A DNA stretch of 37,373 nt, taken from contig NZ_JACHOU010000030.1 of NCBI RefSeq assembly GCF_014206975.1, positions 1 to 37,373 of the forward strand, read 5' to 3'. The translations under genes were made by a program, and so were the position numbers. Numbering within the stretch: the first letter of the stretch is position 1; each line of letters begins with the position of its first letter. The stretch is from Aminobacter aganoensis. GTDB taxonomy: Bacteria; Pseudomonadota; Alphaproteobacteria; Rhizobiales; Rhizobiaceae. The notes beneath the pieces are model-generated. The model was not told the DNA's origin. It ran no database searches and worked only from the letters and a program-made list of their open reading frames with translations. Of this stretch, positions 1 to 37,373 are shown piece after piece.

Positions 1-13
1 GCGGCTTGCCCAT
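1..13 (-). CDS. 5' end of a divergent gene (partial, unidentified)
   Basis: On the minus strand an ATG whose first codons read Met-Gly-Lys-Pro lies at the very edge of the window. It is preceded at ideal spacing (7 nt) by AAGGAG (complement of 21-26). This ribosome binding site is stronger than that of most genes here, so a divergent gene very probably starts here and runs off the left edge. Only four codons are visible and the product cannot be named. It shares an intergenic space of about 85 bp with sdhC, so promoters for both are probably packed there. Confidence 0.5.
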
Positions 14-97
14 AGCGGTTCTCCTTCGAACCACAATGAATCATCCCCAAACCAAAATGGGAATCCTGAATCACGTCAAACGCAACACGCTCTAGGA

Positions 98-499
98 ATG
101 TCGTCGCCAGGAGCACGAGGGCGTCCGCTTTCGCCCAACATCCAGATATACCGACCGCAGCTGACCTCGGTCCTGTCCATCGCTAACAGGATTACAGGCG
201 TCATCCTGAGCGCGTTCGCGGTACTCATGGTCGTATGGCTGATTGCCGCGGCCTCAGGACCCCAACCGTTTTCAACGGTGCAGCGATCGATCGGGTCATT
301 GTTCGGGCAGATCCTGATGCTTGGATTTACATTCTCGTTCTTCATGCATCTCTGCGGAGGCATCCGGCACCTCATCTGGGACACCGGCCACGGATTCGAA
401 CTCCGCTCCATCTATGCCTCGGGATGGGCGGTAGTCGTCGCCAGCATCCTGCTCACTGCGCTGACCTGGGGTGTCAGCATTTGGATGGGAGTAGGGTAG
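98..499 (+). CDS. sdhC: Succinate dehydrogenase cytochrome b556 subunit (SdhC)
   Basis: The 133-residue membrane anchor subunit of complex II helps bind heme b and ubiquinone and docks SdhAB to the inner membrane. The N-terminus carries the family signature RPLSPNIQIYRPQ followed by a serine/arginine stretch before the first membrane helix. Three hydrophobic helices are visible (about residues 25-50, 65-85 and 105-130). The conserved heme-ligand region HLCGGIRHLIWDTGHG falls near residues 80-95. Length is typical. The stop codon directly abuts the sdhD start, so the two are co-translated. The start has only a weak GGA upstream. A 19-codon reading frame (36-95) ends just before it and is probably untranslated leader. 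Unlike the usual sdhCDAB order, no sdhA or sdhB follows. Confidence 0.93.
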   Translation: MSSPGARGRPLSPNIQIYRPQLTSVLSIANRITGVILSAFAVLMVVWLIAAASGPQPFSTVQRSIGSLFGQILMLGFTFSFFMHLCGGIRHLIWDTGHGFELRSIYASGWAVVVASILLTALTWGVSIWMGVG

Positions 500-886
500 A
501 TGCGCAAAGTTCCGACGCCCACGCCGCTAAACCACGCGCTCGCGCTTGGATCGTCCAGAAAGGGCGCGGGGGAGTGGTGGGCTGAGCGACTATCGGCGAT
601 CGCGCTGATACCTCTGACGATCTGGTTTGCGGCCTCTGTGATCGCGCTCACAGGCAGCGACCATGCCGCTTTTGTCGCTTGGCTAAAGACGCCCTTCGCA
701 ACGATCTGCATGATACTCCTGTTGATCGCGCTCTTCCATCATACGGCTCTTGGCCTCCAGGTCATCATCGAAGACTATGTGCATTCCGGCGCGAAGTTCG
801 CGGCGATCATCGCAACGCGGCTGGGCTGCTTCGCGTTGGCGGTAGCTGGCATCGTCGCCACGTTGCGCATCCCATTCGCCGGCTGA
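500..886 (+). CDS. sdhD: Succinate dehydrogenase hydrophobic anchor subunit (SdhD)
   Basis: This 128-residue second membrane anchor of complex II has three predicted helices (about residues 33-52, 62-85 and 97-122). The family motif WWAERLSAIALIPL lies near the N-terminus, and the HHTALGLQVIIEDYVH segment carries the heme/quinone-site histidine and the aspartate-tyrosine pair typical of SdhD. It begins at the base after the sdhC stop, indicating a single transcript. The expected flavoprotein and iron-sulfur genes do not follow; the next gene is a CBS-domain protein 88 bp downstream. Either sdhAB are elsewhere (possibly on the divergent side of the left edge) or this is an extra sdhCD pair. 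Confidence 0.9.
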   Translation: MRKVPTPTPLNHALALGSSRKGAGEWWAERLSAIALIPLTIWFAASVIALTGSDHAAFVAWLKTPFATICMILLLIALFHHTALGLQVIIEDYVHSGAKFAAIIATRLGCFALAVAGIVATLRIPFAG

Positions 887-973
887 ACCTACTCGTACGA
901 TTTGGCAGGACGTGTCTGCGCATCAGCGAACCGAGTGCCATCTGGTGGCGAATGCCTGAGAGAGGACGGATCC

Positions 974-1417
974 ATGCTCGTTGAGAAAATCACACCTGTG
1001 GCCCGGGAGAGGCTTTTAACGGTGAGGCAGGACGCCCCGCTCATCGAGGCTGCGAGACTTCTTCGCGATGGCAGATCCGATCTGGTAGTCGTATGCGGCG
1101 CCGATGGGCTGCTGACGGGTGTGGTGACGAAATCAGATGTCGTTGCTCAGATCAGCCAATGCCTCGGAGCCAGTTGCACCACAGGAATTTCGTCCGTCAT
1201 GACCCGGGATGTGACCTCCTGCCGGCAAAACGACTGGCTGCACGATATTTGGGCCGTGATGAAGGAACGGCAGTTGAAGAATGTTCCCATAACAGATGAT
1301 GCTTCCCGTCCGATCGGCATCCTCAACGCTCGCGATGCGCTGCAGGCACTGATGCAGGAAGTGGAGCAAGAGGAAGTGCTCCTGCGGGAGTACGTCATGT
1401 GTGTCGGATATCGATGA
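974..1417 (+). CDS. Two-CBS-domain protein
   Basis: A 147-residue soluble protein made almost wholly of two cystathionine-beta-synthase (CBS) repeats (about residues 5-60 and 73-130). Such pairs bind adenine nucleotides and usually act as energy or redox sensors. The typical hydrophobic-GxVTxxD pattern is seen as VVTKSDVV in repeat 1 and GILNARDAL in repeat 2. The ATG at 974 is chosen because GAGAGAGGA lies 6-12 bases upstream; an earlier in-frame start at 902 lacks a binding site and would add non-CBS sequence. It lies between sdhCD and the pseudoazurin/nirK genes. Stand-alone CBS proteins often occur near respiratory genes, but its target here is unknown. Confidence 0.85.
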   Translation: MLVEKITPVARERLLTVRQDAPLIEAARLLRDGRSDLVVVCGADGLLTGVVTKSDVVAQISQCLGASCTTGISSVMTRDVTSCRQNDWLHDIWAVMKERQLKNVPITDDASRPIGILNARDALQALMQEVEQEEVLLREYVMCVGYR

Positions 1418-1796
1418 ACTGGACCCTACCACCATGTCCCTATCAAAGGCTACGCTCCACTAACCGGGTTAGCAAGCTGTTGGTCGTAAGCGGCACGCGG
1501 GACCTCAATTCGTTGTGCTAGGCTCGGGTTGCCCGCTGGTCGATCTCGTATCGTCGTGCGTCTGCCTTCGGAAATTGCACAATGCGCATATATCTGCCGC
1601 TCGGCACCACACACTCGCCATGTTGCCTGCCAATCTGCAGATGCGACAGCACATCATCTTGTCAGCCTTGACAGCGGAAGTTAAGCCCTATGTTCTTGGG
1701 CGTGTGCAGCGTCGCAGCCGCAACGCTGTTTGGCTCGGATCCCTATGCAAGACGCTCGTCATTGCGGAAGGGGCGCGTTCGAACAAAGGGTTGAAA
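1418..1796 (+). other. Intergenic region upstream of the pseudoazurin gene
   Basis: This 379-bp stretch has no convincing gene. The pseudoazurin frame stays open back to 1515, but the extra residues do not resemble the family and precede a complete Tat signal, so I treat it as leader or promoter DNA. TTGACAGCGGAAGTTAA at 1668-1684 resembles FNR/NnrR half-sites, but the spacing is wrong for a canonical box. The region presumably holds the promoter of the nitrite-respiration genes. Confidence 0.4.
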
Positions 1797-2360
1797 ATGT
1801 CTGGAAAGAAAAGTTTTGGCGGCTCTGGAGTGTCCTCTCGGTTGATATCACGTCGCAGTCTGCTCGCTGGGAGCGCGGGTCTGACGGTAGCGGCGGCGAT
1901 CGGCGGCGGCCGTCGGGCGAGCGCCCAGGAGAGTGACTCGGGTCAATCCTCGGGAGGCGCCCAGACACATGAGGTGCAGATGGTCAATAAGGACCCTGAA
2001 GGGCGTCCCATGCAATTCGTCCCGGCATACCTGAAGATTGCACCAGGCGATTCCGTGAAGTTTGTGGCGACCGACAAAGGCCACAACTCGGAGCCGATCC
2101 TCGGAATGATTCCAGAAGGCGCCGAAACGTGGAAGGGGAAGATCAATGAGGAGATCACAGTGACCTTCGATGTAGAGGGCATCTACGGCTACAAGTGCTT
2201 GCCGCATTTCGCCCTCGGCATGGTCGGCATCATCCAGGTCGGTGATAGCACCGAAAACCTTGATTCCGCGGAGACGGCCAAACTGCCCGGCAAAGCCAAG
2301 TCGCGCATGGCTGAACTAATCGCCCAGGTTGGAAATGGCGCCACCGCGCCCGCCAATTAG
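1797..2360 (+). CDS. Tat-exported pseudoazurin (blue copper electron carrier)
   Basis: A 187-residue precursor of a periplasmic type 1 copper protein that shuttles electrons, classically to copper nitrite reductase. The N-terminus has a twin-arginine signal (SRRSLLAGS, residues 18-26), a hydrophobic stretch and an Ala-Ser-Ala cleavage site near residue 43. The mature part carries all copper ligands of the pseudoazurin family: His96 in GHNSE, then Cys134, His137 and Met142 in CLPHFALGM. The ATG at 1797 gives a normal-length signal peptide; longer starts add unrelated sequence. nirK begins 95 bp downstream on the same strand, so the pair forms a donor-enzyme unit. Pseudoazurins often have Sec signals, so the Tat signal is a variation; it nearly duplicates that of the adjacent NirK. 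Confidence 0.9.
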   Translation: MSGKKSFGGSGVSSRLISRRSLLAGSAGLTVAAAIGGGRRASAQESDSGQSSGGAQTHEVQMVNKDPEGRPMQFVPAYLKIAPGDSVKFVATDKGHNSEPILGMIPEGAETWKGKINEEITVTFDVEGIYGYKCLPHFALGMVGIIQVGDSTENLDSAETAKLPGKAKSRMAELIAQVGNGATAPAN

Positions 2361-2401
2361 ATACAAGCGACTTTCCACCTTCGAGAGACCAGACGTGGTT
2401 T

Positions 2402-2420
2402 CACCCAGTCTCACCGGGTG
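2402..2420 (+). repeat. Small inverted repeat between pseudoazurin gene and nirK
   Basis: CACCC and GGGTG arms (2402-2406 and 2416-2420) are separated by 9 bases. It could form a weak hairpin in the mRNA between the two cupredoxin genes, affecting relative expression, or be an operator. The stem is short, so this is only a possibility. Confidence 0.25.
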
Positions 2421-2455
2421 GTCAGTGGAAGGCGCAACAAGGACCGAGGACGACA

Positions 2456-3661
2456 ATGAACAGATCCGAACGAGATGCCTCTTGGGAACTGCCCGACGGT
2501 GACGCGGTGGCTCCTCCGGCGACGCGGGAAGTCAGGTCGGAGGAGGGAATAGAGGGTGTCCCGGCAATTTCCCGGCGGTCGCTTCTTGCCGGATCGGTAG
2601 GCCTGACACTTGGTTCTCTCGCTGTTTCGCAGGAAGCTTCGGCGCAGAACGCTGGTGGCACGGTCCGTGTAGCCGAGCATGGAGCTCGCCACGCGAACCG
2701 CGTTGGTAGCCTCAGCCAGCGGCTATATTCGTTGCCCAGTGTTGTTGCCGACGATGTGGCCCATGATCCCTCTGTGGTCCCGCCTTCGATAGCACGCCAA
2801 GAAGCCGAGATCGTCCGCGTCGATTTGGAAACCGTTGAAAAGGAAGCGCGGCTCGACGAACGCGCCAGCTTCCGCTTCTGGACTTTCAACGGCACGGTGC
2901 CCGGCCCGCTCGTGCGGGTGCGGGTTGGAGATACGGTTGAAGTCTTTCTCAAGAACCGGGAAGACAGCTGGCTGATGCACAATGTCGATTTCCACGCAGC
3001 CACGGGACCTGGTGGGGGAGCGGAACTGACCAGTTGCGCGCCCGGAGAAGCAAAGGCCTTCCGCTTCAAGGCTCTGAACCCGGGACTTTACGTCTATCAC
3101 TGCGCCGTTCCGCCCGTGGCCATGCACGTCGCAAACGGCATGTATGGGATGATTCTGGTCGAACCCGAAGGTGGCCTCCCGCCGGTTGATCGGGAATTCT
3201 ATGTCATGCAGGGAGAGATCTACACCACTGAGCCTTTCGGGTCAGAGGGGCTGCTCAACGAGGATTACGACAAACTGCTCAACGAGCGGCCGGAATATTT
3301 CGTGCTCAACGGTCATGTGAGTGCGTTGACGGACCACTACCCGATGAAAGCGAATGTCGGCGAAACAGTCCGGATCTTCTTCGGCAACGGCGGTCCCAAT
3401 CACGTATCATCATTCCACGTGATCGGCGAGATTTTCGACAGGGTCTATCTCAATGGAAGCGTGACGAAGCCGCCGCAGACGGATGTCCAGACGGTCGTTG
3501 TTCCTGCCGGTGGCTCCGCCATTGTGGAGCTCAAGCTCGAGGTACCCGGAAGATACGTTCTCGTAGACCACTCGCTGTCGAGGGTTGAGCGCGGTCTCGC
3601 AGGCTGGCTCGACGTCGAAGGCGAGGAGGCGCCGGACATTTTCGAACCGATTGCATCGTAA
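2456..3661 (+). CDS. nirK: Copper-containing nitrite reductase (NirK)
   Basis: Periplasmic enzyme reducing nitrite to nitric oxide, the defining step of denitrification (EC 1.7.2.1); 401-residue precursor. A Tat signal (ISRRSLLAGSVG, residues 38-49) follows an unusually long 37-residue hydrophilic n-region. Two cupredoxin domains follow. Type 1 copper ligands are His175, Cys216, His224 and Met229. Type 2 ligands are His180, His215 and His372. Catalytic Asp178 and His321 are present, so the enzyme should be active. The Cys-to-His loop of the type 1 site (CAVPPVAMH) is one residue shorter than in Alcaligenes/Achromobacter NirK, pointing to the class II subgroup. GAGGACGACA just upstream supports this ATG. 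No nirV, nor or nos gene is in the window, so only the nitrite step is represented. Pseudoazurin upstream is the expected donor. Confidence 0.95.
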   Translation: MNRSERDASWELPDGDAVAPPATREVRSEEGIEGVPAISRRSLLAGSVGLTLGSLAVSQEASAQNAGGTVRVAEHGARHANRVGSLSQRLYSLPSVVADDVAHDPSVVPPSIARQEAEIVRVDLETVEKEARLDERASFRFWTFNGTVPGPLVRVRVGDTVEVFLKNREDSWLMHNVDFHAATGPGGGAELTSCAPGEAKAFRFKALNPGLYVYHCAVPPVAMHVANGMYGMILVEPEGGLPPVDREFYVMQGEIYTTEPFGSEGLLNEDYDKLLNERPEYFVLNGHVSALTDHYPMKANVGETVRIFFGNGGPNHVSSFHVIGEIFDRVYLNGSVTKPPQTDVQTVVVPAGGSAIVELKLEVPGRYVLVDHSLSRVERGLAGWLDVEGEEAPDIFEPIAS

Positions 3662-3694
3662 TAACGCCGTGCGACAGAGTGGCGACTCCTCCTT

Positions 3695-3716
3695 GGCCGC
3701 CTGAACGAAGGTGGCC
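3695..3716 (+). terminator. Possible terminator after nirK
   Basis: GGCCGCCT and AGGTGGCC (3695-3702 and 3709-3716) can form an 8-bp stem with one G-T pair and a 6-base loop, followed by TTGTCTTGTT. It lies 34 bp past the nirK stop, between convergent genes, where a terminator is expected. The T-run is interrupted, so intrinsic termination is likely but not certain. Confidence 0.4.
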
Positions 3717-3734
3717 TTGTCTTGTTCGATGCTC

Positions 3735-5171
3735 TCAAAGTAGAGGGCTGGCCAAGCGGGCCAGGTTCTCAGCCACCTTGCTTGCGATCGGGCGCTTTTC
3801 CCACTCTCTCAGACTCAGCGCGTTGCTCGAGGCGAAATATCGACTTTGCTGGTGCCTGAGCCGCTCCACAACCCTCTCGTCAAAAGCGACGAGGCTTACC
3901 TCCGCGTTGAGAACAAACGAACGAATATCGATATTGCTGGAGCCAAGTATCGCGATTTCATCGTCGAACGTGATGTGTTTGGCGTGGAGGAAGGCTTCCT
4001 GATATAGATGCACCTTAATACCTGCGGAGAGGAGTTCAGAATAAAATGATCTTTGTGCAAGGTTTACCAGCATCTGGTCCGTCACGTTTGAAACGACCAA
4101 TCGGACCTCAACTCCTCGCAACGTTGCTGTTTTGAGTGCCTGCAGAAGAGGCTCATCCGGCACGAAATAGGGGGTCGTGATGATCACACGCTCGCGTGCG
4201 CCGTGCACGAGCGAAACGATAAGATGTCCAATGCCAGCATCCGGATAATCCGGGCCGCTGGGAAGCACCTGCGCCACAACGCCACCTCCGGGCGGGTTGT
4301 GGGGAAACAAGACAGGGTTGGCTATCTCCTCGTCTGTCTCCATAAACCAGTCGGCGATAAATACAGTTTGGATTTCGGTCGCGACCGGGCCGACGACGCG
4401 GGCGACGAGCTCTTCGTTAACGACGCCCTCGCGAAAATCGGCATTGATGATGTTTTGGGAACCTAGGTAACCGACGCGACTATCGATCACAGCGATCTTA
4501 CGATGGTTACGAAGGTCGGCGCGGGCCGACCTTCGACGGAAGAGCCCGACGCGCAGCGCGAGCCGAACCTCCACACCGGCGGGAATGAGCAATCTAGAGA
4601 CGCGGCGAGCCCACCGCCGCGACCCGATGGCGTCAATGAGAACCCGGCACTTCACTCGGCGTTTTGAGGCGCGCTGAAGTGCGCCGATGACACGCAAACC
4701 AGTCTCGTCGTCGGCAAAAATATAAAAAAGGAGGTGAACCGTCGCTTGAGCCGCATCGATATCCGCAATCATGCGGTCGATGACCTCATCATATCCGGAG
4801 AGAAGCTCGAAGTCGTTGCCGGCGACGGTCGGGAACTGCCCGAGCTTTTCCACCAACAGAGCGGGGCCCGAAAGATTGTCCGGCAGGTCGGGGCGGCGAC
4901 AGTAACGGGAATGGGAAATCTCCCTGGACGCAGCTGCAAGAACGGCCGGCAGTCTGAGAAACCGCTCGCGACGCCAGCGAGGGTAAGTTGGTCTTCCTAT
5001 GAGGAGATAGATGAGGAGCGCCGGGATCGGCAACAAAAACACGAGGATAAGCCAACTTCGCGCCGCCTCGGGAGAGCGCCGCATTGGCACGATCGCAACC
5101 ATCGCCAATCGGATTGACCATTCAACCATCACGTACCCGACCGCCCAGGCTTCGCTCATAAGGGGTATCAC
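3735..5171 (-). CDS. cls: Cardiolipin synthase-type phospholipase D family protein
   Basis: A 478-residue membrane phosphatidyltransferase of the phospholipase D superfamily, most like bacterial cardiolipin synthases that condense two phosphatidylglycerols. Two N-terminal membrane segments (about residues 8-28 and 38-58) have the Cls PLDNF-type topology. Two HKD motifs are complete: HRKIAVID with His223, followed by GSQNI, and HAKHITFD with His396, followed by GSSNID. A GTG at 5171 is preferred over ATG 5159 because AGGA lies about 7 bases upstream of it. The gene runs convergent to nirK and is not obviously linked to it in function. All catalytic residues are intact. A closely related phosphatidyltransferase activity cannot be excluded. 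Confidence 0.92.
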   Translation of the reverse strand: MIPLMSEAWAVGYVMVEWSIRLAMVAIVPMRRSPEAARSWLILVFLLPIPALLIYLLIGRPTYPRWRRERFLRLPAVLAAASREISHSRYCRRPDLPDNLSGPALLVEKLGQFPTVAGNDFELLSGYDEVIDRMIADIDAAQATVHLLFYIFADDETGLRVIGALQRASKRRVKCRVLIDAIGSRRWARRVSRLLIPAGVEVRLALRVGLFRRRSARADLRNHRKIAVIDSRVGYLGSQNIINADFREGVVNEELVARVVGPVATEIQTVFIADWFMETDEEIANPVLFPHNPPGGGVVAQVLPSGPDYPDAGIGHLIVSLVHGARERVIITTPYFVPDEPLLQALKTATLRGVEVRLVVSNVTDQMLVNLAQRSFYSELLSAGIKVHLYQEAFLHAKHITFDDEIAILGSSNIDIRSFVLNAEVSLVAFDERVVERLRHQQSRYFASSNALSLREWEKRPIASKVAENLARLASPLL

Positions 5172-5404
5172 GCGTCTGTCCTACACCGCTTTCGGCTGGT
5201 CGTTCCAGCCTTGCCCTTCTGCCCTTCTCCCATGGCGCCGATCCGGATGGAGTACCGGGGCTGGCGAAGCTCAGTTGGGCTTACGTATCGCCGTATGGCG
5301 GGCGAAGCGGCGAGACTAAGATTGGTTTTTTTCGACTGCAGTTCTGTACCCTGCGCCACTCTTGGTGGAGAGGCGGCATTAAACCATTCCAGAAACCAAA
5401 GCAC

Positions 5405-5587
5405 TCAATCCGGCTTCCGCCGATCCTCGGGCTGCGTGTGCTGCTTCTCATATGATCCGCGCGTTACCTTCAGCGGGTCGCTCGCGAGAAAGGTTTGCTC
5501 CAGCTCAAGAGTCAGTTCCTCGTCGGCTTCGCGCTTCAAGCGCTCGGCTTCTCTCGGGCTTTCCTTCGTCTGTCTTGCCATGTCCAT
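5405..5587 (-). CDS. Small conserved hypothetical protein (LEQTFxASDP type)
   Basis: A 60-residue, highly charged protein. It contains LEQTFLASDP, close to the ETFPASDP motif of small uncharacterised proteins common in alphaproteobacteria. The N-terminal half is rich in Arg, Glu and Lys and likely helical. Its start lies inside the 3' end of the AI-2E transporter remnant in a different frame (83-bp overlap), suggesting translational coupling in the original operon. Function unknown. The motif match is what persuades me that it is real; length alone would not. Confidence 0.6.
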   Translation of the reverse strand: MDMARQTKESPREAERLKREADEELTLELEQTFLASDPLKVTRGSYEKQHTQPEDRRKPD

Positions 5588-6203
5588 CCGTTGGCATCTG
5601 TCGTTCCGCTCGAAATCTACCCTGCAGGATCTCTATCAGCGCCAGCGTAACAGCAATCGTAGCGGGACCAAGAACCAGTCCGGAAGCCCCGAACAGGATG
5701 ATCCCGCCGACCGCGCCGATGAACATCACTAAGGTATGCAGCTTCAGTCGCCTCCCCACCAGAACCGGGTAGAGCAGATTGTCGATGGTCGCTATGATCA
5801 CGCCGCCCCAAATGACCAGGATGAGCGCCCGGGTCCATTCGCCTTGGAACGCGAGAAAGAGAGCGGCCGGCACCCAGATGACAAAGGCGCCGAGTACCGG
5901 CACGATCGCCAACAGGCCCATGATGAGTCCCCAAAAGACCGGTGTCGGCAAGCCAAGCCACCAGAAAATCAGGCCTCCGAGCGTCCCCTGAACAGTCGCT
6001 ACTGCCATCGTCCCGATGATCGTGGCGTGAACGGTGTCCGCTAAGCGTCGTACCACGAGCCCCGTTTCGCTCGGCTGCAATGGCGAAAGCTTCGCCATCA
6101 CGCGCAACGCCCTTTCACGGTCGCGCAGGAAGTAGAAGAGAATGTAGAAGGTGAGGACGAGGCCGATCACCTGACTGACCGAGCCGCGAATGTGGCTTGG
6201 CAC
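5505..6203 (-). pseudogene. AI-2E family transporter, N-terminal half missing
   Basis: The preserved 232 residues match the C-terminal half of the AI-2E (PerM/TqsA) family of multi-pass membrane proteins. They include the family-like TFYILFYFLRDRERALR segment, GTLGGLIFWWLGLPTPVFWG, and several glycine-rich hydrophobic helices ending in GLVLGPATIAV. Family members are usually about 350 residues, so roughly the first 120-130 residues are lost. The reading frame is open up to the left end of the IS21 element at about 6204, so IS insertion or an IS-associated deletion removed the start. A GTG at 6203 is only the frame edge, not a credible native start. The lost half is not elsewhere in the window. 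Confidence 0.85.
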
Positions 6204-6320
6204 TTAATTGTAAGAATGCGCCGGTTTGGTTCAGACTGGGCATTAATTGTGAGAATCGTAGCGATGTGTCAACGGCGGAGCAAAAACCGGCCATTGGGCG
6301 GCGCAAAACCAGGCCACTGG

Positions 6321-6385
6321 CGCTGCTGCGAGCGGGGAACGTCGGGAGGGCGTAGCCCGACCAGAGTTTTCCGCTCGCAGCAGCG
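6321..6385 (-). terminator. Long perfect inverted repeat downstream of istB
   Basis: A 15-bp perfect inverted repeat (CGCTGCTGCGAGCGG at 6321-6335 and its complement at 6371-6385) encloses a second inner repeat (GTCGGG at 6341-6346 and CCCGAC at 6356-6361). It sits 6 bp past the istB stop, inside the element. As RNA it would fold into a very stable two-tier hairpin that could terminate istAB transcription or block read-in from outside. No clear U-tract follows, so it may be a structural or insulating element. Confidence 0.6.
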
Positions 6386-6391
6386 GCGATC

Positions 6392-7162
6392 TTATTGGTG
6401 AGGGTTGGGGGTTTTTCGTGCCCGGCTTTGCGCGAGGCGATAGCTGTCGCCGTTCATCTCGAGGATGCTGACGTGGTGGGTCAGCCGGTCGAGGAGTGCG
6501 CCTGTGAGGCGCTCGGAACCGAAGGTTTGGGTCCATTCGTCGAAGGGCAGATTGCTGGTGATCAGGGTGGAGCCACGCTCGTAACGCTGCGAGATCAGCT
6601 CGAACAACAGCTCGGCGCCGGTTTTGGAGAGCGGCACGAAGCCCAGCTCGTCGATGATGAGCAGCTTGTAGCCCGCCATCTGCTTCTGGAAGCGCAGAAG
6701 ACGGCGTTCGTCGCGCGCCTCCATCATCTCGCTGACGAGCGCGGCCGCTGTGGTGAAGCCGACGGACAATCCCTTCTGGCAGGCCGCCAGGCCGAGGCCG
6801 ATCGCGACGTGGGTCTTGCCCGTGCCGCTGGGGCCGAGCGCGATGACGTTCTCGCGGCGCTCGATCCATTCGCACCGCGCCAGTTCCAGCACCAGCATCT
6901 TGTTGAGCTTCGGGATGGCGGCGAAGTCGAAGCTGTCGAGGCTTTTTGCGGCGGGGAACTTTGCCGCCTTGATGCGGCGTTCGACCATCCGCCGTTCCCG
7001 ATCGATCAGTTCCAGCTCGACCAGCCGGGCAAGGTAGCGGACATGATCCACGCCCTCGACCGCACATTGCCGGGCAAGTTTGTGGTGCTCACGCAGGAAG
7101 GTCGGCAGCTTCAAGGTCTTGAGGTGGTGGGCGAGCAGGAGTTCTGGAGCATCGCTGCTCAT
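6392..7162 (-). CDS. istB: IS21 helper ATPase IstB
   Basis: A 256-residue AAA+ ATPase (DnaC/DnaA-like) that assembles on target DNA and activates the IstA transposase. The N-terminal helical IstB domain occupies about residues 8-100. Walker A is GPSGTGKT (residues 110-117), Walker B is LLIIDELGF (near residue 175), and a sensor-like STLITSNLPFDEW follows. Full length with no breaks. It overlaps istA by four bases (ATGA), the usual translational coupling. The protein should be functional, but its partner IstA is truncated in this copy, so the element is probably immobile unless IstA is supplied by another copy. Confidence 0.93.
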   Translation of the reverse strand: MSSDAPELLLAHHLKTLKLPTFLREHHKLARQCAVEGVDHVRYLARLVELELIDRERRMVERRIKAAKFPAAKSLDSFDFAAIPKLNKMLVLELARCEWIERRENVIALGPSGTGKTHVAIGLGLAACQKGLSVGFTTAAALVSEMMEARDERRLLRFQKQMAGYKLLIIDELGFVPLSKTGAELLFELISQRYERGSTLITSNLPFDEWTQTFGSERLTGALLDRLTHHVSILEMNGDSYRLAQSRARKTPNPHQ

Positions 7163-8334
7163 GCCGGTTCCTCCTTACGGTCCAGCAGGCGCATATAGGC
7201 CTTGGCCGACGTCTTCTCGACAGTGGCTCTGGGCAGATAGGGATAGATGTCGAGGTCCAGCTTTGGTGGCCTGCGTTCGGCCCGGCACAGGACGAGGTGC
7301 TTCACGGCGTCGAAGCTGATGGCGCCCAGATGCAGCGCCTGCTTCACGGCTGCGTGCAGATCGGCCAGATCGAAGCTTTCCATCAGGCGCAGCACCTGCA
7401 CATAGGCGCGCCGGCCCTGCTTGCCCATCCGTGCTTCCATGAGGCGGCGCAGTGTCGTGAACGCCTCCGGCAATTCCCAGCCCTGTAGCGGTGCCGCCTG
7501 GTCGAGCGCGTTGATCTTCTGCTCGATCAGCGGCAGGTAATGCAGTGGATCGAAGACAACCTCCTCGCGCTCATAGCTGCGCGGATGACGGGCAATGATC
7601 CCCCCGCCGCAGCCAATCACCACCTCGCCGACATAGCCACGGATCCAGACGTCCTGGTGGCCGTAGGCGACCGGGACGGAGTAGTCGTTGGTCCTGTAGC
7701 GCACCAGCGCCTGCGAAGTGACCCGACCGCTGGCATGGTCGCAAGCATCGAAGGGTGATGCCGGCAGTGGGCGCATCGCCACCAGATCGCGCAGCAAGCG
7801 TTCGCCGATCGTCTCGCTCTCGCCGCGCAGCCGGTCACCCTGGCGCTTGCGGCACTGCTCCTCGAGCCACAGATTGAACTCGTCCCACGATGCAAAGTGC
7901 GGAATCGGCACCATGAAGTTGCGGCGCACATAGCCGACCAGACCTTCGACGCTGCCCTTGTCATTGCCCTTGCCGGGGCGGCCGTAACGATCCCGGATCA
8001 GATAGTGGGACAGGAAGCCGCTGAACAGCGTTGCCCGCTTGCGCGTGCCGTCGGGCAGGATCTTCGCCACCAGGCAGCGGTCGTTGTCGTAGACAATCGA
8101 CTGCGGCACGGCGCCGAAGAAGGCGAACGCATGGATATGGCCGTCCACCCACGCTTCGGCCACCGCCGCAGGATAGGCGCGCACATAGCAGGCATCGCTG
8201 TGCGGCAGATCGAGCACGAAGAAGTGCGCCTTCTGCTCAACGCCGCCGATGACAACGACAGCCTCCCCGAAGTCGGCCTGTGCGTGCCCCGCCGGGTGCG
8301 CCAGCGGCACGAACATCTCCTGGCCGCGCAGATT
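7159..8334 (-). pseudogene. istA: IS21 transposase IstA, N-terminus missing
   Basis: About 390 residues of the DDE transposase remain. The catalytic core starts almost at once with GHAQADFGEA (first Asp), continues with SIVYDNDRC (second Asp) and GNDKGSVEGLVGYVRRNF (Glu), and ends in the normal C-terminal region. IstA proteins of this subgroup are about 500 residues, so the helix-turn-helix DNA-binding N-terminus (roughly 100-130 residues) is absent. Reading upstream, the frame meets a stop at 8383-8385 with no plausible start, and homology fades near 8334. A stray ATG at 8314-8316 could start a catalytic-core-only protein, but without the end-binding domain transposition is unlikely. Confidence 0.85.
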
Positions 8335-8760
8335 GTCGAAGCAGCGCGGCAGCGCTTTCCGAACCTTCTGCTTCCGAATGCGCTATACGAAGACGCACGC
8401 CTTGCGCGTGAGCCGTTCGATGCGATCATCCGCGATCGCTTCTATGCGCTGCTTGGATATCTTGATGCCTACATGCGCGGACGCGATGAGAGCGGCAACG
8501 AGGGCGGGGAGGCTCGGGAAATCCTGCGAGCCCATTTTCACGGCGAACGTGCGTTGTTCTCACCGGAGTCATCAACCAATCGGCGCGACTTTCAAAGCGA
8601 GATGACTTTCCCTGATCCCGAGGGCGGCGCTGACATCTTCGCGCATTTCCACGGTAAGATTAGCCACCGCTTCTTTCGCCTGCATTTTGATTGGCCGGTG
8701 CCGAGTACGGCGACCCGGCTCAAAGTTCTCTACATAGGCCCGAAGCTCACCAAATCCTGA
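8332..8760 (+). pseudogene. C-terminal fragment of an unidentified gene, cut by the IS21 element
   Basis: On the plus strand the frame from about 8332 to the stop at 8758-8760 reads as natural protein of about 142 residues, for example RQRFPNLLLPNALYEDARL near the start and the closing FFRLHFDWPVP...LKVLYIGPKLTKS. Upstream of 8332 the frame only gives the antisense of istA, so the 5' part is missing. I do not recognise the family. An alternating hydrophobic/aromatic end and the repeated AHFHG pieces suggest a globular, soluble domain. It is convergent with, and 52 bp from, the end of the defence-like operon and may have been an older part of the same island. Confidence 0.55.
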
Positions 8761-8812
8761 TGGCTGAAACGCTACCGCTGATTGGCAACGCGTACCTGAC
8801 CACAGGCCGACG

Positions 8813-9961
8813 TCACGAGGCCCTCTCGTAGAGCGAGAACCCCGTGGGGAGGGGTGAGGTCCCCCAATCCATCGCGATGGCCACACTGTGGCGACCGCGC
8901 GTCAGAGCGACATAGAACTTCGCCCGACTCTGGGGCTTTAGGTTCGTCGCGTGATCGGAAAGCCAGAGTCGCATCGGCTCGGTGGGCAGGATCACCACAT
9001 GGTCGAAGCCTCGGCCCTTCGACTCCCCAAAGTTCATGGCGGGCCACCGCTGATCTACGCCGAGGCTGGTGATCTTGTCACGCAGTTGCATCGGCCGGAC
9101 CGTCGCCAGGTAGTGGGCGTAGTCGGCCGTCCGGAGGATGAAGGCGCCATTCCACGCCGCCGATCCGGTCCTACACCGGACGCAGTCACAGGCCTGGCTG
9201 GCGGGCAGGACCGGAAACAGTCGCGACGACACCGTGCAGATGACTGCGCTGTTGCGGTGCGACCGGTTCAAGGTCGTCTCGTCGATGTCGACCGGCACCT
9301 TCTTAGGAAGCTCATTGCGCAGGAAGTCGACGATGCCACCATCGGCGTACTTCTGGTAGCGCCGTTCATGGTGCGTCAGGTAGGTCACCTGCCGCGGGTC
9401 GCCGACCATGAGCAGGCGAACGGAACTGCGGGCGAGCGCCGCCAGGATGTCGAGATCATAGCCGGCCAGATCCTGTACCTCGTCTACTAAGACGTGCGGG
9501 AAGATGCGGCTGATCCGGTCCATTACGGCACCGCCGCTCTTTTCGTTGCAGCGGATGGCGAGCTTGGGAAGCTTGTCGGAATAGACCCGACGGACTGGGT
9601 CGAAATAGTGCTTGTCGATTTCATTCTCGGCCCAGAAGACCGGCTGACCCTGGCGGGTCTTAAACTTCAGGCCCGACTGGGCCGAGACCAGCACCATTCC
9701 GGAGACCGGGAACTCGAATAGGCTACCCTGAAACGGCTTGACGCCATGGGTGATCAGGAAGCTGAACCATGTCATGATCACCACGTTCGCCGGCACATGG
9801 CCGACCAATTCGAAGAATTTCTGGCGGATCTCGGCTTCGTTCGACTCCGTGTAGGTCGTGATCAGGACCCGCTCGCCCTTGATCTTCACCGCCTCCTCGA
9901 CGAGGTAAGTGGTCTTGCCCGAGCCGGCTGCGGCGATGACGATCTTGTTCTCGCCGATCAC
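8813..9961 (-). CDS. UvrD/PcrA-like superfamily 1 helicase (GajB-like)
   Basis: A 382-residue SF1A helicase-type ATPase. Motif I AAAGSGKT (11-17), motif II VLVDEVQD (157-164), motif III MVGDPRQ (185-191), motif IV-like NRSHRN (232-237), motif V ESKGRGFDHVVI (313-324) and motif VI YVALTRGRHSVAIA (350-363) are all present, so it should bind ATP and DNA. It is shorter than Bacillus GajB (494 residues) and true UvrD (about 720), so the 1B/2B insertions are much reduced. It starts inside the end of the OLD nuclease gene (ATGA overlap, 9958-9961). In Gabija systems the OLD-family GajA and the UvrD-like GajB form a complex that restricts phage DNA. The pairing and order match, hence GajB-like. It is the last gene of the four-gene operon. 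Confidence 0.88.
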   Translation of the reverse strand: MIGENKIVIAAAGSGKTTYLVEEAVKIKGERVLITTYTESNEAEIRQKFFELVGHVPANVVIMTWFSFLITHGVKPFQGSLFEFPVSGMVLVSAQSGLKFKTRQGQPVFWAENEIDKHYFDPVRRVYSDKLPKLAIRCNEKSGGAVMDRISRIFPHVLVDEVQDLAGYDLDILAALARSSVRLLMVGDPRQVTYLTHHERRYQKYADGGIVDFLRNELPKKVPVDIDETTLNRSHRNSAVICTVSSRLFPVLPASQACDCVRCRTGSAAWNGAFILRTADYAHYLATVRPMQLRDKITSLGVDQRWPAMNFGESKGRGFDHVVILPTEPMRLWLSDHATNLKPQSRAKFYVALTRGRHSVAIAMDWGTSPLPTGFSLYERAS

Positions 9962-11592
9962 GGCGCGATGGCCTTTTGGATATAGTCAGGATAGGTGACC
10001 GCAGTCTTCGAATTGAAGATGGCCAGGGCGCTCTCGGTCTTGTTGGCCCGCATGTGGATGCGAAGCTCATCATCCGTCGTTGCCGATGTCCCGAGGATGG
10101 CATTCAGGGTCGCGCGATCGTTTGCCTTAAGGAGCTTCGGCTCCAGCGTATTGTAGTTGTAGGGCTTGTCCTTGACCATCAGGGGTCCAGTGTCCACGAC
10201 GGGATCAAAGCAGATCCTTACGGTGCTTGAGTCCTTGAAGGCAGCATATTTCTTCTCGACGACGGTGGTGTCGCCGTCATTGTCAGTAACTACGGCAACC
10301 GGGATCTTGAGGGCGTCAGCCAGTTCGAGGAAGCGCAGGAAGGCCGTGCCGACAGAGATGACGTCGATGCCGTCCTGGATGGGTAGGCGGCCCTCATTGG
10401 CATCCATATAGGCGCGCTGCACGACCAGCTCGTCGGAATCGCCCTCAACAAGTATTGCCTTGGCGGCGAGCGCCAAGCGCAGGGTGTCGTAACCCGCGAG
10501 TTTCTTGAAGAAGTCGCTGGCTTCCAGTTCCGAGATACGCGCTACCTCACCGCTACGCAGCACGATCAGGTGATCGAGGCCAAGCTTATTGGCTACGAAG
10601 CTGCTGTGCGTGGAAATGATGATCTGCTTTTGCCCGTGCTTCTCGGTAAGGTCGGCGATCAGTTCGTTCAGGCGCGTGTGCGACAAGTGGTTCTCCGGCT
10701 CCTCCAGCAGAACCGCCGTCGCCTCGGCGTTCTTCTTGGCGCTGAGAGCCAGCTTGGTCTTGATCACGCACTGTTCGCCCTTGCCAATATATTGGAAGGG
10801 GATGAGGTCGATATAGGTCATAAGGCTGTTTTCCCAGGCGGTCTGGGACGACAGATCGACCGAGATGCTGACCGCTTTCTGGCTGATCTTGGCAGCCTGG
10901 GTGATCCGCTCGTTGATTAGCTTGAGGTTTGGGTTTGCCACGAAAGCCTCCTTCAGCTTTCGGTGGGCTTGGGAAATGGACGCGCGCTCCTTCTCCTCTA
11001 GGACGTCGCGGATGATCCGGGAGACGTAGACGTCTGACCCGTTCTGCAGTCGGGTGCTTGAGGAATCGATCAGCGCGGATTTGATCGGGATATTGCGAGC
11101 GGTGACGCCCTTGCGCGCGAACGAACGCATGGTTGTGGTGTAGTACTCGACCGGGATGGAGGTGAGTTCGCCGGCTTTCACCAGCTCCTCATACGGTCCT
11201 TTATAATTCTCCTCGTCGAATTCGATCTTGTAGACCACGCCGCTGCGCTTGGCCCTCTCCGAGTTGCCATCGCCCTCTAGCTCCGCCAGTTCGTTTGAGG
11301 ACCCCGAAAAGAATAGCTCGATCGTGATCGCTGGCGGCGGGAGCGGTGATGCTGTGCCGAGGCTGTGTACGTACTTGTTCTGAGCGACCAAATTGAAGAG
11401 ATAGCTCGTCAGGTCATTCTTCAACGGGCGGCCGTGCAGCAGTCCCGTCAGCGCTAGGTGAATCGCCTCCAGGATCGTGGTCTTCCCGGACTCGTTGGCG
11501 CCAACGATCACGTTGAGGCCATCGTTCAACGCGAGTGTAAAAGTCCCCTCGTAACATTTGAAATTGGTGATCTTGACCTTCTCGATCTTCAT
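9958..11592 (-). CDS. OLD-family ATPase/TOPRIM endonuclease (GajA-like)
   Basis: A 544-residue overcoming-lysogeny-defect (OLD) protein: an ABC-type ATPase domain followed by a TOPRIM nuclease. Walker A is GANESGKT (31-38), Walker B is VLLEEPENHLS (294-304) and the switch His is in STHSS (327-331). The TOPRIM domain carries Glu383 in LVEGDSDE, Asp437 and Asp439 in TDNDGD, plus the downstream NTLEPKL and RANKTESAL motifs typical of this class. Metal-binding residues are complete. The size is close to GajA (578 residues). It is followed by a UvrD-like helicase with a 4-bp overlap, defining a class 2 OLD/Gabija pair. It is preceded at 42 bp by a YhaN-like ATPase, which is not part of standard Gabija. 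Predicted role: sequence- or nucleotide-sensing DNA cleavage during phage attack. Confidence 0.9.
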   Translation of the reverse strand: MKIEKVKITNFKCYEGTFTLALNDGLNVIVGANESGKTTILEAIHLALTGLLHGRPLKNDLTSYLFNLVAQNKYVHSLGTASPLPPPAITIELFFSGSSNELAELEGDGNSERAKRSGVVYKIEFDEENYKGPYEELVKAGELTSIPVEYYTTTMRSFARKGVTARNIPIKSALIDSSSTRLQNGSDVYVSRIIRDVLEEKERASISQAHRKLKEAFVANPNLKLINERITQAAKISQKAVSISVDLSSQTAWENSLMTYIDLIPFQYIGKGEQCVIKTKLALSAKKNAEATAVLLEEPENHLSHTRLNELIADLTEKHGQKQIIISTHSSFVANKLGLDHLIVLRSGEVARISELEASDFFKKLAGYDTLRLALAAKAILVEGDSDELVVQRAYMDANEGRLPIQDGIDVISVGTAFLRFLELADALKIPVAVVTDNDGDTTVVEKKYAAFKDSSTVRICFDPVVDTGPLMVKDKPYNYNTLEPKLLKANDRATLNAILGTSATTDDELRIHMRANKTESALAIFNSKTAVTYPDYIQKAIAP

Positions 11593-11634
11593 ACCTTTGC
11601 CCCAAGAAGTCGCCCGAAGCTTAAAAAATATCGA

Positions 11635-14600
11635 CTATCCGATCTCGTGAATTTTCACCGTCGGCACAACCTGTGCGGCAATCTCGCACAGGTGCCGATG
11701 GTGTGTGAGGTAGACCGCCTGTCCGACCTGAGCCATCTGCCCGAATAGCCGGAACACCTCCTCCGAGCGGGGCTCGTCGAATGTTTCCATGATGTCGTCG
11801 GCAATAAAGGGAACCGAAGGACGCGCCGTCGCGAACTCTTCGTAGCCGGCTAGGCGCAACGCCAGATAGAGCTGGAACTGCGTGCCCTTGGACATCTCGA
11901 CCGCAAGCTTGGAGCCGCCATGCCGCGATAGGCCGATCAGCGCTTCGCGGTCCTTGTCGGGTCGCGTGGCAAGACCGGTGTACTCATCGCGTGTGATTAG
12001 CCGGAACGCTTCGGACGCCCGGTTCATCATTGCGCTGCGGTGCTTGTCGCGATAGGCGCGAATGCCGTGCTCGGCGACCAGGCTTCCGCTCCTGAGGCGA
12101 AGATAGTGCAGCGCCAGATCTTCGATTTCCAGAAGCAAGGTGCGCCGTTTCGCCTCGAGGCGGGCAGCAGCATCATCGCCGCCGATGGCGGTCAGACGAT
12201 CTGTTGCACGTGCCTTGTCGGCGAACAGGTTCTTTGATCGGCCGTCGAGATCTTCAAGCCGCGTGATGAGCTCTGCCTGCTCCCGCTGCAGCTCCGCCAA
12301 GTCGACGTCTGCTAGGCTGGCCATGGCAGCCTCCAGCGATGGCATCTGCATCTCACCGACGATCTGCCGTGTGAGCTTGCTTTGCTGCTCGACCAGTTCA
12401 TCCCTTTTGCGGCAGCGTTCGAGAGCTTGTCGAACATCCGCAAGCGCTTCGACCTGGAAGAATTCGGTCAGTTCCCTTTTGCGCGCAGCATGGACCGCGA
12501 TCTCAACGTCCAGCCGCTCGCGTTCGGTCGCGAGGTCGACAAGAGTCTGATCCCGTTCCAGCCGTTTCGCCTTGACCTGTTTGGCTTCCTGGTTCTGCCT
12601 GAGCAGGCTCTTGGCGGCGTCAACGGGATTGCTGCCGTCGAACGTATCGCCGAGTGCGTCATGCAGCTGGGTGACCAACGCGATGAAGGACTTTCGATCC
12701 GTCTCCATGGCGTCTATGCGATGACGCAGATCATCCTTCTCGCGCAAAGCTTCGGGGAGGCCGGCCATTGCGTCGAGAAGTTCCCGGACAGCGCTAACAC
12801 TGCCTTCCCCGTTGAACCAGGTTCCTGCGAGGGCGCTCTCCCATTTCTTCTGCCACTCTTCTGATGCAGTGATGGCTTCGTTGAGCTCCGCTTTCCGTCG
12901 AAGCTCGGCCGCGTCCAATTCACCGACGCGTTTTTGGGCGTCCTGCCGTTTGGCCTGCATTGCATTATGGTCCGCGAGGATGGTGTCGGCAGCCTGCATC
13001 AGAGCTGCTACATCCAGACCATCGTCATCGATCCCGGCGCTGATCAGGATCGCGGCGAGCGTACCCTGCTCCTTTGCGAGCACAGTCCTGGCATCTTCAG
13101 CGTCACTCAAAGCATGGCGCAGATCATCCCACGCGGTCAGCGCCAAAGTGCGGATTTCAGCCCATCGGCCGATTCTTGTCAGCCATGACGCAACGGACGC
13201 ATCGTCATCCAGATCGATTTCCGCTGGTGTTTCGGATCTGATCTCGCGTCGCAATGTCTGCAACTCGTCATCGATATCCCTCAGTAACTGGCGTTGCCGG
13301 TCTACGCTTACCCTGTTTACCGCCAACGCGGCAGTCAGGGAGCGCAACTGCTCGAGTTCCCTGGCGCTGTTCAGACGTGCGGCCGCGGCCGCATCGGTCG
13401 CCCGCATGCGGGCCTCGAAACGATCGGCCGTTTCCCGGTCGAGCACCGACAGATGCTGCGCCCAAGCGTCGTCCCGGTCCAGAAGGGCAGCCTTCACCTC
13501 CTCATCATCCATGATGTCGATCGCGTCGCGGAGTGCAGTCAGCTGTGCGGCGTCTTCCTCCTGATTCGTCAAGAGCTCTCGTTCCCGCTCGACGATCTGC
13601 GAGCGACGCTTCTCCAATTCGCTATGAGTGGACTTCCAGGATTCGAGACGCTTGGTTCCGGGCGGAGATATACGCCGGAGAGCATCACCGTCACCGGCCC
13701 ATGGGTGCAGTTCAGCCGCGGCATCATCGAGGGCTCGGCGTTTGGCGGGGACAGCCTGCTCGGCAAGGCGAGTTTCGGCAACAAGATTGCCGTCGCGCAA
13801 GCGGCGCAGAACTGACTGAAGCTGTGCCACCTTGCCAGCATCGAGGGCGGCACCCTGGCCATCGAGAGCCTGGCGGTCGCGCTGTTCCTTCTCAACAGCC
13901 TGCCGGGCCGTCTCATGCTCCTTTTCGGCAGATTGCCGTGCGACGTCGACGCCGGACTTCGCGCTGATCAGATCTCGCAGCGTTCCGATCGTCGCCGCCG
14001 GTATCAGCAGTGATTTCGGATCCTCGACATCTGTCTGACCGATTGCTGCCAGGATAAGATCGACCTTGCGGTTCGATTCAGACAACGCCTGCTTTCGCTT
14101 CGGCAGATCTTCCTGCGCGGTCGCATAGCGTGCGGCTGCGTCCGACAGCTGATCGAGCTGATCCGCCATCTCAAGCAGACTGTTTTCGACCACGAGCCCT
14201 TCCAGCTCCTCCCGGACCTTCTGCTCGCGCTGCGTGATGCCGGTCAGCTCGGTTTGAAGCCGCGTTTCTTCGACAATCAGATCAGTAAGTGCTGACGCCC
14301 ACTCGGCAGGCGGATGCGGCAGGTCCGCGTATTGGGAAAGCTGCTCTTCTCCCCGACGGTATTCGGCCGCCAGGGGGTGAGCACGCAGGACGCGAGCAAT
14401 CTCGTCGTGGCGGGCCTTTGCCGTACCGATCTCCTTCATGGCGGCGTCATAGGCCGCTTCAGCCTGCTCGAGCGCTGTCATCAGCGTCCTGTAAGCCGAG
14501 GCCTGGACGTCGATGTCATCGCGCTGCGATTTGAGTTCCGCGATCTGGCGTTTCAGGCCGGCGATCTTCGTCGAGCTGGCGCGCTTACGGAAAATGTCAT

Positions 14601-15114
14601 CGGCTTCAGTGATTGCGGCCTCAAGTATGGAACTGATGCCGGCGATGCCCGCACTCGCCGAGAACAGCAACTCCCCAAGATCGCCCTTGCTTTCCAGAAT
14701 GGCGTTGCCGCCATCTTCCAGCGTCTGATCGTCGAGCGAGAACATCATGCGATAGGCGTCACGCGTTAGCCCGGCGAGCGGGGCGCTCAGAATCGCCTCG
14801 TTCACCGGCTGCCCATGCGCGTCTAGTAGCGAGTTGCTGCGCTGCTTGACGCGCTTGAATTCATGCGCCTGCCCATCGAACTCGAGACAGGCGCCGATCT
14901 CCATCGCCTTGCCTTGGTGTAGGAAGCCGTAGCGCGTGCGCTCTTCTATGCCGAAGAGAAGATCGAGATAGCCAGAAAGGGCGGTCGATTTGCCTGCTTC
15001 GTTCAAGCCGTAGATGACGTGCAGGTCCGGCGTGCCGGCAAGGTGTTCTCCGAAGTCGACCGAGTAGTCAGTGAACTTGCCGTAGCGGGTGAGATCGAGC
15101 CGGCGCAGGCGCAT
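11635..15114 (-). CDS. YhaN-like Rad50/SbcC-type coiled-coil ATPase
   Basis: An 1159-residue SMC-like ATPase. The N-terminal half-site opens with MRLRRLDLTRYGKF and Walker A GLNEAGKST (36-44). Long Glu/Arg/Ala-rich coiled-coil segments run from about residue 160 to 1000. The C-terminal half-site has a signature-like SKGTQFQLYLALRLA and Walker B VPFIADDIMETFDE (1101-1114), followed by the H-loop YLTHHRHL. The layout matches B. subtilis YhaN, the partner of the YhaO nuclease, a SbcCD/Mre11-Rad50 relative; YhaN is shorter (about 960). No zinc-hook CxxC is obvious in the middle, as expected for YhaN rather than Rad50. The ATG overlaps the yhaO stop by one base (TGATG). Likely role: ATP-gated scanning or clamping of DNA ends for the nuclease. 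Confidence 0.9.
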   Translation of the reverse strand: MRLRRLDLTRYGKFTDYSVDFGEHLAGTPDLHVIYGLNEAGKSTALSGYLDLLFGIEERTRYGFLHQGKAMEIGACLEFDGQAHEFKRVKQRSNSLLDAHGQPVNEAILSAPLAGLTRDAYRMMFSLDDQTLEDGGNAILESKGDLGELLFSASAGIAGISSILEAAITEADDIFRKRASSTKIAGLKRQIAELKSQRDDIDVQASAYRTLMTALEQAEAAYDAAMKEIGTAKARHDEIARVLRAHPLAAEYRRGEEQLSQYADLPHPPAEWASALTDLIVEETRLQTELTGITQREQKVREELEGLVVENSLLEMADQLDQLSDAAARYATAQEDLPKRKQALSESNRKVDLILAAIGQTDVEDPKSLLIPAATIGTLRDLISAKSGVDVARQSAEKEHETARQAVEKEQRDRQALDGQGAALDAGKVAQLQSVLRRLRDGNLVAETRLAEQAVPAKRRALDDAAAELHPWAGDGDALRRISPPGTKRLESWKSTHSELEKRRSQIVERERELLTNQEEDAAQLTALRDAIDIMDDEEVKAALLDRDDAWAQHLSVLDRETADRFEARMRATDAAAAARLNSARELEQLRSLTAALAVNRVSVDRQRQLLRDIDDELQTLRREIRSETPAEIDLDDDASVASWLTRIGRWAEIRTLALTAWDDLRHALSDAEDARTVLAKEQGTLAAILISAGIDDDGLDVAALMQAADTILADHNAMQAKRQDAQKRVGELDAAELRRKAELNEAITASEEWQKKWESALAGTWFNGEGSVSAVRELLDAMAGLPEALREKDDLRHRIDAMETDRKSFIALVTQLHDALGDTFDGSNPVDAAKSLLRQNQEAKQVKAKRLERDQTLVDLATERERLDVEIAVHAARKRELTEFFQVEALADVRQALERCRKRDELVEQQSKLTRQIVGEMQMPSLEAAMASLADVDLAELQREQAELITRLEDLDGRSKNLFADKARATDRLTAIGGDDAAARLEAKRRTLLLEIEDLALHYLRLRSGSLVAEHGIRAYRDKHRSAMMNRASEAFRLITRDEYTGLATRPDKDREALIGLSRHGGSKLAVEMSKGTQFQLYLALRLAGYEEFATARPSVPFIADDIMETFDEPRSEEVFRLFGQMAQVGQAVYLTHHRHLCEIAAQVVPTVKIHEIG

Positions 15115-16385
15115 CAGCTGATCTCCGACGCTGCCGGCTTCAGCCGGGCCAGCATGTCCTCGCTGCCTTCCGTCAGCAGGTGGTCGATCAGGGCTTCGAA
15201 CGCGGCTTCGTCATCGCCGCTGAAGCCGCGCGCCTCCGGGGGCAAATCATCGCGCAGTTCCTTAACCAGATCACGCACGGCCTCACGAACACCATGCTGG
15301 TGAATGATGTCGCTGCGCATCAGCTCGCCGAGTTCCAGGACCGGGTCAGCGGTCGCACCGTCGGTGGGAGTGTTGACCGGCGCTGTGGTGGCGATTTCGA
15401 TTTTCTCGATCCACGTCTTGCCGAGCCCCTCGGCTCGCTGTTCGGTTTCCGCCAAGAGTAGATCACGGTCACGTCTAAGCTGCCACGACAGAGACGTCGT
15501 ACCCGTCAGCCGAAGGCGGCCGACGAGATGGGGCGAGCGCATCCGGTCGCGGACGACACCAAGGCCTTGTTCGATGAGTTCGGCCGCATCTCGCCAGGTT
15601 GTCGCGGATGAAAGGTCGACAGGAATCCGTTCGAACTGCGCAATGCTCGTCGCACGTTCTTCTACGGTGAGGCTGCGATCGTCATTGACCGTGACGAGCG
15701 TGACGGTCTTCTCGCCGGTTTCGTTGATGTCGCGGCCCTGCGGCATGCCCGGCATGATCACCATGCGGTCGCCGGCATGCTGCGCGCGGACGTGGACATG
15801 GCCCAGAGCCCAGTAATCGAAGCCCCAGCCATGAAGGTCTGACGCCTTGCAAGGCGCATAGAGATCGTGGCCGGGCGCGCCGGCGAGACTCGTATGCATA
15901 ATGCCGATATTGATCGCGTCCGGGGTAGGGCGGTGATATTTCTCGAGGAGGCTTTCCGGTGCTTGCGGCTTGGCAAAGCTCAGGCCATGGATGGAAAGGT
16001 CGAGGTCGCCTCTGGCGAGGTTAATAGCGTCGGCGCGCCCGCCAAACCTCGTGACCGAAGGGGGGAGGATCAACTCCTGAGTGATCCTCGACATGGCATC
16101 GTGATTGCCGCGAATGATGAACGTTGCGATGCTTGCTTCATGAAGCCGTTGCATCTGGCTTGCCAGAAAGCGGGCGGTTTTCATCGACGTCTGATCGCCA
16201 TCGTACAGATCGCCAGCGATAATCAGTGCATCGACCTGTTCGTCGATGCAGAGGTCCACGATGGCGATAAGGGCTTGGCGCGTTGCGTCGCCAATCAGCT
16301 CAGCGAGATCACCATTGCGCATCGCCAGCGAGCGCAGTGGGGAATCCAAGTGAAGGTCGGCCGTGTGAACAAATCGAAATGCCAT
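15114..16385 (-). CDS. YhaO/SbcD-like calcineurin-type DNA nuclease
   Basis: A 423-residue metallophosphoesterase of the Mre11/SbcD/YhaO group. All motifs are present: HTADLHLDSP (Asp-x-His), AGDLYDGDQ, RGNHDAMS, MHTS and GHVHVR. A two-metal nuclease active site is therefore intact. The N-terminal FRFVHTADLHLDSPLRSL is typical of YhaO. The C-terminal part after about residue 270 is the ATPase-binding or capping region. I chose the ATG at 16385 because it puts the beta strand directly at the start, as in relatives; an in-frame ATG at 16424 would add 13 unrelated residues, and neither has a good ribosome site. It is the first gene of a four-gene minus-strand operon (yhaO-yhaN-gajA-gajB order). 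With YhaN it should process double-strand DNA ends or invading linear DNA. Confidence 0.9.
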   Translation of the reverse strand: MAFRFVHTADLHLDSPLRSLAMRNGDLAELIGDATRQALIAIVDLCIDEQVDALIIAGDLYDGDQTSMKTARFLASQMQRLHEASIATFIIRGNHDAMSRITQELILPPSVTRFGGRADAINLARGDLDLSIHGLSFAKPQAPESLLEKYHRPTPDAINIGIMHTSLAGAPGHDLYAPCKASDLHGWGFDYWALGHVHVRAQHAGDRMVIMPGMPQGRDINETGEKTVTLVTVNDDRSLTVEERATSIAQFERIPVDLSSATTWRDAAELIEQGLGVVRDRMRSPHLVGRLRLTGTTSLSWQLRRDRDLLLAETEQRAEGLGKTWIEKIEIATTAPVNTPTDGATADPVLELGELMRSDIIHQHGVREAVRDLVKELRDDLPPEARGFSGDDEAAFEALIDHLLTEGSEDMLARLKPAASEIS

Positions 16386-16682
16386 ACAATGATGCTTGTC
16401 CGATTTCGGGCAGATATTGAACAAAAGACTATCGTATTGTCATCGACAGCGCACAGAATACTCGTCCACTATGCGCCGCGTCGCTGCATGCGCCTCTCTG
16501 GTGGCGCTCGGCGCGATCGTCAGTATTCGGCTGGTTGCCGCCCTCTATGGCGGCTGCCGGATTGCATGATCCGAAAATAGGCGGTGAAGAGCGCGGATCG
16601 GTCAGCGGCAGGCGGCAAGCGCTTCCGCCGCGGCGAACCTTGGTGCGTCTCTAGGAAATCCGCAAAGCGCGCGATCATCGCC
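16386..16682 (-). other. Region between the operon and a transposase; possible frameshifted tail
   Basis: About 300 bp without a secure gene. On the minus strand a frame (16520-16792) reads DAYRRWMIVAAGGHEAM... and continues past the transposase stop at 16683. It might be the original C-terminus of that transposase shifted by one base, or unrelated debris; I cannot match it to a family. The part nearest the yhaO start (16386-16500) should hold the promoter of the four-gene operon. An AT-rich patch (ACAATACGATAGT on the minus strand near 16428-16440) is a candidate -10 region. Confidence 0.3.
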
Positions 16683-17915
16683 TCATGGCCACCCGCGGCC
16701 ACGATCATCCAGCGCCGGTATGCGTCGCTCCGTTCCGGGCATGAATGCCAGTAGGACCCGCATGGGATCATCGTCGAAGCGTACAAGTTCATGTGTCTGC
16801 CGATCCCATTCTGATGCCGGCACCCTCAGGGTCCTGGCGTTTTGCTGCAGGTTGTGGTCGATCACCGCGAGCGCGACGCATTGCTCGAGATCGGCGAAGC
16901 TGAGACCCGCCCGGCGCTCCGCGGGATATTGGTCGCGGTCCGCCACGGATCGGCCCGTCGAGCCAGGCTGCGTTGCAAGAACGCCGTTGAGCTTTCCGAG
17001 CAGCCTTTCGACCACGCCACCCTGATGCACGCGGCCGCGATCCCGGTAGCGGATACGAATGCCGTAGTCCTCGCACCCGCGCTGAAAGGCATTCCCTTTG
17101 AACTCCTTGGCGGAGTCGGTGACCAGCAATCGCGGTCGACCGAACATCGGCCATCCATGCTCGATGCCGTGCGCAACTAGCCATTCGTCCTTCGGGCACA
17201 GTGCCTGCGCCAGGCACAAGGCGACCGACAGCGCCGACGGCTTTTCGAGCGTGAGGCAGAATCCCAGTATGCAGCGCGTCGCCACGTCGGTGACGATCGT
17301 CAGGTAGGCCCGGCCGACGAACGTTCCGCCGCCTTCGACGACCTCTACGAAATTGATGTCGGTCGGCGTGTGATCGATCTGGCAGACATCCAGCGGGTGC
17401 GCCGCATGGATGTATCCGGGCCTGGCCCTGAGCCGATGGAGATGTTTCAGGTTCGCGGATCGCTTCTTCGCGATTTCCTCGGGGCCAAACAGTGCGGGTA
17501 TTCTGCGGGCGACTGTCAGATAGGACGGGGGAGACAGGCCGGCCTCCTCGCAGCGGGCGCGGATCTCGGCCACGACCGGAGCGAGGGGTGGAGCCTCCAA
17601 CACGAGCCACTGCTCTCGCAGTGTCGTCGCGATGATCTCCTCGATCTCCGGCTGGAGCCGCTTCTTTCGGGTCCTGTCTCCGCCGGGCAAGAGCGATGTT
17701 ACGGTCCGATCGACGCGGTAGCGTGCCAGCAGATTATAGACCTGCCTGGTCGAAAGGCACAGCTCGGCGGCTGCCCGAACGATCGCAGCCCGTCGGGAAC
17801 CCGAACCTTCCAGAATCTTGTCGAGCTCCCGCGCAGCGCGCCGCGCCGTCGACCATGCTTCATCGGAATGTGACGCGGCAGGCGCCAGTTTCAAGCTGTG
17901 CAATCGGTTCGGCAA
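16683..17915 (-). CDS. DDE transposase of the Mu/TniA type, probably C-terminally truncated
   Basis: 410 residues with an N-terminal helix-turn-helix region (about 40-70, LCLSTRQVYNLLARYR) and an rve-type integrase core. The catalytic triad is visible as CQIDHTPTDI (first Asp), LLVTDSAKEFKG (second Asp) and HQGGVVERLLGKLNG (Glu). Relatives of TniA/TnsB/Mu transposase usually continue with a beta-barrel C-terminal domain and reach about 500-600 residues. Here the protein stops soon after VLLAFMPGTERR, so about 100 or more residues are missing or frameshifted. The start is a TTG with no clear ribosome site. No tniB ATPase partner follows; the next gene is yhaO. It is probably a dead fragment of a Tn7/Tn5053-like element. 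Confidence 0.78.
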   Translation of the reverse strand: MPNRLHSLKLAPAASHSDEAWSTARRAARELDKILEGSGSRRAAIVRAAAELCLSTRQVYNLLARYRVDRTVTSLLPGGDRTRKKRLQPEIEEIIATTLREQWLVLEAPPLAPVVAEIRARCEEAGLSPPSYLTVARRIPALFGPEEIAKKRSANLKHLHRLRARPGYIHAAHPLDVCQIDHTPTDINFVEVVEGGGTFVGRAYLTIVTDVATRCILGFCLTLEKPSALSVALCLAQALCPKDEWLVAHGIEHGWPMFGRPRLLVTDSAKEFKGNAFQRGCEDYGIRIRYRDRGRVHQGGVVERLLGKLNGVLATQPGSTGRSVADRDQYPAERRAGLSFADLEQCVALAVIDHNLQQNARTLRVPASEWDRQTHELVRFDDDPMRVLLAFMPGTERRIPALDDRGRGWP

Positions 17916-18014
17916 AATGAGCGGTCAGTGAAATCGTTAGCGAAAAATCATGCCCTTAGTAGCGCCCAAACCTAAACAGCACATGACTCATTCGCGATTG
18001 AAATCGGGAAGTGA

Positions 18015-19076
18015 AAGCGACAAGAAGACCAATTGGCCCGGCTGGACGAGGCCGTGCGGCGCAGTCCGGTTGGTGAGGGCTTCACCGAGCGCGGTCATTT
18101 CTTCGATTCCGCGGCCAGCATGTGGGTGGCCGGCGAGCTTGTCCATGTCGAGGATCTGGTTCTCCACGATGCTCATATGGATATTCGAGCCCCGACCCAT
18201 GAGCTGACCATTGCCCATTCGATCCTGCGGAGCCGGCGCCGCATTGCAGCGGCCGAGCCGGACTGGGCGCTGAGTGATCGGGGCTTTGCCGGTTTGACGG
18301 GATCTTGGCAGACCGAGCAGCCCGTGGAAGTTCCCGCAGTCCTCGATAGGGCAGGGAAGGCAGGACGTTCCGAGGAACTGGATCCTCTTGCGGCTGAGTT
18401 CGCGCATATCGATGCCGTCCTGGAGCGCTCCGAACGGCTGATTGGCAGCATGTTGAAGGGCGATGCTGACGCTGTTCCCGAGCGCCGCGGATTGGTTGTG
18501 GGTGACCTCATGATCCGCGATCCGGATTGGGACGAGGCAGATCGGCTATCACAATGGCGATCGATTCAGCTCAAGGTCCAAGGGATGCCGCCAGTGCTGT
18601 CGGCCGCGTTGCTGTTTGACGCCTGGGAGGTGCTGGAGCCGATTCAGCGACAGCATTGGCTCGGTGGAGGACTGATCAGCGCCTACCTTCGATACAGGGG
18701 CAAGGTCACCTCGCACCTGCCGACCTTCAGTGTCGGATTGAAGGCAATCGCGAGGGAGCGGCGCCGGGCAAAGGACCGGTCAATCCGGCTCTTGGCATTC
18801 CTCGATGCGATGTCGGCTTCATCGGATGCTGGTATGCGTGAGCTCAGTCGGCTTCAGCAAGCGCGTGGGCAGATGGAGCGCAAACTGAATGGGCGACGAA
18901 CATCCAGCAGTCTTCCAACTGTGGTTGATCTCGTTCTGTCCCGGCCCGTAGTCTCCGCCGGGATGGTTGCTAAGGCGGCGCGTGTGACACAGCGAGGAGC
19001 GCTCAACCTGATCGCGGAGGTCGGCGTGCGTGAAATGACCGGAAGGGGACGGTACAGAGCATGGGGTGTCATCTGA
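18015..19076 (+). pseudogene. DUF1612 / RHE_PE00001-type protein, N-terminus missing
   Basis: About 350 residues match DUF1612 plus a C-terminal helix-turn-helix, a family frequent on plasmids and islands of rhizobia and sphingomonads. The strongest stretches are WVAGELVHVEDLVLHDAHMD and RAPTHELTIAHSILRSRRRI, with the HTH-like region near the end. The frame upstream of the TTG at 18033 stays protein-like (reading QEDQLARLDEA) but hits a TGA at 18012-18014. Relatives begin some 20-25 residues earlier, so the native start is gone. TTG 18033 could still initiate a nearly full protein. Function unknown; the HTH suggests DNA binding. IS256 inserted 20 bp after the stop, leaving the coding part intact at that side. 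Confidence 0.72.
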
Positions 19077-19087
19077 CCTGTGACCCT

Positions 19088-19096
19088 GCTTGGTTG
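19088..19096. repeat. Left 9-bp target-site duplication of IS256 element
   Basis: GCTTGGTTG immediately precedes the left inverted repeat and is repeated exactly at 20397-20405 after the right repeat. This marks a clean transposition event with no later rearrangement across the element. Confidence 0.92.
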
Positions 19097-20396
19097 GGGA
19101 CTGTCGGATATTTTGTGCGTGAGGCCGATTGTCGTCACTGGCTGACGAACCTCTCGCCGAAGACGACGGCGAATTGGGTTTTGGCCTCGAACCACTCACG
19201 CGGCGGCCGTTTCCATTCTTCGGCCGCGTGGTTGAGAACCATATATAACAGCTTCATGGCCGCATCGTCACTCGGGAAGTGGCCCCTGGTTCGAACGGCG
19301 CGCCGCAGCTTCGAGTTCAACACCTCTATCTGGTTCGTGGTGTAGATGATCCGGCGCACGCTTTCGGGAAACGCGAAGAATGGAACGACGTGGTCCCAGT
19401 TTCTCCACCAGCTCAGCGCGATTGCCGGATAGCGCTGGCCCCAGTAGCCGGCCTCGAACTCTCCCAGCGCCTTCATCCCGGCTTCGGCGTCCTTGGCCCG
19501 GTAGATGGCACGCAGCGCCGGCACGACGGGCTTGCGGTCCTTCCACGACACGAACTCGAGCGAGTGGCGGATCAGATGCACGATGCAGGTTTGCACCACA
19601 GTCTGGGGAAAGACGGCGCTGATCGCTTCGGGAAAACCCTTCAGGCCGTCGACGACGGCGATCAGGATGTCGCCGAGGCCGCGGTTCTTCAGCTCGTTCA
19701 TGACGCGCAGCCAGAACTTCGCGCCCTCGGTCTGCTCGATCCAGATGCCCAGAATCTCCTTCGCGCCGTCGGGCAGAATGCCGAGCGCGATGTAGACGGC
19801 CTTGTTGCGCACGAAGCCTTCGTCCCTGATCTTGACCCGGATCGCATCGAAGAAGACCAGCGGATAGACGGCGTCGAGCGGCCGGTTCTGCCATTCGGCG
19901 ACTTCTTCCAGAACAGCATCGGTGACGGTCGAGATCAGGTCCGGGGACACGTCGATGCCGTAGAGTTCCTCCAGGTGGCCGCGGATCTCGCGTACGCTCA
20001 TGCCGCGCGCATACACGGAGATGATCTTGTCGTCGAACTCGGGGAAGCGGCGCTGGTATTTGGCGATCAGCTTCGGGTCGAACGTGCCGGCCCGGTCGCA
20101 CGGGATCGAAAGCCGCATCTTCGAGGTGCCCGTCAGCACCGTCTTCTTCGAATGCCCGTTGCGCCGGTTGCCAGGGCCGTCGGCCTCACGCTCATCGCCG
20201 AGGTGTTCGTCAAGCTCGGCGTTCAGAATGCGCTCCGAAAGCGCCTTCTTCAGATCGTCGAGCAGCCCGTCACGCGAAAATACCTCGTTCGGGTCGCGCC
20301 CGGCCAGCAGCCGGTCCAGAAGTTCCTTCTCGATTGCCATGCGATGATTCTCCTTCTCATCATCATGGCCTCACGCACGAAAATCCGGACAGTCCC
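19097..20396 (-). mobile_element. Complete IS256-family insertion sequence (1300 bp)
   Basis: The ends are near-perfect inverted repeats of about 30 bp: the left reads GGGACTGTCGGATATTTTGT (19097-19116) and continues GCGTGAGGCC; the complement of 20367-20396 reads GGGACTGTCCGGATTTTCGT and continues GCGTGAGGCC. They are flanked by the 9-bp direct repeat GCTTGGTTG. One transposase gene fills the element. Intact ends, duplicated target and intact gene show a recent, probably still mobile insertion. Confidence 0.95.
19135..20340 (-). CDS. IS256-family (Mutator-like) transposase
   Basis: A full-length 401-residue DDE transposase. Conserved segments include the N-terminal NRRNGHSKKTVLTGTSKM region, GMSVREIRGHLEELYG, PLVFFDAIRVKIRDEG (first catalytic Asp), IAVVDGLKGFPEAI (second Asp), the family-typical QTCIVHLIRHSLEFV and YTTNQIEVLNSKLRR (Glu region). 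No frame breaks. The gene occupies nearly all of the 1300-bp element, with its start 27 bp from the inner edge of the right inverted repeat. Expression is probably weak and partly from the end of the element. Confidence 0.95.
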   Translation of the reverse strand: MAIEKELLDRLLAGRDPNEVFSRDGLLDDLKKALSERILNAELDEHLGDEREADGPGNRRNGHSKKTVLTGTSKMRLSIPCDRAGTFDPKLIAKYQRRFPEFDDKIISVYARGMSVREIRGHLEELYGIDVSPDLISTVTDAVLEEVAEWQNRPLDAVYPLVFFDAIRVKIRDEGFVRNKAVYIALGILPDGAKEILGIWIEQTEGAKFWLRVMNELKNRGLGDILIAVVDGLKGFPEAISAVFPQTVVQTCIVHLIRHSLEFVSWKDRKPVVPALRAIYRAKDAEAGMKALGEFEAGYWGQRYPAIALSWWRNWDHVVPFFAFPESVRRIIYTTNQIEVLNSKLRRAVRTRGHFPSDDAAMKLLYMVLNHAAEEWKRPPREWFEAKTQFAVVFGERFVSQ

Positions 20397-20405
20397 GCTT
20401 GGTTG
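20397..20405. repeat. Right 9-bp target-site duplication of IS256 element
   Basis: GCTTGGTTG directly follows the right inverted repeat and matches the copy at 19088-19096. Removing the element and one copy joins the DUF1612 gene's 3' flank to the leader of the small interrupted gene at 20486. Confidence 0.92.
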
Positions 20406-20485
20406 CGCTTCTCCAGCACGGGGTGTTGCCACAAACCTCAAATCCGTTGAACTTCAACATGTGATATGTGCGACGGGGGGCCAAG

Positions 20486-20655
20486 ATGAGCTTGATAAAC
20501 CTAAGTGACAGCGAGAAGCACGCTATCGGAGCAATCGACAGCGGGACGCTTCACGACCTGGTTGACCAGGCCATCAGGTCAGAGCATCTCGGAAAACTCT
20601 ACAACTGCGGAGAATACGTGGCCACCAAGCTCCGTACTTCGATCAAGCGCTTGCG
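20486..20655 (+). pseudogene. N-terminal fragment of an unidentified gene, cut by the IS3 remnant
   Basis: A GGGGGG ribosome-binding-like tract lies a few bases before an ATG at 20486. The frame reads as natural protein for about 55 residues (MSLINLSDSEKHAIGAIDSG then TLHDLVDQAIRSEHLGKLYN), then becomes the antisense of an IS3 transposase at roughly 20640-20665. I do not recognise the family. The fragment looks soluble and helical. A perfect 13-bp dyad, GTTGAACTTCAAC at 20446-20458, lies in its promoter region and might be an operator. The 3' part of the gene is not found beyond the IS. Confidence 0.45.
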
Positions 20656-20976
20656 GCCGTGGACAGATCTGCCCCGTACGACGCCCCTCAGGCCCATCTG
20701 CCGCATCAGGCGCGAGACGGTGCAACGGGCGATGTCGAAGCCCTCGCGCTTCATCTGCCGCCATACCTTGCGCACGCCGCAGACGCCGAAGTTCTCGTTG
20801 AACACGCGTCGCACCTCCACCTTCAGCACTTCGTCCCGCTTCACCCGTGCCGGCAGCCGGGAAGAATCGGCATGGCGGGCGGCATGCTCGTGATAGGTGG
20901 ACGGGGCGATCGGCAGAACCCGGCAGATCGGCTCGACCCCGTAGACATCGCGATGGTCATCGACGAACGCCTTCAT
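20656..20976 (-). pseudogene. IS3-family transposase OrfB, N-terminal fragment
   Basis: Only the N-terminal HTH_21-type domain of the IS3 transposase B subunit remains (about 105 residues): FVDDHRDVYGVEPICRVLPI, STYHEHAARHAD and VRKVWRQMKREGFDIARCTV followed by SRLMRQMGLRGVVRGRS. After that the sequence departs from the family and ends at 20599 after unrelated residues. The rve catalytic domain with its DDE triad is lost, so it is non-functional. It overlaps orfA by ATGA (20973-20976), where the normal -1 frameshift would make OrfAB. Confidence 0.85.
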
Positions 20977-21302
20977 CGTCTGAATGGGCGGTCGAGCTCC
21001 GCCATCGCAAAATACGCCGATGCCTTGCGCAGGATCTCGTTCGCCTGACGAAGCTCCCGCACCTCGCGCCGAAGCCTGGACAGTTCCTCCTTCTCCGCAC
21101 TAGTCGGGCCGGGCCGAACCCCTTCGTCCCGTTCGGCTTGGCGCACCCAGTTGCGCAGCGTTTCCCCCGAGCAGCCGATCTTCGCGGCGATCGACTGCAT
21201 CGCAGCCCACTGCGAGCCGTGCTCCTCCTGGTGATCCAAAACCATCCGAACCGCGCGGGCGCGAACCTCGGGACTAAAGGGCGGTACTCTTTTCTTCGTC
21301 AT
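20973..21302 (-). CDS. IS3-family transposase OrfA
   Basis: The 109-residue DNA-binding subunit carries an HTH_Tnp_1-type helix-turn-helix ([20 protein letters not shown], about residues 38-57). A leucine-zipper-like helix follows ([20 protein letters not shown]), then the [12 protein letters not shown] end typical of OrfA. Complete, but its partner OrfB is truncated, so the element cannot transpose by itself. OrfA alone can bind the terminal repeats and act as a repressor. Confidence 0.9.
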
Positions 21303-21352
21303 GGCTCCATTCTCTCAAGAGTTGGAGCCTCCGGGAAACCCGGCGCGGTTCA

Positions 21353-21582
21353 ATAGTCCTCCATGCTCTTGATATCAGCCGCAGTCCATGCGGCTACTTG
21401 AGCGAAGGTGGTGACCGTGTTCGTTTAGCTAGACGGCGCTCATTCACAGGCCCGATGCCAATCAAGCGCCGCAGATTGTCTTTACCGGTGGATTTAGCAG
21501 CCTTCAGCCTGGCCGATCCGGTCTTTGCGGCCTTGATCTTCGCGGGTTTTGCAGGCGCTGCCCTAACATCCAGGCCGTCCAT
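21353..21582 (-). pseudogene. Helix-hairpin-helix domain protein, frameshifted and cut by IS3
   Basis: An Ala/Lys-rich linker (AAPAKPAKIKAAKTGSARLK) leads into DNLRRLIGIGPVNERRLAK, a helix-hairpin-helix start like that in short proteins related to the NADH dehydrogenase/flap-endonuclease-like HHH group. The frame then runs into a stop at 21394. A second minus-strand frame continues exactly where homology demands: TTFAQVAAWTAADIKSMEDY, stopping where the IS3 terminal repeat begins (21352). So a frameshift near 21425 precedes the IS truncation. The native start is unclear; Met at 21582 is the best candidate. Both breaks make it non-functional. Confidence 0.7.
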
Positions 21583-21652
21583 GCCTCGCAACGGCGTTAC
21601 GAGGCCGACAAAACAATCAGAAGATAAATATGGGTCAGGTGCATTGGCTTGA

Positions 21653-22276
21653 TCAATCGGGTTCGCTTGAAAGTGTAGTGGCCACGAAGCCGGCGCCCAG
21701 TTGCGCGCCTTGTGCCGTGATGGTGTGGCCCACCCCCGGCAGAATGTGCGCGTGGACATTTAAGCCCGCTTCGCGCAGCGTTGCCGCGGCTTCGGTCGAG
21801 TTTCCGGCGGGAATGACCGGGTCCACGGCCCCATGCACCATGAGTACCTGTGTCGATCTGGCTGGCGTGAAGGGTCGTGGCGAGGCGAGCCGGCCGGAAT
21901 AAGCGATGACGGCGCCAAACGGCCAGCGTCCGATGGCATCGAGCGCCATGATGGACCCTTGGGAAAATCCGACAAGAACGACCCGGTCGAGTCGGCTCAG
22001 CAGTCCCTGCTGCTCGATGATTCTGCGCAGGACATCATCGAACGCCGGTCTTGCCGCAGCGATGCGTTGCGGCCGGTTCGCCTCCGTTACACCGGAAATA
22101 CCGAACCACTGCCGACCGGAGCCGCCGCCGTCGAAGGCGAACGGGCCATCCGGGACCGCGAACGCGACCGTCGGCAGTGATGGCAGCCAGACCTGGGCAA
22201 GCGGTGCGAGATCGGCGCCACGACTGCCGACGCCGTGCAGGAAGATAACGAGGCTCTTGGCAAGGGAAGTGGCCAT
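21653..22276 (-). CDS. Alpha/beta hydrolase (carboxylesterase/phospholipase type)
   Basis: A 207-residue cytoplasmic serine hydrolase of the Abhydrolase_2 (carboxylesterase) group. It begins with VIFLHGVGSRGADLAPLAQ (oxyanion-hole HG), has the nucleophile elbow GFSQGSIMALD, and shows the acid and base as HGAVDPVIP and PGVGHT. Size and motif order fit. The ATG at 22276 is chosen because CAGGAAAA lies upstream; the longer frame adds residues lacking similarity. It is the last gene of the same-strand cluster behind the LysR gene, next to a glutathionyl-hydroquinone reductase. A role in hydrolysing esters or lactones formed from quinone-like or aromatic compounds is possible but unproven. Confidence 0.88.
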   Translation of the reverse strand: MATSLAKSLVIFLHGVGSRGADLAPLAQVWLPSLPTVAFAVPDGPFAFDGGGSGRQWFGISGVTEANRPQRIAAARPAFDDVLRRIIEQQGLLSRLDRVVLVGFSQGSIMALDAIGRWPFGAVIAYSGRLASPRPFTPARSTQVLMVHGAVDPVIPAGNSTEAAATLREAGLNVHAHILPGVGHTITAQGAQLGAGFVATTLSSEPD

Positions 22277-22313
22277 AGGGGATTTTCCTGTCTGGTAGTG
22301 AACGGACCGTCGG

Positions 22314-23270
22314 TCAAAGGCCGAGCTCGCTGAGATCAGGACCATCGGGCACGATGCCATTCGGATTGAGGGACTTGATCGAATAGTAGCCCTTCTTGAT
22401 GTGATCGATGCTCACCGTGTCGCGGACGCCGGGGACGTCGAGCACCCGTTTCATGTAAGCGGTGAGATTGGGACACTCGGACAGGCGCCGCAGATTGCAC
22501 TTGAACAGGCCATGATAGGCCGCATCGAAACGCACCAATGTCACGAACAGACGGATATCAGCTTCGGTGAGTTGGTCACCGAGCAGGAACGGTTTGTCGG
22601 CCAGTCGGGTTTCCAGTTCATCAAGCATCGTGAAGACGCCGCGATAGGCTTCAGCATAGGCGATCTGGGTCGTGGCGAAGCCGGCGCGATAAACGCCATT
22701 GTTGAGAGCCGGGTAGATGCGCTCATTCAACGCGTCGATGTCATCTCGCAGGGCTTGCGGATAAAGATCGACGCTTTCGTCGGCGAGTGCGCCAAACCCT
22801 GAATTGAACATGCGAACGATTTCGGCGGACTCGTTGCTGACGATGGTCTTGCGCTTCTTGTCCCACAAAATCGGAACCGTGGCGCGGCCGGTGAAATCGC
22901 TGTCGGCCAGACTGTAGAGTTCGTGCATATAGGTGGCGCCGTTGAGTTCGTCCCGGTCGGCGCCAGGATAGTCGCCGAAGCGCCAGCCCTGGTCGGTCAA
23001 TTCCGGCTTCACTACGGACACAGACACGATGTCTTCAAGCTTTTTCAGCTTGCGGGCAATCAGGGTGCGTGATGCCCAGGGGCAGATAAGCGCTACATAA
23101 AGATGATAGCGGTTGGCCTCCGCGGCGAAGCCGGCTTCGCCGGTCGGCCCAGCGCTGCCATCGGGGGTGATCCAGTTGCGGAAGCTGGAAATCTGGCGAA
23201 CGAAGCCGCCCTTTTCGTCCTTGGCCTGGACCGGTTGCCAGTCCTGGGTCCACTTTCCGTTTACAAGCAT
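22314..23270 (-). CDS. yqjG: Glutathionyl-hydroquinone reductase (YqjG/Xi-class GST)
   Basis: A 318-residue enzyme that removes glutathione from glutathionyl-hydroquinones using a second GSH (EC 1.8.5.7). The N-terminal thioredoxin-like domain carries the active-site CPWASR with Cys63, the position known in E. coli YqjG. The family segments TPDGSAG, RFGDYPGADRDELNGATYMH, TVPILWDKKRKTIVSNESAE and, in the helical domain, LLGDQLTEADIRLFVTLVRFD follow, ending with the IKKGYYSIKSLNPNGIVP tail. Complete. It lies between an alpha/beta hydrolase and a DoxX protein, a setting seen in quinone-stress clusters that are often under LysR control. Confidence 0.93.
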   Translation of the reverse strand: MLVNGKWTQDWQPVQAKDEKGGFVRQISSFRNWITPDGSAGPTGEAGFAAEANRYHLYVALICPWASRTLIARKLKKLEDIVSVSVVKPELTDQGWRFGDYPGADRDELNGATYMHELYSLADSDFTGRATVPILWDKKRKTIVSNESAEIVRMFNSGFGALADESVDLYPQALRDDIDALNERIYPALNNGVYRAGFATTQIAYAEAYRGVFTMLDELETRLADKPFLLGDQLTEADIRLFVTLVRFDAAYHGLFKCNLRRLSECPNLTAYMKRVLDVPGVRDTVSIDHIKKGYYSIKSLNPNGIVPDGPDLSELGL

Positions 23271-23339
23271 GATGCGTCTCCGTTCGTCAAAGAAGGTAGC
23301 CCGGACGCGGCGATATGACGGCAGCGTCCGGGTCGGAGG

Positions 23340-23741
23340 TCAGCCACGCGCCTTTTGCAGGGCGTAGGCGCCGTTGCCGAGCAGTGCCAGCGCGGCAAGA
23401 GCAACGGCCCAGAATGCCGGGAACTCCCAGCCGCCATTGGGGTTGCTGAAGAAGAAGCCGGCCGCACCATGTGGGGCGTAGATCGAGCCGAGCAGGACCG
23501 GGATCAGCGCGATGGAAACCCAGCGGGTCCACACGCCCGCGATCAGGGCAAGGCCACCAAAAAGTTCGGCCGCGATGACCAGATAGGCGAGCGGTCCGGG
23601 AAAACCGAGGCTTTCAAAAAACCCGGCTGTACCTGCCGGCGTGAAGATAAAAATCTTCAAGCCTGCGTGGGCGAGAAAGAGGATGCCCATGCTGACGCGC
23701 AGCAGAAGGGCGGCAAGATTGGCGTTGTTGGTGTTATTCAT
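23340..23741 (-). CDS. DoxX family membrane protein
   Basis: A 133-residue inner-membrane protein with four predicted helices (about residues 8-30, 48-68, 72-90 and 105-125). The family-like LLRVSMGILFLAHAGLKIF start and LVIAAELFGGLALIAGVWTRW centre are clear. DoxX proteins are often linked to thiol or quinone redox and detoxification genes, which fits the neighbouring GST-type reductase. Precise biochemical activity unknown. The spacing to its neighbours (32 bp upstream, 69 bp downstream) supports an operon. Confidence 0.9.
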   Translation of the reverse strand: MNNTNNANLAALLLRVSMGILFLAHAGLKIFIFTPAGTAGFFESLGFPGPLAYLVIAAELFGGLALIAGVWTRWVSIALIPVLLGSIYAPHGAAGFFFSNPNGGWEFPAFWAVALAALALLGNGAYALQKARG

Positions 23742-23773
23742 GTCCGTGACTCCTGATGGTTGTGTTTTAAGCT

Positions 23774-24409
23774 TTAGACGGCTGCAGTCTGCCAGGTAGG
23801 GGCGATATCGGTGCCGAGCCCGCGCATGTAACCCAATTGGATGTTGAGACCGGCGACAGGCTCCAGATAGCGCGCGACACTCAGTGCGCCGACCTGAACG
23901 GGAACGAAGCCGGACTTGGCAACGATCGCCTCGACCGCTTGCGTTGCGGCCGCATCATCGCCGGCGATGAAGACGGTGGCAGAATTGCCGCCGACCTTGC
24001 CGCCCGCCTGCAGCACCGACGCGAAGATGGTGTTGAACGCCTTGACCACCTTGGCCTTCGGCGCAAGCTTCTGGATTTCTTCGCCAGCACTGGTTGAATG
24101 ACCGATGGTCAACCCCGAATAATCGGCGGTCAGCGGGTTGGTGATGTCGATGATAATCTTGCCTTCAAGATCGCCTACCGCGGCAATTGCATCGCCGGCT
24201 GCGTCGAACGGTACGGCGAGAACGACGATGTCAACATTGTCGGCTGCCGACGCGATGTCCGCGCCAGAAACATTGCCGCCCAGTTCATGAGCGGCTTCGC
24301 TGGCCTTGGCAACGTCGCGTGAACCTAGCGTGACCGAATAGCCGGCCTTGGAAAATACGCCGGCAAGGCCTTTGGCCATGTTACCGGTTCCGATGATCGC
24401 AATGGTCAT
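23774..24409 (-). CDS. NADP-binding reductase of the F420-dependent oxidoreductase (NpdG-like) family
   Basis: 211 residues with a Rossmann fold at the start (IAIIGTGNMAKGLAGVFSKAG, GxGxxA type) and the NADP-site SRD after beta 2. The family segments VVLAVPFDAAGDAIAAVGDL, IIIDITNPLTADYSGLTIGH and KVVKAFNTIFASVL follow. Alphaproteobacterial homologues are annotated as NADPH-dependent F420 reductases although most lack F420, so the substrate is probably another hydride acceptor. First structural gene after the LysR regulator on the same strand. Complete and probably soluble. Confidence 0.85.
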   Translation of the reverse strand: MTIAIIGTGNMAKGLAGVFSKAGYSVTLGSRDVAKASEAAHELGGNVSGADIASAADNVDIVVLAVPFDAAGDAIAAVGDLEGKIIIDITNPLTADYSGLTIGHSTSAGEEIQKLAPKAKVVKAFNTIFASVLQAGGKVGGNSATVFIAGDDAAATQAVEAIVAKSGFVPVQVGALSVARYLEPVAGLNIQLGYMRGLGTDIAPTWQTAAV

Positions 24410-24530
24410 GATGATCTCCTTGAGCGGCGCGCTTGATCAACGCCGATGGCAAGGAGATAACTGGTTTCCTACTCAGATATTATCCCGACAGTCAGCAGTT
24501 GTTTAATTTCAGATTGGAATGAATGGTGAG

Positions 24531-25442
24531 CTACCAGCCTATGTCCCATTCCGGTCCGTTGCGGTAGTGGGCAATCAGGAAGTCCACGAAGACCCTGACC
24601 TTGATGGCGAGATGCCGGCCGGGCGGGTAGAGAGCATAGACGGAAAGCGGCTTTGGTTCGAATTCGCGCAGCAGCGGCACGAGCCGCCCGGCGCGGAACC
24701 GGGGGCCGGCAATGAAACTTGGCGCGCGCGCTACACCGAGGCCCGCTTCTGCTGCGGTCAAAGCAACCTCGGCATTGGAAAAGCGCAATCGGCCAGTGAC
24801 TTCGACAAGCGGTTCCGTGCCGTCCGTTTCGCGAAACGCCCACACACCCGGTTCGCGGAAATTGGTGTCGATGATGCAGTCGTGGGATTTTAGGTCGTTC
24901 GGCACGCTTGGCACTTGATGTTCGCGCAGATATGCCTCGGATACGCAGACCACAATGCGCGCCTCACACAGATGGCGAGCAATGAGGCTAGAATCGGCAG
25001 GACTACCGATGCGGATCGCGACGTCGAATCCTTCGTCCACCAGACTGACGACCCGATCCGAGAAACTGATATCGAGTTCGATCTGCGGGAACTGCTGGGC
25101 GAACTCGACCAGGACCGGCGCCAGTTGCGTCGCACCGAAGGACACGGGCGCGGTGAGCCGCAGGCGACCACTCGGTGTGCCTGATGTGTTGCGCACCGAG
25201 TCCTCGACCGCGTCGAAATCAGCGAGCAGAACCCTCATGCGCTCGAAATAGGCTTGACCCGCTTCAGTCGCCGCGAGTGCGCGGGTGGTGCGGTTGAGCA
25301 GCCGAACGCCGAGTTCCGATTCCAGCCGTGACACCAGCTTCGACGCCTGGCCGGGGCTGGTTCGCAAACGTTCTGCGGCGCGGGCGAAGCTGCCCGCTTC
25401 CATTACCGCAACAAACATTCTGACGCATTCGAGCCGATCCAT
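24531..25442 (-). CDS. LysR-family transcriptional regulator
   Basis: 303 residues. The N-terminal winged helix (residues 1-60) has the typical MDRLECVRMFVAVMEAGSFA, then AAERLRTSPGQASKLVSRLE and SELGVRLLNRTTR. A ligand-binding periplasmic-binding-protein-like domain follows (about 90-295). It belongs to the large subgroup that controls adjacent oxidoreductase genes in proteobacteria. It lies upstream of, and in the same direction as, the reductase-DoxX-GST-hydrolase genes, with a 121-bp gap that may hold the promoter and LysR site. Inducer unknown; quinones or electrophiles are likely from the gene content. Confidence 0.93.
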   Translation of the reverse strand: MDRLECVRMFVAVMEAGSFARAAERLRTSPGQASKLVSRLESELGVRLLNRTTRALAATEAGQAYFERMRVLLADFDAVEDSVRNTSGTPSGRLRLTAPVSFGATQLAPVLVEFAQQFPQIELDISFSDRVVSLVDEGFDVAIRIGSPADSSLIARHLCEARIVVCVSEAYLREHQVPSVPNDLKSHDCIIDTNFREPGVWAFRETDGTEPLVEVTGRLRFSNAEVALTAAEAGLGVARAPSFIAGPRFRAGRLVPLLREFEPKPLSVYALYPPGRHLAIKVRVFVDFLIAHYRNGPEWDIGW

Positions 25443-25682
25443 GTCGAACTAGTAGCCGTAGACGCCCCTTGATCCAAGCCTGCTCGGTCTGCCGGTTGTC
25501 ACAGTGCGTGTTTTAGTAATTCCCGGACACGGGTTCCGGTAAACCCGGACAGCAATGGAGTGCACCCCCTATTGTGAGACAGAGAAATTGCGAGACAATT
25601 TCGTACTCGTGATTGCAAATGCGGCATTTTCCGAGGATGTCGATAAGGTCTTTTCGTATTCCTCCGGGGGAGAGATAGTTGA
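25443..25682. other. Intergenic region upstream of the LysR gene
   Basis: 240 bp between the LysR start and a plus-strand gene remnant. Short frames exist on both strands but none shows a ribosome site or recognisable domain. It presumably contains the LysR promoter. I see nothing else in it. Confidence 0.35.
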
Positions 25683-25970
25683 GTCGAAGCAGATATTGCT
25701 CGACTCGGGCGCCTCGTTCCGACGGCCGGCGAGGCATTCGCTATGGACGTGGTCGGCAAACCTTTCCTGGAACGGAAGGGCGCGGGTCGTGCGCTCATGA
25801 AGGAGGTCCTGACCCTCGTGCAGATCCAGCACCAAGGCGAGAGCGTCATTGCGTCGCTTGGCGGGTTCGCTCTGGAATACTCTGGTGGGCGGCTCAGTAA
25901 GGACAGCTATCGTTACAACACCGTGCTGATGCCGTCTGGCAGGGACGACGCCATTGTGGTTCATATGTGA
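25683..25970 (+). pseudogene. C-terminal remnant of a large plasmid-type helicase/methylase-like protein
   Basis: After a stop at 25680-25682 the frame reads 95 natural residues: EADIARLGRLVPTAGEAFAM, GKPFLERKGAGRALMKEVL and ASLGGFALEYSGGRLSKDSY, then a beta-rich end. This pattern (Phe-x-M-x-hydrophobic-Gly-Lys-x-Phe-x-x-Arg, an AG-x-AL helix, then a GGF strand) recalls the C-terminal region of the very large SNF2-helicase/N6-methylase proteins of alphaproteobacterial plasmids and phages. It lacks a start and the catalytic domains, so it is a leftover. Family assignment is by resemblance only. It ends just before the toxin-antitoxin operators. Confidence 0.5.
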
Positions 25971-25974
25971 TCGT

Positions 25975-25980
25975 CATAAT
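25975..25980 (+). promoter_or_regulatory. Candidate -10 element of the AbiE-type operon
   Basis: CATAAT lies 4 bp before the first 28-bp palindrome, which would place the transcription start inside that palindrome. A possible -35, TTGTGG at 25954-25959, is spaced only 15 bp away, so the match is imperfect. Confidence 0.35.
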
Positions 25981-25983
25981 CTC

Positions 25984-26011
25984 GTCCGAAAAATGTCTGT
26001 AAGTTTCGGAC
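25984..26011. promoter_or_regulatory. Palindromic operator 1 of the AbiE-type toxin-antitoxin operon
   Basis: GTCCGAAA (25984-25991) and its complement TTTCGGAC (26004-26011) form a 28-bp interrupted palindrome. An equally built copy lies 45 bp downstream, on the same face of the helix within about a quarter turn. AbiEi-type antitoxins are known to bind two inverted repeats in their own promoter cooperatively, so these are likely autoregulatory operators. Confidence 0.75.
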
Positions 26012-26028
26012 ATACTGCCTTGCCACCC

Positions 26029-26056
26029 GTCCGAAAAAGTCCTACAAGTTTCGGAC
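26029..26056. promoter_or_regulatory. Palindromic operator 2, abutting the antitoxin start codon
   Basis: The second 28-bp copy has arms GTCCGAAA (26029-26036) and TTTCGGAC (26049-26056) and ends exactly one base before the ATG at 26057. The repeat thus occupies the place of a ribosome binding site. In RNA the arms could pair and further reduce translation. The spacer sequence differs from copy 1, so the arms are what is conserved. Confidence 0.75.
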
Positions 26057-26833
26057 ATGACAATCGATTCCCCCGATCTCAAGAAAGCCATGCTCGAGCG
26101 CATTCATGCAGATCCGCCGCGCAAGGTATGGACGCCAAGCGATTTCGTCGGCCTCGCCTCGCGCGACGCAGTCGACAAGGCGTTGCAGCGTCTGACAAAG
26201 ACCGGCGCCCTGAGGCGCATCGATCGCGGGCTTTATGATCAGCCCGGATTCAACAAACTCACCCAAAAACCCAATCCGCCGGATCCACGCTCAGTAATTG
26301 ATGCAGTCGGGCGACGCGACCAAACCCGGATGCTCGTTGACGGCATGACCGCCGCGAACGATCTCGGCCTAACCGACGCCGTTCCAGCAAAAATCGTGGT
26401 TCATACCGATGCACGCCGCCGTGCGATAAAACTTGGGAACGTGACGATCACATTCCGCCCAACCGCAGCAAGCAAGCTGTTCTGGGCCGGCCGCCCAGGG
26501 ATGCGCGTCGTCCAGGCGCTTCATTGGTTGCGCGACCTCATGGCCCGCGAAGGGGAGAGCGATCAGGTTAGACGCAAGCTCGCAAAGCTCTTCGAGGATC
26601 CGGTTGCAGGGCCGCAGCTGAAAGCTGACCTCACTGCGGGCATGGCGGCATTGCCAACCTGGATGTGGGTGTTTCTCAAGCCCCTCATCGAAAAAGAGGC
26701 CGGGGTTGGCTACAGCCATATCGATGACGATGATCTGCATGCGGCCGCCGTCAGCCAGCCGGTGCAAAAACCACTTTCTGCGCAACAGAGACAAGCCGCT
26801 GCACGCGGTTCAGCCCGAACGACAAAGACATGA
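26057..26833 (+). CDS. Type IV antitoxin, AbiEi/DUF6088-like
   Basis: A 258-residue antitoxin. An N-terminal winged helix (about residues 10-65) includes TPSDFVGLASRDAVDKALQR and the wing LRRIDRGLYDQP, typical of DUF6088/AbiEi proteins that repress their own operon. The C-terminal domain (about 75-240) carries VDGMTAANDLGLTDAVPAK and a histidine/arginine-rich strand region. It overlaps the toxin gene by four bases (26830-26833, ATGA), the classic AbiE arrangement. AbiEi neutralises the nucleotidyltransferase toxin without direct binding (type IV) in studied cases. Two palindromes sit directly upstream. No Shine-Dalgarno is visible because a palindrome occupies that spot. Confidence 0.86.
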   Translation: MTIDSPDLKKAMLERIHADPPRKVWTPSDFVGLASRDAVDKALQRLTKTGALRRIDRGLYDQPGFNKLTQKPNPPDPRSVIDAVGRRDQTRMLVDGMTAANDLGLTDAVPAKIVVHTDARRRAIKLGNVTITFRPTAASKLFWAGRPGMRVVQALHWLRDLMAREGESDQVRRKLAKLFEDPVAGPQLKADLTAGMAALPTWMWVFLKPLIEKEAGVGYSHIDDDDLHAAAVSQPVQKPLSAQQRQAAARGSARTTKT

Positions 26834-27909
26834 ATCCTGCTTTTGACGAAGTTCTCGCAGCCGGAGAGGACGCGATGTTGAGCGCCTTCGATACGACGGC
26901 GCAACGCCTCGGCTCGGCGGCCCAGAACATCGAGAAAGACTTCTGGGTCTGCTGGACGCTGGATGTCTTATTCAACGGTTTGAAAGAGGGAGGCCCTCGT
27001 CTCCTCTTCAAGGGCGGAACCTCCTTGTCGAAAGGGTTTGGTCTGATCAACCGCTTCTCCGAAGACATCGACGTCACGGTCTTTCGCGACGACATTGGCG
27101 AGCCGGCGACGATTGAGGAACTCGAAGGGCTCAGTGGCAAGAAACGCAAGGCGCGCCTCGACGCAATCAAGGTCGCCTGCAAAGCCTACATAAATGGCCC
27201 ACTTCGCGCCGAATTGACGCTGATACTGCAGGACCGGCTCAAGGCTACCGGCCTCAATGCCGACACACCGCGGGTCGAAGCTGACGACACCGACCCTGAC
27301 GGGCAGACACTGTTAATCTGGTATCCCGCGGCGACGCCACGATCGGATTATGTGAGGGCAGCCATTAAGATCGAGTCGGGCGCGAAATCTGCGCTCGATC
27401 CGAACGGCGAAGTGCCAATCAAACCCTATGTCGATGACGATCTTCCGGCGCTCGATCTGACCGTGCCAGCCGTGCGGACCGTCGATCCTGCACGCACCTT
27501 CTGGGACAAGGTCGTTATTCTCCACGGGGCGCGGCGTTGGTTCGACAAGCGCGGTGAGTTGCGAGGGGGCGGCCAACGGGTGTCCCGTCACTACTATGAT
27601 CTGCACCAACTTGCCGCAACACCGGTCGGTGCCACGGCCATCGAAGATAGGGCGCTCGGTGAGGATTGCGTCGCGCATGCCCGGATGTTCTTCAATCGAC
27701 CCGACTTCGATCTCGCAAGCGCTGAGCCTGGCTCTTTCGCACTCGCGCCACATGATGCGATGATCGAGCAGCTCCGCGTTGATTACAGGGCGATGCAGGG
27801 CATGATCTTCGGTGTCCCCCCGGCGTTTGAAGCCGTGCTCGAGAGCATCGCTTCGCTTGAGGCCCGCCTGAATAGGAAGAACGCAGACGAAACCGGGGCG
27901 GGGCGATGA
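26830..27909 (+). CDS. Type IV toxin, AbiEii/AbiGii nucleotidyltransferase
   Basis: A 359-residue nucleotidyltransferase-like toxin. The family signature FKGGTSLSKGFGLINRFSED then IDV (about residues 60-82) holds the GG-x-S motif and catalytic Asp79 and Asp81 of the polymerase-beta fold. Further conserved pieces are RTFWDKVVILHGARRW and SRHYYDLHQL. In known AbiE systems this toxin transfers nucleotides and halts growth on phage infection (abortive infection). It is coupled to the antitoxin by an ATGA overlap and in turn overlaps a third, interrupted reading frame by ATGA. All visible motifs are intact. It belongs to the longer version of the family found in alphaproteobacteria. Confidence 0.9.
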   Translation: MNPAFDEVLAAGEDAMLSAFDTTAQRLGSAAQNIEKDFWVCWTLDVLFNGLKEGGPRLLFKGGTSLSKGFGLINRFSEDIDVTVFRDDIGEPATIEELEGLSGKKRKARLDAIKVACKAYINGPLRAELTLILQDRLKATGLNADTPRVEADDTDPDGQTLLIWYPAATPRSDYVRAAIKIESGAKSALDPNGEVPIKPYVDDDLPALDLTVPAVRTVDPARTFWDKVVILHGARRWFDKRGELRGGGQRVSRHYYDLHQLAATPVGATAIEDRALGEDCVAHARMFFNRPDFDLASAEPGSFALAPHDAMIEQLRVDYRAMQGMIFGVPPAFEAVLESIASLEARLNRKNADETGAGR

Positions 27910-28160
27910 AGCAGTTTGAAGAAGCTATCGCTACAACGCCCTCGGACGAGGACTTGCCAGAGGAAATCCGAGCGGCGATTGAGGTCGAGGGCGATGAAGT
28001 GGTCGACCTGCACGTCTAGCAGCTTGGCCCCGGCCACCACGGGGCGATCGTTTCACTGGTGAGCGACAACCCGAAAGCCCTTTTACTCTATCGGGCAAAG
28101 CTCGCGCATATCCATGATCTTTTCCATGTGATGGTCGAGGTGGAAGCAAAGGCGGCGTAG
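27906..28160 (+). pseudogene. Third gene of the AbiE-type operon, interrupted by one amber codon
   Basis: An ATG at 27906 overlaps the toxin stop (ATGA). The frame reads MKQFEEAIATTPSDEDLPEE then IRAAIEVEGDEVVDLHV up to a TAG at 28017-28019. It then continues without a break: QLGPGHHGAIVSLVSDNPKA then LLLYRAKLAHIHDLFHVMVE, stopping at 28158-28160. Without the TAG (one base from CAG, Gln) it would be an 84-residue protein, acidic at the N-terminus and amphipathic helical at the C-terminus. The family is unknown to me. Coding quality on both sides supports a real gene with a single nonsense mutation, readthrough or a sequencing error. Confidence 0.6.
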
Positions 28161-28216
28161 TCGCGGGCAGGAGAGAAGGCCTCCATTCCCGTCTGAGGGG
28201 CAAGGACAAGAGCAGT

Positions 28217-28669
28217 TCAAAATCCTGCGCTAGGTCGAACGGAGCGAGAACGGCTCACAGGGCGCATCTCGAATAGGGCATCAATGATTGGACATTCGGG
28301 AACCTGATCGCCGGTGCATCTCGCCGCCATCTCCGACATCGCCCGTTGCAGACGCCGTAGGTCGGCGATTTTCTGACGGATATCTTTCAGGTGTTCGACG
28401 GTGAGTTCATGAACCTCCCGGCAGGTGTAAGCGTGACCGTCGACAAGTCGTAATAGTCCCCGCAGTTCGTCGAGGCTGAACCCGAGTTCACGGCCGCGCC
28501 GCACGAAATGCAGCCGCCTTGCGTGATCGTTGCCGTAGACGCGATAGCCGGTGGCACTGCGCGCGGGTTTCGGCATGACGCCGATTTTCTCGTAATAGCG
28601 GATCGTCTCTATATTGACACCGCTGCGTTCGGACAGCGCACCGATCGAAAATTCATCAGTCTGTTTCAT
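28217..28669 (-). CDS. merR: Mercury-responsive MerR regulator
   Basis: 150 residues. The N-terminal winged helix (FSIGALSERSGVNIETIRYY, EKIGVMPKPARSATGYRVYG) is typical of MerR. A long dimerisation helix follows (about 80-115). The Hg(II)-binding cysteines are all present: one in YTCREV (Cys83) and two in ARCTGDQVPECPI (Cys118 and Cys126). It therefore represses the mer genes and, with Hg(II), unwinds the promoter. It is divergent from the merT remnant and merA, with the 19-bp-spacer promoter between them. A GTG one codon earlier (28672) is an alternative start. No clear ribosome site is seen for either. Confidence 0.9.
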   Translation of the reverse strand: MKQTDEFSIGALSERSGVNIETIRYYEKIGVMPKPARSATGYRVYGNDHARRLHFVRRGRELGFSLDELRGLLRLVDGHAYTCREVHELTVEHLKDIRQKIADLRRLQRAMSEMAARCTGDQVPECPIIDALFEMRPVSRSRSVRPSAGF

Positions 28670-28703
28670 CACATAGCTCGCACAAGTCTTGAAATTTTCC
28701 TGC

Positions 28704-28734
28704 TTGGCCCTGTAGTCGCTACAGGCGGTAGAGT
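28704..28734 (+). promoter_or_regulatory. MerR-type promoter/operator of the mer genes
   Basis: TTGGCC (28704-28709) and TAGAGT (28729-28734) are separated by exactly 19 bp, the overlong spacer that marks MerR-activated promoters. Within it lies the dyad CCTGTAG-tcg-CTACAGG (28709-28725). It faces the merT remnant and merA, whereas merR reads away. Bound MerR with Hg(II) should bring the -35 and -10 into register. The sequence differs from the Tn501/Tn21 operator but the architecture is the same. Confidence 0.72.
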
Positions 28735-28766
28735 CACGTTAGATCAATTGCGGAAGCATGTGAACG

Positions 28767-28976
28767 ATGGTGCAGGACGAAACACGGACGCTGGGAAATA
28801 CAGCCGTAGAACCCGTCGAAAACGGTTTTGATCGGGCAGCATTGCTGTCAGTCGGCGGCATCGTGGCGGCACTGGGCGCAGCAACCTGTTGCGTGGTGCC
28901 CTTGGGGTGGCTGAATTTTACCTTTACCGGCACCGGCGTTCCGCCTCGTCAACGGATGCCGGTTGCTACTCAATGA
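28767..28976 (+). pseudogene. merT: MerT (mercuric transporter) remnant
   Basis: The first about 45 residues look like MerT. LLSVGGIVAALGAATCCVVP is the first membrane helix with the CC pair that takes Hg(II) across the membrane. After that the sequence (GWLNFTFTGTGVPPRQRMPV) no longer resembles MerT helices 2-3, and the frame stops at 69 residues; MerT is about 116. A deletion between merT and merA, also removing merP, is the simplest explanation. A GGAAG lies upstream at 11-nt spacing, so a short peptide may still be made, but transport is unlikely. Confidence 0.62.
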
Positions 28977-29002
28977 ATGATAAGACAACGAAGGTGAATT
29001 AA

Positions 29003-30445
29003 ATGTGTGAAGCTTGCGACACTCCAATTTCCAGCAAAGGTAACGGCCACTATGATCTGGTGGTCGTCGGAGCTGGGTCGGCCGGATTTTCCGCCGCGAT
29101 AACGGCTACCGAACTAGGAGCCCAGGTGGCCCTTGTCGGACATGGCATGATCGGTGGCACTTGCGTCAACATCGGCTGCGTGCCTTCGAAAACCCTGATC
29201 CGGGCCACGGAGGCTGTGCATCATGCCAACGATGGGGCAGCCCGGTTCGACGGCATTGAAAGCGGCGCGCGCGTGGTCGATTGGTCCGCACAAATCGCCC
29301 AGAAGGACGCCTTGGTTGCCAGTCTGCGGCAGGCGAAATACGCCGATCTTCTACCGGAGTACAACAATGTGGTCTATCGCGAAGGGCAGGCCCGTCTAGT
29401 AGACGGCGGTGTCGAGGTGGCAGGCCAGCGGCTCGCCTCCGAACGGATCATCATTGCGACGGGCGCGCGTCCACGACTGCCCGAAATTCCGGGGATTGCC
29501 AACGTGTCGCCGCTCGACAGCACGACGGCGCTGGCTCTGACAGAACTGCCGCGCTCGATGATTGTACTTGGAGGCGGCTACATCGGCGCGGAGCTTGCCC
29601 AGACTTTCGCGCGGGCCGGTGTGGCGGTGACGCTCGTGTTCCGTAGTCGGCTTCTGCCGGAGGCTGAACCCGCCATCGGATCTGCACTTGCCACCTACTT
29701 GGTCGATGAGGGCATCAAGATCGTAGGCGGAATCGCCTACGAATCCGCCCGCAGGACCGATGACGGCGGTGTAGCCCTCGCCATCACGCGGCACGGTCGT
29801 CTGGAAGTCCTGACCGCCGAGCGGATTCTTGTGGCGACGGGACGCCGTCCGAACACCGAAGCCCTTGGGCTTGCTGAAATCGGTGTAGACCTGACACCAG
29901 CCGGTGCCATCATCGTTGATGACCGCATGCGCACTTCGAAGGTGGGCGTCTATGCCGCCGGAGACGTGACCGGCAAGGATCAGTTCGTCTACATGGCCGC
30001 CTATGGCGCAAAGCTCGCCGCCAAGAACGCATTGAACGGCAACAATTTGCACTATGACAATACCGCAATGCCCGCCGTGGTCTTCACTGATCCGCAGGTG
30101 GCGAGCGTCGGGATGACCGAAATGCAGGCGCGCGCTGCCGGACACTCGGTTCGCACTTCCGTCCTTTCCCTCGACAATGTGCCACGGGCGCTGGCGGCAC
30201 GCGATACACGCGGTCTGATCAAGCTGGTGGCAGACAGAACAACTCGGAAACTCCTCGGCGCGCACATTCTTGCGCCGGAAGGCGCTGACAGCATTCAGAC
30301 GGCGGCGCTGGCCATCCGCTGCGGCATGACGATCGACGATCTATCGGAGATGATCTTCCCGTACCTGACGACCGTCGAAGGTTTGAAGCTTGCGGCTCAG
30401 ACCTTCGACAGGGACGTGAAAAAACTGTCCTGCTGCGCGGGATAA
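29003..30445 (+). CDS. merA: Mercuric reductase (MerA)
   Basis: A 480-residue FAD/NADPH-dependent enzyme reducing Hg(II) to volatile Hg(0) (EC 1.16.1.1). It contains an FAD Rossmann fold (DLVVVGAGSAGFSAAITATE), the redox-active disulfide GGTCVNIGCVPSK (Cys54 and Cys59), an NADPH fold (MIVLGGGYIGAELAQTFARAG), the second FAD motif GVYAAGDVTGKDQFVYMAAY, and the C-terminal vicinal pair in KKLSCCAG, which accepts Hg(II) and is specific to MerA. The N-terminal NmerA metal-binding domain of longer forms is missing, a common natural variant. AAGGTGA before the ATG serves as ribosome site. It is the only intact effector gene of the mer operon here; uptake genes are broken. Confidence 0.94.
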   Translation: MCEACDTPISSKGNGHYDLVVVGAGSAGFSAAITATELGAQVALVGHGMIGGTCVNIGCVPSKTLIRATEAVHHANDGAARFDGIESGARVVDWSAQIAQKDALVASLRQAKYADLLPEYNNVVYREGQARLVDGGVEVAGQRLASERIIIATGARPRLPEIPGIANVSPLDSTTALALTELPRSMIVLGGGYIGAELAQTFARAGVAVTLVFRSRLLPEAEPAIGSALATYLVDEGIKIVGGIAYESARRTDDGGVALAITRHGRLEVLTAERILVATGRRPNTEALGLAEIGVDLTPAGAIIVDDRMRTSKVGVYAAGDVTGKDQFVYMAAYGAKLAAKNALNGNNLHYDNTAMPAVVFTDPQVASVGMTEMQARAAGHSVRTSVLSLDNVPRALAARDTRGLIKLVADRTTRKLLGAHILAPEGADSIQTAALAIRCGMTIDDLSEMIFPYLTTVEGLKLAAQTFDRDVKKLSCCAG

Positions 30446-30741
30446 AGGCGAAATGGAAACGGGTGTTTGCTCAAGTTATGGCTTGAACGGAGCGCGGACA
30501 CCTCATCCCTGACACGCATGATGGTCTGCCGGCTGGCGTCGAATTTCCTGGCGAGAGCAGAAATGCTCATGCCACCAGCGAGGTCGACGAGAGCATAGCG
30601 TTTCTGCTTTTCGTTGAGACGGGCGGGTCGGCCGAGGGCCTTGCCCTCCGATTTGGCGCGCTGAAGACCGGATTGGGTGCGTTCGATCAAGAGGTCGCAC
30701 TCGAACTGAGCGACGGCATTGATGACGTTCGTCGTCGGCAA
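30397..30741 (-). pseudogene. C-terminal fragment of a serine resolvase (TniR-type)
   Basis: About 90 recognisable residues from the end of a Tn3/Tn5053-type serine recombinase: VINAVAQFECDLLIERTQSG, then LQRAKSEGKALGRPARLNEK and the DNA-binding SISALARKFDASRQTIMRVR. The catalytic domain with the active Ser is missing because the frame begins only at the fusion with the tniQ remnant (about 30741). The last 20-odd residues run antisense into the 3' end of merA, so the natural C-terminus is also altered. Position and direction (pointing at merA) match tniR of Tn5053-like mer transposons. Confidence 0.75.
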
Positions 30742-30742
30742 G

Positions 30743-31117
30743 GCAAAGAGGACAATACTGCATCCAGGTTGAACGACGTCGGCGAGCGTTCTTGCGCAAC
30801 GGCAGCAGGAGTGGCGTCAAGGCGCCGCCGTTCAGCGCCATTGCTGAGATCGCCTCAGGCGTAACGCCCGTCTGTTCGCCGAGCCGTGCGGCGACGTGGC
30901 GCGAAAGCTGAAGGTCAAGGCGAGCCGACCATATCCCGTTGCCAAGTCCCAAGACGCTGGCAAATGACCGCGGCGCGATCCCGTTGGCGTACGCAAGGAC
31001 CGGGACTTTGCTCCCAATCGGTGCCTCGTTTCCGTTTGTCCACTTCCGGACGAATTGCTGTCGCAGACCGGCCGACGAGCCTGGCGATGCGAGCATGCAG
31101 GACGAGGAGATCCGCAT
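30743..31117 (-). pseudogene. TniQ-like transposition protein remnant
   Basis: The piece reads ARLDLQLSRHVAARLGEQTG, VTPEAISAMALNGG and STWMQYCPLCLADDE, the N-terminal TniQ domain with its first CxxC. It then breaks off into resolvase sequence in another frame. The upstream beginning is poor, suggesting another frameshift or a cut near 31090-31117. TniQ works with TniA/TniB in Tn5053/Tn402 transposition. Together with the resolvase tail and the mer genes it marks a decayed mercury-resistance transposon. The deletion joins TniQ to the recombinase C-terminus. Confidence 0.62.
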
Positions 31118-31193
31118 TTTGGCCGATGCTCTCTATCGCCGCGTAGATTGGCGCTGGGCGCAGGACCGAGGAGAAACCCTCACCCACGGTTGG
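31095..31193 (+). pseudogene. Short remnant of a glycoamylase-like domain gene
   Basis: On the plus strand about 33 residues read ILADALYRRVDWRWAQDRGE and TLTHGW, which resembles a conserved region of Glycoamylase-domain proteins (PF10091-like), where a WRW is followed by a GxxLxxGW. Beyond the final Trp the frame loses similarity. Upstream it merges into the antisense of the tniQ remnant. A tiny chromosomal leftover at the transposon border is the best explanation. The fragment is too short for certainty. Confidence 0.38.
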
Positions 31194-31960
31194 ACAGCCG
31201 CGTCTCTCTGTGCGATGATGGGATCCCTGCCTCTATGAGGTGGCCCAAGTGATGTTGACGCGCGTCGGGCGAACTCACCGCATCCATCGTCCCGCGAAGG
31301 ACGTCTCTCCGCCCGTAGGCCGCGAAAGACGTGGTGGAACGGATCGCTTGAAAGCGCTTGACCTAAACACGCCGAATAGAGAAGGGATCGGGATACGCTC
31401 GCGATAGAGGATCCGGTTTGTCGCGACAGCTGCGGAAGTAGCCGCTGCGCCATGGTGGGCCACAGGGCTCCACCCACCACTCTGCCTTGGATCGCTGCGG
31501 CCGGAAGGAACGGCTGCAACCACCCTCGACTATCGCTAGAGTGGATCCGGTTGTCACCCAACAGGAGAACGTGGTCTTGCGGAACGGCGAAGGCGCCAGC
31601 GGGACCCGCCGGAACCGCGACATAGGGCTCGACCAAGGGAACCTGATTGACCTGGATGTGACCGCGATCGTCGATGATGACCTGATCTCCGGGTTCTCCA
31701 ATGACTCTCTTGATGATCATCTGGCCAAGTTCGGCCGAAGCGACGACAACGATATCTCCGCGGGCGACCGCTTCTGCCCGATTGACGCGAGTAGCCATCA
31801 GCAGTTGGCCCGGGTTCAGCGTAGGGGACATCGAACAGGACCGAACCCTCGTCAGGAAGGCGATCCGGCGGCGCACCACCAGACCGAGAGCGGTGGCGCC
31901 AAGAACGGCCGCGATCCCAACGATCAGCATCGCACTCACGAGGACACTCCCTTCATTCAC
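31133..31960 (-). CDS. lepB: Signal peptidase I (SPase I), with abnormal C-terminal tail
   Basis: 275 residues. One N-terminal membrane helix (about 8-28) is followed by the periplasmic catalytic domain. The Ser/Lys dyad lies in RSCSMSPTLNPGQLL (Ser of SMSPT, box B) and IIKRVIGEPGDQV (Lys, box D). Box E LLGDNRIHSSDSRGW is complete. It cleaves Sec signal peptides of exported proteins. The conserved enzyme ends around residue 175. The last about 100 residues (Arg/Ser-rich) match no SPase and are antisense to the glycoamylase-like remnant, so the gene probably lost its natural 3' end and runs into foreign sequence. The catalytic part should still fold. A housekeeping copy is expected elsewhere. 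Confidence 0.85.
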   Translation of the reverse strand: MNEGSVLVSAMLIVGIAAVLGATALGLVVRRRIAFLTRVRSCSMSPTLNPGQLLMATRVNRAEAVARGDIVVVASAELGQMIIKRVIGEPGDQVIIDDRGHIQVNQVPLVEPYVAVPAGPAGAFAVPQDHVLLLGDNRIHSSDSRGWLQPFLPAAAIQGRVVGGALWPTMAQRLLPQLSRQTGSSIASVSRSLLYSACLGQALSSDPFHHVFRGLRAERRPSRDDGCGEFARRASTSLGPPHRGRDPIIAQRDAAVQPWVRVSPRSCAQRQSTRR

Positions 31961-31998
31961 TCATCCGGACGCCAGCACCCGAGGGCGCCGACGCAATC

Positions 31999-32598
31999 TT
32001 AATGATGGTGGGCGCCATGACCGTGGCGGTGGTCATGGTCGTGATCCTCGCCTTCGGCAAACTTGAAGAAGCTCACGTAAGCCTGAACATAGGCGCGGCC
32101 AGCGTCGACATCGTCGGGATCATAGTCCTTGAGTTTAAGAACCTTGGCGAACCTTTTCTCCAACTCAGGGATCAACTCCGGGGCCATGAGCTTAGCCAGC
32201 GGCGCGAGATCGCCGGTCTCGACGCTCTTGTCGGCGGCGGCGACCTTCTCGTCGACGGGTACACCCGAGGGCTTTAGGCCTTCAAAGGGAGCGCCCTCAC
32301 CGGCACGGTGGATTCTCACCAGGCTCTCCAGGAAGTATTGGTCGGCCAAGTCTCGAGCGTCTGGTCCGAGGGCTCGCACCTTGATGCTTTGATCGAAGAT
32401 TTTGCGCAATTCCTCCGCGCCGTCGGCCTCGATCCATTTGAGCGCGTAGCTGAGGTTCTTGCTATCCAGCGCCAACTTTCCGTCTTTGGCGGTCGGCCCG
32501 TCCATCGTGTCGCAGTGTGCGCTGGCCTGTTGCGGGTACAGTGCGACGAAAGCAAAAGCCGCAACCGAGGCCGCGATGATGATGATCAGCATAGTCAT
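31999..32598 (-). CDS. DUF6448 family exported protein with His-rich tail
   Basis: 199 residues. A signal or anchor helix at the N-terminus (LIIIIAASVAAFAFVALYPQ) ends in ASAHCDTMDGPTAKDGKLAL, where processing could occur at ASA-H. The family core DARDLADQYFLESLVRIHRA and GEGAPFEGLKPSG is clear. The C-terminus is a striking His/Asp run (about 20 residues from 180 on) that should bind divalent metal. The start at 32598 is chosen because AGGAG lies 9 bases upstream; an earlier ATG overlaps it. Function unknown. Close to signal peptidase I (38 bp), so probably co-transcribed with it. Confidence 0.75.
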   Translation of the reverse strand: MTMLIIIIAASVAAFAFVALYPQQASAHCDTMDGPTAKDGKLALDSKNLSYALKWIEADGAEELRKIFDQSIKVRALGPDARDLADQYFLESLVRIHRAGEGAPFEGLKPSGVPVDEKVAAADKSVETGDLAPLAKLMAPELIPELEKRFAKVLKLKDYDPDDVDAGRAYVQAYVSFFKFAEGEDHDHDHRHGHGAHHH

Positions 32599-33180
32599 GA
32601 AAGTCATCTCCTGTGTTTCTATATCTTTATGAGGAGACACGCTGGACCACGTTGCGGCAGATCAAATCCGGCGAAAAAGCAGCGAAATATCGACCGGCCG
32701 AGCGCCGAGCAGCGTTTCGAAAGTTTCGTTACTCGGTGGTCTTGCCGTCGAACTGCTCTTCCGTAGCGTCCCCTTTGGTGACGTGCACAGGTCGATCCGG
32801 CGTGAAGGCAAGTGAATCTGGCGGGGGAAGTGCGCCTCTGATCCGAACCTCATTGCCGCGCTCAGGTCAATCGGGCGGCTGCGGCGCACGACCGTCCTCG
32901 CCGCAAGGTGCATGCGATGTGGAAGACAGACACCCCGTCCCGATGGGACCAGGCAGCCGCATGATGTCCGAGCGGTTCGACTGAGTTCACGGAAGCGTCT
33001 GCGCGGCGTATGCCTCGCAGCTGTCGGCCGGAATGCTCAAATATCAAACATTGGCAAGCCGGCCGATTGATCCCGGCTTTGCGATTTCTCGCGTTAGATG
33101 CGTCTATCCTCAAAGTCTCGATAGAACTGGTTTGGCGTCACCGCCTGGCTATGCTGCAATCTCTACAAGGGAATACGTAT
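32599..33180. other. Intergenic region between DUF6448 gene and cold-shock gene
   Basis: About 580 bp with several short frames on both strands, none with a recognisable domain, good start or natural-looking composition. The part next to 33181 is expected to be the long structured leader typical of cold-shock genes. The left part should contain the DUF6448 promoter. I see no repeats or RNA gene. Confidence 0.4.
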
Positions 33181-33393
33181 ATGGCGACTGGAACCGTGAA
33201 GTGGTTCAACAGCACCAAGGGTTTTGGTTTCATCCAGCCCGATGACGGCGGTCAGGACGTTTTCGTTCACATTTCCGCTGTCGAGCGGGCTGGACTTTCG
33301 ACCCTCGTCGATAGCCAGAAGATCAATTACGAGATCGAGCAGGACCGCCGTACCGGCAAGTCCTCAGCCGGGAATCTCAGCAAAGCAGGCTGA
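33181..33393 (+). CDS. Cold-shock domain protein (CspA family)
   Basis: A 70-residue single cold-shock domain with intact RNP1 (KGFGFIQP) and RNP2 (VFVHIS) motifs; the start MATGTVKWFNSTKGFGF is family-typical. It binds single-stranded RNA/DNA and acts as an RNA chaperone. AAGGGAA lies before the ATG. A long leader upstream without genes is usual for such proteins. Family members are common in several copies per genome. Confidence 0.95.
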   Translation: MATGTVKWFNSTKGFGFIQPDDGGQDVFVHISAVERAGLSTLVDSQKINYEIEQDRRTGKSSAGNLSKAG

Positions 33394-33445
33394 TTTCGCG
33401 CGCGCGCCGGCAAGAGCGGTAGATGTGTCGATGAATCGGCAGCAA

Positions 33446-33910
33446 TCAGGCCGTGGCTTTCTTGCGGGTTCGCTTCGAAGGCGCTGGCTTTTCCAACTCC
33501 TTTGGCTTGCGGCCGAGGCCCATGGTCTTGGCCAATGCCGAGCGCGCTGCGGCGTAGTTCGGCGCTACCATCGGATAGTCGGCCGGCAGTCCCCATTTCG
33601 CGCGATATTCGTCCGGTGACAGGCCATAATGGGTCGCGAGGTGCCGTTTCAGCGATTTGAACCTCTTCCCGTCCTCGAGGCTGATGATGTAGTCCGCCGT
33701 CACCGATTTCTTGATCGGTACCGCGGGCTTGAGAGCTTCCGGCTTTTCCGGCGCGCAGCCGCCGGCCGTGCCCTTCAGCGCGGCATGAACCTGGCCGATG
33801 AGGGCGGGCAGTTCCCCGGCCGGGACCGGATTGTTCGAGACATAGGCTGAGACGACATCGGCGGTGAGCTTGATGAGGTTGTCCGCATGGCTCCCAGTTT
33901 CTTCTGTCAC
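33446..33910 (-). CDS. MucR/Ros family transcriptional regulator lacking the zinc cysteine
   Basis: 154 residues. The N-terminal oligomerisation region (LTADVVSAYVSNNPVPAGEL) and the C-terminal DNA-binding region (KSVTADYIISLEDGKRFKSL, KRHLATHYGLSPDEYRAKWG, LPADYPMVAPNYAAARSALA) match MucR throughout. The GTG at 33910 has GGAGAGG upstream. In Ros/MucR the zinc-like finger starts with Cys at the position of Ser in ISLEDGKRF; the Asp and both His remain. Some alphaproteobacterial MucR-like proteins fold without zinc, so the protein is probably functional. MucR proteins are nucleoid-associated regulators of surface polysaccharides, motility and horizontally acquired AT-rich genes. Confidence 0.93.
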   Translation of the reverse strand: MTEETGSHADNLIKLTADVVSAYVSNNPVPAGELPALIGQVHAALKGTAGGCAPEKPEALKPAVPIKKSVTADYIISLEDGKRFKSLKRHLATHYGLSPDEYRAKWGLPADYPMVAPNYAAARSALAKTMGLGRKPKELEKPAPSKRTRKKATA

Positions 33911-34478
33911 GAACCTCTCCTCAGCAGCTTAAAGACCGTTGGCGAAATGTCGCTTCATAGTGGTGGTTGCCGCTGAGCGCAATGAACGCGTTAGCAGAAC
34001 TATTGCGATAGTCGATGACAATGTGTTCCGCCCCCCGTCGATGGCGCCCGATCACCGCGCCTTCAGCCTTCTCGTGACTTCATCCTTCTGGGCCAACCGG
34101 CACAATGCGGAGAGCAGTGCGTCGCCCAGAACATCATAGGCGATGGGGTCAGCCGATGACGGGCGGAAGCCCGCTCGACGTCCGTTCACGAGTTCTCGAT
34201 GACGATGTGACGAGCATGCCGGTCGAGCATGTATTTCATCTGATCCTGGAAACATGCACCAGTTGCCATGCAAGGTTCAGAACGCGGCAATAGCGACGCA
34301 TGCAAAGCGTCCGAACCCGGTGGCGGGGCACGCTGGTCACCGCCGCCGGCTTCCCGCGTGCACAAAGCGCGGTTGCAGTCCACAATCCAGCCACAATTAT
34401 CGAGCCCTCTGCCGCGAGTTGGACTTCGCCGAAACAAGTTCATCGATCATTTACAATGTTCGTGTTCGATCAGGGGTG
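33911..34478. other. Region between the MucR gene and a small secreted-protein gene
   Basis: About 570 bp without a secure gene. On the minus strand two frames (34052-34273 and 34186-34443) contain natural-looking pieces, such as ADPIAYDVLGDALLSALCRL and DQMKYMLDRHARHIVIEN, but neither has a good start. They may be one broken gene with a frameshift. The region also holds the MucR promoter. Confidence 0.3.
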
Positions 34479-34814
34479 ATGGTTAGAGGGTTCGTTGTAT
34501 TCATCCTGACGGTGATGCTCGCCATTCATGCGGCAACCCCTTCGCGCGCGTGTACCACCGATGGGTCACGCGTCGTCTCGGCCGATTTCCCGGATCCCGG
34601 CAATCTCCAAGCGTCTAATCTCGCCGAAGCGGGCGGAGTTGCGGGCAATCAGATAGACCCGCACCATCACACCGCACCCTGCCAGGATCACTGCAACTGG
34701 TTCGCCAGCATCTCGTTCCAAGGCTTCCTGCCCCCCGAGCGGGGTGCTGATATCGAACTCTCGCGGCAAATGCTCCCGGTCTTGCTTGCGGTCGCCGTTC
34801 CACCCCCCCAATGA
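34479..34814 (+). CDS. Small secreted Cys/His-rich hypothetical protein
   Basis: 111 residues. The N-terminal VRGFVVFILTVMLAIHAATP then SRAC is a good signal peptide. The mature part has a metal-binding look, with DPHHHTAPCQDHCNW, and ends in a hydrophobic tail (LLAVAVPPPQ). AGGGG lies just before the ATG. No family recognised; it loosely resembles DUF2946-like exported proteins found near copper genes. The signal peptide and the His/Cys cluster argue for a real gene, although the spacing of the binding site is short. Confidence 0.5.
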   Translation: MVRGFVVFILTVMLAIHAATPSRACTTDGSRVVSADFPDPGNLQASNLAEAGGVAGNQIDPHHHTAPCQDHCNWFASISFQGFLPPERGADIELSRQMLPVLLAVAVPPPQ

Positions 34815-34994
34815 GCCGATAGAACCGACGCCAACCCGGTTCGTGCACTCCGGTTAGCACCCGCTCACCCGCACGCTTTTCAAGGCGTCGACGCGTCCGT
34901 CATGCGGCGTCCGAGTTTCCCCTCGGCATCGCCCGTATACATCCGCGCTTCTTCCGCGAAAGAGCAGCAAGAGCAACGTCAAAGAGCAGAATCC

Positions 34995-35711
34995 GTGAGC
35001 AAAATCTTCGAACGGCAGATCAATCCATCAAGGCGGCGCTTCCTGCTTGCGTCCGGCGCCGTCGGTGCGCTGGCCCTTGCCGGGTGCACGACCACCGACA
35101 GCGGGCCGGAAGCCCCGCAAGAGCCCACGCAAAGCGCGGAACTCCCCTATGTGGTGATGTACCGCGCCATGCCCGAGGAGGGCTTCCCCATACCGGCAGT
35201 CGACCTCCGCAGAGTGCCTCCGCGGTTCTATCGGCAAGAAGTCGCCGATCCGACCGGCGAGCGGCCCGGCACGATCGTAGTCGATATCGATAACTTCTAC
35301 CTCTATCTGATCCGGCCTGGCGGCCGCGCACTGCGCTATGGCGTCGGGTTGGGCCGAGAAGGGTTCTCATGGTCGGGAACCGGCGTAATCCAATGGAAGA
35401 GGCAATGGCCGACATGGACCCCGCCCGCGGAGATGATCGCCCGCCAGCCCGAGCTGGAACAGTACAGCGCAGAAAACGGCGGGATGGCGCCCGGGCTCGA
35501 CAACCCTCTCGGTGCGCGTGCGCTCTACATCTTCCAGGACGGCAGGGACACGCTCTACAGGCTTCACGGGACGCCTGAGTTCTGGACAATCGGAAAGGCC
35601 GTTTCCAGCGGCTGCGTCCGCCTCATGAACCAGGACATCATCGATCTCTACGGCCGTGTCCCCACACCGTCGCCCATCATCGTCCGCAGCGGTGCGCGCG
35701 CAAGTGTGTAG
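34995..35711 (+). CDS. L,D-transpeptidase (YkuD/ErfK-type), putative lipoprotein
   Basis: 238 residues from the GTG at 34995. The signal region INPSRRRFLLASGAVGALAL then AGC combines a twin-arginine-like motif with a lipobox, so export through Tat and lipid anchoring are both possible. The YkuD catalytic domain has TIVVDIDNFYLYLI near the start of the fold and the active-site HGTPEFWTIGKAVSSGCVRL with the catalytic Cys in SSGCVRL. It cross-links peptidoglycan or attaches proteins to it. An upstream in-frame ATG (34902) would add 31 polar residues before the signal, so GTG is preferred. A paralogue lies 237 bp downstream. Confidence 0.9.
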   Translation: MSKIFERQINPSRRRFLLASGAVGALALAGCTTTDSGPEAPQEPTQSAELPYVVMYRAMPEEGFPIPAVDLRRVPPRFYRQEVADPTGERPGTIVVDIDNFYLYLIRPGGRALRYGVGLGREGFSWSGTGVIQWKRQWPTWTPPAEMIARQPELEQYSAENGGMAPGLDNPLGARALYIFQDGRDTLYRLHGTPEFWTIGKAVSSGCVRLMNQDIIDLYGRVPTPSPIIVRSGARASV

Positions 35712-35948
35712 GCGCAATCATGCCTGCACCTTTAGTCGGACGATCGAGAAGCCGAAGCGGTCTGCTTCGGGTGCCGCCATTGGCACGTACCGATGCTTCG
35801 CATGGCCGACAGTTCTCCCGGACTCCGGACGGCAGGCAATTTCCGTCTCTGCCGACCTTGCCCATTCACAGCTTCCGGCCACAAGCGCGCTGCCGGCGGA
35901 TCTATCCTGCCCCCCATCGTCATCTTCAACTCTGCCCAGGTAACCGAT

Positions 35949-36515
35949 ATGATCAACCGACGCTCGCTAGTGATCGCCGGCGCAGGCGCCGTTGCAACGG
36001 CCGCGCTTGTCTCGCCCGCTATCGCCCATAAAACTTTCACGCTCGATCCCCGCTTCCTGCCGCAGTCTGTATTGGCACCAGTTGGCTACCCGATCGGAAC
36101 GATCGTGATCGATACAGCGAACCGGTTTCTCTTTTTGATAGAGGATGCAGGACGCGCCCGCCGATATGGGATCGGTGTCGGGCAGGCCGGCCTTGCTCTG
36201 TCCGGCAACGCGGAGATTGGCCGGAAGGCGAAGTGGCCGAGCTGGCGCCCGACCGCCAACATGATCCGTCGCGACCCGGCGAGGTACAAGCGGCATGCCG
36301 GCGGGGTTCCAGGCGGGCCCGGCAACCCGCTAGGCTCGCGCGCACTCTACCTTTACCGGGAGGGACGCGACACGCTCTACCGCATTCACGGGACGACCGA
36401 GCCCTGGACGATAGGCATGGCCGTATCGAACGGCTGCGTGCGGATGGTGAATGAGCATGTAGAGGACCTCTACGAACGTGTGCCGATCGGCTCGCGGGTC
36501 GTCGTCGAGGCCTGA
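35949..36515 (+). CDS. L,D-transpeptidase (YkuD/ErfK-type)
   Basis: 188 residues with a short signal (INRRSLVIAGAGAVATAALV, ending SPAIA) and a full YkuD domain: GTIVIDTANRFLFLIEDAGR and HGTTEPWTIGMAVSNGCVRM with the catalytic Cys in NGCVRM. It is clearly a paralogue of the preceding transpeptidase, sharing about the same domain order and the ARALY/SRALY-type segment LYxxxRDTLYRIHGT. The ATG at 35949 is the one that starts the signal peptide; earlier frame residues are unrelated. It overlaps the next gene by one base (TGATG), so both are co-translated. Confidence 0.9.
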   Translation: MINRRSLVIAGAGAVATAALVSPAIAHKTFTLDPRFLPQSVLAPVGYPIGTIVIDTANRFLFLIEDAGRARRYGIGVGQAGLALSGNAEIGRKAKWPSWRPTANMIRRDPARYKRHAGGVPGGPGNPLGSRALYLYREGRDTLYRIHGTTEPWTIGMAVSNGCVRMVNEHVEDLYERVPIGSRVVVEA

Positions 36516-37267
36516 TGGGTATTCCCGCCGGCCCTAATGCCCGGATCGAGGTGATCGATCTGGCCCGCGGTGTCGCAATGGGCGCGATGGCCGCTTTCCA
36601 TTTCGCCTGGGATCTGGAGTATTTCGGCTACGCACCGGTCGGGATGACACGCGAGCCGGGCTGGACGCTGTTCGCGCGTTCGATCGCCTCAGCCTTCCTC
36701 TTCCTGGTTGGCGTCGGCCTATTCCTGGCGCATCGCCGGGGCCTGCGTACCCGCTCCTTCCTGAAGCGCCTCACCAAAGTCGCCGGCGCCGCCTTCCTGG
36801 TTTCTGCCGTCACGTGGAGCGCGGTCCCACAGGGCTTCATCTTCTTCGGCATACTGCACCAGATCGCCTTCGCCAGCGTGGCAGGCCTCGTATTCCTGCG
36901 CGCACCGGCCGCGGTGACCATTTGCACGGCTCTCTTCGTGATCCTGGCTCCTCGGTACTTCCGTCAAGAGTTCTTCGGCTATCCGGCGTGGTGGTGGATC
37001 GGGCTTTCGCCAGTCGCTCCGATCAGCTTCGACTACGTCCCGCTGTTCCCGTGGTTTGGCGCCGTTCTGCTGGGCATTTCAGCGGCGCGCATCGCTGATC
37101 GCTGCGGCGTTCTCATACGCCTTTCCGCGTATTCGCCGGGCTCATGGTCACGGCCTGTACGCTTCGTCGGACGTCATGGTCTGCCGTTCTACCTGCTCCA
37201 CCAGCCTGTGTTGATCGGCGCCATCTGGCTGTTCGCGCATGTCTGGCCATCACTATCCGGTCCGTGA
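36515..37267 (+). CDS. DUF1624/heparan-alpha-glucosaminide N-acetyltransferase-like membrane protein
   Basis: 250 residues with about seven membrane helices. The family start IEVIDLARGVAMGAMAAFHF then AWDLEYFGY is typical: conserved RG and a His in the first helix, where the acetyl group is taken from the cytoplasm in relatives. GFIFFGILHQIAFASVAGLV (second conserved His) and GRHGLPFYLLHQPVLIGAIW complete the signature. Such proteins transfer acyl groups to sugars at the outer face of the membrane. Coupled to the second L,D-transpeptidase (TGATG), it may modify cell-wall or envelope glycans; that is inference. Confidence 0.87.
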   Translation: MGIPAGPNARIEVIDLARGVAMGAMAAFHFAWDLEYFGYAPVGMTREPGWTLFARSIASAFLFLVGVGLFLAHRRGLRTRSFLKRLTKVAGAAFLVSAVTWSAVPQGFIFFGILHQIAFASVAGLVFLRAPAAVTICTALFVILAPRYFRQEFFGYPAWWWIGLSPVAPISFDYVPLFPWFGAVLLGISAARIADRCGVLIRLSAYSPGSWSRPVRFVGRHGLPFYLLHQPVLIGAIWLFAHVWPSLSGP

Positions 37268-37291
37268 ACGAAGACGGATGTCGCTTAGCAG

Positions 37292-37373
37292 TTAACCGCA
37301 AGAATGCACCGGTTTGGCTCGAATTGGTCATTTATTCATGAGAATCTGGACTGCAGGATTCTCAAATTAACTG
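37292..37373. mobile_element. End of a second IS21-family element (partial, at the window edge)
   Basis: TTAACCGCAAGAATGCACCG from 37292 matches TTAATTGTAAGAATGCGCCG at 6204 (only a few differences). The second repeat follows at the same 37-bp distance (CATTTATTCATGAGAATC at 37329, CATTAATTGTGAGAATC at 6241). An inverted copy of the same unit, GATTCTCAAATTAA (37357-37370), lies 10 bp further on. So the terminal region of a related IS21 starts 25 bp after the DUF1624 gene and continues beyond the window. Confidence 0.7.

Follow-up and report, generated by a model that had tools for sequence, protein, structure and literature searches.

In the window, the 37,373-nucleotide stretch of Aminobacter aganoensis DNA that was analysed here, four minus-strand genes bring a YhaO-YhaN pair next to a Gabija pair (gajA and gajB). 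The question raised by this locus is whether the four genes constitute one dedicated system, as the earlier note had proposed, or two neighbours of separate origin. The distribution of their relatives suggests two separate modules that have come together on more than one occasion, and therefore the four genes resemble a recombining island rather than a single dedicated machine.

Organization of the Locus

The features of the locus are provided in Table 1. The ORF calls confirmed the gene order yhaO, yhaN, gajA and gajB as well as the junctions previously described, which are a one-base overlap between yhaO and yhaN (15114), a 42-bp gap between yhaN and gajA, and a four-base overlap between gajA and gajB (9958-9961). 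The ATG of yhaO is at 16385, with an alternative and longer TTG start at 16424. In L016, one of the two related loci that carry all four genes, the yhaN-gajA junction was 11 bp in length and its sequence was unlike that of the window. In a consensus scan of positions 8300-17000, the 42-bp gap was free of promoter- and terminator-like sites, and the number of such sites over the whole region was not above that of shuffled sequences (2 vs. a mean of 2.1 and 8 vs. 7.0). We infer that gajAB are probably transcribed together with yhaN in a single transcript. In the tested pairs, dN was well below dS for each of the four genes.

Table 1. Features of the locus, in window coordinates.
Feature	Position	Strand	Evidence or remark
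gajB, compact UvrD-like partner, 382 aa	8813..9961	-	PADLOC GajB PDLC00148, E 1.9e-140
gajA, OLD-family ABC ATPase-TOPRIM nuclease, 544 aa	9958..11592	-	PADLOC GajA PDLC00102, E 7.5e-223
42-bp yhaN-gajA junction	11593..11634	-	Also 42 bp in L014, with an almost identical sequence
yhaN, Rad50/SbcC-like coiled-coil ABC ATPase, 1159 aa	11635..15114	-	AAA_27 PF13514, E 6.1e-67
Inferred recombination breakpoint in yhaN	12867..12915	.	Upstream side L013-like, downstream side L014-like
yhaO, Mre11/SbcD-like metallophosphoesterase nuclease, 423 aa	15114..16385	-	Metallophos PF00149, E 2.1e-15
tniQ-like gene end beside yhaO, joined to truncated tniA	16512..16726	-	blastn, L013 8327-8113, 85.6%
Truncated tniA-like transposase gene	16683..17915	-	rve PF00665, E 5.8e-7, slightly under curated cut-off
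DUF1612/HTH_13 protein	18033..19076	+	PF07756, E 8.2e-50; PF11972, E 1.7e-27
AbiE pair	26057-27909		PADLOC

The truncated tniA is a remnant of a tniA-tniB-tniQ trio found immediately upstream of yhaO in L013, L014 and L036, which was identified by Pfam and PADLOC in L014 and by protein clustering in the other two. The DNA match of the window to the tniA of L013 and L014 stops at 16709, and the L013 segment that matches the tniQ-like gene end overlaps the end of a tniQ-cluster ORF (7288-8319). Positions 16709-22673 of the window were 99.87% identical to L013. The L013 counterpart of the DUF1612/HTH_13 protein belongs to neighbour cluster c2, present in 7 of the 26 clustered loci, whose member in L010 is annotated as 'RHE_PE00001 family'. 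The AbiE pair is real, and the island setting that had been proposed is supported.

The Gabija Pair

Judged from its sequence, gajAB is an ordinary Gabija, of the subtype with a short GajB. The PADLOC models covered both proteins, in agreement with the earlier assignment, from position 1 to 530 of 532 for GajA and from 2 to 363 of 369 for GajB. GajA was matched by AAA_15 (PF13175, E 7.3e-19) and by the OLD-like TOPRIM domain (PF20469, E 2.9e-13), and GajB by UvrD-helicase (PF00580, E 1.3e-14); with the matches of YhaO and YhaN, Pfam thus bore out all four family assignments of the earlier note. In GajA, E383-G384 and D437-N438-D439 were invariant across 15 aligned rows. The top Foldseek match of the GajA model (pLDDT 76.9) was GajA of B. 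cereus (8sm3_A, E 8.3e-15), with a TM-score of only 0.39. The profile search with GajB retrieved UvrD chains first and then GajB 8sm3_B (E 8.9e-9), and UvrD likewise ranked first for its AlphaFold model (pLDDT 74.3), with GajB chains lower. The PADLOC scores put the GajA models ahead by hundreds of bits. The Gabija of B. cereus VD045 is described as a 4:4 GajA-GajB complex with a nucleotide-inhibited nuclease and anti-phage activity (PMC10822852), and class 2 TOPRIM domains as having an extra helical insert (PMC10568477).

The YhaO-YhaN Pair

YhaO contains five phosphoesterase motif stretches (HTADLHLDS, IAGDLYDGD, IRGNHDA, IMHTSL and WALGHVHVR), whose Asp, His and Asn residues were conserved in an alignment of 88 rows, 16 of them with the label mobile and 72 without it. 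It matched Mre11 (1ii7_A, E 3.2e-12) and reached 63.5 bits against the NCBIfam SbcD model, which is under the curated cut-off of 77.65, while YhaN had no NCBIfam match. The Walker A Gly-Lys and the Walker B Asp-Asp of YhaN were invariant in 90 of 90 rows, as was the Ser-x-Gly of the signature, the remaining signature positions being variable outside the mobile rows. The zinc hook CxxC was not found in the YhaN of the window and was present in only 2 of the 111 YhaN rows searched (L089 and L092). With these NCBIfam results and no zinc hook, SbcCD proper was rejected and the pair was classed as YhaO-YhaN type. This is the name that the earlier note uses for such Mre11-/Rad50-like pairs; one plasmid record has the annotation 'YhaN family protein'.

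Neither protein had a strong match in PADLOC-DB, where YhaO reached at best 27 bits and YhaN 16.6 bits, and the sole match of YhaN at E ≤ 1e-3 was PtuA (8.3e-4). YhaN was also considered as LmuB of Lamassu, which was rejected as no LmuB model matched it in PADLOC. In a quick YhaN tree of 90 distinct rows out of 111, each covering at least 90% of the query length, the YhaON of the window fell in a distinct clade of 20 rows (SH-aLRT 100).

Occurrence of the Two Pairs

The order of all four genes recurs in two further assemblies, L014 and L016, so that the co-occurrence beyond this genome for which the earlier note had suggested searching does exist and an arrangement unique to this strain was rejected. 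The GajA of L014 was 99% identical to that of the window. In L016, GajA and YhaN were 62 and 86% identical to those of the window, respectively, and this GajA was 81-86% identical to the GajA of loci devoid of YhaON (L011, L012, L094, L102 and L103). As the GajA of L016 thus comes from another group and its YhaN is close to that of the window, gajAB were probably captured behind yhaN at least twice.

Each pair occurs without the other, and a fixed four-gene system was rejected for this reason. YhaON was absent from the flanks (about 7-10 kb) of all eight GajAB loci of this subfamily that were examined outside the YhaON setting, searched by annotation and tblastn in L006, L011 and L012 and by tblastn in L138-L142. 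GajA and GajB were found at 2 of 80 YhaN loci, 10 of the 80 ending less than 4 kb past yhaN, and the other 78 were without Gabija. Among 394 genomes of the family, GajA lies beside YhaN in the genome of the window only; G541 carries both on different contigs, and G604 has a GajA 92% identical, yet it is outside the 113 genomes with a YhaN homologue at E ≤ 1e-100. Scans of viral contigs revealed no relative of YhaN or GajA, and in the plasmid blastn of the cassette none of the 186 matching records had a single place covering 80% of it.

Probable Recombination within yhaN

The window was 100.0% identical to L013, a locus with other cargo, in each 300-base bin from 15900 to 12901, and 82-90% identical beyond. 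With respect to L014, sliding identity was 80-91% over 15900-13201 and 97-100% over 13200-8401, which comprises the end of yhaN and gajAB. The best single breakpoint (12915/12867), in a test confined to sites below 16200, left 8 misfits among 533 informative sites and was matched by 0 of 2000 shuffles. It must be noted that over positions 16518-16119 the window agreed with L014 at 19 sites and with L013 at 5, and therefore the history exceeds the single crossover tested. The yhaN of the window looks like a recombinant that joins two histories and, given its L013-like front and L014-like tail, it probably provided the homologous arm through which the cargo was exchanged. Since L013, L014 and L016 are metagenome assemblies, the breakpoint may also reflect a chimeric assembly.

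Defence Genes beside Close YhaON Relatives

Diverse defence genes adjoin the close relatives of YhaON. BREX was found at L007 (annotation) and at L016 and L018 (clustering; BrxC matched in three proteins), L016 thus uniting BREX, YhaON and GajAB. Shango was present at L015 and, by clustering, at L030, while PDC-S06 was present at L009 and, by clustering, at L022 and L023 (three proteins matched). In addition, HerA-DUF4297 was found at L015, Old at L019, Qat at L009 and an LmuB-like neighbour at L013 (E 4.3e-27).

The neighbour scan covered ORFs that encode 260-1600 aa and lie no more than about 5.5 kb away. At E ≤ 1e-40, 54 PADLOC models matched among 82 neighbour proteins of 13 close YhaON loci (L007-L010, L013-L016, L018-L020, L022 and L023), some of them being GajB models that matched other UvrD-like helicases, while the control gave 14 models, one member each, among 80 neighbour proteins of 13 distant YhaON loci. 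Defence neighbours were present at no fewer than 9 of the 13 close loci, counting those assigned by cluster (L016 and L018 for BrxC, L022 and L023 for PDC-S06), and at no more than 4 of the 13 distant ones (one-sided Fisher p 0.058 at worst). The latter figure is an upper bound, because none of the matched control proteins could be assigned to a locus among the 10 proteins tried. L017, L021, L024, L025, L026, L027, L028, L030, L032 and L036 were omitted from the close set as short, truncated or nearly duplicated loci or because their identity was less than about 70%. Both sets were chosen by the analyst, the control not at random, and the loci are related. Two neighbours tested at L020 had no PADLOC match, and at the clade member L026, outside the scan, no defence neighbour was recognised. 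Enrichment of defence neighbours around close YhaON is borderline at the most conservative count.

Origin of the Arrangement

We consider it fairly probable that the locus is a plasmid-type defence hotspot in which a mobile YhaON pair has acquired an ordinary Gabija on its downstream side. YhaON would be a recurrent resident of this Hyphomicrobiales hotspot and the adjoining defence genes would be exchangeable, the window itself presumably being located on a plasmid. Gabija would have been captured directly behind yhaN, at least in part by homologous recombination that kept yhaN intact and replaced everything downstream, and the block may in addition have been mobilised by the nearby tniABQ transposase genes. 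From the biochemistry of their families, GajAB would be a nuclease against invading DNA triggered by nucleotide depletion, and YhaON an ATP-dependent Mre11-Rad50-like nuclease acting on DNA ends or hairpins; they would work side by side, not as one complex, with presumably additive action. The gene identities and order, the recurrence, the recombination signal and the varied defence neighbours are read directly from the DNA. Against this reading, the position of gajAB immediately downstream, on the same strand and with junctions of 42 and 11 bp, could reflect selection for joint expression.

These short junctions, together with the order and strand shared by the window, L014 and L016 despite their two GajA groups and with the action of both pairs on DNA expected from their families, would agree with a dedicated four-gene system in which YhaON senses, opens or trims ends or hairpins for GajAB, or degrades the ends made by GajA. 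This reading of the earlier note is nevertheless quite improbable and was left unsupported by the YhaON-less GajAB loci, by the rarity of Gabija at YhaN loci and of GajA-YhaN adjacency in the family, and by the mosaic yhaN, whose junction region seems to have been imported with an L014-like yhaN tail. Chance adjacency, with both pairs sharing a hotspot and with YhaON and its position irrelevant to defence, is unlikely. It would fit the frequency of YhaN in the family and its second copy on contig C9 of this same genome, the few distant YhaON loci with strong defence neighbours, cluster c3 that L026 has in common with outer loci, and the abundance of Gabija, with estimates between 8.5% and about 15% of genomes (PMC10568477), but the close YhaON group repeatedly adjoins different defence systems, more often than distant YhaON in our sample, and GajAB from two groups occupy the same spot. 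It is rather unlikely, although conceivable, that the mobile YhaON clade is an anti-invader module of its own, plasmid-borne, anchoring islands and boosting the adjacent effector, with yhaN as the cargo-swap arm; Gabija, BREX, Shango, HerA-DUF4297 and PDC-S06 are the effectors named for such a boost.

Significance and Comparison with Known Systems

A full-text search, with most subscription papers and all preprints outside its scope, found no paper on Gabija and YhaN together, none for the combined island terms and no title on defence among those on YhaN and YhaO, which is weak evidence that the YhaON-Gabija arrangement is unpublished. An exchangeable island would offer a concrete route for swapping defence systems, with the anchor kept and the crossover falling within a neighbouring gene that is long and conserved. 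Were the YhaON clade itself protective, the SMC/Rad50-like immunity systems would gain a repair-type nuclease pair with no strong match in PADLOC-DB, and the natural alleles that carry different cargo would allow a direct test of this protection.

As in Gabija (class 2 OLD plus UvrD-like partner, B. cereus VD045), gajA codes for an OLD ABC-TOPRIM nuclease and the next gene for a UvrD-like protein, but GajB has 382 aa, compared with 493-499 in the solved chains, and a co-directional yhaON lies upstream. The ABC-ATPase defence proteins of OLD, PARIS and Septu share the GajA fold and differ in their gene partners, and OLD-ABC proteins are described as auxiliaries at BREX loci (PMC12839542). With the SbcCD/Mre11-Rad50-like YhaO-YhaN pairs, the window has in common the metallophosphoesterase, the AAA_27 coiled-coil ATPase, the overlapping genes and the intact motifs; it differs in that its pair belongs to a separate clade, often in defence islands, and has no zinc hook. 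Finally, a coiled-coil ABC ATPase combined with effector functions in a defence-island setting recalls Lamassu, with its Rad50-like LmuB, and Wadjet, both presented as SMC-based immunity (PMC10586767). YhaN is longer than the LmuB of about 650 aa given in that source, although lengths of 1007-1213 occur among the LmuB models of PADLOC, and its partner is an Mre11-like nuclease.

Gene identities and conservation

The ORF calls bore out the four minus-strand genes and the junctions described in the earlier note: yhaO and yhaN have one base in common, 42 bases separate yhaN from gajA, and gajA and gajB overlap by 4 bases. Its gene identities also stood in Pfam, PADLOC and NCBIfam, the last two genes matching Gabija models, as did its nearby AbiE operon in PADLOC; YhaN had no match in NCBIfam. 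The PADLOC Gabija models covered GajA and GajB almost end to end (E 7.5e-223 and 1.9e-140, respectively) and, by these family tests, GajAB is a Gabija system. The top solved-structure match of the GajA AlphaFold model (pLDDT 76.9) was Bacillus cereus GajA (E 8.3e-15), with TM-scores of about 0.4. For the GajB model (pLDDT 74.3), UvrD chains ranked first and GajB chains below them, the latter with TM-scores of 0.36–0.41. At these scores the domain arrangement is tentative.

Features of the window
Feature	Position	Strand	Description
yhaO	16385-15114	minus	Mre11/SbcD-like phosphoesterase (Pfam)
yhaN	15114-11635	minus	AAA_27 Rad50-like ATPase (Pfam)
gajA	11592-9958	minus	OLD ATPase-TOPRIM protein (Pfam, PADLOC)
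gajB	9961-8813	minus	UvrD-like protein (Pfam, PADLOC)
tniA, truncated	16683-17915		
tniQ piece	16512-16726		matches end of tniQ of homologous locus L013
TniQ-like protein, second	30506-31117		PF06527, E 2.0e-11
DNA match	30729-30997		73.6% match to tniQ-cluster ORF of L013
Transposase gene	7159-8316		rve/Mu-transpos_C_2, flanks block
Transposase gene	19135-20340		IS256 family, flanks block
AbiEi-AbiEii pair	26057-27909	plus	PADLOC, E 6.8e-102 and 7.9e-102
Reductase gene	2456-3661		copper nitrite reductase-like
Reductase gene	29003-30445		mercury(II) reductase-like

The metal-binding motif residues of YhaO were kept throughout the alignment. In YhaN, the Gly-Lys of Walker A, the Ser-x-Gly of the signature motif and an Asp-Asp Walker B were kept in 90 of 90 rows. 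CxxC was present in 2 of 111. The second acidic residue of Walker B (residues 1106-1107 of the YhaN of the window) was Asp, not Glu, in all 90. dN was well below dS in the tested pairs of all four genes. The own genome carries a second YhaON pair (contig C9, 180841-184311), whose YhaN and YhaO are about 40 and 55% identical to those of the window. We infer from its relatives, among which L007-L010 are plasmid records, that the window is of plasmid nature.

Linkage of YhaON and GajAB

The earlier note had regarded the four genes as one composite unit. The order does recur, and is thus not confined to the strain of the window: among the best 80 of 446 stretches with YhaN relatives in genome contigs, GajA and GajB lie directly behind yhaN in two, L014 (Mesorhizobium sp. 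61-13 MAG; GajA 99% identical to that of the window) and L016 (Nitratireductor MAG; 62%). But the other 78 of these 80 lack GajAB (10 of the 80 stop less than 4 kb past yhaN), and none of the eight GajAB relatives examined is accompanied by YhaON, either in 19-kb surroundings (L138-L142) or around three plasmid relatives (L006, L011, L012). In the 394-genome family sample, GajA was found at E<=1e-100 in 6 genomes and YhaN in 113; only two hold both, adjacent in the own genome and on separate contigs in G541, and a further genome (G604), with a GajA of 92% identity, gave no YhaN match at this threshold. In the plasmid collection, six records had a YhaN of 69.9% identity or more (among the best 40 of 233) and 17 had a GajA of 54.4% or more (among the best 40 of 1737); no accession was common to the two sets.

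Probable exchange of cargo behind yhaN

Against L013, a Rhizobiaceae MAG locus with an HD-CE/ATPase protein and, on the other strand, an LmuB-like protein behind yhaN, the window showed 100.0% identity in all bins between 15900 and 12901, falling to 82–90% over the rest of yhaN. Against L014, identity was 80–91% over 15900-13201 and 97–100% from 13200 through gajB to 8401. A single breakpoint at 12915-12867 left 8 misfits among 533 informative sites below 16200, which was equalled by 0 of 2000 shuffles. Outside yhaON, positions 16709-22673 are 99.87% identical to L013. A tniA-tniB-tniQ trio lies upstream of yhaO in L014 and, by clustering, in L013 and L036; the window retains a truncated tniA and a stretch matching the end of the L013 tniQ. 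The simplest history would be that a crossover within yhaN swapped an L013-type cargo for gajAB. The main caveat is an assembly chimera, L013 and L014 being metagenome assemblies; such a chimera would leave the order of the four genes intact in L014 and L016, both themselves MAGs. Positions 16518-16119 hold 19 L014-like and 5 L013-like informative sites, unlike the stretch below, which suggests a further change of partner at the start of yhaO. In L036 (9977-11869), from the same MAG as L013, the yhaN similarity breaks off near residue 601 and is followed by a 991-aa ORF on the opposite strand, which would fit an exchange inside yhaN.

L016 presents a second case, with BREX genes upstream. Its YhaN is 86% identical to that of the window, while its GajA is 81–86% identical to those of L011, L012, L094, L102 and L103, in whose surrounding stretches YhaON was not found, and its yhaN-gajA junction is 11 bp. 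The different GajA group, the closely related YhaN and the different junction together indicate that GajAB of two groups arrived behind related yhaN genes. We consider it likely that Gabija was captured behind a mobile YhaON pair, and unlikely that the two pairs are adjacent by chance; the second partner change and the frequency published for Gabija slightly lower the former reading and slightly raise the latter.

Defence neighbours of the YhaON clade

The window YhaN groups with relatives from plasmids, isolates and MAGs in a clade of 20 rows (SH-aLRT 100 by a quick method), and the neighbours of clade members include BREX, Shango, HerA-DUF4297, PDC-S06, Qat, Old, LmuB-like or multiubiquitin/ThiF genes; the two neighbours scanned in L020 had no match. 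One YhaON pair has Shango upstream and HerA-DUF4297 downstream (L015, 2656-16574). In L009, L022 and L023 the PDC-S06 candidate defence gene is next 3' of yhaN on the same strand, with gaps of about 107–181 bp (longest ORF). At E<=1e-40, 54 PADLOC models (25 of them listed) were matched among 82 proteins encoded near YhaON at 13 close loci, some being GajB models matched by other UvrD-like helicases, against 14 models, one member each (named Cas1/Cas1e, Cas8e, mREase_IV and mad3), among 80 neighbour proteins of 13 distant loci. Defence neighbours were thus present in at least 9 of 13 close loci (L007, L009, L014, L015, L016, L018, L019, L022, L023) and at most 4 of 13 distant ones; the one-sided Fisher values (p = 0.058, 0.024 and 0.008 with 4, 3 and 2 distant loci) are only indicative, since the loci are related and were chosen by us.

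Function and comparison with known systems

In the studies cited here, Gabija of B. cereus VD045 is described as held off by NTP/dNTP and as preferring circular DNA (PMC10822852), its GajB as showing no helicase activity (PMC10681800), and Rad50 complexes as machines for DNA-end sensing and processing (PMC10586767). Together with the motif conservation and dN/dS, this work suggests that YhaON and GajAB would operate as two nuclease pairs in parallel, probably under one promoter. YhaON might also hand over to GajAB, but nothing in the data requires it.

No paper joining Gabija and YhaN was found among the open-access papers searched. The more interesting and less certain point is that the mobile YhaON clade accompanies many different defence systems and may itself be a defence module; with greater certainty, the four-gene arrangement combines known modules in a new way.
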